From Polytrichum commune (lineage: Eukaryota > Streptophyta > Polytrichopsida > Polytrichales > Polytrichaceae), in the NCBI GenBank assembly GCA_950295325.1, contig OX485809.1, forward strand, positions 23,312,001 through 23,376,000: a stretch of DNA of 64,000 nt, written 5' to 3'. The translations under genes were made by a program, and so were the position numbers. The notes below the pieces were generated by a model. It worked only from the letters and a program-made list of their open reading frames with translations, was not told where the DNA came from and did not search any database. Shown here one piece after another: positions 1-64,000 of the stretch (position 1 is its first letter; the number at the start of each line of letters is the position of its first letter).

Positions 1-1097
1 TTTTCTTTTGGTTTTACGAGTATCTACATGTTGGCTGCACAATGCACAATGAAGTATGTGATTTGTTTTCTTTTGTTTTCTTTTTTCTTTTTTATACAAC
101 TTAAAAATTGATGATATGATATTATTTTTACTTTTTGAAAATTGGAGTTAGGTCACAAAAGAGGAGCTATTATGATTGATGTGTTGGCAACAACATAGGT
201 TGCATATGTGACATTTGTTGCAGAGTTGGCATCGACCCACCAAACCATGTTGCTTCATTGGGTTTTGGACCCTTTTAAGAAAAAGCTCCCTTACTAATTT
301 TGGTTCAACTTGACCTCATGAAGCCAAAAAAGAAAAGTAAAAACATTGACAAGAACATAACTTCAATAAACTAAAACTTGGCAACTACAGTAGTGCGTGA
401 GTATATACATTGGGTTGAGGCTTGCTTTACTTACAATAAACTCATATTTGTAAGAAGGTTACCTACACTAATTTGTTTACAATTCAAAATATTGTAGGCA
501 TCTATCTAATTTGACATAAAACAAAAAAAATCTTGGAAGAATTAAGACACGTGTCATATGCATATTGGCCAAGACCTTCCTGGAATTCAATGTGCATTTC
601 ACTCCATGATGTCCCTATATTGGTGCATGTCATAATGTATGTGATCGAATGGCTTGCTGGAAGACCAACTTGAAGCCTTTGAATTCATCATGTATTATTG
701 GTAGTCTCATTAAACTTTCGGTCTCTTTGCACACTAATGGGCTGGTAAACTATTTTGTGAAGCTCAATGCAAAGCCACAATTATTTGTTGGAAGCACAAC
801 ATACATTCCATGTATGTCTAAGTAATAGCATGGGTTACTTGTCTCTTACTTTTACACAACATTGTAATGTAATTATTATAGTACACAACAAAAGGTGAGA
901 TAGAATCATAGAGGATGTAACATAAGAAAGAATCTTGAGTTTCATAAGTAATTATATTCTTGTATAGCTTGCCTCTCATGTGGTATGACCTATAAATAAG
1001 AAAGTCTAAAGAGTTTTCCCTCCTATTCTTGGTCCCACCGACATTTAATCTCGTTTGGTAATTTTTTTTTTGGTTAGAAACATGTTACAAATCAAAC
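1..1097. other. AT-rich intergenic DNA, nothing identified
   Basis: No open reading frame with recognisable protein features, RNA gene or repeat array was found. The sequence is AT-rich with scattered stops in all frames. Confidence 0.5.
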
Positions 1098-1223
1098 TTA
1101 GGGTTGGTTTCCATGTAGGCTACTCGCCCACCAGATTCTAGTGGAAATGAAGATTCCACCTGGTGGCATCTACATTTCCACTAGAATTTGGTGGGTGAGT
1201 AACCTACAAGGAAACTAACCCTT
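1098..1223. mobile_element. Foldback MITE, about 125 bp
   Basis: Two arms of about 50 bp are near-perfect reverse complements around a short centre. The left arm begins TTAGGGTTGGTTTCC and the right arm ends GGAAACTAACCCTTA; the inner arms carry CTAGTGGAAATG and CATTTCCACTAG. There is no coding potential. This is typical of a non-autonomous foldback or MITE element; the superfamily cannot be assigned because no clear target duplication is visible. Short frames over this region are only translations of the repeat. Confidence 0.7.
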
Positions 1224-3064
1224 ACGAATTTCTTGGGAGTTGTGAAGTAGGTGGGCTTAGCATGTCTATATTTGGAGTATATGTTGGAACTAGAGAGTTT
1301 CCAACTAATACACCAAAGACAAGATGCACCAACACACTGAATGATTGGAAACACGCTAGTGTTGCACCAACACAACTGATGGTTGCTCCCGTCCTTTTAA
1401 AGGGCAACTCTATTATGAGCTTTTATGATGTAGAGTGGGGAACAAAATGTACAGAAATTGAGTTTGCAAATGTAGATAATCTCTAGATTACGCTCAATTT
1501 ATGAAATTGATTACATTAAGTAAAGTCAGATTACTCCAAAACTCAGCTTATTTGTACTACCTATTCAAGAAATATAATCTGAACCATAAATGAAGAATCT
1601 GCACCTGAAGCTGTGAGTTTTGTTGCACTGCATAGAAAGGTGTTTTTGTTGGGCTAATAAGACAAGCCAGAATGGCAGGTCATGCATGTGAACGTGGCCA
1701 AGGAGTCTTATTCACCTTCCACTGTTTCAAGCTTAGGGAAAGCCCCAAATGTGCAGTCCGGGTACATTTCAAGCTACGGAGGCTGCCGTGCACTCATCCG
1801 CGGCTAGACAGACAGCGGAATGAGAGAGCCAGTTTGTCAGAGCAGCAGCGCCACCCCAATGTACTCACACTGCTTACCGGCTACATGACCATGATACCTA
1901 ATTTACCCCCTCCTCCTGCCAGTCTTTCTTGGCTGCATGTGCAACTGCTCATCCGATGCTGTTGGATTCTTTCTCTTTGAGGTAGCTTTTGGAATTTATG
2001 ATTCGTTTTTAACCTTTTGGTTTTGTTTGCCGCCTGTTGTCGACTCAGATTTGGTCGCAAAGTGGCAATATCCATCATCATCACCATCATCATCAGGGCG
2101 GAGGGGCTAGCCAGCATTAGAGCTGTTGGGCAGGTGATCAGAGGTGAGCACCATCATCTTCCTCCTAACTCCTGAACCTAATTTTGAGTACTTGAGGTTA
2201 TGTGAACGAAAGTTGAACTTGGTTTGCATGGTTGCAGTCCCGTTGCAGTGCAATCAAGTGCTCTCATCTGCTGGTCCTAGAGGGTTAGATCAAATCAGAG
2301 TACATTGGCCTATTTGCCTTTGTCGACGCTGGCGCAGGTTGGAAGTCATCATCGACATCTGGGTTACTGCTTCGGCTCCACTCAAGGTCTTCAGTCTCAT
2401 TGCTTGACTCATGTGACACTGTTCTCATCATGATGAGCTGGGCCGGATTATGAGCTTTGCTTTTGGGCTGATTCGCTACTTTGCATTTGATCTTACTCGG
2501 ATGATCAGACATAATATCCAGTAACTTGATGATGCAGTGTCGCTCTCCATGCCCAATGTTTTATATCCATCTTCGACATTTTAAATCCTAAAGCTCAGGT
2601 TGTGTGGTTACTTGCTTGATGCGCAGAGTCGCACTTCTGCACTTAGTCATGGCCTGCGCCAAGTCGTTTCGGGTGTGGCAGTAGTCACTGCAAGTACGTG
2701 TCGACTGTGCTGCCTTGTTAATTCTGCACTCCGGGCACACTAACTCTAGGTGGGTGGCTGACTGCTTCGACGTTTCAATGTCATCCCATTCGATGCCAGT
2801 ACGTTGCAACAACCGATTACAGAACTCTGATGTAGGTAGATGCCAGTGGCCAACCGGCTGCTTCCTGCTGCAATAGTAGTGCCCCGCAATTCTATTCATG
2901 GTGATTTTGGCCCAATTTTGAGCCAGAAATTGTGTGGTACGGCGGTGGTGGAAGACCCATGCGTGGATTGCGAGTGGTTGAGTGGCCGGGGTGGGTGGTG
3001 CTGATCGGAAGGAAATGGATCCAATTTCATTGCTATGAATGATCTGTGAAAACATATCAGCAGG
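1224..3064. promoter_or_regulatory. Upstream region and probable 5' leader of the ARM-repeat gene
   Basis: About 1.8 kb precedes the ARM-repeat ORF. From about 1670 the base composition becomes less AT-rich, and a short CAT/CAC repeat lies at 2065-2096, which fits a long, possibly spliced 5' leader. The short frames in this stretch, including a 155-codon frame on the opposite strand at 2588-3055, show no recognisable domain and are probably not genes. No TATA box or transcription start can be fixed from sequence alone. Confidence 0.35.
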
Positions 3065-5206
3065 ATGCGCGTCGACTGTGGAATCAATGTCACTGAGGAG
3101 CCTGGTGGAAATAGCCGACGATTTTCGAACCTGTCATCGCTAATATTCCAGCCCAAAACTGCTGCAGGTGCTCCTCCTAATCGTCATCATCATCATCACA
3201 CCCATCGCAGGGTGAAAACTGAGACATGCTTGGGAGGCGGAGACTGGCGGAGCAGCTTCCGAGATGTCGTGCTCTGTGAGTATCCCGGGTTCTCGGTTCG
3301 TAAGCAGGGAACTGAGAAGAGCCGGAGGTCGAAAAGCGTCGTCGAAGACATCGACGTTGCAAAGGCTGGGCCAAACAGAGAGGTTGACGATCGACGTCGT
3401 CGGCGGCTCTCGACACAAGGATGCAGGGGAAATGCCACTCATCCGGTGATCAGTTCTGCAAAACCTTGGCTACGTGATCATCGACATGGCGACGAGTCCT
3501 CGAAAGGCGATGACACCGATCTGCTTCGGCGATGGCTGCGTCCTCTGGTCAGATCAATTGGTGGGAAGAACGGGTCATTCCGGGAGAAAATTAGCTTGCA
3601 ACTGAAGGAGGAGGATGTAAACGTGGGAGTGCACACACGGGAAGCAACCTGGAAAGCTGTCGAGATTGCCCGAATCCATGACCAGACGTATACCACTGCA
3701 ACGACGTGCTTCCAGCTTCCCAATCCTGATCAACATGGCCGGTGGTCAGGCAACCGTATATTACACGAGTCTCGTGGCCAGGATCACCATGTAATGCCAG
3801 TTATGGCACCACCCTTGGGCTTTGCACCTCATCCATCTGTTCATTCAAAATTGCAATCCAGGCATGTCGTAGAGCCCGCTGCGAATGTTGTGATGCAGAC
3901 AGAGTTTCGGGACCTTGACGAGAACCTTGATGATGCTGTGAGCTGTTCTCAAGAAGCGGTCTCTGGTCCTGACCACCGGAAGCATCAGCATTATCAGCAG
4001 CAGCAACAGGCAAAGCTGGTCAATATGCGAGGAGTTGCTGCTGCGGAGCTCGGATTGAACCTGAGGGTGATGCGTGAGTCGAAGCATGTGGTGAATCGGC
4101 TTTATAGTTTCAAGTCAGGGGGTGAAGAGCAAGCTGGGCGAGCTGCAGCAGAGGTGAGGTTCTTAGCTCGGGACAACGCGGCCGCTAGGGTGACTCTGGC
4201 GGTCTTAGGTGCCATTCCTCCGCTGGTGGAATTGTTGGACTCCAGCTTCCCATTCTGCGCACACTCAGCTATCCTTGCCCTTCTCAACCTAGCCATCGGC
4301 AACGACCTTAACAAGGCTTCCATTGTCATAGCTGGATGCGTCCCGAAGATGGTCCGGCTTCTGCAGGAGCCCGAGCCCGCGTTGCAGGAAGCTGTGGTGG
4401 CAGGATTCCTCAGCCTGTCTGCACTGGACCGCAACAAACCTGTGATCGGATCCTCGGGTGCGGTGCCACAGCTAGTGAAGCTCCTGGAGACCGGAGGCGA
4501 TCAAATCCGCAGGGACACACTCCGAACCTTGTACAACCTGTCCATTGCACAATGCAACATCAACGTACTCGTTGATGCTGGTGCCATGGCTGCCATTGTG
4601 AGCACTCTCAAACATGTCCCTCCGACTAATGCTGAGAAATCTCTCTCTGTTTTAAGCAACATGGTGGCTGTGGCGGTCGGTCGTCAAGCAGTGATGAATG
4701 ATGAAGATGCTCTAACTAGTCTCATTGACATCCTCGCCTGGGCTGACCGATCCACATGTCAAGAGAAAGCTGTCTATGTGCTTCTGGTCATCAGCCACTA
4801 CAATCATGGCCACCGACAGGCCATGGTGCAGAAACGAGCCATACCCGCACTCTTGGAGCTTTCCTTGCTGGGAACCTTGCTGGCTCAAAAGAGGGCAATC
4901 TGTGTGTTGGAGTGCCTGCGTGAAGAACGAGAGTCCAGAGGACGGCCACTGTCTGCGCCTATGCGACGCACACGGAAATCCAAGGAAGAGAACCCGAACC
5001 AAGCAGATCTAGATGATGCCGCGGCTGGCGATGGCAGGAAAATCGTGAACATCATGGTGCAGCAGAGCTTGGAGAGGAATCTGCAGAGGATTGTCCGGCG
5101 AGCGAATGGACCTGTTGCTCCTCATCATGCCTTGGAGTTCGTTCCAGGATCTGCAAAGATAAAGTCTCTCATCGGATGTTCAAGTTCCAAGAGCCTCCCC
5201 TACTGA
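3065..5206 (+). CDS. Armadillo-repeat protein (PUB45 / At4g31890-like, no U-box)
   Basis: A single-exon ORF of 713 codons. The N-terminal 330 residues are basic and low in complexity, with a His run near residue 43 and a Gln run near residue 310. From about residue 340 to 620 it consists of armadillo repeats: it opens with a SKHVVNRLYSF segment, then AAAEVRFLARDN, ARVTLAVLGAIPPLVELL and repeated alpha-helical units ending in ALLNLAIGN or TLYNLSIA. The C-terminus SSSKSLPY is characteristic of the plant ARM family containing Arabidopsis At4g31890 and At2g25130, often annotated as U-box-like although no U-box is visible here. Such proteins are thought to be protein-interaction scaffolds; the biochemical role is unknown. 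The ATG at 3065 is the first in the frame. This is the clearest host gene in the window, and its higher GC content contrasts with the surroundings. Confidence 0.9.
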   Translation: MRVDCGINVTEEPGGNSRRFSNLSSLIFQPKTAAGAPPNRHHHHHTHRRVKTETCLGGGDWRSSFRDVVLCEYPGFSVRKQGTEKSRRSKSVVEDIDVAKAGPNREVDDRRRRRLSTQGCRGNATHPVISSAKPWLRDHRHGDESSKGDDTDLLRRWLRPLVRSIGGKNGSFREKISLQLKEEDVNVGVHTREATWKAVEIARIHDQTYTTATTCFQLPNPDQHGRWSGNRILHESRGQDHHVMPVMAPPLGFAPHPSVHSKLQSRHVVEPAANVVMQTEFRDLDENLDDAVSCSQEAVSGPDHRKHQHYQQQQQAKLVNMRGVAAAELGLNLRVMRESKHVVNRLYSFKSGGEEQAGRAAAEVRFLARDNAAARVTLAVLGAIPPLVELLDSSFPFCAHSAILALLNLAIGNDLNKASIVIAGCVPKMVRLLQEPEPALQEAVVAGFLSLSALDRNKPVIGSSGAVPQLVKLLETGGDQIRRDTLRTLYNLSIAQCNINVLVDAGAMAAIVSTLKHVPPTNAEKSLSVLSNMVAVAVGRQAVMNDEDALTSLIDILAWADRSTCQEKAVYVLLVISHYNHGHRQAMVQKRAIPALLELSLLGTLLAQKRAICVLECLREERESRGRPLSAPMRRTRKSKEENPNQADLDDAAAGDGRKIVNIMVQQSLERNLQRIVRRANGPVAPHHALEFVPGSAKIKSLIGCSSSKSLPY

Positions 5207-6908
5207 CCACCCCGGGTTTCTACTTCACTTCATACAAATTCCACCTGCCATTCACGGTGATGTGTCATCAGCTTCCATCCTCGATTGGTACTCACCACAT
5301 TCAGACTCTTCCACCATTGAAGTGCATCAATGTTCACCGTGAGAACATCATGTCTTTTATTTCAAACATTTAAAGGATTGCAGAATAAGCCTGGAAGACA
5401 TCGATCTTGACAGAAGAATTGCATTTGAATTTATGGTGTGGTTGTTGGCACCGCTTTCGAAGTAGGGATTAGAGATTACAGGCTATAGTGTGAGATCAGA
5501 GACTATGGAGGTGCATGAGAAGAAATAGACTCTGGCAACACTCTTCACTACGCAACATACGTACTTTTATGTTCGAGTTGCCATATTGCCACGGTTTCAT
5601 CCTGATCAAACTCCCTGAAACTCGACGTGTGATTGGATGGTGGAGGAAACCCAGCTAGACTACAAAGGATACCAATGTGAATGGGGGCTCAAGTGTACAT
5701 GTTGCAACATATTTATATACCTAGCAGATCCCGGATTTTTTCAAGATCGATTCCATCAAGTCCGATTTCTTCAATGGCTGCTACACGCATTACTCTTATT
5801 ACACATTGACAGCCACTTTGGTGGGCTTCTTCACTTCAGGTACTCAATCTCTCCTTCCACTCTCATCTGCATACTTGTCAGTGTGGTTTATATTGATCTT
5901 CGTAATGGAAATCTGTAGTGATGGATTGCAACGTCCTTACAAAGTGGTTGGGAACAAGCCTTTAGCATTCTCTTGGTAAAAATTGTTAGGGCTTACACTC
6001 TGAAACAATACATACATCACCAAACTTCTGATTTGAAGTGAATGCAGATTGCAGGCTTTGTATGCATATATTTTCTCCGGATGATTTCTTTCTGGCTGCT
6101 GTTATAAAGATTTGGCAAGGGCAGATATTCTCCAACATGCTTCATAATGGAGGACTCTCAATGCAAGGTGGTAAGTACACCTGGTAGGACTAAAATTAGG
6201 CTAGGTCACCGTAAGTTGCGGTAAGTTTCCAACACTCGTGTGAGAAATAATCAATTTTGCAAGGTGCCACATTAAACTTCATATCACTCTTAACCAATGA
6301 CATCGCGCCGTATGGCATTCATGGTTACAATTAATTACGGCAGGCATGTAGGTTAGACTCGTTTTTGTTGAGCGTTTTGTTGATTGTATGTAGTAGAACG
6401 GGTGTAGAACTGATTTAGGTGTAGGATCATTGAAACTTGAAACCCAACGGCAACTTGCCAAGGCGCTATGGTGGCTCACTTCATAAGCAGCATGCAGACA
6501 TTTTGATTGCATTTTGTCGTATCATTTCGATTGCCTCTGTGGATCACATGTGGTCCACCTCTTCCATTGGCGTTTTCCTGAATGCATTATCAATTGTGGT
6601 TTGCCTCTTGTTATATGAATCTATATACTCACGGTTGAGTTGATTAGATTTAAGAATTTGATCGATTGGATGCTTGTAACTCTTGTTACAGCTATGACAA
6701 TTAGACATGGATGGATTGTATACGCTCATATGCAGCTATTGCCTCTTGGCCAGTTACTACAGCAATAAATGGCAGTAACTACACTGATATATGCAACTAA
6801 ATCGCCCCAAACAAATTTATTGACATTTCGCACTATTTTGAATATTTACTACCACAGTACAAAGCACAGTATTATTTTGATGCTTTAGTTGCTTTAGGGA
6901 TGAAGGAT
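5207..6908. other. 3' flank of the ARM gene and intergenic DNA
   Basis: This probably includes the 3' UTR of the ARM-repeat gene (moderate GC to about 5.4 kb), followed by AT-rich DNA. Short frames at 5637-5918 and 6437-6643 have no recognisable domain. No RNA gene was seen. Confidence 0.4.
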
Positions 6909-6992
6909 GGGGCGAACCAACCCGTACACTGGATCCTTGGAGGCAAGGGTTTAGGCATCTAACAAGGAATGAGTGTATGGGTTGGTTCGTCC
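6909..6992. mobile_element. Short foldback element
   Basis: Arms of about 21 bp, starting CGAACCAACCC on the left and ending GGGTTGGTTCG on the right, with only two mismatches, enclose about 41 bp. It is a small MITE-like hairpin with no coding capacity; the family is unknown. Confidence 0.5.
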
Positions 6993-9709
6993 AAATCTAG
7001 GAATGAATAAGCTAAGTTATAAGCGTACATGATCTTGATTTTACCCAAAGTAATTTGCTTGGGTAAGGAGGCAACCAATTCTTGAAAGCAGCCTAATTGC
7101 ACACGGTATTAGTGTAGAGCTCTGTAAATGCTTTTGGTACCATACAAATCCAAAGCGCTCTCTAAAGGTGCACAATACTTCACTCTAATGGCTGGGGATT
7201 TGTGGCACCCATGTCTCACTCATATTATCTCATTTGGTGTCGCTTGTTCAACTCCTTGGATGATTGAAGCCAAATTTCTAGAGCATATCTTAATGTGAAG
7301 GTGACTTGGCTCATGGTGGATTAGAATGCAAAGAGTGGCACCTTCTAAAAATTCCTAGGCTACGTGAATACAAAAGATGGGTGGGTGACACCCTAGTCTA
7401 CAATGCTACAAAAGGTAGTTAAGTTCTAAATTATCCCAAGCCTAAGAGGGTGCTTAACTTGTGGGTGTGATTGTTTTTAATACGAGAAATAGTTATTCAT
7501 TCTAAACCCCCTCCCATCCTACTCACTCCCTCTTGGACCTATGCCCGTTCATGTGTGAGTTGCTTTTCATCTTGCTCCAGCTTCACTTGTTCTTAGGTTG
7601 CTTCCTTGCTCTTATGGTCACTCTACCTCTCTTGCCTTTTGCTCTCTCCTCCTTGCATGTTGTGGTGCATTTTGTAGATCTTGGCATTTAATTATTTTTT
7701 CCTTTGCGAGCGCGGTCAGTGTAGCTACCTTGTGGGCGTAGTAGCCCATGTGTTGTGGCCTAGGGGGCTAAGCACTCAACACATGCATGCACCTATAGCT
7801 AAGGCCAAGGCCAATCACCTTAGACTAATTGCTTGCTTGCAATTATAGTATGTTGCTTGCTTACAACTTGGTATATGGTTTAGGATTCACTTTGGTATTT
7901 GTTGAGCAATGGATTTGCTCACTAGATTTAACATCAAAATGGTTTACCTAGGGTGGAGCATGGGTGGAGATTCTTGTGAGTATGTACTTGTGAAAATAGT
8001 GAGATGGTTCTAGTGGCTAGGTTGTGGGACTTTGTCTTTAAGAGGTAGTTTTGTTGTAGGAGAGATTCAATATATTGTTTTTGATGAGAATTAGGGTAAA
8101 ATTTGCGATCAAATTCTTGACTCTTCCCTTTGCAGCTTTTCATTCCTGCATTAGGCTCAAGAGCATTAGACTTGGGCATAATATTTTAAGCTCTTCCCTT
8201 TTGTTGCTCCCCAATAATTAGCATTTACCTCTAGATCATGGGAGTTGTCAATCACATTTTTTTGTAGATCTTGGCATTTTAGTTGAAGATAATAAACAGT
8301 AATTGACTATTTCTATAATTAGGTCAATTCTCAATGAGGTTCATTTTTTAATGATGCACTTTGCATATAAATGACATATGTATTAAAAAATAACTTATAA
8401 AACATTTTAAGTTTACATCTAGCTAAACTCTACAATTAATGGGCAATTAGTTTAGTAGTACAATTCATCCAACGCTTGAATTATATTAACTTTGCAGTTA
8501 GATTAATTTAACTTGGCAATTAAAATAACTTTGTAATTGGATTAGATTAATATTCCAATTAGTTGAACTATACTTTTAATTTGGTTTACCATTGAATTTA
8601 TCTAACTATGCAAGTAGGTTGCTTTCTTTTTGCAATTAGTTTAACTCAACAATAATGTGAATTGTATAACTACCTTAATTATCTGTTTAAGAAATATTGT
8701 ATTGAAAACCCTATGCTTTTATGCATCTATCAGTTACAATTCATTTCCCAGGGAGGTGGACTTGTCATTGAAAGCCCAAAATGATGTGCATGGGTGACTA
8801 TGAAATAGAACCCCCTATGTATGTGAATTTTGTAGAGGAAAAAAAATTATATATACAAACTAATGTTGGACCAAATATAGGCAAATACATGGTATCTATA
8901 ATCAACAACAACAACGACATTAAAGTACCTACATGTGGGTATCAAATTGTAATACCACTCAAATACTGAAATATGGTGGGTATGTCAAGGGGATAGAATC
9001 TTTGTATATCCAAGTAACTTATTATTTGGGTCAACACCATTCTAAATTATATTGATACTGGGATGATTTTACATAGGTATGAAAGTTCTTGCATTATATA
9101 TAGACTTGCATGATATTGAAAACAAAAATACCATCAAATCTCCATACTCATACCCGCAAAAAGCATAAACTCCTCATTATAGATACTTGAATGGTATCCA
9201 AAAAAGACGATACCAGTTCAACATTGGTACAAACAATAGGCTAGATAATGGGTTTGTGCATTTATATTAAATTATTCAATGTAATGTTATAAATCCCTCC
9301 ACTATACATACATAATACAAATCATAAAATGAATAGGCCTTCATTACATATACAAGTCACTGGGGACGATTATCGTGTGACAACAATGGATGAAAATGGT
9401 AGATTGGATGGTACTAACACATCAGTTGTCAATTTTTCTTCTAAACGTAGGGGCCCCCTTTTGTACATCTACCTAAACTCCAAGATTATTAATGGCCTTT
9501 TAAAATGTACACACTAAAGAAAATATACCTCTCCTATATGTATACTATGTATGCTAATGCCCCAAATAATGCCCCTTTCTACACTCACGTTAGTTCGTAT
9601 GTGGTATGAAGAGTCCACCCCCCGGGTTCATTTCCTTCATCATTAAATTCATGCCTTCATTATGTTATTAATCAAATGTTGTTATCAATACCATAACATT
9701 ACTAAGGGG
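6993..9709. other. AT-rich intergenic DNA, nothing identified
   Basis: No credible genes. The region is strongly AT-rich; 8400-8680 has many loosely repeated TTAGTTTAACT-like words, probably low-complexity decay. The short frames at 7934-8179, 8781-8969 and 9329-9517 have no family features. Confidence 0.4.
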
Positions 9710-9849
9710 CGGTTTACACCATAGACCATGAACTCGTCCCACGGAAGATGCCTTATTCTACGGTACGAGTTCATGGTCTACATTTCATGGTCCGGAATCT
9801 TAAAAAATTGATTTACAAAGCCGTTGGGCCCCTCACTAGGTGTAAACCG
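9710..9849. mobile_element. Nested-inverted-repeat MITE, 140 bp
   Basis: The outer 11 bp inverted repeat CGGTTTACACC (9710-9720) and GGTGTAAACCG (9839-9849) encloses a perfect 16 bp inner inverted repeat, TAGACCATGAACTCGT (9722-9737) with its complement at 9765-9780. There is no coding capacity. The outer end resembles the termini of the repeat family at 18486-18996 and 36023 (TTAGGGCCACTT...), so it may be a distant relative. Confidence 0.6.
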
Positions 9850-11039
9850 AATGTGGACCAAGAGGAATGACCATGCGGCAAGAAGTGGATGTGCTGGTTT
9901 TTTTAATATAAGCCCAAAAAGGGCAGTTTTGGGAAAAAATGAAGTTTGACCATTTTGTTGACTTCAAATTGCCTTCACTTGCCTACACATGCCTTCACTT
10001 ATCTTGTCACTTAGTTTTTTCTTCTTTTCGCCTTAAAATTCAGCAAGTATGGTCAAAATGGAGGAGAGGAGGAGGAAGCTAGTCGTGCTACTAGGATTGT
10101 ACATATTTTTGTACATGCTTGTGAAGAATGTTGTGGGCATTCAAACACTGATTTTGCAAGGAGAATGGGAAAAAATTGCAATTTTGAGCGTGGTTTACGA
10201 AAGCATTGGACGTAGAGAGAGGAACATATGGAGTCAAGAGAGGTCTTCTCACAACAATTTTTACAAAAAAAATGAGTGATTCAATTTCTACATGTTCAAT
10301 GTAATTTACATGTGACATGTACCTTGTGTTGTCACTACACTAAATAGGATATTTAGTGTTTGATTATATCTAATTTTGTTACCACCCTACCTTGCTCAAC
10401 ATTAAATTTCAATTCTTTGATAAATAATGTTAGAAGATTTCCCATTGCACTTCTTTTGACCACCCTGATCTACAGTCACTAAATGACTACAGATTTTTGT
10501 TTTTTGTTTTGCAACTATATTTTTTAAACATTATGGAGCATGTAATATACCCTTGGAAAGATATGTTTAAGACCTTTCCAACGGTATACTACAAGCCCCC
10601 AAATTCCAAACATTGCAGCTGGTAGACCAAAAAAACAAATCTGCACTTGAATTCTTGAGTTCTAGATGTCCCGCGTTGTTTGATGAAACACTTGTAAGCC
10701 GGTTTAAGGGGTAGGGCAAGGTAGTGCTGGTATGTCTCATGGGCTATAATATAATTAAGGCACATAAAAGGTAGATTCATTAAAACATTCTTGAAATGGC
10801 ATTTCTTTGACATGGGCCCTTGCCTTTTCCTACCAGACCACCTCTCTTGTCTCTCTCACCGCAAAACCCATTGGACCATGTCAGTGCATTTATTAGGCCT
10901 TAAAAATCATATTTTGGGGACCTCAACCTCCATGGTCCCTCTGCCATTTTTTCCTTAGTGTAAAGCCCCTAATTCATCCCTTCATCAAACATTGGGTCTG
11001 GTGTCGTCCCATGCTTCACAACCTTTGGAGGTAATAGAA
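9850..11039. other. Intergenic DNA, nothing identified
   Basis: No recognisable gene. Frames at 10049-10279 and 10589-10813 overlap other weak frames and show no domain. Confidence 0.35.
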
Positions 11040-12350
11040 GAGAACAAAGACATAGACCTCAAAATTCAGAAAGAGCTCATGCCAAAGGATGAGGATGTTG
11101 CATCCAAAAGTTAACCCATTTTTTTTGGAAAACTAACTTCAACGGGACTTCTAGTACATGATTATGTGACATGTATAGATGTTCACAAGTCATACACTAA
11201 CAATTTATGTGCCAATGAACCCATAGAAAAATGGATAAATGAACAAGACATCCTAAATATTGATAACTAGCCAACACATTCCTTATGGACAAGTCCAATA
11301 ACGATAAACTTCATCAAATTCATAATAATTTTCACATTCCACAAATTAGAGAATCCCACTTTGTCCGCCACCCAATTAGAACCCCACACCTCACCCTTAT
11401 CATACAAGAATGTGAGCCAGACAAAGACATAATAGCTTTAAAACCCACAACACAAGTACAAGAAGAAGAAGCAAGGATACTCAACCACATTGGAACATAC
11501 ATATCTACAATCCCTTAGAACGCCTCAAATGGCTATGGGAGAGTGATGAGAGTCACATGAAAAACCAAACCAACCCACTCCTTAGCCACTTACAACTTCC
11601 TCCACAAGACTTTGCTATTTAAATTGCATGGCTCCTCACTAGATACATCATCATACTATCAAGGAATAAGACCAATAGCATCATACTTATTAATCAACAC
11701 CAAAGCATACACCCTCAATCACAACCTTTCTAGTAACCACCTTCCAACCCATCCACTCATATTACTTGTCGCCCCTCACATGCCCACTTCTACTCAAAAG
11801 ATACAACTCACCACATACTAGAAATACCATCTTCAGATCACAAAGCAATGTGCAATCCTCAAAATGGAATGGTGTAGGTTGTGCACACCTAACATAACAC
11901 TGCACAACAATAGATGCCAAACATTGGGCTGCAATGGTAGCCAAAGTAAACCCACACAATATTACCATTATGATCCTAACCATAAGGAGTGGACCCCATA
12001 ACAATTAAACCTAGCAAAATGCCATAACCACCATCCCATCAAATGCTATTCGATACTCATCCACACCTAATGGCCCTCCTACTAAAACCAACCATAAACC
12101 CTACTAACAAAAATCACATGCATACATAGCCAAGACTCCCCACCCAGATACTACACCTTTGCCCCTTGATTCCAATAAACCATCTAAGAAGCTCACAACC
12201 TACACATACCCACAAATGAACCCCACACTTACCATTAAACCACACAACTCAACATCGTAGACAAATGGACAAATTCTCCTAAAACCACTTACTCACACCA
12301 CTTCCAACACAAACGTCAAGCAACTTCCAAATTGTGTCTCATGGATAGAA
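11040..12350 (+). pseudogene. Decayed LINE (same family as 37.4-40.8 kb)
   Basis: Stop-ridden three-frame translation gives, in order, the landmarks of the minus-strand LINE at 37.4-40.8 kb: ECEPDKDI (there ECNPESDI), TIPLERLKWLWE (there TIPKSRLMWLWK), then a GVGCAH ... KHWAAMVAKVNPHNITI segment (there GIGYAH ... IHWTRIAAKNDPDTITL). Several stops and frame changes separate the pieces, so the copy is old. It lacks a visible RNase H motif and the C-terminal zinc motif. Neither the 5' nor the 3' end can be fixed; the right side is cut by the repeat starting at about 12374. Confidence 0.6.
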
Positions 12351-12373
12351 CATGTATTCCACTTATATATCTG

Positions 12374-13508
12374 AATTTAAGTGCGAGAGTAGACATGCTA
12401 AGTGCGAGAGTAGACATGCTAAGGGTAGATGAGCGAGATAGAAAGGTCGGAGCCGTCGATCAAGCTCTCAACCACAACGAAGCAAGGACCAACTCTGTGC
12501 ATTGAAGGGAACGGTCCACAAACAGTTGCGAGATTCAACTTCTGTGCTAACTCTGTTTGTATTGCTAATGCTCAACATATAGCTGATCAGGCTGAACATG
12601 TAGCTATTAGTATCTCCAAATATAGTTCTAAACATGGTTTCAACAAAGAGATGATTAGATCATGTAGATTGACATATATTAGATATATAAGTGGAATACT
12701 ATGTACCATTAGCAGATCCATGATGAAGCATAAACAAAAGAAATGAGTTCCAATATCAGACCTGTAATATCCCTTTTATTCTCACCTAACCATGAACCAA
12801 TCAAATGCAAACGTCTAATCAAAAAAAAAGTTGAATAACACACGCATATTTTAAGAAGTGATGGGTCATATTTTAGCCTTTCAATATCACATAGCACACA
12901 AATTGTGCATACACAAACCTTGTGCGGTCCAATCACCTGGCAAATTCACTATCTTACTCTATTTTGTAATGCATCTTTCACAGTCATAGTCAACACTTCT
13001 TTTTTGTCCAAATCCTTATGACCTTTGAAGATGGCAACACCGATTTTTTTTCTAGCTAATACATTATGACTCGCTATCCGTTTTTCGAAATCTCGATAAA
13101 CCTCTGTCTTGAATTGCTTGTCCATAACAAATTGTGTCACTGTTAATTTATCTGATTCCGAAAGATGTTCAATGCCCTATAAAACAAATGCAGCATCATA
13201 TTTAATATATGTAATATTAGAATCTTTAAAAAATTGTCAAGTCCTTAAAACATATTACTCAACATATAAAATATGCATGTTATGACATATTAGTTCAACA
13301 CTTCATAACATCAAAATAATTTGCAAACATTATATAATTGTAAATACATTCCACTTTGCAAGAGATTGTTGCTGCTTCAATGGTTGGTATGAGGGCTTCA
13401 TCACACTCTTTTAGCAGAAGTGATAAGTCTCATGTGCGATCTTCTTGTCTGGACTCCACAATCAATTTTCTTTTCTCTAGAATCTAATTCCACCCTAGAA
13501 GAATCCGT
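12374..13508. repeat. 1.1 kb duplicated segment, copy 1
   Basis: Nearly identical to 27372-28487 in the same orientation. Differences are scattered substitutions, one local duplication of a 22 bp word (AGTGCGAGAGTAGACATGCT...) at 12381-12424, and small indels. Both copies carry a conserved + strand frame of about 105 codons (12429-12746) without recognised domain, and a - strand exon (12949-13190). The similarity ends abruptly on both sides, as expected for two copies of one transposable element or a segmental duplication. Confidence 0.85.
12949..13190 (-). pseudogene. Exon of unidentified transposon-like gene, copy 1
   Basis: A - strand exon preceded by a good acceptor (TTTTATAG|GGCATTGAACATC, near 13182) reads GIEHLSESDKL... 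through FVMDKQFKTEVYRDFEK and GHKDLDKKEVLT. It ends at a plausible donor (ATAGA|GTAAGA). The same exon occurs at 27927-28160, where that donor has been mutated to ATAAGA. I do not recognise the family. The other exons visible near copy 2 (28.5-29.1 kb) are missing here, so this copy is a fragment. Confidence 0.4.
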
Positions 13509-14376
13509 TATTAACTTCACAACCTGAAATTCAATAAATCAATACGTATTTAATTACTTATTAAACCTATAATATTTTCTACATTAATACAATATTTCTC
13601 AAACACATCGAAATATATTTTAAATGTTATTTCAAACAAAAGTTCGAACTTGGAAAAAAATATCTGTAAAGAAGGCTTTTCAATGACGACACATACGGCA
13701 ATAAGTTGCCATATTATCTGTCAAAATTATCTGTGTCATTCTAATGATGGATTAGTACAAGTGTTCATAAGATGACCAAAATGAAACAATGAAGATAGAA
13801 TATAAAACATATAACAAAAATATTATATAGAAATAAATATTATTTTTTAGACAATATAAAATGAGGCATAAATAAATGGTTTGTTATTTGGCATTCGACT
13901 TGTGGGACAACGTTATGGATGGGGTATACTCAGAAAATCATAAGTTTTTGACTATAACATATCTGAATTATTGTAATATTTTATCTTCATCACATATTAT
14001 ATAATATTTAAAATCATATTAATTATTTTCAAATAAATTTCATAATAATAATATTATTATTATTATAATTGATTTTTGAGTTCACCAATCTACCATAAAG
14101 TGAAATATAGTATTTTGACTTATTATTAACAAAGGTTTGAGCAATCAAATCCGTGCAAAATAAATGAATTATGAACAAAAAAGAAATGTCTATGACAACA
14201 CGCCATAATTATATGTTGCACACGTTGATATCTTGCGATAATTATCAAAATAACCATGTGGAATTCAAATTCAAATCATGGCCTTGGAAACAATTCATGG
14301 GAGGTTAGAAAATAAGCTTAGAACATCCAAGGCCACATCATTGCCCCTTGCCAACTAATTGATATTTACAAAATAG
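13509..14376. other. AT-rich intergenic DNA
   Basis: Very AT-rich. It contains an (ATT)n-like tract at 14041-14068 and no gene-like frame. Confidence 0.4.
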
Positions 14377-14680
14377 CTAGTAGTACACAATAGCTATAAA
14401 TGAGAAAATAGGTCTTACATGCCAACTCGGAGGTGTTTCATTAAAGTAAGCTCCATCCGAGTTTCTTGATGGAGTCGTCCGATTTTTGTTACCGGATGAC
14501 TTTACTTGAGTGCCATGAATCCCCGGCCCTACTGCTAGGGCTAGGGTGAACCAACAGGTACACTCGTACCTTCGGGGGATGAAGGCCTCGCGGATGACAC
14601 TGAAAACTTCATCCTTCTTTATGGGGAAGCCCGCTTGACTACAAATCCCATATTGAGTGCACTTCGCCTTCAAGGTCTAA
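14377..14680 (-). other. Possible exon of unknown gene
   Basis: A - strand frame with relatively balanced composition contains KAKCTQYGICSQAGFP and ends at a potential donor (GGCAT|GTAAGACC). No family is recognised and no partner exon was found. It could be a chance frame; it is listed because its composition differs from the flanking AT-rich DNA. Confidence 0.2.
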
Positions 14681-15590
14681 AATCCAATATATATGTGCAC
14701 TTCCAATTAGTAAATAAGCAATTCATTGGGATTTCATTCCGGAAGTGAAACCATCAATGAAGCATGTAATCAACTTGGAGGTCAAATAAAATTACAAAAT
14801 CCTCATTAACATTGAGGTTATAATTTTTTTGACTTACCATTTGAAATTCTCTTTGTCATTCTAAAATGACACTTAAATTTAGTGTGCTGATTTAGTATGT
14901 ATATTTTATAATATTTTAATAACGCCGCCTACTTTCACAAGCATGATTGAAGAGCCTCTTTACCCACTAGTCAAAACCTCTTTCTCTCAAACACTGGCCA
15001 ATATGGTCACGCTACTCCCCAGCTCCTTCCTAATTCTAAGCACCTCAATTTATACTACATGTCTGTAACATGTGATGGGTTCTATTAGGATTTCATTTTT
15101 GTGTGGCACTATCTGACTGAACCTGAGGCTCTTAATAATTTTATACTCCGAGTATCTACGAATAGGGACAACCCAATTACGCATGCAAAAGTGAGAAACA
15201 AGCCCGGTACTGATGCTTACATCCCAAAGAATCTAGATCAAATAGTTACAGTAAGATCTGGTATTTCGATACAAATTCAATCCCCTGATAAATGTTTAAA
15301 CAAAGAGAACTGATCCATTTCGAGCTGCAAAAAATACCAAACATATATTGCTTACCCTCACGCGAAGGAAGTGTCCATTCACACAGTCGGCTAGAAAGTG
15401 GTATATGAAGAGATGCTTCGAATTTCACATTTTCATTGCAAAACATTATGTTGTAGACTGGTTGCATATGAGGACCACACCAGACCCTACACTGCAACGG
15501 TAACCCTGCTCTGTGAAACAGTTACGACCATATTGCGGTGCAATGTCACTGTCGTATGATCTATACACATATAACGTCCCAATATCTAGT
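14681..15590. promoter_or_regulatory. 3' flank of the actinoporin-like gene
   Basis: Lies downstream of the - strand actinoporin-like gene and presumably holds its 3' UTR and terminator. No other gene is supported. Confidence 0.3.
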
Positions 15591-16735
15591 CTATGCCTTC
15601 CTGATTTCCAGCTCCAGGGTGGCTTGACCATTGGTGGTCATGTTGCCGAGCAGGGTGAATCCGTTGATGGTTTTGCTTTGCCAGTTGCCGGCCTTGTGGG
15701 GGTAGGGCATGCCGCCCTCGCCGTTGTACAAGTTGTTGTGGAGGTCCTCGTTGGGGACCTGACGGCCATTCACCACGGTGGCGTTCCACCAGTTATCGTA
15801 CAAATTGTAGTCGAATGGCACTTGGTACATCACGTGCACGGTCTTGTTCACGTCCTGCCATTCCATAGTATCCCGATTATATTACGTAGTTTGTCTATCA
15901 ATATATATGTATCACGAGTCATATGGTTAGTAATTCCCCATTATTTGCCCAATTTTCAGGATCAGCAGCTCCAATATGAGGAGCTGCTTAGCAGACCAAC
16001 CAGTAGCCTAAACTACAACTACACCCTGATGTCCACGTGAACTTCGTACAAACCACAAAGGCGACATATTATGTATGTGTTGGTGGTCACTACAAATTTT
16101 CTACGATTCATTGATGGTTCGGAATTCACAATTTGCGGGTAACTCATATGGAGATCATATGTGCCACGTTAATCTCAACAATGGAGAAATGTGCATCACA
16201 GGTATATACCGGCATGTGGTAGGAGTAGGTGCCGACCGCACCACGAGCAGTGTATTGTGACTTGCGCGCGCCCCACTCGCAAACGTAATTTGGTGGGACC
16301 TCGTAAGGAATCACTGCATCGGACGTTCCGCTGCTGTAGTAGATTCCAGAGCTCTGGAATCGGTGCTGCGAAGGTCAACAAATAACGAGGGTTCCACCAT
16401 CAGTATAATCTTACATGCTCGTGCGTAACCCCCTGCCACCTACATGTGCCTGCCGATCAATCTAGAAATCCAGTCTCTACACAATGTTGCATATTCGACA
16501 GACTTCATGTATGCCTGACAGTAGGACAATGCAATTCCATAGCTGGTGTGTAATTTACAGGCGTTTTGTTCTTGAGGCCGATGCCTATCTTTCGATCCAC
16601 GTTGAGAAGAGCCTGCATGAGCTTGACGAGGTTCTCTGTTTGGAAACTGGCCATCGTCACCACTCCTCCGATGACTACCCCTGCCATCCTCTTATAGGGG
16701 ACGCTTTCGACGACGACATCATCAACAGAAGGCAT
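15591..16735 (-). CDS. Actinoporin-like (bryoporin-type) pore-forming protein
   Basis: Three exons on the - strand, all joined in phase 0: 16735-16559, 16365-16210 and 15854-15591, giving 198 residues with no internal stop. Donors (CCT|GTAAAT, CCG|GTATAT) and acceptors (TTCGCAG, ATGGCAG) are good. Exon 1 carries the amphipathic N-terminal region (AGVVIGG ... VDRKIGIGL). Exon 2 has the SGTSDAVIP segment and an AVGTYSYHM segment, matching the phosphocholine-site region of actinoporins. Exon 3 has the family signature QVPFDYNLYDNWWN. Actinoporins are cnidarian sphingomyelin-binding pore formers of about 175-180 residues. Plant homologues were described in Physcomitrella (bryoporin, linked to drought response) and Selaginella. 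Membrane activity here is inferred, not shown. The start at 16735 is the first ATG of the frame. Confidence 0.85.
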
Positions 16736-17879
16736 GTGTCAAGAAATTGAAATATCTATAATTATTCACAAAACGTAAGTGGAAACTCTCGATAAACAAC
16801 TCACCGAACGTGCTTTGACACAGTCCTTCCTTCACGTGACACCATTTGGAACCCAATTCTTCAAGGCCATAATGTTACAATTTTGTGAGCAACAACAACG
16901 ATCAACAAACAAACTGTAGCAACACAACACTCCTTCCATTTTGTGTTATAATAATCTTTGACTGTAATCTTTGTGATTGCTTGATGCTCATGTTGATGAC
17001 AAAACATGTGATTTTACATGAAATATTGCTTCAACACCTCAAGTCCAGCCAAATTTTAATGTAATCGATGCTACTGTTTAGGCAGGCCTTATACATGTAT
17101 GGACCCCTACTATGCTGATTGTTGGAGTAGAATCAACAGTTTACTTTGTTTGTCAACAATGTCACCTCAATATACCTCCCTTACCTGACTCTAGTGGTCA
17201 GATAACTGTACATATGCTTCCATCCTAGACAATCTATGGGGAGAACCGACCATCAGTTACGGATGAATCGCTTGAGTTTGAGAAATAACCGGTTGAAAAT
17301 GAAGACTTTAGGAAAATTACCAATCATTTTAGGGAATCTATAGAATATACCTCAAACTAATGAAGAAAATCGAAAGATTACAACATGTAGTCGGTTGGAC
17401 TTGGAAACACTAGGGTTATGACTGATTATGTCTAGAAATTCCCCAGACACTGATCCTAGATGACATCAACTCTTTCCATTCAACTTAGTTGTCAACATGA
17501 TTGAGCAGCATAGTTCTTGAAGCTGAATGAAACCAACCAATAAATTACAAACACTCCAAACGAGTGAAGAGTGCAAATTGTCTGACTTCTTCCAGAATAA
17601 TCTTTGCCCATTGACTCACAAATTGTGAACCAACAACACCCTTTGCGTCCTATCATAGCCAGAAGTCAAGTTTTCATGAACATGAGATGCAAATCTCACC
17701 TGATCGTCTCCAAGCAGATTTCTAATTGTGGTCAGCTTACAAGTGACATTCAAAACTAGGATGTCCGCTTGGAAGGGGGGAAATGAGGAAGAGACGCCGA
17801 AGCAACTAAGACCCAGGGTACCAAGCCGGTCAGCACAGATACTGGAAGGGGGGAGACAGAAAGCTATAAATCACGAAGA
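16736..17879. promoter_or_regulatory. Upstream region of the actinoporin-like gene, with diverged satellite monomer
   Basis: Promoter side of the actinoporin-like gene on -. At about 17318-17465 a stretch (ATCTATAGAA..., ACATGTAGTCGGTTGGA, CACTAGGGTT) is a diverged single copy of the 154 bp tandem repeat found at 63658-64000. No other gene is seen. Confidence 0.4.
17318..17465 (+). repeat. Diverged monomer of the 154 bp repeat
   Basis: Aligns by eye, in the same order and spacing, with the tandem unit at 63658-64000: TACCAATCATTTTAGGGAAT, then ATCTATAGAAT, ACATGTAGTCGGTTGGA, CACTAGGGTT and CCCCAGACACTG. It is about 75-80% similar by eye, which was not measured. Confidence 0.6.
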
Positions 17880-18485
17880 ATGCTAACGTCGAAGGAGGTG
17901 GTCACATTCATAGACGACGTGGAAGTGGTACTTCAGGCACCTCAATCGGAGCAGGGTGCGGAGGCACCAGGAGGCGATCACAACCAGGTTGATAATAGCA
18001 CGGCAGAAGTAAACCTGCAGAAGACAAGTGAGGGAGAAGTGCCCATGAACTGGTCCCCGATCAAGCGGGCAGGACACAAAAGATCACTGGAAGAGCTGGA
18101 GGAGGGAGAAGTAGACTCCGAATCAGAGAGGACCGAGGACGAGGGAAGTGGAAGCGAAGGAGAGCCCCGTCACTGAGGCGCTGTGAATGAACCTCTTGAT
18201 TTCGCGAGCATAGTGCATCCGGACCGTTGATCCACCAAGGCCCATCCAAGGACCTCAATGATCCTATGTGGCGAGGGGGTGGTGGTGCTTGCCACCAAGG
18301 CGGGGTGGGGCCGTGAGCCTCATGTCTTTTTTCGGGGAGGCCGGCTTTAGGGTGGTGTCGGGCCTAGTGGCTAAGCGGGCTCGGTGGGCTAGGCAGCTAG
18401 GTAGGCTAGGTAGGCCTACTTACTAACTAGCTATTTAGTTACCCTTACTCTACTTACTAAATAACTAGTTGGTTACCCTTACTTG

Positions 18486-18996
18486 CTAAGGGCCACTTCA
18501 CACACGAGCCAAGAGCCATGACCGTGAAATTGTGAGAGCCCACAAGAAAGTGTCTAAAGGCCGTCCCAAGACACCTCCAAAATCATGTAGTGCGGTCACG
18601 GATCCTCAAGTGTAGTGTGAAGTCATATGTACCGGGCCCTCAACCAAATGCTATTTCATTGAATTTCTATTCATGCGGGTCCTCACACATGATAAAATAG
18701 AATAAACCAACGGTTGTGAACGTTCGGAATGCGATGGTCTCCCAATTTTGTGTTAGGCCTACCTCCAAGATGTGGTTTTTGAAAGTAGTCCAAGTGACCA
18801 TGAAACGTGACCCATTTGATGCCATGTAGGAATCAATGTAGACTTTACATCCATCTTGCATTCACGTACTCCGTTGGTCCTTCAAACGTAATGTGAAGCG
18901 AACTTGAATCGGCTCCGCCTTTTCCACCAATGAGAGTGCTCAAAGTGTAAGGGTCACAAGCTCTCAGTCTCGTGTGTGAAGTGGCCCTAAGTGGCA
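18486..18996. mobile_element. About 510 bp MITE unit inside the left arm
   Basis: Begins TAAGGGCCACTTCACACACG and ends with the complementary CGTGTGTGAAGTGGCCCTAA. The interior words recur inverted at 20535-20806 (half unit) and at 36270-36600 (diverged copy), so this is a dispersed repeat family. It has no coding capacity. Confidence 0.65.
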
Positions 18997-19538
18997 AGGG
19001 ACGGCTAAGGCTGGGTCACTTCTTTTACGTACTCATACATGAATTTACACTTCAAAGCAATGTGGGCACTTCCAACTTCCCCCAACATTGTAAGGTAACC
19101 CCGTCTTAAACGGACATTCTTTTTTTTCACCCACTTGTACTAAGATACTAGGATGCCAAACATGTAATTAATGCGAGATGATTAGCACATCCAATTTGTG
19201 CCCGTGCCCACTTTCCTCGTAATTTGAGGAGCTCATGTGAATATTCTATTCACTATCAAAATGAACATTCCATAAATTAAAATAATTACCATTTAGGCAT
19301 CCCCAATTATGAGATTTGTTCCATTTAGCATGGTTAATAAATTCTCAACACGATGTCCTCTATCTTTTCAAAACATGCATTTTGGTGTCCATACCTAACT
19401 TCAAGACTTGCACATATACCATTCAAATATACATGTCCAATTAAGAAGAGTGACCACAAAAGGCCCATATACATTTGTAAATAATTGTATCATACTTAGT
19501 GTCACCTACATTACATAATCTATGTATTATGCCTATTG

Positions 19539-20342
19539 TCAAGCAAATCGAATATTTTCATCTGGAAATGTAATGCCTCTAATGATATTACCATTATGTT
19601 GTAATTCTATGCTATATGATTGTGGATAGTCTCCCTCCTTGCAATGGTTGTAACATGATAGCCTACCAATATACCATTTGTTTGTTTCGTCATTGAAAAC
19701 CTCCACCAACTTTCCAACCAATGACCCATAAATGCCAATTGTTCCAAATTCTAACTCGCCTCTAGTCACTTGCGAAGCACAATTCCTACATGAGGTGGAA
19801 TCATAACTAGATAAAATGATATTATAGTCTCCGCACACACGACATTTTTGCTTGAAAACCTTTGGAAATTGTACGCGCTTTCATTTTCGGGCAACATTTT
19901 GTCGTTGGTGTTTTTCCCTTGTATTTTTTGGCCTTTGTAAACCTTGCGTACTTATCTCGGTTGTAGTAGAAGGTTGGGTCATATCATCTTCCATGGTGAC
20001 CATTGTGTCCTCTCCCCTCCAAGGCCTCCCATGACCAAATCTTGTCCTAGTCACATGAGCTTGGATAGAAGAAATATTAGTTCCTGCACGAGGTAGACTA
20101 ATTGTTTTGGGTGTAACCCTAGGATTAAATATTGATCCCGTGGTTCTCCCGAACACCTTAACTGCTTTTTCCAAGGCATCAAGTTGTGATTGAGTTAGTA
20201 AATCAATTTGATCTCGGATGAAAAAAACACGCATAATGGCTTGAATCCTATCATTTATGGAATCAACAGTAATATTAGTCCCTTGACTAACTTGGGTGGC
20301 CAAATCTTCCATGGGTTCATCATCCAAAGATAATGGAAGCAT
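19539..20342 (-). pseudogene. Zinc-ribbon plus Tudor-like ORF carried by the inverted-repeat element
   Basis: 268 codons in one frame, interrupted by a single in-frame TGA at 19883-19881. The N-terminal half is polar (DDEPMEDLATQ ... LDALEKAVKVFGR). After the stop the same frame continues into a CxxC-X13-CxxC motif (CRVC ... CRNC). A segment about 60 residues long follows (GSLVGKLVEVFNDETNKWYI ... then PQSYSIELQHNG) that resembles Tudor/Agenet-type folds, with a charged-aromatic WYIGRL strand. The TGA is one C-to-T change from CGA. It could be an element-borne accessory protein; no function is known. It lies in the middle of the 18174-21134 element. Confidence 0.45.
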
Positions 20343-21407
20343 ACTGACATTTGCATCATTACATATTATGTCCTCTTCACCTTCAACCTCCGTAACTGCC
20401 TCTACAAAACAAATGATTTTACGATCAATAACTTAAATCATAAGGTAATTTAATAAATTATGCAATGTCTATATCTTGATATCAACCCATTCTATACTTA
20501 TATATCAAAGTTTCTCACACATCTCATTAAACGGCCACAAAATTGGGAGACCATCGCATTCCGAACGCTCACAACCGTTGGTTTATTCTATTTTATCATG
20601 TGTGAGGACCCGCATGAATAGAAATTCAATAAAATAGCATTTGGTTGAGGGCCCGGTACATATGACTTCACACTACACTTGAGAATCCGTGACCGCACTA
20701 CATGATTTTGGAGGTGTCTTGGGATGGCCTTTAGACACTTTCTTGTGGGCTCTCACAATTTCACGGTCATGGCTCTTGGCTCGTGTGTGAAGTGGCCCTT
20801 AGCAAGTAAGGGTAACCAACTAGTTATTTAGTAAGTAGAGTAAGGGTAACCAAATAGCTAGTTAGTAAGTAGGCCTACCTAGCCTACCTAGCTGCCTAGC
20901 CACTAGGCCCGACACCACCCTAAAGCCGGCCTCCCCGAAAAAAGACATGATGCCCACGACCCCAACCCGCCTTGGTGGTAAGCACCACCCCGGCCCCTAC
21001 CTACCTTGGTGGCAAGCACCACCCCCACCCCCCTCGCCACATAGGATCATTGAGGCCCTTGGATGGGCCTTGGTGGATCAACGGTCCGGATGCACTATGC
21101 TCGCGAAATCAAGAGGCTCATTCAAAGCGCCTCAGTAACGAGGGAAGGAGAGGAGGGCGACGAGCCAGATAACGGAGCCGAGGACGAGGATAAGGCGCAA
21201 GAGAGGGACAACTCGGCGAGTGACAGGTCAGATGCTCGCGAGATGGAGCTCCGAGTAAGGAGAGTAAGGGGAACTCGGAGCGGCTAGGCCCCAACGGCCA
21301 GAGAGCCGTTAGTGATGGTGCTAGGCGGGAAGCAACGGGCGGGACACTAAGGCCCCCCCCCCCAGAAGATAGCGCCACCACTTACCTGGAAGGGGGTCAG
21401 TTGGACC

Positions 21408-22872
21408 CACAGTCCGGGGAGTTTTATACAAAAATCGGTACATTTCCGATCTTTTATAAAGACATTCGGATTTTTATTTTTTTTGCTCGGAAGCTATCTA
21501 AATCTAATTTTTATTCTCGGTTAAAAACCGATATTTAACTTTACCATTCGGTAATTTTCCAACTTTCTAAATTTCACTTCGGTATGTTTCCGAAGATTTG
21601 TATTGTATGTTGGATTTAAAAAAAATATATATTGTAAAAAAAATTGGTGTTATGTTTTTAAAGGGGTGAATTTGTGTTGATAGAAAATCCAAGTATCCTT
21701 GGAATGATTTGAACCTTGCCAAGCCCCCACCAACTTGGGGCCAAGGATTTAGCCTTTAAAAAATACATAAATCCAAAAAGGGTTCATACATTATTTAGAG
21801 GCTAGTTAGTACAACAATACATGCAACTTTTAAACATCCGTATCCTCAAAATTAGAAAACATAGTTGAACTTACTGAACAAGATGCATCACTTGCAGAAG
21901 ACACATAACGTGAAGGATTAGCATTTAAAAACCGGTATTTGGTTCCAGTTTTCCACAAAGGAATTGCCTCTTCAATGATATTATCAAAGTTTTCATCTGG
22001 TCCCTCTAAAACAATTCTAAGCATAGCTCCCAAATTTTTACTTCCAAGTATGTTTCTCACTCGTGTTTTTATTAAAATTTGGACACTAAACGCCCTTTCA
22101 CAAGTGGATGTTGATACATATTGTACTCTAGCCAAATCAGCAAGGACAAGTAAATTAGGATATCGGGTTTGCAAAGAATGCTTCCATGTGATAATGCCCC
22201 ATAAATCTCCACAAGTCTTATCTCCCCATTCAGTGGTGGCTTGCAGTTTGAAAGCTAGAAATCCACGCTAGAAATTCACCCTTGACCTCCGAAACAGATG
22301 TCTTCAACTGGATCGCAGTGGATCGCCGCACTAAACTGGACCTTCGAAACAGATGTCTCCAACTAGATCGCAGGTGGATCGCCGTAGGTGGATGCAGAAA
22401 CAAACAGAAGCGGAAGAGCAATAGCGAAAGAGTACAGAGAGAAATCCCAATAGAGGAGTGAGATACTTTACACAAGGGACTCAAACTCCTTATACTCGTG
22501 AGAGAGGGTCCTTGGGTGCTTAGAGCCTCAAAACCCTAATCGGCCCAGTGAACGAAACCAACCCTAAATTAATTAGCCTCCATGGTTCTTGACCTTATGA
22601 GTCATGACTCTAGTATTACCCTAGTAGAAATTTCCGCCCTATCCCTAGTCCCTTCGGCTACTTGCCTAAAATTTAAAAATTGGCTCGGTAAATATCCTAA
22701 AATATGATGCCTCAACCGGCTATATTGCCGATCTTTTCTCATTTGAACCGGTCAATTTCCGACCTTAACAATTTTAAGTTGGTACCTCGTCCGAATCGTT
22801 GCGAACTCATTCGGAAATCTCCAAAAAATTTCGGCTAGCTCGTAACTAAAGTTCGGTACTCCCCGTTCATTG
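21408..22872. mobile_element. 1.47 kb hAT transposon remnant with 8 bp target duplication
   Basis: Flanked by an exact 8 bp direct repeat GTTGGACC at 21400-21407 and 22873-22880. The ends are imperfect inverted repeats, CACAGTCCGGGGAGT on the left and, on the complementary strand of the right end, CAATGAACGGGGAGT. Inside on - is the C-terminal part of a hAT transposase. 8 bp duplications and CA-starting ends are standard for hAT. The element is deleted for most of the transposase. Near 22310-22390 it holds short duplicated words (GATCGCAG, GTGGATCGCC). Confidence 0.8.
21830..22174 (-). pseudogene. hAT transposase C-terminal dimerisation region
   Basis: The 114-codon frame begins YPNLLVLADLARVQYVSTST and continues CERAFSVQILIKTRVRNILG, the conserved hAT C-terminal dimerisation motif (typically YPNLxxLAxxxLxxPxSTxxxERxFS...KTRLRN), of the zinc-finger-862-like group. 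The catalytic DDE part is absent. It lies inside the 21408-22872 element and gives that element its class. Confidence 0.8.
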
Positions 22873-23347
22873 GTTGGACCAACAGAGTGACACGAGCATA
22901 GAGGGAACCCACCTCGGAGAAGGCCGGCCAATAGTTACTAAGCAACTCCAGGAATGGGACAGCAATAATGCCTCGGTTAGAGGTGAGCAGGCAGACCATC
23001 CACAGGATACAGTGATGGTTAATGGTGGATATTCAGAATTAAACTCGGAACTTGTTATTCCACACGATGAAGTCATCCGCGAAACACAATTTCACCTAAA
23101 TAATAGGAACATTTACAACGACATACTTGCAAGCATAGGTCTAGACAGTCCTACAACCTCCCAAGAAATAAGAAGGGGAAATGAAAATAGAGATCGTGAC
23201 CTTGGTCAAAGCAAGCAAGGGGTTAGCACCCCTATTAGGAATAGTGCAAGTAGCCTTATAGCTCTAGGGAAGCATGTTCTCACCCCAAGGCAAGGCAAGA
23301 TATGGGAAATCCGTAATAAATCACCCTTGGGTGGACAAGGACCTTAG

Positions 23348-23794
23348 GACCAACGAATTTTTTTTCACTTTTTACTGGGGGGTGAAATGGCTATTATAAT
23401 GGTTTTTTACATTGCAGTTTCGGCTATGTGAACATGTAAGGAAATTGTAAACATTGCGATGAAATGTGTGGTAGAATGAAATTGCCACTATCTAAAATGG
23501 ACAGTAGAGAAATGCAAATGCGATACTTGTTGTGATGCTTTTTGGAAGTTTAGCTAAGTGAAAAATAAAAATATTGCAAGGCCACTATTGGAACAAGGAA
23601 ATGCAGCAGTAAATATGCGAAATTACATCCCACAAATTACGTAACAAAAAATTTAGGAGGAAACCACTTCTTTATTTACAATGGCATGCATCGCCAATAA
23701 GCCGTATGAGATGTAGGCTCTTAAAAGTAGAAGTTATATAAGATCCTTGTATTCTAAATAGTTATGAAAAAGTGGGAAAAACCCCCTAAATGTC
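23348..23794. other. Intergenic DNA
   Basis: Follows the acidic ORF. One short hydrophobic reading (MAIIMVFYIAVSAM, 23388-23429) is in a position seen between ORFs of some retroelements, but this is too short to call. Confidence 0.25.
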
Positions 23795-24064
23795 TCATTC
23801 TATGCAAATCAAACACCAAGTGCAAGCTCTCCAATCTGAAACGACATCCTTGTACGGGAATGATGTCAATGTGTAATGTTTTTGTGCAAACATTGTTGTA
23901 GCAAGAGGTAAATGTTCAGTTAAGCGGTTGCGGAGTTTGTTCTTCAAGAAAGAAACATTGGAAAATGTACCATCCCCTTCAGGGTCCTGTTGAGACCATG
24001 GGTATTTTACTGCCCAATTTTCTTGAAATCTGCACCAAAACCACCCTAAACCAGTGAGAAACAA
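23795..24064 (-). pseudogene. Second hAT transposase C-terminal fragment
   Basis: The frame contains GTFSNVSFLKNKLRNRLTEH followed by MFAQKHYTLTSFPYKDVVSDWR. This matches the ERAFSxxxxxKNxLRNRLxxHL ... FPYxxAxxxWR pattern at the C-terminus of a hAT subgroup different from the one at 21830. It is a fragment; element ends were not found. Confidence 0.55.
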
Positions 24065-24900
24065 GACATCATCAAAAACATATCCTCAAAATGCCAAAAA
24101 AACAACCGGAAGGGCCTCAAAGGAGGCCCTCAAGAATGAGGACAGCATAGGAAGTGCCCCCTAAACCCATAATGTTTGGGGAGACACGTGCATGGCGGGT
24201 TTTTGGCGGGTATAACCCCCCCCCCCCCAACCCTAATTTGAAATTGGGGGGAAATTGCAACGGGAGAATTTGAATGAATGAAATAAGGGAGGGAAAGAAA
24301 GAAAAAAAGGCACCAAACTGAAGAGTTTCACATGGCAAGATTCCAACTGCATGCAATAATCAAAACAACCTACCTCATCCATCCAAAGTAAAGTATATGA
24401 ACTGCCTTTTTTTTTTGGTTAAGGAATTGTCCTTGGTTCCTACCCTATTATCTCAAGTGTGCCTAGACCCAGGTTCCTATTACCATGGATATATCTAGAA
24501 ATTATCAAATCATTGTTGATTTTATTATAACAATCCACACCAATACATGTCACTTATTGTTATTCTCAAACATGGGGCCGAAGACAATACTTAGCACATT
24601 ACTCACTCTACAATACCAACAAGTTCAAGTACAATGTTCTCCCACTTAAGCACGCACCTGTTTAAGTACGCATCCCGGTTAAGTGCACAATTTTTTTGAC
24701 AAAAATCATGGTTCATACTTTATTGTTTGAACATGTCATGCATAGTCATTTGTTGTGAATGCATGGATTTTTTACGCTTGACATTCATTATCAATTTGTT
24801 AACGTTTCGCTGAAACATCTCAAACGGTTGTCACAATTCATCATACATTTGTCCAACCTCCATTTGAACATAGGAGCAAAGCAATTGGCCATCGATGTTA
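24065..24900. other. Intergenic DNA with C-rich tract
   Basis: No gene is supported. A poly-C run at 24219-24228 and a poly-T run at about 24409 are the only notable features. Confidence 0.3.
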
Positions 24901-25145
24901 AGGACAGATGAGCTTCAAAGCCTTTGAAGTAGATTCAACAAATGTCTTGATAAGCTGGATTTCGTCATCGATAGGTAGTTCTTCAATTGGCATTGTTTCC
25001 ATAACTTTCCAGATGGCACCTTCACTGATTTCATACTCCTACCCCAACACATGCTTGCTCCACACATTTGGCTTGCTCAACTTTGCAATGATTTCACATC
25101 ATTGGGCTTTGGTCAAGCGGGCTGCCTCAAGTTTCATCCGTTTCC
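24901..25145 (-). pseudogene. Pogo/Tigger-like helix-turn-helix fragment (CENP-B N-terminal type)
   Basis: One - strand frame reads KLEAARLTKAQ, a TGA, CEIIAKLSKPNVWSKHVLG, a TAG, then EYEISEGAIWKV and a further 40 acidic residues. TKAQxCEIIAKLSKPN...EYEISEGAIxKV is the typical HTH of pogo/Tigger transposases related to CENP-B. The two stops are each one C-to-T change from sense codons (CGA, CAG). The catalytic domain is not present. Confidence 0.5.
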
Positions 25146-25199
25146 CGTTGCGATTCATCAAATCAAAGGGTCTAGAAAGCAATATGAGTTAAGTACGCA

Positions 25200-26050
25200 C
25201 CAACAACTCCAATTCAAAGTGTGTACTTAAGTGGGAGATTACTATAGTCACATGACCTCGTTGTAAGCGTATGTTGGAGTGTGAATGAACTGATACCCTT
25301 GTAATCCACCTTGCATAGAAATCTTGACACGTAATAAGATGTTTGCAGTGCATCCAATACCCTTTCTTTTCCAAAGACTGGCATGCCATTTTTGTGAAAT
25401 CAGGGCAAATGCAGGTGCAGGTGGTCCTCTTTGGAGACAATGTTGTGATCTATATCTTGGATAGAAAATGGCAGTGATTCCAACCACATAGTATGAGTCC
25501 GGCATTCTCCCGTTTGTTTTTCTAATATGCCGTTGGTATTGTTACATTGTAACATATGTCTTCCCAAACCTAGAAGTTGGATGTGTGTTAGGGTTTGGTG
25601 GCACACAGAACTGCAACACATGGATCGAGAGTGTCGCAATTGTAGAAAGCTTATGGTGGGCAGATATTGCCTCCTTCTATTGCAATTCAAACCCGACATC
25701 TTCAAGCACCAACACATGTTCTCTTCATAGATTGGTATCTATCTTCACTGGCCATGTACTGGATACTATAGGCCAGTTCAACACATACTTCTTCTTGCTA
25801 CCACTCAAAATGCTTCATGTCGTCAGGGCCAAACCAAAACTTGTACTCCACATTGTTGGTGGAGCGGTACCCCTTCTTCATACCTTTGTACATAGAAGCA
25901 GGGGTGCCATGTTTACCAATTTTGATTTTTGGCATTGTACAAAGTCCATGTGTTGGGTTGCACCACCCAACAACTTTTGATAGAGTTGGGTGGCAATCTT
26001 GTAATGTCCCACTAAGAAGAATAACAATCAATCTCCAACATAGGTGTGGT
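25200..26050 (-). pseudogene. MULE-type gene remnant with SWIM zinc finger
   Basis: Frame-broken - strand coding remnant. In order, across frames: YRSTNNVEYKFWFGPDDMKH (about 25.85 kb), MPDSYYVVGITAIFYPRY, then CTCICPDFTKMACQSLEKKG followed by YWMHCKHLITCQDF. The C-x-C ... C-x-H pattern is a SWIM zinc finger, commonly C-terminal in Mutator-like transposases and FAR1-related proteins. Several frameshifts and stops make it non-functional. Confidence 0.5.
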
Positions 26051-26328
26051 ATGGGCTAAGCCATAATCTATTGTTCACTCAATGATTCTTCTATTTGTTG
26101 ATGAGTTGCCCAAATGTTAGGGCAAAAAATGGAGTAATTGATTTTATATTATTGATGTGAGTCACAATCAACTCTGAAGGAAAAATTGAATTTTTATTTG
26201 GAGGACCACTTTGATCAACCACTCAATACATCTCTAAAACTTTTTGATAGAATTTGGTTCCTCTTGAGAAGAGGCCTCCCGTAGATCATTTGGCATCAAC
26301 ATGATAATGATGTGGTTTTCAATGCTAG

Positions 26329-26784
26329 TCAACAGCCTTTGGTAAAAACACAGTGGTGTGGAACTTTGTACTTGACTATGGTGAATTGGAGTGGCAACGA
26401 ACTCTCCATGACTTTGGCAAAACTCCGGATGTTCCCTATGAAGATGTTCTTAACAAATTTGACTCGGTATGGTCTGTCAAAGGTCTTATTGTTACTCGTA
26501 GCAATTTGTCGAGTTACTTGGAAGATTAGACCCTGGATGGGCATTATTTCTTGAGTCCCCTCGGTTTTACGCTGGTTCTCCCAAGCTAGCATATACTTTT
26601 CCTTCTGCAATTGCAAAATGCGCCCTCTTACCTGGAAACCCTCTTTGGAAACCTCTAATTGGTTGCATCCCGGGCAGGATAGCCTTTGGAGAAGGAAAGT
26701 TGCCAATAGCAAGAATTCAATTATTGAAGTTCCCAGCAAGTAGCATTCAGTTAGATTGGAGCTTTGTGCACTGTTACATTGCAA
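26329..26784 (-). other. Open frame with CxxC, unknown
   Basis: A 151-codon frame contains LSCPGCNQLEVSKEGFQVRG. It may be the upstream part of the SWIM-type gene remnant at 25.2-26.05 kb (same strand, correct order), separated by decay. No family is recognised and coding is uncertain. Confidence 0.25.
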
Positions 26785-27371
26785 TTTCCAGTAAATTTGT
26801 CAAAAAGCACAATTTACTTATAGTGAACACGAGATCCAAACCTCAGAAAATAAAACTCATGATATCCTATCTCTCCATTCGCATCCGTAAAGAACCTTTC
26901 CATGATTAAATATATTCAGATGCACCCTGTACAATAGGTCCATCAGGTAATGTCTGTGCACAGGAAAACCTTGGCGCGCAACCGTGTATGAAGATGTATG
27001 CAGGAATTAAGGTAATGGTTAAGCAAGTTCTAAATTGGACTGCCAAGTTACCACCTGGAATATCACGCGCTAAGGATCATAATATTCCGCAGGGAAAATG
27101 AATCTACAGTATCGAATTCAAGCCAAACTCTAGTTACCTCAAGCTGTGCACTGCCAATGGTACCTCTAGGTTACAACGATTACAATCAAATGCCACAACA
27201 CGAAATCACCTCTACTACAATGCACAACAAGAAAAATGGTGAGAGCCTAAACCAAGAATGGATGTGCAACATGCTTCCGAGGATCAACACCAAAAATCTT
27301 TTGGTTTGATTAAGCTAAAGTGCCTTGGCAATGGCGTTCATACGCTCCATGGCAGAGCTCGCAACAACTTC
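26785..27371. other. Intergenic DNA
   Basis: No supported gene. A short + strand frame at 27258-27482 crosses into the duplicated segment and is not considered a gene. Confidence 0.3.
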
Positions 27372-28487
27372 AATTTAAGTGCGAGAGTAGACATGCTAAG
27401 GGTAGATGAGCGAGATAGAAAGGTCGGAGCCGTCGATCAAGCTCTCAACCACAACGAAGCAAGGACCAACTCCGTGCATTGAAGGGAACGGTCCACAAAC
27501 AGTTGCGAGATTCAACTTCTGTGCTAACTCTGTTTGTATTGCTAATGCTCAACATGTAGCTGATCAGGCTGAACATGTAGCTATCAGTATCTCCAAATAT
27601 AGTTCTAAACATGGTTTCAACAAAGAGATGATTAGATCATGTAGATTGACATATATTAGATATATAAGTGGAATACTATGTACCATTAGCAGATCCATGA
27701 TGAAGCATAAACAAAAGAAATGAGTTCCAATATCAGACCTGTAATATCCCTTTTATTCTCACCTAACCATGAACCAATCAAATGCAAACGTCTAATCAAA
27801 AAAAAGAGTTGAATAACACACGCATATTTTAAGAAGTGATGGGTCATATTTTAGCCTTTCAATATCACATAGCACACAACTTATGCATACACAAACCTTG
27901 TGCGGTCCAATCACCTGGCAAATTCACTATCTTATTTTATTTTCTAATGCATATTTCACAATCATAGTCAACACTTCTTTTTTGTCCAAATCTTTATGAC
28001 CTTTGAAGATGGCAACACCAATTTTTTTTCTAGCTAATACATTATGACTCGCTATCCATTTTTTGAAATCTTGATAAACCTCCGTCTTGAATTGCTTGTC
28101 CATAACAAATTGTGCCACTCTTAATTTATTTGATTCCGAAAGATGTTCAATGCCCTATAAAACAAATGCAACATCATATTTAATATATGTAACATTAGAA
28201 TCTTTAAAAAAATTTCAAGTCCTTAAAACATATTACTCAACATATAAAATATGCATATTATGACATATTAATTCAGCACTTCATAACATCAAAATAATTT
28301 GCAAACATTATATTATTATAAATACATACCACTTTGCAAGAAATTGTTGCTGCTTCAATGGTTGGTATGAGGGCTTCATCACACTCTTTAGCAGAAGTGA
28401 TCTTCTTGTCTCATGTGCGATCTTCTTGTCTGCACTCCACAATTATTTTTTTTCTCTAGAATCTAATTCTACCCCAAAAGAATCCGG
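27372..28487. repeat. 1.1 kb duplicated segment, copy 2
   Basis: Partner of 12374-13508, same orientation, nearly identical. Here it continues on its right side (28488-29300) into additional - strand exons, which suggests this copy is closer to the intact source element. A local duplication of TCTTCTTGTCT...GTGCGA (28400-28432) distinguishes it from copy 1. Confidence 0.85.
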
Positions 28488-29310
28488 TTGCGATTCACAA
28501 AAAAATGATTATTCCATGACTAAAAAAATTTGATGAAATCAAACGAGTAAATTACCTGAAATGTGAAATTTGTAAACACATTTAATGGTAATGAATACCA
28601 AGTCTTTTTTTGTAACTTCTTGCATCTTTTGAGGTCAACCGGACTCAAAATATCTCTGAACTGGTCAATTGACATTAGACCATACTTCTGAACCCTAAAC
28701 ATGGTATGGACAATGTTGGTCTTCACGTGAGAGTCCTCGGTATGTCTAAATTCAAAAATCATATCAAAGATATTAGATTATTGCAATGAAAAGAATTTGA
28801 AACTATGTCGAAACACAAAAAATATCAAATTTGTAAAGCGGGCCAAATGTGAATTTGATAGGAGAAGCGTGTTGAAAACGTCGTTTTTAGCATTCCAAAT
28901 AGGACCCCAAGAAGATTTATCAGCCTGTATCACGTCCTGTGTCTTACCGTCTTCATTGGTGGTTGAGACATAAAAGACTGAAGCGCCCTCCCTGTATCCG
29001 TGGATAAACTCTTGCTCGAGCTTAGCAAGATCGGATGACAGAGTTGGCCTTACCATTGGCATTGCCAACATTCTGCACAAAGGAATACAAAATCACGAGG
29101 AACTGATGGGTTGGAATCTCAAGCTTGTGATTGTGGACACTGAGTTAAGTTTCTGCCGAGTCCGAATCTCATCCTCATCACCCATAAATTGAGCATCATC
29201 CCCAAGAATCTCTTCTTCTCCATCAGGCCCGTCCTCTAGGATTTCCAAATCTGGCCGCATTACCTCTAATACTTGTGTCCAAGGTGGCGAAGATGCAACA
29301 TGTACCTACA
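27927..29310 (-). pseudogene. Multi-exon transposon-like gene remnant, family not named
   Basis: Readable - strand exons in order: an acidic stretch 29310-29110 (LEILEDGPDGEEEILGDDAQ); 29066-28800 after acceptor TTTGTGCAG (MLAMPMVRPTLSSDLAKLEQ then GASVFYVSTTNEDGK); about 28745-28555 (HTEDSHVKTNIVHTMFRVQK ... WYSLPLNVF, ending at donor CAG|GTAATT); and 28160-27940 (FVMDKQFKTEVYQDFKK). The segment between the second and third pieces is shorter than I would expect, so a central part is probably deleted. The donor of the last exon is mutated compared with copy 1. I do not know the function; from memory, related proteins in this kind of genome carry a ParB-like DGNHR motif exactly where the gap is, which cannot be verified here. 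Confidence 0.45.
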
Positions 29311-29574
29311 ATACAAACATTACATTTTCAAGAAAGTAAGAATCACTTGCTTGGCAGTACACATAAACGCATGTAGCTGAACAACATATTGACCATGTTC
29401 AATTGAAAATCAACACTAACAACTAATCCCCAACAAGATTATCCTCAACCCCCACATACCCTCAGACTCAAATGAAATTCTCTCAAATATGAACTCTTAA
29501 CCCCCTACCAGATTCCCCTCAACCCCCACATACCCTCACAGTCATATCAAATTCACTCAAATATTAGAGCCCAA

Positions 29575-29604
29575 AAAGAATGTCTCGGGGCCGAGACACT
29601 CTTT
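29575..29604. repeat. Palindrome family C, copy 1
   Basis: Arms AAAGAATGTCTCGG and CCGAGACACTCTTT around a two-base GG centre; one mismatch in the stem. Three further copies lie at 29814-29843, 30502-30531 and 30736-30765. Arms are conserved and the central four bases vary (GGGC, GCCA). Confidence 0.85.
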
Positions 29605-29813
29605 CTGAGACCTATATTTCAATTTCAGATTAATACCAAAACTAAATAATGACACCCCTACCCCCTACCAGATTCCCCTCAACCCCCACATATCCTCAGA
29701 CCGAAATCAAATTCACTCAAATTTCAAACTCCTAACCCCCTACCAGATTCTCCTCAACCCCCACATACGTACCCTCACAGTCATATCAAACTCACTCAAA
29801 TATCACAGCCCAA

Positions 29814-29843
29814 AAAGAGTGTCTCGGCCACGAGACACTCTTT
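29814..29843. repeat. Palindrome family C, copy 2
   Basis: Arms AAAGAGTGTCTCG and CGAGACACTCTTT are perfect complements; centre GCCA. Confidence 0.85.
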
Positions 29844-30501
29844 CTGAGACCTACATTTCAATTTCAGATTTATAGCAAAATTAAAAAATGACACCCCTAC
29901 CCCCTACCAGATTCCCTTTAACCCCCACATACCTTCACACTGGAATCAAATTCACTCAAATTTCAAACTCCTAATCCCCTACCAGATCCCCTCAACCCAC
30001 ACATACCCTAAGACTGAAATCAAATTCACTCAAATTTCAAACTCCTAACCCCCTACCAGATTCCCCTCAACCCCCACATACCCTCAGACCGAAATCAAAT
30101 TCACTCAAATTTCAAACTCCTAACCCCCTACCAGATTCCCCTCAACCCCCACATACCCTCAGACTGAAATCAAATTCACTCGAAAATCAAACTACTAACC
30201 CCCTACCAGATTCCCCTCAACCCCCACATACCCTCAGACCGAAATCAAATTCACTCAAATTTCAAACTCCTAACCCCCTACCAGATTCCCCTCAACCCCC
30301 ACATACCCTAAGACCGAAATCAAATGCACTCAAATTTCAAACTCCTAACCCCCTACTAGATTCCCCTCAACCCCCACATACCCTAAGACTGAAATCAAAT
30401 TCACTCAAAAATCAAACTACTTACCCCCTACCAGATTCCCCTCAACCCCCACATACGTACCCTCACAGTCATATCAAACTCACTCAAATATCACAGCCCA
30501 A

Positions 30502-30531
30502 AAAGAGTGTCTCGGCCAGGAGACACTCTTT
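30502..30531. repeat. Palindrome family C, copy 3
   Basis: Same arms as the other copies with one stem mismatch next to the GCCA centre (GGAGACACTC). Confidence 0.85.
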
Positions 30532-30735
30532 CTGAGACCTACATTTCAATTTCAGATTTATAGCAAAATTAAAAAATGACACCCCTACCCCCTACCAGAT
30601 TCCCCTCAACCCCCACATACCCTCAGACTGAAATCAAATTCACTCAAATTTCAAACTCCTAACCCCCTACCAGATCCCCTCAACCCACACATACCCTCAC
30701 AGTCATATCAAACTCACTCAAATATTAAAGCCCAA

Positions 30736-30765
30736 AAAGAGTGTCTCGGGGCCGAGACACTCTTT
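30736..30765. repeat. Palindrome family C, copy 4
   Basis: Perfect 14 bp arms AAAGAGTGTCTCGG and CCGAGACACTCTTT around GG; it marks the right edge of the satellite array. Confidence 0.85.
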
Positions 30766-30799
30766 CTGAGACCTACATTTCAATTTATGATTTATAGCT

Positions 30800-32413
30800 C
30801 TTTCAATTGTATGAGGCATGGCAATTTTGTGGGGCATTAACGAGTGGTATACCAATTGGCCACAAATTCTCATGAAACTTTGGCAAGAAATACTTGTCAT
30901 TCCCTCAAGTATCACAATTTGTGAAAGGGGATTAACAAAAACATAATACTATCAAGAGCCACTTGCAAACTTCATTAAAGTTGGACACTTTGGATGCTTT
31001 GATGCGAGTATCATTATGCAGGATATTTAAATTAAGCACATTTGAAACATAAATAATAAAACCAAACACAGAGGTATGGTTTGAATTCATATGCTTATAA
31101 TATCTTAAACAACATTGCAAATGAATTCAATCCTTCCACACATAGGTCTAAGCTTGTATTAAAACAAAACGAGTGGGTATGTGTTGAATTCATATCCCTC
31201 TTGTACATTAAACAACCTTCGGGATTAAGTAAATCTTTCCACACCTAGGTCTGAGCTTGTATTATTGCCTATAAGTACTAGCAAAATGTTGTTTATATTG
31301 GAGTTAATTTTCTATGGTGTCATGTATTGTTGTGTTAAGTAATCAATTATAGAATATCAATATGAGACCTTAAAAACCTTTCATCAAAAGTAAAGGTTTA
31401 AAGCAAATGGTTCAATATGGTTCAAAACATAAATTTGTTAATCTTAAATTTTTTGAAGTTGTAAATTTTTTCATATTCCTTGAATTCATTATAAACTTGA
31501 GGTCAACATAATTTATTGGCGTAAATCCATCAATGTGATATAATGTTACCGTATTTTAAACAAGTTTGAGTGACAATTCTTTGTTCAATGTCACCTACTT
31601 TTTCACCTCTTACACCATCTTCTAGTATACTTTGTGAACATAAGTTTTCTTGACTTTTGAAATGTTTATTGTTTTATTTTACAAAATTTAAAGTTAGTTT
31701 ATATTAGTTTTGAATTAATTCCACTTTAGCCTTGACATGTATCGGGAGTTGTTCACTATACCATGCTTGCACCCCTATGTCCTCATGTTTGTTTAGGGTA
31801 TAGGCGATTATACCTTGGTATTAAGTCATTTAACACGTATATGTGAAATAAATATGAACCCCAACACCTTGGTCTTAAATTGAAATTAGCCCCAACACCC
31901 ATTAATGATACATTGTTTTGCACCATTGCATACAAATGTTTTCTTTGATACCACGTACGAACTAATGTGAGTGTATGAATTGGTATTGTTTGAGTCATTA
32001 CCGTAATGTATTGGATTGCAAATCCTAGAAAGAATATACATGAGGTACTAAAAAAAAATTTCTCTCACATATAGTACATAAAGAAGGCTATTAGATTTTC
32101 TTTGAAGTAAATGTTGATGTACTCAAGGGGGCCCTAAGTTTTAGAGAGAAAATTGACAATATTCATTTTAATTCAACCCATAACTAGGACAAAAAATGTG
32201 CTACTTTCATGGCGTCTAGGCGCTTAAATTTTGTGTATTTATTAATACAATTATGTATAGGTGTATATAGGTGGGTAGATTAAACATGTTGGATGGTAGG
32301 GTGGTGGTCAATGTGATTGCAATATTAAATGCAAGATGACATGAGATAACATGATATTGTAGTGAATATCATTACATTGTATGCAAAACAATAAAATATT
32401 TTCTATTTTAATT

Positions 32414-32455
<42 letters not shown>

Positions 32456-32930
32456 ATATTTATATTTATTTGATGTACTATTGTTGTTGTTGTGGTCGAT
32501 TTTCCATGATTCTATAATTTTTGTCTACTAATTCTACAATGAATTCTTAATATTGGGCATTTCAATACTACAAACCACCTCTCAATAATGTATAATGCTC
32601 ATATATTATTAGCCAATAGATGCCTTTTATTTTTGTCATTATGTGGACTCATGGTCTATGGATGTTGTCCACCATGAATACACGTTCCATTATAAGGATG
32701 GCACATGGAATGTAGAAATCTTAGGTTTTTATTTTTAGGACATAGTTGGTGGATAGTATCCTATGTCGAAAAACGGATCCAAGGGAAAACGATCACTACT
32801 TAAGGAGACATCCCCTCACCAAGGGACTCTTTTTGCATCTCAGATGTGGGTTGCGCTCTCAAGACCCTTGTAGTGTGATGGGTTTTTATTTTGTGCATGT
32901 ATAGATCTTATTATGCCGCCGCAAATAACG
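30800..32930. other. AT-rich intergenic DNA with (TA)n
   Basis: No gene-like frame. A (TA)n microsatellite occupies about 32418-32449. Confidence 0.45.
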
Positions 32931-32933
32931 GAA

Positions 32934-34306
32934 GTTTACGGACGCGCGTCCGTAAACCTCAAACCTCTTGGTGCATTTAAATTCTATTGCTTTGAGCATT
33001 TTAGTTGAGCTAGTGATGAGGTATAGAGGTTTACGGACACGCGTCCGTAAACATGCATACCTCTAGTGCCATTGTTCGGTATGGCACCTAAACTGATATC
33101 ATGACCATGTGTCATGTAGAGTATAGCAACGAGACTGTAGTGTCATGGAAGTTTACGGACGCGCGTCCGTAAACCTCAAACCTCTTGGTGCATTGAATCT
33201 CTATTGCTTTGAGCATTTTAGTTCAGTTAGTAATGAGGTACAGAGGTTTACGGACGCGCGTCCGTAAACCTCAAACATGTTGGTGCATTTAAATTCTATT
33301 GCTTTGAGCATTTTAGTTGAGCTAGTGATGAGGTACAGAGGTTTACGGACACACGTCCGTAAACATGCATACCTCTAGTGCCATGGTTCGGTATGGCACC
33401 TAAACTGATATCATGACCATGTGTCATGTAGAGTATAGCAACGAGACTGTAGTGTCATGGAAGTTTACGGACGCGCGTCCGTAAACCTCAAACCTCTTGG
33501 TGTATTGAATCTTTATTGCTTTGAGCATTTTAGTTGAGTTAGTAATGAGGTACAGAGGTTTACGGACACGCGTCCGTAAACCTCAAACCTCTTGGTGCAT
33601 TGAATCTCTATTACTTTGAGCATGTCAGTTGAACTAGTAAAGAGGTACAAAAATTTATGGACGCGCGTCCGTAAACATGCATACCTTTGGTGCTATTGTT
33701 TTGTATAACACCTAAAATGACATCATGACCATATGCCATGTAGAGTATGGCAAGGAGACTGTAGTGTCATGGAAGTTTACGGAAGCACGTCCGTGAATGT
33801 AGAACCTCTTGGCGAATTGAACCTCTAATGCCTTGAGCGTTATACCCCCAAATCTACATCACGTCATTAAACCTACTTGCGTCCTATAACCTACATCATC
33901 CTATGTATCATAGTACAAAAATTTGACATTGTTAAAACACAGTAGGAAGCGCGTATGTTATTCTCTTCAAATTCGTATTGTTGTAAAGCATGGGTATACA
34001 TGTGAGTGGCGCATGGACCTCTTGATTCCCTAAACCTCTATGTTTTTTAACAACACTGACTTTTGACATACGGATGTTTACGGACACGCATCCGTAAACC
34101 TATGTTGTATAGTTTGTCAAAGCCTTTACGTTTGACACTGACCTCTCTGACCACAATGAGATTTACAGATGCGCGTCCATAAACCTCTAGTGTTTTTGTT
34201 GTCTAAACCTTTGCGCCGACTATCAACAGACAGATGTATCCGGATGCGCGTGTGCTTGCACTAATAATGTTGTTACATGGAGGTATACGGACGCGCGTTC
34301 GTATAC
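32934..34306. repeat. Palindrome family B array (about 12 copies)
   Basis: The unit has arms GTTTACGGAC and GTCCGTAAAC around GCGC, forming a perfect 24 bp palindrome. Good copies start at 32934, 33029, 33151, 33246, 33341, 33463, 33558 and 34075; weaker copies start near 33653, 33775, 34161 and 34283. The centre varies (GCGC, ACGC, ACAC) while the arms stay fixed. Copies are embedded in longer repeats of about 217 and 312 bp that share CTCAAACCTCTTGGTGCAT and GCTTTGAGCATTTTAGTT. The copy at 34283-34306 carries matching changes in both arms (GTATACG and CGTATAC). The array ends about 140 bp before the DUF7869 gene remnant. Confidence 0.95.
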
Positions 34307-34447
34307 CAATATGTCTTTGTTTTCATGCCATGAAAACCACTATTGCCCACATTGTGTTTCATTGACAATAAGCGTTAGGACTATCCATGAAATTTATTGA
34401 ATGGGATATTTTGACATACTCTTCATTTGGCTCTCTTGTAGTGGCCA

Positions 34448-34925
34448 TGGATTCCAACGCCAGTGATAGTGCGTTTGAGTTGTCTTCGGAAGCGTCAAGC
34501 TATGGTAGCGACTTTGAAGCTGCCGTGGAATATGAAACTACAATTGGTGTCGCCAATGAAGAGGATGAATTCCTTCCACCATGTGAGGGTTATTCACGGG
34601 AACAGTGGGTTGATCTTGATGTTGTCCTAGTCCTTGGTTGTGGCGTTCCCGTAGCTGATGGTGTTTGTAGGAACTCGAATCCTAATGATTGTATTGATGC
34701 AAATCCCTTTGGGGAGGAAGATGTTGGGGTGTGCCTCCAACTCTAGACGTGCAACTTGACAATTGTGCCAAGGACAACAAATGTCGATACATGTTTTTTT
34801 TTTGTCATTACTTGTAGCCAAGGGCATTTTCAAAGAAGTGTTTGTGTTTTTTTTTATGATTGGTTATACGCACAATGACATTGATGCTTTATTTGGATGT
34901 TAGATGCTTCATTTGATTGATTTAC
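34448..34925 (+). pseudogene. DUF7869-type gene with most of its middle deleted
   Basis: The start region (MDSNASDSAFELSSEASS...) leads into WVDLDVVLVLGCGVPVADGV, then CRNSNPNDCIDANPFGEED. This aligns with residues 66-107 of the full-length gene at 41338-44406 (WVNLDVVLVNDSGVAVAEGI, CRNTHPQDCIDEHPLGTED). Immediately afterwards, in a shifted frame, comes PPTLDVQLDNCAKDNKCRYM, which aligns with residues near 587-604 of that gene. About 480 codons between the two are therefore missing, and the frame then runs into stops. The two N-termini differ clearly, so this is a separate, older lineage and not a recent copy. Confidence 0.8.
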
Positions 34926-35850
34926 ACGGATAAATAATAACAAGTTTTTAAAGATAAAAAATAATCGAGAAGAATCTACGCACATGCGCGTAGTAACCTC
35001 TTCTTTGTATCCGCCTATAAATTATTCTTGCTTTATCACTAGCTCAATTTGGGATAGCACCAGTCAATGTAACCAACCCGATTCGAACCCGGGTTGATCC
35101 AGACCTAATACCAGTCTCTTACACAACTCGCATCCACAGGCGGATGTTTTGAAACCTAGTAGCTACCTACATATTGACTATTTCTAATATCTAACTTCCT
35201 TGCTTTTGTAGATTGTGGGTCTTAATTCAACCCGTGAGCGTGACCCGGACATATTAAATGTGTGAAAGATTAGATAGCAATAGCTTGTCATGTGTACGAT
35301 AGTCGATATTGTAAAGTCGATAGTCGATAGTCAATATTATAGAAATTTTATACATTACAATTATATTGCATGATTGTATTACTTTACGGATGTGGAATCC
35401 AACTTCTCATGCGCTATCAAATGTTTTTTATATGTTTTTTTACGGATGTGAAATCCAAAACTATATAATATTGCAAATGCTAATTTGCAAATTCTTATTA
35501 ACATTGTCAAATTATTTTAAGTATTAATGCGTTTGGGATGTGCCGTTCAATTCAACCATAATTGGATAAGACCATTATGTTTGGGATTCGCATCCAAGAG
35601 TCTATGATATAAAAATAAATGGTTATTTATCGATTCGTTCAAAAATACAAAATAATTGTGAATTTGTGTCATTGAAATATTGTGTTCGGCATAGTTTTGC
35701 TTATCATCTAGATATTTACTATATTTAGAAACATATATATTCATCATATATGGATTTTTAAACATAATGTTGCCATTGTTCCCTATGTTCCCGATGTTCC
35801 CTACGTTCACAATATTCGCATCCGAGACTATGGGTCCAATTTATTTTGAG
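34926..35850. other. Subterminal AT-rich DNA of the deleted element
   Basis: Lies between the DUF7869 remnant and the conserved terminus at 35885. No gene is seen apart from the tRNA-like motif. A short repeat of GTTCCC-type words occurs at 35778-35812. Confidence 0.35.
35060..35160 (-). other. tRNA-like / SINE head with A- and B-box motifs
   Basis: On - , GTTGTGTAAGAGACTGG resembles a Pol III A box and CGGGTTCGAATCGGG a B box (T-arm with a 5 bp stem), separated by about 25-30 nt. No acceptor stem or standard anticodon arm can be folded around them, so this is more likely a tRNA-derived SINE head or tRNA pseudogene than a working tRNA gene. Confidence 0.4.
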
Positions 35851-35885
35851 ACTTTCCAAAGTCTCCAATTAACGAATATAGTGTT
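35847..35885 (+). repeat. Element terminus, reverse orientation (right end)
   Basis: A hairpin with arms GAGACTTT and AAAGTCTC (centre CC) is followed by CCAATTAACGAATATAGTGTT. The same end (complement AACACTATATTCGTTAA) occurs at 40807, 46303 and 56865. Its position 3' of the DUF7869 remnant matches the position of the 40807 copy 3' of the full-length gene. Confidence 0.75.
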
Positions 35886-36269
35886 ACATATGAGAAAATC
35901 GCCTCCCGTTATGATCTTATTATAATGTGTAGTTGAGACCGGCCTCCAACCCAAAAGGGGCTGAAATTTCATGCAATTGGCCTCAAGGGGAATTGGCCCG
36001 GCCTCTAGGTGTAAAGTGGCCCTAAGCACCCTCCACCTTGGCCTTACCTATTTCCAAGAGGCTTCAGCTGGGGTCTTGAGCAAGGTGTATTCTGTTTTAA
36101 TACACAGCAAATGGAACTCACTCTGCTAATTAAGTACACAGGGCAGAATTAGTTCTACCTTCACGACCAACCCACGTGGTGACCCTATATTCATGGGCCA
36201 CTTACTATTTCTTATTAATACCAAGCCCAGCTAGCCTGATTATATGCCTTGGTTTGGTGCTGGACAATT
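35886..36269. other. Repeat-derived intergenic DNA
   Basis: Contains inverted-repeat words (GAGACCGGCCTCCAAC, GGCCCGGCCTC) ending GTGTAAAGTGGCCCTAAG at 36006-36023, which matches the TTAGGGCCACTT terminus of the MITE family at 18486-18996. No gene. Confidence 0.4.
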
Positions 36270-36600
36270 AGGACCACTTCACAAGTTCACACACAAGGCT
36301 GAAGGCCCACAACCAAATCACTTCCCGCGCTCTCATTGGTGGAAAAGGCGGGCCGGTCCAAGTTTGCTTCACACTACGCTTGAGGGACCAACGGAGTGGG
36401 TGAATGCAAGATGGATATAAAAGTCTATATGGATTCCTACATGGTCACTTGGACTGTTTTTGAAGGTAGGTCTAACACAAAACCAAGAGACCATGGCACT
36501 CCAAAAATTCACAATCGTTGATTTATTATATTTTATCATGTGTGAAGACCCCGCATGAAAAGAAATTCACTGAAATAGCATTTGGTTAAGGGCATCGCCA
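36270..36600 (-). repeat. Diverged, truncated copy of the 18486-18996 MITE family
   Basis: Shares, in inverted order relative to 18640-18990, words such as CCACTTCACA, GGACCAACGGAGT, ACATGGTCACTTGGACT, TTTTATCATGTGTGA and GCATTTGGTTAAGGG. One terminus (TTAGGACCACTTCACA) is present; the other is missing. Confidence 0.6.
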
Positions 36601-37379
36601 ATGTGGCCAAAAAAATTAAGTGGAAATAATTAATGTGGGTGTCATTAATTTTCTAGTCAAGGTCAAAATAATGTGGGTCCAAGACCCTAGGTTCTCTCCT
36701 AAATCTTTACAAAGACCAACACATTGAATATCATTACATGACAAAAATAGAACATTCGAGTTGCCCAAATAGTCCTATGCACCGTATGATGGGCTTTGTA
36801 AACGGTTGGCTTGGATGTGGTATGCCCACAACCTCACGCCCTCTATTCACATCGCCTCAAAGACTTGCCCCCCCCCCCCTTTCAACTTCAACCATATAAA
36901 CATAGCAATATATATCTAATGACATAGAATCCAAGTGACCTATTTGTGCAGCATGAGTATTTGATTGACTTAATATTACTTATATTTATTTAGTACCTAT
37001 TATCTCCACAACTATTGAGTGTCCATAACTCAATAATTCAAGCTTGAGAGTTGGGAAATTATTTGACCAAAACTTAGTAATATTGTTGGTGGTAACGATT
37101 TAACCTATCAATTTCTACTTGTGAATTCATCTTCACCTTCACCTGCCCCCTACACTACCACTTGGGAAGGAGGAGATAGGGGTACAAATCCCCCATCTTC
37201 ACATGCTCTAGATAGCCAATTTGATAAATTACTTGGTTGGGTTTTTTCATCCTAGGCTTTGCGAAAAGGTGAAGGTGGAAACTCCATCCAACCTGAAGTT
37301 TTATAGACTCCGCCCAAGGGGGAGAGCAGTCAAAGAGTTGGAAGAAAAACTTCGGTCTCCGGAGGAGACCGACGTGAAT
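36601..37379. other. Intergenic DNA with small hairpin
   Basis: No gene is supported. A short hairpin with arms CGGTCTCC and GGAGACCG lies at 37354-37372, and a poly-C run near 36869. Confidence 0.35.
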
Positions 37380-37916
37380 TAAGTGTCTGTTCGATCCACC
37401 CCCAATCCAGTGCCCACAGGACAAAGGTATGGAAGTATAGATCTACTCCTCCCTTTCGAGAGTAGACACTATAGTTACCAGTCAATAGTAACAAGAACTA
37501 GAATGGTTAGTATTTTAGGTATTGTTAATATGAGTTTGGTCATCCGGTCTCTGGTGCATTGTTAGTGGATGGAGTGGAGTGGCTTAGTTGTTAGGGCTTT
37601 ATGGCTTTATCTATGGGGGATCTAGTGTTTGGGGGAGCGGTTGGTGGTTTTCTATTCTTCGTTTGTGGAGGAGGATAGACATGGCATATTTTATAGCGAT
37701 AGTGTTAATGTTTTTAAAAGTATTTTAAATTGTAGACATAGGTATTTTAAATTTATTTTCGAGTGATTTCATTGATGGAATGTGTGTAGTGGCTCTGGCG
37801 CCTGCAGTGATTATAATAAGGAGGTCGACTTTCTAGCCTCTAGCAGCAATACTATCTATTAATGGTCTGTATTTGCTATTTTTTGCTTCGAGTGTTTCTG
37901 GTGAGAATCTATCATT

Positions 37917-38497
37917 CAGGGTTGCCTATTGTGTCATGACGGAGGCTAATCTCGGCATAATGTCGTGCCGTCACGACACGTATCCGTCACGACATTATGC
38001 CGGATGTTGTCTTTATCCTGACGGACTTGAATTTTACCGAATTCTGTGTGTAATTACATTACCCCGTTTCGGACACGTAGGATGTAAGATGTCCACGTGT
38101 GATGACATGTCAGCAAACTAGAGGTAAAGTGGGAAAAAAAATTACTAGCCCCCGTCCGCCCCCGTTCCCGCCCCCGGTCCGCCTTGTTCCCGCCCCGTTC
38201 CCAACCCGCCCCGTTCCCCCCCCGTCCGCCCCTGTCCGCCCCACACACTCCTTAGTCATATTTTACTACTTTGATTTTAACAGAATGATAACAGAATGGC
38301 AGAATGGTTTACCTGGCGCTAGGCATATCCACGTCCACGTCGGCCTTTTCTGCCACATAGGACGCCACCTTGGCAAGAAGGTAAGTATTTTACCCACCCT
38401 ACTAGCTTCCCCCTAGGTTGACCCTACGTGGACCCTATTGTGTCGTGACGGAGGGGTCCGTCACGACACCGTCATGACGTCGGGATAGACAACCCTG
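37917..38497. mobile_element. 581 bp hAT-type MITE with exact 8 bp target duplication
   Basis: Terminal inverted repeats CAGGGTTG and CAACCCTG, flanked by the exact duplication CTATCATT at 37909-37916 and 38498-38505. The target is coding sequence of the LINE, and removal rejoins the LINE frame across CND and RFSPE. Inside are a perfect 15 bp inverted repeat (37953-37967 and 37988-38002), a second one around 38441-38468 (arms TGTCGTGACGG and CCGTCACGACA), and a C-rich tract at 38151-38243. There is no coding capacity. CAGGG-type ends with an 8 bp duplication are standard for hAT MITEs. Confidence 0.9.
38151..38243. repeat. C-rich low-complexity tract (G-rich on -)
   Basis: Repeated CCCCGTCCGCCCC and CCCCGTTCCCGCC words. 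The - strand has many closely spaced G-runs and could form G-quadruplexes. It lies inside the 37917-38497 MITE. Confidence 0.7.
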
Positions 38498-40806
38498 CTA
38501 TCATTACAGTATGTGAACTCCATGAATTGTATGGTGAGGTTGGGGTCTATGTCTGTGGGGGGGTCATTTTGTTATGGTAATCCTCTAACACACATGATGT
38601 CAGGTCTAAATCTAGAGTTACAATGGCATCTTTGTGTACCGCATGTGCAAGGGAGTAGCCAATTGGGAACGGTGTTTTCTTGGGGTGTGTTATTGAAGGT
38701 GCCAGCATTCATGAGAATATAACATCGAGATTTTTCGGATGAGATTAGCAGTTTCCTAATTTCCCATACTGCTTTGTTGTGTCTTTTGACGTGAAGTGAA
38801 TGTATATGTTGTTGTTTACACGTAAGTAGTACATGTAACCATGTATCCGGTTCGTATGAATTACAAATGGGGCACGTAATAGAGGGATATGTTTGCCTAC
38901 CAAAGAACAGTTGTTTTCGAGCATTACCCATATAGGTTCCGGTTTGGAATTTGATGAGGCATGATTTTTTTTTATCTGTGATTTCCGGGTTTTCCCAAAA
39001 TTCATTAGAAAGTTCTTTGTCTATATTTGCGTTTCCTGTCCATTTGTAAGTGTTAGCTAGGGGTTTGTGTGGCCAAATTTTCCAAGTTATTTTCCCTATC
39101 ATATTTTATGATTTGTTTTTCTAGGGATCTAACGGGGCCTTTATCAGGAACGTCCGTCATTGAGGCCCAGATGTCCTTTTGGTAATAGTATGGGGTAGCA
39201 TGGGCATGTTCATATGGGTGAATGGCAATTCTGTGGTCTAGTTCAAGGCCTTCTTTTGCCAATTTATCTGCTTGTTCATTGCCGTCAATGTTGACGTGTG
39301 CTCTGACTTTGTATAGTGTGATTGGTTGTGTCTTGTTTTGAAGTAGTTGTACCATGGTAGCGAGGGTGATTTGGTCGGGGTGGCTATTATGTAGTGTGGG
39401 GTGTTTAATTTGTGTGTTAAGTAGGTATAGTATATTTAGATTGTCGGTAAATATGTATGCAGGTTCGTTTGGGTATAGTGTATTAATGATTCTTAATGTT
39501 TTATGTATGGCTATCATTTCTGCTCGTAATATGTTTTGGTGTCCATGTAGTCTTTTAAAGATGTTAAGGCCTTTAGGGCTATAGATACCGTACCCAGCTC
39601 TTTCTCTTCTCCATACTCCAGGGTTAATTTCTTTGGGTTTCATGAAAGAACCATCTGTGTAATAGCTGAATTGAGGGTGGAATTTTAGCGGTAAGTTTGT
39701 TTGGTAATTTGGGGGTTGTGGGATAGCTATGTTATTATTTGCGGGTGCGTTTGGATAGTTTGATTTAGCCCATTTTTTGCTAGGATTAACGGCGGTATTT
39801 AAGGGGGTGGGTGGTGCAATTTGTGTGTGAATTTGTAATATTTGGAGGTTATTTGCTATGGCGGTGAGTTGATTCATTTGTTCGTGGGTGCCGATGTGGT
39901 TGTTTTGGTGGTGGATACAAAATATTCGTAGTGTTGATACTTCTTTCCTCGTGATATTTAGTTCGGGGGGTATTGTAGGTTCTTCGTATGTGATGGTATC
40001 TGCGGCAAAGTGGACAATGATGTGTGTGTCCAAGAATGGGCCGGTGTATGGGTTAAAGTTGTGGTACCAGTCAATATCCTTTGAGATAAGTAAAGTGATT
40101 GTATCTGGGTCATTTTTGGCCGCAATGCGGGTCCAGTGGATGGCTTGTTGTAAGTCTGTTGCATTATGGGGGTGGGCGTAACCGATTCCCTTCCATTTGT
40201 GGTCAAACGTTTTTCCTAGAGATCCGAATATTCTATCCCTAGAGAATGGTGAGTAGAATTGGGTGAACTGTGTGGGGCATGTAACTGGCGATGAGAAGTA
40301 TGATTGATTGATATGGAATGTTGTTATTAGGAAATCTAGTATTGAGGTTGGTATTGTATATTGGGCACGTTTGAGTGGGTCATTTTTTGGAATACGGTAT
40401 TTATATCTTTGGTATAGCCAAACGATTTCAATTTCAAATGATTGGGTAGGTGGTTCTAGGTTATGTGGGGTATTTTTAGCTTGGTGGTATTGTTTCCATA
40501 ACCACATTAATCTAGATTTGGGGATGGTTATGAGGTGCCTGTCATTGTCTTCGTATATGTGAGCGACGTCGAATTGTGTTTGGATAGTGTTAGTATTTGT
40601 TTCGATGTCACTTTCTGGGTTACATTCATTAATGGAAATATGTGCCAATGGGATTATTATGGCAGGGATAACGTATCTAGTATCTCTTTGTTGTTCTGTG
40701 GAGAAGTAGACATTGATAATGTTTGAGAAGTGTTTGTGTTGTCTTTTCGTATAATATTGGGTAAGTAGTTCGGTGTTGTGGCGATTAGTATTGGTATCAC
40801 AATAGG

Positions 40807-40868
40807 AACACTATATTCGTTAAATTGAGACTTTCTCTAGTCTCAAATTAATATATGGATCAAACAAC
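40807..40868 (+). repeat. Element terminus, forward orientation (left end)
   Basis: Starts AACACTATATTCGTTAA, followed by a hairpin with arms TTGAGACT and AGTCTCAA, then AATTAATATATGGATCAAAC. About 60 bp are repeated almost exactly at 46303. The complementary end occurs at 35885 and 56865. It is the 3'-side terminus relative to the DUF7869 gene. Confidence 0.8.
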
Positions 40869-41337
40869 ATTCCGTGTTCCGAAACTATATTGAGAACGAT
40901 CTCAAATATATTATATGTTCTAATATCCCAAATCTATTATGTGTGGACATAAGCACATGTGGTAGAGCACTCAACACCAACTTCATCTACAAAAACACTT
41001 TGGGTAGAGCACTCCAAACTAGTTTCACCCAAGAAACATATAAAATGATTTCTATTATTAGCATGGTCAATAAAATATAGACATTGCAACATACAAAGTG
41101 CATGCAATAAATGCATTTTTCTTCAATGGAAAATTTAGTCCCAAACTTAATAAAAAAATGAACTTCACAACTGTATTGAAATATAGTAAATGGATATTCA
41201 TCCAACCCCAAACAATATAGCATTCGCAAGTTCTACCCAAACTTTGCCCCAAGTTTGAGGAGCACATATATGAGTAATATATATTCGTCGAATTACAGTT
41301 TACACTATAATCATGCTAACACAATCCTACCAACTTC
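40869..41337. other. Subterminal region between terminus and DUF7869 gene
   Basis: AT-rich with no gene. It contains a partial direct repeat (GTAGAGCACTC... at 40960 and 41003). Confidence 0.4.
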
Positions 41338-44300
41338 TCATTCAACGTGGGTTGCTTCTTCTGCGATCCGAGCAAGGTTGTCTTTTGCAAAAGTTATGTA
41401 CTTTTGAGGGATGGACACTGATCCACTATGATTTTTCCGTGGTTTCCATGCTATGAATATGGAATCTGTATCTACCCAAGATGGACCATGCTCAGAATCC
41501 ACCTTCCACCGAAAGTTAGGGTTTGTATCCCAGCCTGTATAATGCCGAACAACATCTTCATTCCGTGCTGTCGGTCGGTAGTACTCTACTTGTATTTGTC
41601 GAAAATGAGGGCTGGAAGTTACAAAATTTGGTTTGGACAAAGCTCTTGCCACCCACACTGGCTTTGCATATGTCTCATCTCCAGGACGCAAAATGAGCAT
41701 ATAACCTTCATGACAATCCACTGCAATGCGGAAAGATGGTGGCGGACGACTACTAGCAGGCCCCACGTAATGGTCGTCCACATCAAACTCCTCTCGAACC
41801 TCTCCATTTCCCAAAAGACTAGCCTCCGAAGCTTGTACATTGACACGTGTTTGTGGCCAAAACCCATGCCTTAAAGTAAGGGGTGTATCTTGATGAAGGT
41901 TTGCCAAAGCGCCACGAACACGTGTCCAATATTGTATCCAACTTCCGTAACGAAGCCAACACGATCCACCAACATCCGCTACCCTCAAACTCTCCCAATA
42001 TTGTATGAAGCTTGATATGCCTTTACAAATGTCCTCCAAATTCTTCATGGGTATTGGTTTGCAAGGCTTAGGCTCTCCGTCAGGCAACATCGTCCTTCCT
42101 TCCCCATCAACACGCCATACAAGGAGACCCTCCGGCGGGCTCCAGTCTTGTGATGTGCACAACAACTTGTATTGCATGGCGGGGACACCATCGTCACGCA
42201 CGTAGAACCGAAATTGTTGTGCCTTCGTATGCCCGATCAATCGGTGAGCTCCGCTTCGAATATACGGTTCTATAAATGCCTTGAAGTCTGGAACCTCCTC
42301 GATCATATGGGGGATGACGGGAATGTTCTCCAAATCCATGTACGACTTCATCAACAATGGGATTGTTGGAAAATCCTCCTCGCGCAACTTCATGCTCCAC
42401 CGCCCAAAGGACGCATCAATATCATCGTGCGTATGGCCTACCAATAGAAAGGACACAAAAACCTCCTTGAAAATGCCTTTCGCAACCAACAACGACCAAT
42501 ATGCAAAAACATATCTACTTTTATTGTCCTTCGCACAATTGTCCAATTGGACACGCAGAGTTGGGGGCAACTTCTTGGCAATCACATCTTCACTTGGTGG
42601 CTCCGGCAATGAGTGCACGCATACATCTCTTCCATCTAAGACCGCTTCATATAGAGGTGTTGATCCCGAGTTTTCAAATAACAATCTTGATGAATAGGAC
42701 GGCGGTTTCTCCAAATCACGTAAAAGCTTTGCAAATGACCCTATCGTGTGGTTTGAATCCGCCGGATACAAATCAAGAGCATAATGAGCATATTTGACAT
42801 CACCATGCCCATGTGCAATCATTCCTGCAAAGGCAACCCAATGGTTTAATATTCAACTATAACACCAAAAAATTCACATGGTGTACATGTATGGCCCCAA
42901 GTACAAACCTAAACGCACAAATTTGTGTTTAGGTAATGCAATGCAATTGTTATCAAAATCACCTGTAACCGAAACAGGAAGCTTAAAAAGGCCGTCCGTG
43001 GCTTTGATTCGATTTGCAAAACATGGTGAGGCTGTTTTGGCATGGTCCATCTTGTCATGGATGATTGTAAGGACTTCCAAAGGCCTGGAGATGGACAAAG
43101 CTCTATTTGTGTAGTAATCATTACGGTGTGCCTCTTGCATGTTCACATGCTTGAAATAGTTCATTTGATGTGCGGCATAGGACTCTGTCCCCATCGTGTG
43201 TGCATCTCGAAGGCGTTTCAACTTCTCGCATTTGGAACAACGGGCAAATTTGTCGCCTCGTCTTTTTGTGATGTATTCGCTAAAGTGAGATTTTTTTATA
43301 GCACTCAGTTTCGACAACGAAATTGGGTCCAACCCGGCCTTCTCGCCAACTGCGTTTACGTCCAACAATATGTCTTTCCATTTCGTGCCTGTAGGAAGAA
43401 CCTTCTCCACAACCTTTTCACCGGTTGCGAGTGTGCGTGTTTTGTGCGGCATTGCATCGGCAAGGGGGACAATGATGGTTGCCAAAGTGGCTGTTGCTTG
43501 TCTCGTTGCTTCTCTTGGTTTCTTTAAGCCCATGTTCCCATGGTGACGGGCACGGCGGCCTTCATTGGCATACGCGGCTTGTCTATAAAATTCCGCTTTC
43601 GACACACCATGAATGGTGTACCATGCCGTATAACACACGTCTATGCTCTCAAGGGTGATGACCTTGCGACCCGCTCTGTTCACATGTATCGCCCTATGGA
43701 CATCAAGTTTTTTGGTGGATCTCAGACGGAAATCTCCAAGCCACATTTCTTCACGGATGGCCTTCAATTTATCTCTTGGGAACAATTGGCAACAACGATG
43801 TACACAACAATCCTTCGTAGCAACTTCTCTAATAGACTCCTCACAGAGCAACCTTTGACGTTTACACTTATTTGCAGACGGAGTAGGACGTGTCAATGTT
43901 TCGTACTTCCGAAGGCCTTTGCGTGGCCGAATGTTTGCTTGGAGCTCCTGTTGGATTTGGACGTGTCGTCGCTCATGGTCGCGCAAGCTAACCCCCTCAA
44001 TTGTCACATTCCTCAACGGCCACCTTCGCAACGAGAACCTATGAGTTGGATTGACTTCCGAATGTACGAGTGATTCTAATATAACAACTCCAACGTCCTC
44101 GGTGCCAAGGGGGTGTTCATCAATGCAATCTTGTGGATGTGTGTTACGACAAATACCCTCCGCCACAGCAACTCCACTGTCATTAACAAGTACCACATCC
44201 AAATTCACCCATGAAGCTCGTGAAAGCCCCGCACATTCCACAATGGGGCAAAAAGGGTCAGATGGCGAAGGACTCCCCAAATGACCTTCATCTGCACTGT

Positions 44301-44406
44301 CATCAAAACTATCCTCCCCGACAATGTCTAGCTCATCCCCAGACAGAGATTGGGTGCTGCCCATGTCTTCAGAGAAGGAATCCCCTCTTCCACCAACTCC
44401 CTCCAT
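41338..44406 (-). CDS. DUF7869-type protein, putative transposase, full length
   Basis: Two exons: 44406-42909 and 42824-41338. The intron (84 bp, donor TTAG|GTTTGT, acceptor TTTGCAG) joins in frame through a split Gly codon to give 994 residues. An acceptor-like TGTGTGTAG lies just upstream of the ATG, so a 5' UTR intron is likely. The N-terminus is acidic. Around residue 200 is a Cys-rich DCCVHRCCQLFPRDKLK segment, near 265 HGVSKAEFY, and near 405 CSKCEKLKRLRDAH. The C-terminal half has an RNase H-like look: IIHDKMDH near 465, QLDNCAKDNKSRYVFAYWS near 591-609, and LLVGHTHDDIDASFG at 625-639. These are the landmarks of DUF7869, a family frequent in animal and plant genomes. A transposase role is inference from the acidic clusters and from its position within repeated termini. 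No frameshift or stop interrupts it. Confidence 0.8.
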
Positions 44407-44606
44407 TACGCCTACACACATGCACATGAAATCTCAACAAACATGGACACAACGTAAGGGTCCAAAAGAATCAAATATTGGAAAATGCAAAACATCACGA
44501 TGAATGGGGACACTGAGGATCAAGACATTTGCAACACAAATGCAATGTGAGCTCCCAATACTATGCGCCAGTCCACAAAATGTTCCACAAAATATTTTGG
44601 GTGGGA

Positions 44607-45012
44607 GTTTGGGTCAGCCGACCTAAACCCTATGGCACCAGGGATTGAGGGCCATCCCCACCTTGCCCGTGGGATAGGGTCGGGTTCCGGTCGACCGACT
44701 CAAACCTTGTACAATGATGGGTTGAGGGCCATTTAGAATTCCATCACACTGTGGGGAAAACTTTGGGTCGACCGACCCAATCCTTGTCATGGTCAACTAC
44801 AACCGCCGAAACTGGGGAAGGGGTTTGGGTCGACCGACCCAAACTTTCACAGGGTAAACCCACCCACACTCAGAAAGGGTTTGGGTCGGTCGACCCAAAC
44901 TTTCACAGGGTAAGTCCACCCACACCAGGAAAGGGTTTGGGTCGGTCGACCCAAACTTTCACAGTGTAAATCCACCCACACTGGGATGAGGTTTGGGTCG
45001 CTCGACCCAAAC
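44607..45012. repeat. Palindrome family A, dispersed copies upstream of the DUF7869 gene
   Basis: The unit has arms GTTTGGGTCG and CGACCCAAAC around two bases. Good copies lie at 44762 (AC centre, one end eroded), 44823-44844 (AC), 44879-44900 (GT), 44935-44956 (GT) and 44991-45012 (CT); degenerate ones lie at 44607-44628 and about 44692-44715. They are spaced 56 bp apart from 44823 onward. They lie directly 5' of the - strand DUF7869 gene. Confidence 0.95.
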
Positions 45013-45110
45013 ATTACATATGATGGGATAAGGTTCCTACTATGTCCGTCCAAACCTTCTGAGTACCTTGGGTAAGGGCCATTAACAATTCGTTCACGAT
45101 GTGCGAAAAA

Positions 45111-45580
45111 GTTTGGGTCGACCGACCCAAACCTTCTAAAAGGTTTTACGATAAACGCCCACAGTGGGGTAGGGGTTTGGGTCGACCGACCCAAACCTCA
45201 CAAGGGTCAGAGTAGACCCCCCCCCCCCCCCAACACTAGTGAAGGGGTTTGGGTCGACCGACCCAAACCTCACAAGGGTCAGAGTAGGCCCCCCCCCCCC
45301 AACACTAGTGAAGGGGTTTGGGTCGACCGACCCAAACCTCACAAGGGTCAGAGTAGACCCCCCCCAACACTAGTGAAGGGGTTTGGGTCGACCGACCCAA
45401 ACATCACAAGGGTCAGAGTAGACCCCCCCCCCCAACACTAGTGAAGGGGTTTGGGTCGACCGACCCAAACCTCACAAGGGTCAGAGTAGACTCCCCCCAA
45501 CACTAGTGAAGGGGTTTGGGTCGACCGACCCAAACCTCACAAGGGTCAGACTGGAACCCGCCAACACTAGTGTCGACCGA
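45111..45580 (+). repeat. Tandem array of 65-72 bp units, each with a family A palindrome
   Basis: Palindromes (all AC centre) at 45111, 45175, 45247, 45316, 45381, 45449 and 45514. From 45175 on, each unit is CTCACAAGGGTCAGAGTAGA, a poly-C run of 6-14, CAACACTAGTGAAGGG and then the palindrome. Unit length varies mainly through the poly-C run. The array ends in a half palindrome at about 45573, followed by a short ACGTATAATGCGGC repeat (45581-45640). Confidence 0.95.
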
Positions 45581-46302
45581 CGTATAATACAACGTATAAT
45601 GCGGCGTATAATGCGGCATATAATGCAGCGGATATTGAGAGGTGTGTGGAATTTCAGCTCATTGCAAAGTTCACTGCGGACTTGCATGCTGTGGATAGGT
45701 CTTCACGAACAGCAGCGTGAACGAACCTCGAAGTACAGCTCCGACTAAGAGTTCTCTCTACGAATTCAGGAGTGGGAGAAGAGCAAAAAGAAACCAACTT
45801 TTGGGGGGTGCGCCCCTTTATACTATCCACCTCCACTTGCCCGACTTCCTCATTGGATGCCTTTCCCGCCTTGTTATTTCAAACCTCCTGACAGAATTCC
45901 CCGTTTTCTGTTTATTGTAGAAAATGCGCATCTTTCAATGCCCCTCTCATACCCCAGCCGTCATATGATTTAGTCTATGATATTTAATCTTTTTTTGGTT
46001 TTGTGTGTATATGACATACGACATTGGGAGGAAGGGTGGCGGCCACATTAATTTTTTCAAGTGTCACAACGGTATATTTTAACCAATATGTATACCCAAC
46101 CACAACTCCATTCAATGCTTTCAAGTGCAAACCTATTTCGGTGGGGTTGGGGCCATTTGGAGGCTGCAATTATGAGAGAGTTTCCAAGGCTTGAGGCCAT
46201 TGTCATGATGAATAAAATTATTTATTTGTCTCCCCTAAATCCTAAACCCTAGAACATTGCTCTATTATCTCGCATGGAAGTGTGGCAATGATAAACGTAT
46301 GT
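45581..46302. other. Intergenic DNA with short CGTATAATGCGG repeat
   Basis: About four copies of a 13-14 bp word (CGTATAATGCGGC) at 45581-45640; otherwise no gene. Plant telomere-like CCTAAACCCTA occurs near 46243. Confidence 0.4.
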
Positions 46303-46363
46303 AACACTATATTCGTTAAATTCAGACTTTCTCTAGTCTCAAATTAATATATGGATCAAACAA
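46303..46363 (+). repeat. Internal copy of the element terminus
   Basis: About 60 bp nearly identical to 40807-40868, including the terminal AACACTATATTCGTTAA and the GAGACT hairpin (here CAGACTTT...AGTCTC). It is forward oriented, so it could be the left end of a shorter element 46303-56865. Confidence 0.75.
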
Positions 46364-48154
46364 AAACTTCTACAATGTCACCCTAATGCATCATATACAT
46401 ATTAAATGATGATATTGATCTACTTTAATTCAAACATTACGGTATGGCATTAACCAATATGTAGACAAAAGAAGTCTAAACATTGTGTAACGCCTTATGG
46501 TAAGAGTCACTAAATACAATAGTTAAAGTGGTTATGAAGATCCTCGCAAGGGGAATTATTAATTTTGAAATCAAATTATGTCATGACAAAGTTCATTTAT
46601 TGTTCCAAATCTGAATTTGCAACAATGCAAGTGACAAGAGCTTTTATATATAATATGTTGTCATCCCTAAACCCTAAACCCTACAATATTGTCCTCTTCT
46701 CTCGCATGCAAGTGTGGCAATGACGAATGTATGTGGACGTCGATAAGGGGATACTAACTACCAATGTCGCTTTTTAGTTCAATATTTCCATGCTAATTGA
46801 ATCCATCCTCAAGTTCACTTCAAGCTTACTAATGTGTGTGAACAAAACATCCAAAGTTGAACCCTAAACCCTTATAACATCCACAACATGAAATTATACG
46901 TATTGACTAAACCATACACCAATTAGTATATCATGTTTAGACGTTCCAAATAACATATTCACATGATCAAGATTGTGGTCACTATAACCTTCCTATTAGA
47001 CTCTTCTTAATATATAAACAACATTTCTTATATCTTTCTCCATTATCTAATATACGTGGAGGGAACAATGAACAACAACACGATTGCTTGCATGGCTTCA
47101 TTTGATGTTGTGCTTAACCGATTTACGTTTATATCACATTCCATATATTAAATACATCACGAACCATAGTTTATTGGCGACTATGTGATTCATCAAAGGG
47201 AGCAAAACATCCAAAGTTAGACCCCTAAGTCCTAATAACATCCACAACATGAAATGCTATTTGAATAAACACAAGACCAATTAGTATATCACGTTTAAAC
47301 GTCCCAAATAACAACTTAACATACTCAACATCATCTTTACTATAACCTTCCTATAAGACTCTTCTCACCAGTAAGTCAATGTTGTACGTTAATATTGGAT
47401 AGATTAATATGTTATAACCATGACTCCTAAACCCTAAACCCTAAACCCTAAACCCCAAATCTTGTAGTTGTTCAGTGCTACCTCCATATACAAACAACAT
47501 CAAGTTTGTCTTGCGCCATTATCTAATATACTTGGAGCGAACCTTCAATAACAACATGATTGCTTGAAGGGCTTCATATGATGTTGTGGTTCTCCGATTT
47601 GCTTTTATATCACATTCCAAGTACATATATCACGATCCATGATTTATTGGCGACTATGTGATTCATCAAAGTGAATATCTAGGGGATACCCTATAAAACT
47701 TGAGCATGTTAGCATTTTGAAATAAAGATCATGCAATTCCAAACCCTCACAATATGCACTTGGGGAAGGTATTCATTTAGGCTCCACATTCAAATATCCT
47801 CAATTTCCGAATTTCATGTTGGGGGGTGGGGATTGTCTTTTTTATTCATTGCATATTGTGTGAGTTGTTGGCATCAATGGTAAAGTCTATTGTATTTGGC
47901 ACGTAATTGTATTTTTTTTATAACGTGCTCAAACAAACGAGAAACCAATGACTTCAACTTGTTTGGAAAATTTAGTTAATGGTGTCATGTAAGTAGGAAT
48001 TAAGTATTAGTGTTAGCATAAAGTTGCGTTGTAAAGATGTATTAGTTGTATAAATGGTTTAGTTTTTTAGAATACCTCATTTGATGTATACCTTAGGCTA
48101 CTCCAAAGTCTATTCAAAATTGTACTACCCACTAAGGGTTTACTCCTTAGAGGG
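46364..48154. repeat. Degenerate direct repeats with interstitial telomeric motifs
   Basis: Segments of 46235-46310 and 46660-46735 share CTCGCATG(G/C)AAGTGTGGCAA. Segments of 46848-47165 and 47205-47660 share AAAACATCCAAAGTT, ATAACATCCACAACATGAAA, CATTATCTAATATAC and ATTTATTGGCGACTATGTGA. A CCCTAAA run (four units) lies at 47427-47456, with single copies elsewhere. No coding frame. Confidence 0.6.
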
Positions 48155-49036
48155 ATGGGAGTTAGGGTTCCCCGTAACCCTATTCCCGTTGCTGCCCTAA
48201 TCACGTTGGCACCCTATTCGCGCGGTTGGGGGCCAATTCCCGAGGGTAACAAAACCCCAGCCGCCAAGCATTCTCCTCCTTTCTCTCTCTCTCTCCCGCC
48301 AACCTTTCGCTCCGCGCCTCTTGTGGAAGCGCCGCCTCTCCTGAAGCGCCGTGGCGATTCAGGGTGGCGCTTTTCTTTACATTCCTTCTCCACCCTTTTT
48401 TCTTCTCCTTCCCTCCCTTCTCTTGCTGTAGCGGGAGATTGCACTAGTGTTGCAATATATAGCATTGTTGAAGTGTTTTCCAGATTGTTGAAGGGTTTTC
48501 CAACATTCTGTGTGAGCTTTAGGCAGTGCTTGCGAGAGTTCGAAGTGCGGATGAGTGCATGTGAGTGCTTGTGAGTGCATGTGAGTGCTTGTGAGTACAT
48601 GTGAGTGCTTGTGAGTGCATGTGAGTGCTTGTGAGTGCATGTGAGGGCTTGTGAGTGCATATGAGTGCTTATGAGTGCATGTGAGTGCTTGTGAGTGGTT
48701 GTCAGATTAGGAAGTTCTATAAGAGATACAAAAGTGATACAAAAGTGCTTTCAGAGATTTAGTTATTGTTTTGAGAGATTTAGTTGTTGTTTTAACAGAC
48801 TCAGTTGTTGTTTGAGAGTTACAATTGTTGTTTGAGTGATTCTGAAGAGACTCAGGAGTTGTGTGAGAGATTGTGGGTTTATTGAGAGATTCAAGAAAGG
48901 TTTGAAATCTTTGGTAGTTGTTTGTGAGTTTTAGCGTGTCTGCGAATAGGAATTCACTGATTCTGTCTTAGTCGAAGAAGAGCACTTGTTCAAAAGCAAC
49001 CATCTGCAACGACTACAACAGAAACCCTCAACAAAG
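48155..49036 (+). promoter_or_regulatory. Putative promoter and non-coding first exon of the ParB/methylase-like gene
   Basis: GC rises here, with a CT-rich tract (48279-48299) of a kind common in plant 5' leaders. A minisatellite of alternating GTGAGTGCAT and GTGAGTGCTT decamers runs from 48548 to 48699, and TTGTTTGAGAG-type words follow. The stretch ends at a good donor (ACAAAG|GTATTG, 49036). The next acceptor (TTTCTTTGCAG) is immediately followed by ATG at 49547. I therefore infer a 5' UTR exon spliced over an intron that holds family A palindromes. The small frames here are not convincing proteins. Confidence 0.4.
48548..48699 (+). repeat. 10/20 bp minisatellite
   Basis: About 15 decamers alternating GTGAGTGCAT and GTGAGTGCTT, with occasional substitutions. 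Confidence 0.9.
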
Positions 49037-49156
49037 GTATTGTTTTTCAAGGGGTTCCAATATGTGTTTCTTAATTGACAGTGTTGTAGCATACACAATG
49101 CATAAGCATTGTATATGCTACATGCCAAGTTTAAAAAACTATATTAAAATAGAACA

Positions 49157-49520
49157 GTTTGGGGAGACGACCCAAACACAGCCTATAGTTTGGGTCGATC
49201 GACCCAAACAGCACGATGTGCTTTGGGTCCCTAAACCCTAAACACAGCCTATAGTTTGGGTCGATCGACCCAAAGCACATCTTGCTGTTTGGGTCGGTCG
49301 ACCCAAACGCAACCTCTACAGTATAAACTTTTCAAGAAATCCTTGATGACAATATAAAACGCAAATCCACCCAAGATAACGAAATACCATATAAACATAT
49401 AAATGAAGTTCTAAAATAACAAGACACAATCCAAAAATAAATGCGTTGATGCATTACATTTCCCTTCCATCACGTGACATCTAATCTATTGTGAAGAAGT
49501 TTGGGTCGAACGACCGAAAC
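49157..49520. repeat. Family A palindromes in intron 1
   Basis: Copies at 49157-49177 (degenerate), 49188-49209 (AT centre), 49254-49275 (AT), 49287-49308 (GT) and 49499-49520 (AA centre, right arm eroded). All are within the inferred 5' UTR intron 49037-49546. Confidence 0.9.
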
Positions 49521-49546
49521 TAACATCCTTGCTTCTTTCTTTGCAG

Positions 49547-52500
49547 ATGGCCCCAAAGAAAAGACCAGGAGAAAGGTGGTTCATGCTTGCGCCAGACGTG
49601 TTATGGCAGGAGCACGAAACACCTCAGGATGACTCATATGTCCCTAAGGACGGGCTTGTCCTCGCCTGGTCAATTCAAGTAGTAAAAACCTCCATTTACA
49701 AACTGATATTCGTTGTCAAAGTAGGGACCGTGGAAAAACATACCTGGGCGACTCTTACAGGATGGGAGGTGGCGTCGGTCCAGTCTTTTGGAGACTACGC
49801 AGACGTCATCCTTGAGAACAACGCTGTGCAGAATGCTCATATGTTTCTGCACCAGTTCGTCGAACCCTTTGACGCTACATATGCAAGGGAGTCATGTGTC
49901 GAACCTGATGTAATCAAACCCGAGACAATTTTCATCGATGCCAGTACATCGAACACAAAGGTCTCGAGCCGGTTTACGAAACTAAAGCATGCAATCAGCG
50001 TGCTCAACAAAGCCCTGCAGAGCAAAACGAAGTCTCAGCAAGCCGTCAGGCGGAAGGTACCCACTGAGGAAGGTGCAGGGTCGTCAAGGCCTCAATCAGT
50101 GAGGATGCCGCAACCAGTCCCGGCTAGCTCAAGACGAACCACTCCATCGGAGACACCGGCGGATAGCCAGACTCCTACGCCTTCTGGCAGCCGCCAAACA
50201 ACTCCCTCCAAGAGGGCGAGAGAGTCATCTGTGATGACTGACGAGCCAGTCTCTCCAGAATTGCGCATGCCGAAGCCAGGGCAGGAAGTGGATGCAGGGG
50301 AGATCCAAAAAATCGTGAACAATTTCACGACCAAGTGCTCCCATTGCTTTTTCATGGGCAGGGATTTCAAATTCGACGTGAACATCAGTCAGTGTCATCT
50401 CGCGCCACCAGAAAAATGTGTCCGAGCAAAAGAAGACGCCTACGTCGATTGGATAATCGCGCAGATCGTTAGCGAACAATTCAAAGACGACAGGCAAACC
50501 ATTGTAGTGATGCCCCAGGGACTGAAGAAAATGCCTACCCCTGAAATGTGGGCGACAATTCAGAAAGGCGATTTTTGGCTCATAGACGGCCAACACAGCG
50601 TTGAGGCTTCCAAGAAAATCCAACTGATGACTGAATGGGACGATCCCAACCATCAGAAGGAGAAGTTGAAGGTGTGGAAGGCACTGGTGGTGTGGTCTGA
50701 CTGAGCGACATCTCCCGTTACTTTAACATGGGGAATAAGAAAAGGGCCTACCAAGCTTCCTGGATAAGGAATATCATGGCCTCGCGGGAGGTGTGGGAGT
50801 TCTATGGTAGGCCTCCCAAGGAGAGGGAGAATGCAAAGGACAAGAATCCCAAGTGGGAGGTGAGTATTGTTTGGGTCGATCGACCCAAACTCCTTTTGCA
50901 GCTTTATTTGTGTATTTTGGGTCGCTCGACCCAAACTCTTGTTGCAGTCATGTTTTTTAGTTTGGGTCGCTCGACCCAAAGTCTTGTTGCAGTCATGTTT
51001 TTTAGTTTGGGTCGCTCGACCCAAAGTCTTGTTGCAGTCATGTATTTTTTAGTTTGGGTCGATCGACCCAAACTCTTGTTGCAGTCATGTTTTTTTAGTT
51101 TGGGTCGATCGACCCAAACTCTTGGTGCAGACACTGGTCATGATATGTTTTGGAAATCACATGTTCATATCTAACATGCATTCAAATGATTGTTTTGATC
51201 ACATGCAGGACTTCAAATACCAAATGATAAATAAATTCTCCTCCATTGATAATGCTAGTCACAAACAGAAGAAATACAACGAGCTTAGAGGGGAGATTTA
51301 TTTAATAACAGCATCCGACTCCGTTTGGATGAAGTGGAAGAGTGTATTTGAGAAGCATGAGACGGGTGAGCTCATCGACCCGGACACAGGAATTTTCTTC
51401 AACCAAACCACGCGCTTCAAACAAATGAAGCCTCTCGTGAGAGAGTTCTTTAGAACTCTTCAAGGCCTTTCCGAGACGGAGATGGAGAAGGTGGCGGCGC
51501 ACATCCTGCATTTCACGCCCACGGCGAAAAGGTGCTGGGTGCACCCGAAGATTGTCTTCTTAAAGCCCAAATCCTTCGTCCCTTCATGCTACACCATGAA
51601 GGAATGGACTGAGAATAGGAAAAAAAAGACAACTATAGTGCAGGAGCTGCATAAATTGGTGCCGGAGAGGAATATTGTCGTGGACGGCGAGGTTCATGAG
51701 GCTAACTGGAGAGCATTCAAAGCTGAATATAAGTTCACCAGTGCCTCCATGGCGGCTCTAATAAGGGAAGCGGGGGATGACTTCTTGCGGGCCAAGATGG
51801 TGAAGGGTGGGAAGAACCGGGCGCTTCCGGATCACACAGCGCGTGCGTTCTCGAACTTCATCAAAGAGAAGAAGATTGTCCAGTTTGAAGGGGACGCTTA
51901 CTTCAACCTTGTCACCTTCGAGCCTTTGAAAATTCAGGGCTGGCCAGGTCAAGACGCCAGAATGGCGATAAGGACGAAAGCAGGGGGGCGTTTCCCATTC
52001 GGAATGATAGATTTCAGGAACATTCCTGGAAGCTCATTTGAGGGTACGATGAGCACACTGTTTTACGACCCCTTCCTATCTAAGTTCGTCGATTATGCGA
52101 GTCCTAAGTTCAGGGAGGTTGATGTCTGGCTATGGATAGTCGAGGATAGGAGGGCGGAGCAGGTGTACGACCTTGTCCGGAAATTGCAGCCGGAGTATGC
52201 AGTCTCCAAGTCTCACTACATCGCCGCACCGGCGGAGGGGGCCTACACGTCGTTGAAGGACAAGAAGACCAAGGTCGTCAACGTCCTGTGTTTGTACTTC
52301 GTGTACAAAGCGGAGTTGTTGAAGGTGCCGAACCACCCTATATCCCGGATGGACAAGCTCTTCCAAGTTCTAGATGGGTTAGGTTCCAGCAAATGCCTAT
52401 ACGACGAGGCCAAATACGCAAACTATCCTGCAGATGAGCTGCGGATGGAATTCTACATGCGGATGCTGAGGACGCTGACTAGGAGAGGGGACTGTATCTT

Positions 52501-54155
52501 CAACGTGTTCGGGGGCTCGAAACCCCTCTATGCTGCCATGGTAAGTTACATTCTTTAGCTCTTGCGCAGTTTGGGTCGGTCGACCCAAACTAAATATTGT
52601 TTTTGGTCTTGTTTTTTGTCTTGCAAATTCTAATTTCTATATAACTTGGATTGTGTAGATGTTGGGGTTGAACATCTACTCGTACATAGAGGATAGCGAT
52701 CTGCAATTTTACAGGACGCAGAAATCGCTGGCAAAGAAGATGGATATCCTCGATTGGATCCCGGGAAGCTACGTGGACGAGGTTGTTGAGGGGGGTGAGA
52801 ACCCTCTTGATAGGGCGAGGCGGATCAACCCGGAAGAAATTGCGATAAGGGCAACAACCCAATTACCCGAACCTCTAGTCGGGTTGCATCCGGGCAATCC
52901 GTCCCGTACAGGAGGTGGAGAGGTGGAAGAGGAGGAGGAAGAAGAAGAACACGGAGAGGAGGAAAAGGAGGGGGATGTGGAGGAAGGGGCAACAGGATTC
53001 ACGCAAGAATCTGAAGCCCCTCAGAGGAAGAAGGCTATGCGTGTGGCAACCCCGCAGAGTAAGATGATGCCCGTCCTTACGGTGGACGATGCGAGGGACA
53101 TGTACTCCAGGGACGCGACTGCCACGTTCCGGGAGAGGAGGAAGTTAAAGGGAAAGAAGCTCTATGGCGATTACGCATTGGAGGAGACCATTGCCATTAG
53201 CAGCGAGGACGACGACGACATTGAGCTCGCCAAACGGCTCAGATCGGATCCCCCCTCCCCGACAGCGTTCGCAGGCATGGTTAGGGTGAAACCCGAAGTC
53301 CTCACTGTGGAGGAAGCCAACGAGAAGATGCGTAGAGACGAGGAGCAGCGCGTCCGCCTGCAGAGGGCTGCCGCGGAAGAACCCTCCGTGCGGAACGAGG
53401 TTGCAGAGCTGAGGGCTCTCCTCTTGGAACAAGAAAGACTAAGGGCGATGGCCCAACCTCCATCCAGCGCCGACTTGATATCGCAAGTCATACAAGGGAT
53501 GTGGGCGCAAGGATTGGTGGTGGCTCCATCCAGCTCGTTTCCGCACTTGCCCCCCGGTTTCCCAGCGCAGAGCATCCCTCAGCACCCAGTGTCGCAAGGG
53601 TCATTCAGCTTCCAGCACATGATGCGGCCGCCCCATGTTCCGTACGCGCCGGTCCAACAAGTGGACGATCCCAACATCTGGCGCGTATCTGGAGCCTCCT
53701 CCCCGTTGGGCCCTCCACCACTACGACCCCCCATAGTGATGGCGCCCCCTCACCAGCCGGACGATCCCAGGATGTTTGGGTCGACCGACCCAAACCCACC
53801 CTCGACTGTAGTGCCCCAAGGCGCCTCCCCCGATGTAGGACAGTTTGGGTCGCCCGACCCAAACCCCGGAGCAGCTCAGTCCTCCCTTGACGAACTTGTG
53901 TCTCAAAGAGACACAACCATGTTAGATGTTGAAGGCCTCCAAGGGCCTGGTGATACCTCTAATCCTAACCAAATCGATGAACCCATGCATGATGCATATG
54001 CGGAGATTGGTTTAGGACAAGGGCCTGATGCTCAACCTTTGCAGGACAAGGTCCCTGACGTAGGCGGAGAAGGCGGTGGCGAGAGAGGTGGGGCACCGGG
54101 GACGGTGGAGGCATCCACATCGTCGAGACATGACCAGGGCGAGGTAACACACTGA
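49547..54155 (+). CDS. ParB-like domain joined to N4/N6 DNA methylase-like region
   Basis: Three coding exons joined in phase 0: 49547-50859, 51209-52540, 52659-54143/54155. The start ATG directly follows an acceptor. Exon 1 ends with a ParB/Srx-like segment: GDFWLIDGQHSVEASKKIQ (about residues 344-362), then, after a one-base frameshift near 50700, DISRYFNMGNKKRAYQASW, resembling the NKxA region after ParB domains in phage methylases. Exon 2 contains LFYDPF, WLWIVEDRR and ends RRGDCIFNVFGGSKPLYAAM; exon 3 begins MLGLNIYSYIEDSDLQFY. This junction resembles motif I of beta-class N4/N6 methylases (DPFxGSGTxxxAA...GxExDxxY), although Asp-Pro is replaced and no DPPY is visible, so catalysis is doubtful. 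The rest of exon 3 is acidic, coiled and Pro-rich. The frameshift may be a mutation or an assembly error. Confidence 0.6.
50869..51118 (+). repeat. Family A palindrome array in intron 2
   Basis: Six copies (20 bp cores) at 50870, 50916, 50961, 51006, 51053 and 51099, with centres AT, CT, CT, CT, AT, AT. From the second copy the unit is 45-47 bp: TCTTGTTGCAGTCATG, T-run, AG and the palindrome. The array fills most of intron 50860-51208. Confidence 0.95.
52569..52590. repeat. Family A palindrome in intron 3
   Basis: One perfect copy with GT centre inside the 118 bp intron 52541-52658. Confidence 0.95.
53774..53864 (+). repeat. Two family A palindromes inside coding sequence
   Basis: 53774-53795 (AC centre) is translated as FGSTDPN and 53843-53864 (CC centre) as FGSPDPN, both in the open frame of exon 52659-54143. 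This is the only place where the repeat lies in an exon. Confidence 0.9.
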
Positions 54156-54174
54156 GCCCTCCCAGTTTGGGTCG

Positions 54175-54196
54175 ACCGACCCAAACCTCCTTGGTC
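54175..54196. repeat. Family A palindrome after exon 3
   Basis: Perfect copy with AC centre, just 3' of the donor-like GAG|GTAACA at 54143 and of the in-frame stop at 54155. It lies in a probable intron 54144-54606. Confidence 0.95.
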
Positions 54197-54606
54197 ATTG
54201 TCTTGTTGGCGTGGTCTTGTCCCCCCTAGCTATGAGGAACTACACCCCCCCGACGCACCCAACAACGTGCTCCCCCCGCGATCCCCTTCGTCTCACCTCA
54301 CTCGACTACGCTCAACCTTGGCGGCGCGCAACCAATTTTGTAGATGTACAATTAGGATAGTGTGAATGCCCTCGTTCACCGCCCCCCCCCCCCTCTCAAA
54401 TTGTACATAGAGATTTGTAACAATAAAATTATTATTTTTGGCGCCCATATGTTAGCATCCGTGTCCCAATGTATGTTGTTCCCCTTGTATGTTTTTGTTG
54501 CCACCAATGGTCCAATTCTTCTTGTGTTTGCACAAAATTTCCGTTCTGCTTGAATTAAACATAGCATAACATAGTCCTCGCCGCCTTCTCTCGCTCGTCG
54601 CCGCAG

Positions 54607-55419
54607 GGATCGGAGCATAGCGTCGTGGCTCCCCACCGGTCCTCCCCGAGGAGCGTGGAGGACAGCGCGGTGGTCCCCCCGATTTTGCCCTCCCCGTCTC
54701 CGCCGCCCAAGACACGGTTCCTGGTGCTAGACCTCAACGGGGTCCTCGTCCAGTGCGTGCACTGTCCCAAGGTCCCCACGGTGCCTTTCTGCAAGCCCGA
54801 GGACGGGAACTACGATGGTCCCCCCGCGTACATCAAAAGCAAGCTAGTGTACCTCCGCCCGTGGCTTCGGCGCTTCCTGCAGGTCGCCCTATCCAAATGG
54901 TGGGTGATCGTGTGGAGCTCCATGAAGTCCGAGAACACCCAGGCCGTCGTGGAGTTCATCTTCAAGGGACTCCAACCCCCGTGCTTGGTCCTAGGACAGG
55001 ATTCTTGTAGAACGTTATACACCCCCGAGGGCAGGGTTGTGAAAAAGCCCAACAACCCCGCCGTAAACCAATTTCTTAAGGTCTTGAAGCCAGTCGTATG
55101 GGACCAGCGTCCGACCATGGTCGGCTGTCCCTACGACGTTCGCCCCACCCGTGACAACACGTTGATGGTGGACGACAGCGCTTCCAAGAACATTTTGAAC
55201 CCGACCTCGAACTTCATAGTTTGCCCCACGTGGACGGTCGAGAAGGTCCGAGACCGCTTTTTGTTAGACCTACTTAAGTACATTCAAACGCTCGTGGGGA
55301 GCGGACTACCCGTGCCCCGGTTCCTTAGTTGTAATCCGATAGGCGAAAGATACATGGATCCGAAGGACTATATGTACAGAGAGTTGTACGCTCACGCGAA
55401 ATATAATAAACTCATTTGA
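54607..55419 (+). CDS. FCP1/NIF-type HAD phosphatase domain exon
   Basis: About 270 codons. The frame has no ATG between the upstream stop (54562) and the domain, but an acceptor (CTCGTCGCCGCAG) precedes 54607 in phase 0. It is therefore an internal or 3'-terminal exon, possibly continuing the exon ending at 54143. HAD motifs are visible: FLVLDLNGVLVQ (nucleophile Asp; the second Asp of DxDxT is Asn), WWVIVWSSMKSEN (motif II), and NTLMVDDSASKNILNP (motif III DD). This is the FCP1 homology / NLI-interacting-factor fold of C-terminal-domain phosphatases. The Asn substitution is known in a plant subgroup and may reduce activity. The stop is at 55417-55419. There is a high density of Pro before the domain. 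Confidence 0.7.
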   Translation, partial: GSEHSVVAPHRSSPRSVEDSAVVPPILPSPSPPPKTRFLVLDLNGVLVQCVHCPKVPTVPFCKPEDGNYDGPPAYIKSKLVYLRPWLRRFLQVALSKWWVIVWSSMKSENTQAVVEFIFKGLQPPCLVLGQDSCRTLYTPEGRVVKKPNNPAVNQFLKVLKPVVWDQRPTMVGCPYDVRPTRDNTLMVDDSASKNILNPTSNFIVCPTWTVEKVRDRFLLDLLKYIQTLVGSGLPVPRFLSCNPIGERYMDPKDYMYRELYAHAKYNKLI

Positions 55420-55538
55420 GATACTACATGGTGTGCCATTGTGTGTGATATAGTATGCCTCAATTGTATATCGATTTTCTCATGCTCCCCCCCTGCCCCC
55501 CTCCCCTTGGGTTTTGTTTGTTTTAATTTTCCCATCAG

Positions 55539-56327
55539 CGTTTGGAGCCCTCGATTGACATCGTCAGCGAATCAAACTTGGGGAGCTTCTTCTACGAGAC
55601 CGTCTACGATGCCGCGTCCACCATCGACTACTCCAAGGAGCCTATTGATGCCGGCGTCGTCGATAGCCCCCCACCCAAGCAAATCTTCCGGCCATCTCCG
55701 TCCCCGTCGCCGCTCAAGGGCATAAATCGCAAATGCGTCCGGACGTCCCCGTCTCGGCCCGGCGGCAGTAGTACACCTCAACGGCGGCTGCGGATGGACG
55801 CTCGGCCTACGAAGAGTGGCACCCTTCCTATTCCTTTGCGGGACGCATTGCCCCTCCTCGCCGACTCCGACGGGAACGCCCCCGGTGACAAGGTGAACCC
55901 CCCCCCCCCCAAAACATGGTTAACCGCGCATTACAATCATCCGGCACTTAAAAAATGAACGTGTGACACGTTTGGGTCTTCCTCCCTAAACTAACACGTG
56001 TGTTCTTGCATTCACACGTTGCAGGTTGCTCCCACCCGTAGACCTATGCGGGCTAGTGCGTCCGTCGAGTTGGAGCGTTTCTACTCCATGACCAGAAATG
56101 CAAGACAGTCCACTTCATCGTATTCGAATTCTTCGTCGTATAATTCGGGCGGCCGACGGAATCCAAAATGTGTTATTGATGGCGGTCACCCCAAGAATGG
56201 CTATAGTCGCGGGGCGGAGATTTTCAGGAATGTTGAAGCAATGCGAGCAAAAGAAGCCGCAGCAAAAGAAAAAGAGGCAAAAGAAAAAAAAGCAAAAGAA
56301 AAAGAGGTAGTCTCCGAGGCTAGATAG
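55539..56327 (+). CDS. Two-exon 3' part of an unidentified gene
   Basis: Exon 55539-55892 follows a strong polypyrimidine acceptor (TTTTAATTTTCCCATCAG) and reads RLEPSIDIVSESNLGSFFYE, then a Pro/Ser/Arg-rich stretch. It ends at donor GACAAG|GTGAAC. Exon 56025-56327 starts after CACACGTTGCAG and reads VAPTRRPMRASASVELERFY..., ending in an Ala/Lys/Glu-rich helix (AKEAAAKEKEAKEKKAKEKE). Both junctions are phase 0. No domain is recognised. It may belong to the same transcription unit as the phosphatase exon by alternative splicing, since that exon ends with a stop. A degenerate family A palindrome (55970-55991) lies in the intron. Confidence 0.45.
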
Positions 56328-56439
56328 GCCATAGTAGGCGTAGGGTTGTGAGCCATAGGCAAGAACATTTTGGGTCGCACTATCCAATGGATGTGTGGTG
56401 TTAGCATGCTATGCATTTTACATGCCATAATTTGTATGT

Positions 56440-56710
56440 TTTTTTTGCAATAATATAAGTGTCACATGATTTCCCCTTCAATATGGTCTAAGGTTTGGAT
56501 TGCCCTACCTAAACCATCACAAATATGAGTTTGGAATATTTTGTATGTTATATTATATTGGTTCACATATTTCCCCTTCAATATGATCTATGGTTTGGAT
56601 TGCGCTACCTAAACCATATTCATACAAGTTTTTGTGCGATAATATAAATGTTTTAAGATTTCCCCTTCAACTTGGCCTAAGGTTTGGATTGCCCACCCTA
56701 AACAATCCCA
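56440..56710 (+). repeat. Three tandem units of about 100 bp with a degenerate palindrome
   Basis: Each unit has ATTTCCCCTTCAA(C/T)(A/T)TG followed by GGTTTGGATTGC(C/G)C(T/A)(A)CCTAAACC, an imperfect inverted repeat whose outer bases GGTTTGG and CCTAAACC recall family A. It lies just upstream of the right terminus. Confidence 0.65.
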
Positions 56711-56843
56711 AATATGAGTTATTAATGGGGTTCTTGTTCTAAACACCCGCTTCAAAGTGTTCGCATCTTACAACTTTCTCCAATATGTGTTCCATTTATC
56801 CTTGTTCTTATTTATGTGATTATCTCAAAATGCCCAAAAAGTC

Positions 56844-56865
56844 TCAATTTAACGAATATAGTGTT
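56844..56865 (+). repeat. Element terminus, reverse orientation (right end)
   Basis: AAGTCTCAATTTAACGAATA followed by TAGTGTT. On the complementary strand it matches the first 28 bases at 40807 and 46303 with at most one difference. Confidence 0.8.
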
Positions 56866-57810
56866 AATTCAGGTTTTTTATGTCCACGGGAATGGGGTGC
56901 CTTTCCAACAAATTGAATTCAAACTACCCCTAAATCCACGGAAATAGGCACGGCTTCTCCTAAAATTACCCAATAAAATCTAAATTTTTTGCTCTCCGCT
57001 CTCCGCTCTCCGCTCTACGCTCACACTACTAAGTTTCCCTTTTCAATAGAATGCAATCTTTTGTTTTAGAGTAGATAATTATGCAAAATTTTCATGTCTT
57101 ATGACAATTGATTATATTTCTTATTTTGTTCTATCCATGTTTACCACTTGTTTATGTTAGCTTGTACATTTTGTCATCTCCATGTTCATTGGTAATCTTT
57201 TAACTAAACTCCAAGTGTTATTGATTGTGTTTTGAATGGTACTTTGAATGCTTTAGCATTGGTATAACTAATTGAAACCGATTAAATGACAATATGGATG
57301 GTATGGAACGTTTGTTGCTCACATAGTCGATTTTGCAATGCTATAGTATTCTGTTCATTATTTGGTACATGTATAATTTATAAAAAAATATGATGCTAAA
57401 AATTGATCTCTCCAAAAATTTACAAATAAACGTAGGGTGCTTAAAAATATGTCAAAGCAACTTTATATCTACAAATAGGGAGGGAAAAAATACCGAGAGG
57501 TGCATAAATACCCCCCCATTATCGCACGTGGTTACAAAATGTAAGAGGGTGTGATCCCCCCGTGATACAAACCCTAGTTATATAGTGTTTGTGGCCCATA
57601 ATCCAAAACTATTGACGGTGTGACATATATTGCAGTACAACCCACATGATATAAGACCAAAATCAACTATATGTCGCTTTATATTAAGACGAAGTGTACA
57701 TTTCACCAGTCATTTGACTCCAGTGATTGTGTAATGCTAATATACATTTTGCACTGCACATGTAAAATTACACGGTACTACAAAGCACCTTCGAAAATAT
57801 TGCAGCATCA
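56866..57810. other. Intergenic DNA
   Basis: AT-rich. A GCTCTCC repeat (four units) occurs at 56998-57022. No gene-like frame. Confidence 0.4.
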
Positions 57811-60800
57811 TCATTTTTGGTGTCTGCTGGACAAATGATTACGTTTTCTGGTCTTTTTCCTATCTATCTTGTTGAGGATCACTTTGACAGTCCACTTCGT
57901 GCCCTTATACATGCCAGTCGTGAGGATATCGATCAGAGTATCACTTATGTCCTGTCGTAGTTTTATTGCTTCATTCCTCTGGTAGTTAAACGCACAACCC
58001 TGTATAATGAAGGACACAATACAATGTTCAGCACAATGATAAGTTTTTCCAAACTGTAAAAAAACTTGCTTTTAATTAAGTCCTACGTGGGTTACTAATG
58101 ATATTGTGTTATTCGATGCACGGAATTGCAACTGACCTCACGCAGTGTATTGGGATTATGTCTCAAGGCCTCAGTGTACTCCATTATGTTCTTCAAAACA
58201 TAATATTCACAGGCCCAACCAGAGTTTTGTTGTGAAACATTTGGTCGAATCCAAACACTCGGTGTGTGTGCATTTTGCCACATGACCGACTCTTCTGCGT
58301 AGCCACCCCGCGCTGCCCACAACTTTGCTAAACGCATGCGAATCGTCAAATCAAAATGAAAGCCAACGTTGGCCATAGAATCAAAATGAAAGAAACCCTG
58401 ATCCCCTAGAACGTATAACATCCAATGTTTACCGCAAGTGTAGGGTACTAAGAGCGTTGTTATATCTAAATTTGGCAACGCTTTATACTCATTGTGTATG
58501 AACTCTACAAACACTTCCATTCGGTCGGTCGAATTCAACTCACAAAATCTCGTTAAAATAGGAACAAGGTACGGGCTACAAACATGACACTTAACATCTT
58601 CTAACCGTGGATTCAACCACGTCCTTACCCACTCCATCATATGGTTCGATACCTCTCCGTACATATATGTTAATAGCTGTATGTCATACTTCCAGTCTAA
58701 TGTACAAAATTCATCATTAAATGTAATGTCAAATGAAGGACACACTGCTCCACCTGCCTTCGCCACAATTGTATTTACTAGTTCTTCCAACCTGTTCCAG
58801 AAAAATGCAGAGAATTCAATAATAGAAACGCAGTTTGTTCAAATAGAACCAAATACATAATATCCGAATTGTACAAAGCTGTCATTCACACTGGAATTGT
58901 GGGCAAAATTTGTATACCTTCCGTCGCACTTCTGTGATGTTCTGGATATGACATCGTCGAGACTGGTGTCTACTGGGACCGTCCTGTTGTTCACAGGCTT
59001 TTCGCCACGTCCTTCAACAACATCCGAAATGATTGAGGCAGGTGGAGTTTCTGAAAGTATACCTCTGTGTGCGCTCTTTGTTCCAGACCCGTCTTTGACA
59101 GAATCGACGTCCTTTGTACACGCGCCCTTGGCAGAGCATAAAGAATCCCCTAAACCCACACCCTGGTTTGCTTGTGAGTCCATCTGGCGTGTGACTGAAT
59201 CATCTGTAGGCACCAAACTTACACTAAAAACAATTGTCCTTTCAAACCAAGGTCCTTCGGTCGAACCCTTTTACAGGTCCGTCAGTGTACAAGGACTTTT
59301 GGAATGCATAGTACATAGCAGTCCGTCGGGGGAAAGAGACACATATGATAAGCCGGCCTTAACATGTATGTTGTTGTTGTCCTTCCGGGGTTGCGTGAGC
59401 TGCACTGAGCAACTATTCTGGTGGGAAGTGAGGTGGTCGTCATCAAGTCCTTCAAAACGCATTGTGTCGTGTACTTCAGCAACAAAGCCTCTCGGAGTTT
59501 GGAGACCATCTTCCGGGGTTGCTGGTGTGAACTCACCTACTAATGTGTGCGTGACTGGCACGTCCTCCACAATGTCATATGTGGGCTCCTGAAGCCTTAG
59601 ACCACAGTAAAGCAGATCGAGTTGAGTGCGTCATAACGTGGCCAACACCTCAACAGCCTCAGCAAGCCGGATTTGAGCGCATGAATTTTTCTTGTGGATG
59701 TCCCCAACTACAACGTACCCAATGTCCGCGTCTTCGCGAATGATCATTGCAGAACACAGTACATGAAGGTGATTAGAGCAACAGTCAGGATTAACATGAC
59801 ATATAGCTGAAATTGACAAGTAACTAGTTGGAAGATAGTATGAATGGGGCATGAGAACTACGTACCTCATGACACTTGGCTCTTCGTTGCTCGGGCACAT
59901 CGGATGCAAACCACATATCTTGAAGCTCAGAAGTTCGGTGCATTCGAACCATGTCAGAGACAACTCTATGGGCTATTCTCCCAAGGAAGGATCCGATCCT
60001 CTGCACAACACCAACTTGCTTGTCTGGATGGTAACCAAGCAACGCGACCGTGTCAGAATGGAGATTGGTAAAATTGTCTGCGCAGGTATGGATGCCTGGA
60101 AATGAAGCCCACCCAGTCGTAGATAAACTGTGGACCACATTCGTCAATGCAACGGATTTATCGTTGTCGGTTGCAAAGTCAAGAATGTACTTCAAAGTCA
60201 GACCAAGATCAGGATGCGGAAGACGACGAGTGTGTCCACGTAGTGTCCTAACCAGTAGCAGAAATGCTCTTAGAATATGGGGACACTCAAATTCAAGAGA
60301 CAGAGGTTCTGTGGATACATTCTCCAACAATGTTTCCTATAATTCTACCCACTCTTCTTCCGTGTGTGCCCAGGGGGATTTCCGAAAGTTTGGAAGGGGC
60401 CATTCCTTGAATATGCGGTAAAGTGGGGACCATCCCCACTTGTCTTGTTCTGCGCGACTCCTCTCTGCATCGTCGAAGGCGTCGAGTATTGTTTTCACAT
60501 GCTGACTGCGTAACCCTGCCACGTTCCCATGGGCAGCAACGACTTTTGCCTCATACTCCCGGAGGCAGATTTGGTAGTTAAGATAGTCCTTCAAGCGCAT
60601 AAGTACTTCATAGCGTTGCACGTCTGAGGGGCTGTTGAAACATTTGATTTGCGCCTTTATCTTCTCAAGAAGAGCTACGTGATCTTCGGGGCTGCTCTTT
60701 CTCTGAAATAGGGCAAACAGTCGATGTCATTCGTAGGATTACTTGTGAATGACACATATTAGCACACACAATATATATGTCATGCTATATGAACGGGAAA

Positions 60801-62784
60801 AAATATAAAACAGATTGACATTCAATGACCCTAATTCCAACAGGAGAGTACGTACCGAATTGCAATAAAGATACCATTGCCCAAAGGCACTGCCAAGTTT
60901 CACACCAAGTGTCCCTTCCTCCACCATTTTGTGAAGGAACTGAATTCAAGCATCCGGGTCTTCAATAAGGCCTTTCAGCATCCAGTCGATAGCGACCTCG
61001 GCGATGAGGATGTATAACCCACTCTGATCAACGGGCGTCGGCGGAGGAGGAACGCATGAAGAGTCTCCGTCAGGAAACTTCAACTTAGCTTTAGCCACGG
61101 CACGGTCTTCCACATCCTTCCGAGTGAGCGTGTGCTTAGCAGGACAATGCCTAACTACCTTAAAGTCACCCTTTTCAGACGTGGTTCCCGGGGAAGAGGT
61201 GGGGATGTCAACTACAGTGGCCGTTGGAAGAGGCGGTGTGTCATCGTCGCTGTCTTCTTTTCGCGAAGGCGAATCTGATTGTTCTTCAGAGCAATCCTCC
61301 ACCTCGTCGCTGGCATCCGATGTGTCCTGCGTGTCTTCAGTGTCATGTTTTTTCTCGCGGAAAGGCAGAGGACTTATTGCAGAACGCAACATCTTGCAGA
61401 GGGGCTCTACATGCGTTTTGGGGGCAACAGTTGCGGCCATATTGCGGCGCTTTAGACTAGGGACTTGAAGATCATCATCGGCCTTCCTTTTGGAACCTGC
61501 AGGAAGCTTCGCAAGTATGGTCTGGTGGAAATCCTTTCCATATTTTTTGGCAATTCTGTTTAGTTCGCCGTGATCGCTCTTCTCCCAAGTTGGGTACATT
61601 TTTAATGCTGCATGTCCCTTGTACATCTTACAGAGGCTAAACATTCTGTGGTAGGATATCATGTTTTTATCTTTATGTATCACCTTACAATAAATACATG
61701 AGAAAGGAAACCTGCCATTCTTCAACCTCTCTGCAGTGACTCTGGATTGCGAATAAGCCTCAAGGGTCAGATCATCGTATTCGGATTCTAAAAAGAGATC
61801 CGCACATGGCTTTCGGTTGTGTGTCATAGTGCTTCTATAAATCCTTTGCCCACCATACAACTGCGACCATGAAAATGTGATCAGTGGATTAAAGTAGAAA
61901 AAATGACTATGGTATTGTCATGGTGTACTGTTGAATGACATCCTACCCTAACAACAAGTTGTTCGAGTGTAATGTCATACTGTCATATAGCTATACGAAA
62001 TGGACGAGCAGCGACGAAATGTCTGTGAAGGGGGATTTGTGCAGTCGAAGGAGGTTTCACCCCTAGAACCACTTCAACAAAGAGAGTGAAATTATGAACA
62101 TTGAAATGGAGAGACCAAGCAAGCCAAAAAAAAAATGCAAAGATGAAGCTACCCTAAATGCATAGACAGACAACAACCAAATTGGAAATGGAGACAGAAT
62201 TCTTGCAAAATGGAAATGGAGACGGACAACAAGCAAAATAAAAATGGCTCTAAACCAGCAAGCAAAATCGAAATGGAATCAGAAAGCAACCAAAATGGAA
62301 ATGGAGACACCCTTCAAGCAAAATGGAAATGGAGACGGAGAAGAAGCAAAAAAAAATGGCCGTAAACCAGCAAGCAAAATGTAAATGGAAGCAGACAACA
62401 CCCAAAAGCGAAATGGAGACAGAATTCAAGCAAATTGAAAATGCAGACGGAGAAGAAGCAAAAAAAAAATGGCCTTAAACCAACAAGCACAATCTAAATG
62501 GAAGCAGACAGCACCCAAAAGCGAAATGAAGACATAATTCAAGCAAAAGGGCGGAATGGAAAGATGTAGCAAGAAAGAACTGAAATGGAGAGATGAAGGA
62601 AAAGGTGGCTCACCCCTTGTTGCCAGCCCACAACGCCGAATACGACCATGTCCACGAATTTCGCACGCCCAAGGAGCTGGATCAATGGAGGATCTTCGAC
62701 AACATGGAGTTTGTGCTTCAAAGCTTCCGGGACCAGCTTCGCAGTTGTCCACGGCACCTGCGGCTTCGTAGTAGAGGTCGCCAT
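57811..62784 (-). pseudogene. Six-exon ULP1 (C48) protease gene with four C-to-T stops
   Basis: Exons: 62784-62614, 61860-60856, 60702-59862, 59806-58918, 58791-58137, 57999-57811. All splice phases agree, giving 1250 codons. Exon 2 has a Cys/His motif (FPFSCIYCKVIHKDKN ... SLCKMYKGH) and a nuclear-looking basic/acidic middle (KRKADDD, EEQSDSPSRKEDSDDD). Exon 5 carries the ULP1 fold with its triad: KHWMLYV (His), FFHFDSM (Asp) and SGWACEYYVLKN (Cys). In-frame stops at 60948-60946 (TGA), 60339-60337 (TAG), 59633-59631 (TGA) and 59273-59271 (TAA) are the only damage. Each is one C-to-T step from CGA, CAG, CGA and CAA. ULP1 modules are often carried by plant Mutator- and CACTA-like elements; in cells they cleave SUMO. 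The first exon and the exon 3 donor (GTAC|GTAGTT) are the least certain parts. Confidence 0.7.
62140..62575. repeat. GGAAATGGAGACAGA-type degenerate repeat in intron 1 of the ULP1 gene
   Basis: Purine-rich units built from AAAATGGAAATGGAGACAGA and AGCAAGCAAAAT words, repeated irregularly. No coding potential. Confidence 0.6.
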
Positions 62785-63657
62785 GGTTCACTCGAAGTGG
62801 ATGCCGAAATGGAACCTTGCCCACACATATCGCCGGGACAAATTGCCCACACAGATTGCCGAGGTAAACTAAACCCTGCTACATATTAAACCCTAAACCC
62901 TTAACTCTCCCCTGCTGCCGAAACCACTCGCCGAGGTTGACTCTCCCCTGCTACCGAAACAATCGCCGAGGGTAACTCTCCCTGCTAGTTTTGCTAGATG
63001 GCTTTGCTGGCTTGCTGGCTTTGCAGAAAAAAACTGGTTTGCTGGCTTTTGCTCGCCGAGGCTGAAGGGCAAGGAGGCAGCCACTCAATGGCGAAGAGAC
63101 ACCCCACTCAATGGCGGATCTAATCATACAAGAAACGACGGACACTCTCAACATTGCGGTAGATCTGCTCACCACTCTCACATCAATTTGTCCTGCACTC
63201 AGTTTGAGTGCATCATTGCTATTGAAACCCTAGATGGAGATGTCATCAATCACTCACAATCCAATCTCTCACCTACTAAGCCCCACCTCTCACTAAACCC
63301 TATTCGATCACTGTCAAATCATTGCAAATCAAATAACAAACACAACAATGAGAAAGATTTGGCATTGAGAATGCCGGACCCTAATTCATTACTTGTGTGA
63401 ATGACACACCCGCCCTCTAACCATACACCTAAACTCGAATGACCCTAAACTCTCGAAGTACTTGCGACCTCGAAGGACTCGAGATCTCGAATGACGCCCT
63501 AAACCCTAAGAGGCCACGCCGTCCCGCAAGAACGGGTCATTCCGTCCGCTCATCCATTAGTGACCGGCTGTTCCGGTCACCGTCGACGGGCGGGCAGGGG
63601 AGTTTTTGCAGGAGCTGCCCCCTACAAGTTCGTAGGGGGTACTTTAACGTCCGCCGC
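62785..63657. promoter_or_regulatory. Upstream region of the ULP1 gene
   Basis: Promoter side of the - strand ULP1 gene. It contains CCCTAAACCC motifs (62886-62900), two imperfect copies of CTCTCCCCTGCT(G/A)CCGAAAC and a hairpin GTGACCGG/CCGGTCAC at 63562-63582. The frame 63439-63711 is not recognised. Confidence 0.35.
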
Positions 63658-64000
63658 CCTCCACTTACCGATCATTATAAAGGAATCTATAGAACAAACT
63701 ATTTCAAATGAATGAAAGTAAAAAGGGAAGATGTCAACATGTAACCGGCTGGATTTAGAATCACTAGGGTCTTGACCGACTATATATGCCCACAAACTTC
63801 CCGGGCACTGGCCCTCCGCTTACCGATCATTATAGAGGAATCTATAGAAGAAACTATTTCAAATGAATGAAAGCAAAACGGGGAGATGTCAACATGTAAC
63901 CGGCTGGATTTAGAATCACTAGGGTCTTGACCGACTATATATGCCCACAAACTTCCCGGGCACTGGCCCTCCGCTTACCGATCATTATAGAGGAATCTAT
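63658..64000 (+). repeat. 154 bp tandem repeat running off the window end
   Basis: Units start CCCTCC(A/G)CTTACCGATCA at 63658, 63812 and 63967, so the period is 154-155 bp with at least 2.2 copies. Units share ATGTCAACATGTAACCGGCT and ACTTCCCGGGCACTGG and differ at only a few positions. Confidence 0.95.

Follow-up and report, generated by a model that had tools for sequence, protein, structure and literature searches.

Transposons of the Sola superfamily, which occur in plants, encode a DDD-type transposase and produce 4-bp target duplications, and the transposase of VANDAL elements is of the MULE type. A giant DNA transposon of Ectocarpus, Sola1-1_Ec32 (21.5 kb), is described as carrying a ParB-like domain and a DNA methyltransferase joined in one gene on the strand opposite the transposase; ParB-methyltransferase accessory genes are likewise described in green and red algal transposons, and it was proposed that the algal proteins bind the sequence of their own transposon and modify it (passages of PMC12477816). 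In Arabidopsis, sections of PMC5735166 describe for VANDAL/VANC family-private clusters of short motifs, which lie within introns of the gene for the factor as well as upstream of that for the transposase, frequently form tandem repeats and differ between families. Fungal transposons with TET/JBP dioxygenases carry an accessory gene thought to aid escape from methylation-based silencing (part of PMC12730594).

Like Sola1-1_Ec32, the element at 40807-56865 of the window (the whole stretch of 64,000 nucleotides of Polytrichum commune DNA that we analysed) is a large DNA transposon with a putatively ParB-like/methylase-like gene opposite the transposase gene. Since ParB-methylase accessory genes were already reported in algal transposons, the kind is known. 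The Polytrichum element departs from Sola1-1_Ec32 and the algal type in its land-plant genome, moss-like relatives and high copy number; a HAD domain lies in the same exon series, a DPPY-type motif was not found in the exon rows compared, and candidate self-binding sites were identified, whereas the passages of PMC12477816 drawn on here name no binding site. Its resemblance to VANDAL/VANC is limited to the way motifs cluster, namely upstream of the transposase gene and within introns: VANC motifs are described as short, non-palindromic and of single orientation, whereas the Polytrichum motif is a 20-bp palindrome, and VANC proteins carry DUF1985/DUF287 (sections of PMC5735166). Pfam scans of the element exons and of 37 ParB-exon members listed DUF7869 and NIF and no DUF1985/DUF287 or MULE-type domain. 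With the fungal TET/JBP transposons, as presented in that part of PMC12730594, the idea of an anti-silencing accessory gene is shared, and the enzyme family and hosts differ.

The terminus AACACTATATTCGTTAA is present in 1,183 copies across the 408-Mb source genome (control, 0). Among the first 100 of these ends listed, we fetched all 15 convergent pairs spaced 14-19 kb and examined them together with two short pairs. As the first-pass annotation had anticipated, inverted pairs bracket the same genes: all 15 long pairs hold divergent DUF7869, ParB/methylase-like and HAD genes within identical 28-bp inverted ends, with the plus-strand gene opposite in strand to the transposase gene in each. The left 28-bp repeat is identical in 18 of 18 elements and the right one in 17, short form S1 being off by one base. 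The annotation had further suggested looking for empty sites and a constant target duplication length. An exact 4-bp duplication, the length seen in the Sola superfamily, was present in 17 of 17 fetched elements (15 long, plus two deletion forms of 3.6 and 4.8 kb), and three paralogous empty sites were found within the window, with 63-77% identity to the joined flanks. The 4-mer was retained in two of these (TAGG-type E13, TAGT; E15, ATGA); the site for S2 has CTCT instead of CACT and a gap-rich alignment of its right half. The family is a cut-and-paste DNA transposon 14-18 kb in size, whose inverted ends measure 28 bp and whose target duplications measure 4 bp; it has many copies in the source genome, and most of its exons are under purifying selection. 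Of the original description as a cargo transposon, the transposon holds; the "cargo" genes, far from travelling along occasionally, were constantly present in the full-length elements seen.

Pfam agreed with the DUF7869-type gene (PF25273, E 5.6e-42) and the FCP1-type phosphatase exon (NIF/FCP1-type HAD domain, PF03031, E 1.5e-13) recognised earlier between the ends, and DUF7869 models as a DDE/RNase H transposase and is probably that of the element. The RNase H reading frame is interrupted, and it was not seen to continue in a 600-bp translation to the right of 56865. On the plus strand, we infer that exons 1-6 form a single gene, with MLGLNIYSYIEDSD in exon 3 read as the methylase region downstream of motif I; the coding stretch once listed as one more, unnamed gene now falls within this series as exon 5. 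The ParB/methylase-like designation fared differently in its parts. A methylase-like domain (N4/N6 type) is suggested by the predicted fold. The ParB-like identity is weakly suggested by sequence: the box LIDGQHSV, which we take to be ParB-type, is present in 14 of 16 elements, and 10 of the 37 members of alignment A4 (ParB exon) weakly match the ParB-like PHROG_1033 (best E 0.01). The window gene is not intact, having a frame break near 50,700 where database homologues, e.g. P0042, are open. The plus-strand exons had no ParB or methylase match in Pfam or NCBIfam, and PDB sequence searches returned nothing convincing. Viral contig scans (methylase exon, DUF7869 exon, palindrome, alignments A4 and A3) and one scan of prokaryote genome contigs with A4 were without matches, and therefore no bacterial donor was found.

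Table 1. Features of the window copy and of a second, decayed element (window coordinates).
Feature	Position	Strand	Remark
Palindrome TTTACGGAC-N4-GTCCGTAAA, 12 copies	32935..34305	.	7 exact, 5 with 1-3 mismatches
DUF7869 remnant, second element	34534..34897	+	sequence match
Terminus, second element	35869..35885	-	17-mer match
Left 28-bp terminal inverted repeat	40807..40834	+	sequence comparison
DUF7869 gene exon 2, PF25273 match	41338..42824	-	boundaries from sequence
DUF7869 gene exon 1, N-terminal part of transposase	42963..44406	-	boundaries from sequence
11 exact palindromes TTTGGGTCG-N2-CGACCCAAA	44824..45534	.	upstream of DUF7869 gene
355-bp insert, starts with extra left-end copy	46303..46657	+	alignment; not an element boundary
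3 exact palindromes	49189..49307	.	upstream of ParB/methylase-like gene
Exon 1: N-terminal domain, linker, ParB-like domain (LIDGQHSV)	49547..50859	+	
6 exact palindromes	50870..51118	.	intron 1 of plus-strand gene
Exon 2: helical region, first part of methylase-like domain (N6-adenine/N4-cytosine type)	51209..52540	+	
Palindrome	52570..52589	.	intron 2 of plus-strand gene
Exon 3: in-frame continuation (MLGLNIYSYIEDSD), long low-complexity region	52659..54143	+	
Two palindromes	53775, 53844	.	coding sequence of exon 3
Palindrome	54166..54185	.	intron 3 of plus-strand gene; one there in 16/16 elements
Exon 4: HAD phosphatase-like domain, PF03031, motif I VLDLNGVL	54607..55419	+	
Exon 5	55539..55892	+	previously listed as a separate gene
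Exon 6	56025..56327	+	
Right 28-bp terminal inverted repeat	56838..56865	-	sequence comparison

Each element contains 13-38 exact copies of the 20-bp palindrome TTTGGGTCG-N2-CGACCCAAA, which occurs 9,731 times genome-wide. In the window, 37 of 38 matches (≤5 of 18 mismatches) lie inside 40807-56865, on either side of 46303 as previously noticed, and 20 block shuffles of the stretch give 0-2. Across 16 elements, 407 exact palindromes were mapped, of which 247 are intergenic and 130 intronic; exon 3 is the only other place where they occur. Where palindromes overlap coding sequence, synonymous sites are frozen (1.1% vs 29%), and the palindromes are under sequence-level selection. CpG transitions make up 23 of the 90 single-mismatch palindromes, and CpG depletion, considered as an indicator that elements escape methylation, was not discriminating (0.74-0.83 in elements, 0.28-0.78 in other window stretches). 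A 20-bp palindrome as the probable target of such a protein was not found in the published literature searched.

The palindromes look like the element's address labels for its own DNA. In the best explanation of the whole, which we consider reasonably probable, this is a DUF7869 transposon whose plus-strand gene product reads its own palindromes in a VANC-like form of anti-silencing. The protein, with its ParB-like, methylase-like (probably catalytically altered) and HAD parts, would bind the 20-bp palindromes in dimeric form, touching two TTTGGGTCG half-sites and spanning the 2 free bases; sites in promoter regions and introns would thereby be occupied, and the bound protein would mark the element as self and protect its genes against silencing, as in the VANC/VANDAL system. 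VANC-like self-recognition against silencing is the likeliest mechanism; we infer both which protein binds the candidate palindromes and the anti-silencing outcome. More tentatively, and with somewhat less than even confidence, the protein may be a catalytically retired DNA methylase turned sequence reader, in a clade-specific lock-and-key relation with the palindromes (half-sites TTTGGGTCG, TTTGGGCCG, TTTCGGTCG and TTTCGGGCG), so that each transposon clade licenses its own copies only. If so, plants would have a second VANC-like system of self-recognition, one that evolved independently. The locus offers a probable binding site that can be named letter by letter, in several clade-specific versions and thousands of copies, with a signal of selection and in a land-plant genome. 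The self-recognition idea thus becomes directly testable, and a function can be sought in DUF7869 elements; if true, address systems directed against silencing would have evolved on at least two occasions in plant transposons.

An active enzyme would act differently: as an N4-cytosine or N6-adenine DNA methylase on its own palindromes, it would serve epigenetic self-marking or transposition timing and not anti-silencing by occupancy. The predicted methylase-like fold is consistent with this, as is the Ectocarpus authors' proposal of own-transposon binding and epigenetic modification (passages of PMC12477816). We nevertheless regard it as rather unlikely: the catalytic (D/N/S)PP(Y/F/W) (DPPY-type) motif appears in 0 of 42 methylase-exon rows and 0 of 37 ParB-exon rows, in a comparison covering these two exons, and most of the 42 have DFRNIPG-like residues at one conserved position. 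Alternatively, it might be the DUF7869 transposase that binds the palindromes, which would then correspond internally to subterminal repeats, and the ParB/methylase-like gene would have another role; this would suit the association of the palindromes with DUF7869 elements and the separate palindrome set of the second element's DUF7869 remnant. It appears improbable, given that in 16 elements neither the stretch from the left end to the DUF7869 start nor that past the HAD exon holds an exact copy, and that the two deletion forms have the 17-mer at either end and an exact target duplication, yet no exact palindrome and one each with ≤3 mismatches. Moreover, half-site type varies with the clade of the ParB/methylase gene, in a comparison that covered the trees of its exons. 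There is also a slim chance that the palindromes, which can fold on themselves and are partly intronic, work in RNA as hairpins steering the splicing or stability of element transcripts; against this stand the intergenic copies and the fixation of letters as well as pairing, which pairing alone does not require.

A further alternative concerns the unit itself. The terminus 17-mer occurs at 35869-35885 (-), 40807 (+), 46303 (+) and 56849-56865 (-); at ≤2 mismatches, shuffled sequence averages 0.01 matches. The ends at 40807 and 56865 are inverted and identical over 28 bp, as originally described; 40807 and 46303 agree at 98% over 61 bp, and the left end is strongly conserved over about 60 bp, including GAGACTTTCTCTAGTCTC, which has hairpin-forming potential. 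The additional left end at 46303, the unlike flanks (TAGG and AATT) and the closest copies of the two halves (E04/E06/E14 on the left, E11 on the right) would fit two adjoining partial elements, e.g. a separate 46303-56865 element. Such a composite is very unlikely, since the intergenic region aligns with the full copy E04 on both sides of the insert at 46303, and the whole organisation is common to 15 of 15 other elements. The shorter 46303-56865 element entertained in the first-pass annotation is ruled out by the same alignment, by which 46303 is the start of the 355-bp insert, flanked by a 77-80 bp duplication (46226-46302, 46658-46734). The one-unit reading favoured there stands, as does its observation that the outer ends have no matching target duplication. 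Judged by sequence comparison, 40807-56865 is one damaged, mosaic element copy, and its mosaic nature is probably why the duplication is absent.

The same end had also been reported 3' of a partial DUF7869 copy, and this was confirmed: the terminus at 35885 lies 3' of the remnant, in the same relation as 40807 to its DUF7869 gene. The TTTACGGAC-N4-GTCCGTAAA set sits 5' of that remnant. Other motif clusters occur outside the elements.

An exact search found four occurrences of the 17-mer AACACTATATTCGTTAA, which begins the terminal inverted repeat; their positions and orientations in the window are those described in the first-pass annotation (shuffles, 0.01 matches at ≤2 mismatches). The ends at 40807 and 56865 have 28 bp in common, and those at 40807 and 46303 have 61 bp, at 98% identity. 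The window spans C7:23312001-23376000 in a genome of 407.8 Mb (64 contigs), across which the 17-mer occurs 594 times forward and 589 times reverse, and its reversed control 0 times. The first 100 copies listed all lie on contig 1; of the 99 gaps between neighbours among them, those of 14-19 kb comprise 15 convergent (+-), 0 (-+), 1 (++) and 1 (--). From these ends we fetched all 15 convergent 14-19 kb pairs (long elements E01-E15) and both convergent 3-6 kb pairs (short deletion forms S1 and S2).

Pfam searches of the window detected DUF7869 in two exons on the - strand and a NIF/FCP1-type HAD domain on the + strand. The proposal that inverted ends bracket the DUF7869 and ParB/methylase-like genes was borne out in 15/15 fetched 14-19 kb pairs, all of which carry the DUF7869 exons and, divergently, the ParB-like, methylase-like, third, HAD and last exons. 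Some long elements are damaged: other insertions interrupt DUF7869 exon 2 in E01, E11 and E12, and the one-piece methylase exon match in E07 covers just 90 residues. The constant duplication length and empty sites expected of such a transposon were also recovered. Identical 4-bp target duplications flank all 17 fetched elements (15 long, 2 short), which amount to 16 different sequences once all are read in one orientation. Furthermore, when the two flanks of E13, E15 or S2 are joined, the resulting sequence can be aligned over the junction with a related repeat inside the window, and these repeats, judged by sequence, are paralogous empty sites; the 4-mer is kept for E13 and E15 and has a one-base change for S2.

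The window copy (16,059 bp) has no target duplication at its outer ends (TAGG / AATT), as the first-pass annotation had reported. The copy is a mosaic: to the left it is 98% identical to E04, E06 and E14, to the right 96% identical to E11. The unmatched flanks probably stem from exchange between copies. A shorter element at 46303-56865 was rejected, because the internal end opens an insert and E04 aligns on either side of it; the single-unit reading 40807-56865 stands. In form, the insert resembles the product of a template switch or of a one-ended insertion. The reading frame of the ParB-like exon breaks near 50,700, a point at which database homologues are open.

The palindrome TTTGGGTCG-N2-CGACCCAAA has 24 exact copies in the window, its centre always 2 bases. 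With a one-base shift of register allowed, it heads the de novo list in 15/15 other long elements. Exact copies number 13-38 per element in E01-E15, 0 in S1 and S2, 0 in all 300-bp element flanks, and 9,731 genome-wide (reversed control, 0). All 407 in the 16 mapped elements fall in the intergenic and upstream regions, introns 1-3 or exon 3, and none elsewhere. Nine others, at L033 and L034, lie 1.5-4 kb upstream of another gene; no DUF7869 or ParB exon of the element matches there, and hmmsearch found no significant similarity between that gene and the element's. It contains FIWDGNHRFLAW and VVDLTCSTGASILATRACGRHLLAFESDND, which we take to be a ParB-like box and a methylase-like motif.

In exact window copies the 18 fixed positions are invariant by definition, while flanks and centre vary; just 13 degenerate palindromes (1-5 mismatches) lie inside the window element. 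A stronger test comes from exon 3, whose two palindromes both read FGSxDPN. Over amino-acid-identical codon pairs, synonymous differences there amount to 1.1%, whereas in the rest of the exon matching residue types give 29%; the selection is on nucleic acid, not protein. Single-mismatch palindromes in the window copy and E01-E15 most often differ at position 4 (G>C) or position 17 (C>G), which together account for 23/90 with the arms pooled; exactly this substitution distinguishes the TTTGGGTCG and TTTCGGTCG types.

Palindromes of other copies were read from intron ends translated along with database exons, giving 54 matches among the 72 homologues (of 96) whose end could be parsed, 40 of which had a match. 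By comparison, each of 10 shuffles gave 0-2, and the exonic remainder held 2. The half-sites decoded as TTTGGGTCG (37), TTTCGGTCG (6), TTTCGGGCG (5), TTTGGGCCG (4) and odd (2); for mixed matches, a label was chosen for P0021 (majority) and P0087 (in neither tree), and P0053 was left unlabelled. On the methylase exon tree (42 rows, 19 labelled) 3 changes suffice to explain the four types, which is the minimum and a value that none of 200 shuffles reached. On the ParB exon tree (the window plus 36 of 55 homologues, 37 rows, 21 labelled) they need 4 (3/200 shuffles as low); the two TTTCGGTCG rows do not cluster, and P0072 is sister to a TTTGGGTCG row. This linkage is compatible with co-evolution, not proof of it, as shared ancestry alone could produce it. 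At the corresponding place, the second DUF7869 element of the window carries another palindrome, TTTACGGAC-N4-GTCCGTAAA.

As described in PMC5735166, the VANDAL/VANC system has tandem arrays of sites private to a family, which lie both upstream of the transposase and within introns of a conserved accessory gene; the layout found here is the same. On this analogy, the accessory protein would quite plausibly act in sequence-specific anti-silencing. The chief rival is active methylation of the palindromes. The deletion forms (L031 and L032; 3.6 and 4.8 kb) retain exon 2 of DUF7869, both ends and exact 4-bp duplications but lack any exact palindrome, which makes them natural test objects.

A ParB-like and methylase-like accessory gene in a giant transposon is already known, according to PMC12477816. 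The open literature, outside most subscription journals, yielded no land-plant case of this combination, no DUF7869 transposase and no binding site for a ParB-methylase accessory protein, which is not proof of absence. Further features of the window are listed in the table.

Empty sites, palindrome placement and other features (window coordinates unless a locus is named)
Feature	Position	Observation
Empty site for E13	~9.4-9.6 kb	172/224 identical positions, joined-flank alignment
Empty site for E15	~38.7-39.3 kb	164/232 identical positions, joined-flank alignment
Empty site for S2	~31.3-31.8 kb	145/229 identical positions, joined-flank alignment
Insert at internal end	46303-46657	355 bp, between 77-80 bp direct repeats
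Palindromes, DUF7869-side intergenic region		178/407, 16 elements
Palindromes, ≤1.5 kb upstream of ParB-like exon		69/407, 16 elements
Palindromes, intron 1		65/407, 16 elements
Palindromes, intron 2		49/407, 16 elements
Palindromes, intron 3		16/407, 16 elements
Palindromes, exon 3		30/407, 16 elements
Palindromes beside another gene	L033 840-3528 and 5012-5500, L034 1739-2221 (C1:474500-487500)	nine exact
Ulp1-type protease (PF02902)	58095-58838	just beyond right end of window copy; no match listed for any of the 17 fetched elements
Frame with RNase H and PCIF1-type domains, - strand	39053-40810	open up to left terminus, first in-frame stop there
Similar piece	11715-11975	40% identical to 39053-40810
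LTR-like direct repeats	12399-13507 and 27376-28486	1.1 kb, 96% identical, 15 kb apart
Inverted repeats	18165-18752 and 20536-21143	0.6 kb, 88% identical; may be the ends of a further, smaller element
Tandem array	29428-30786	75/239-bp units, strong GC skew
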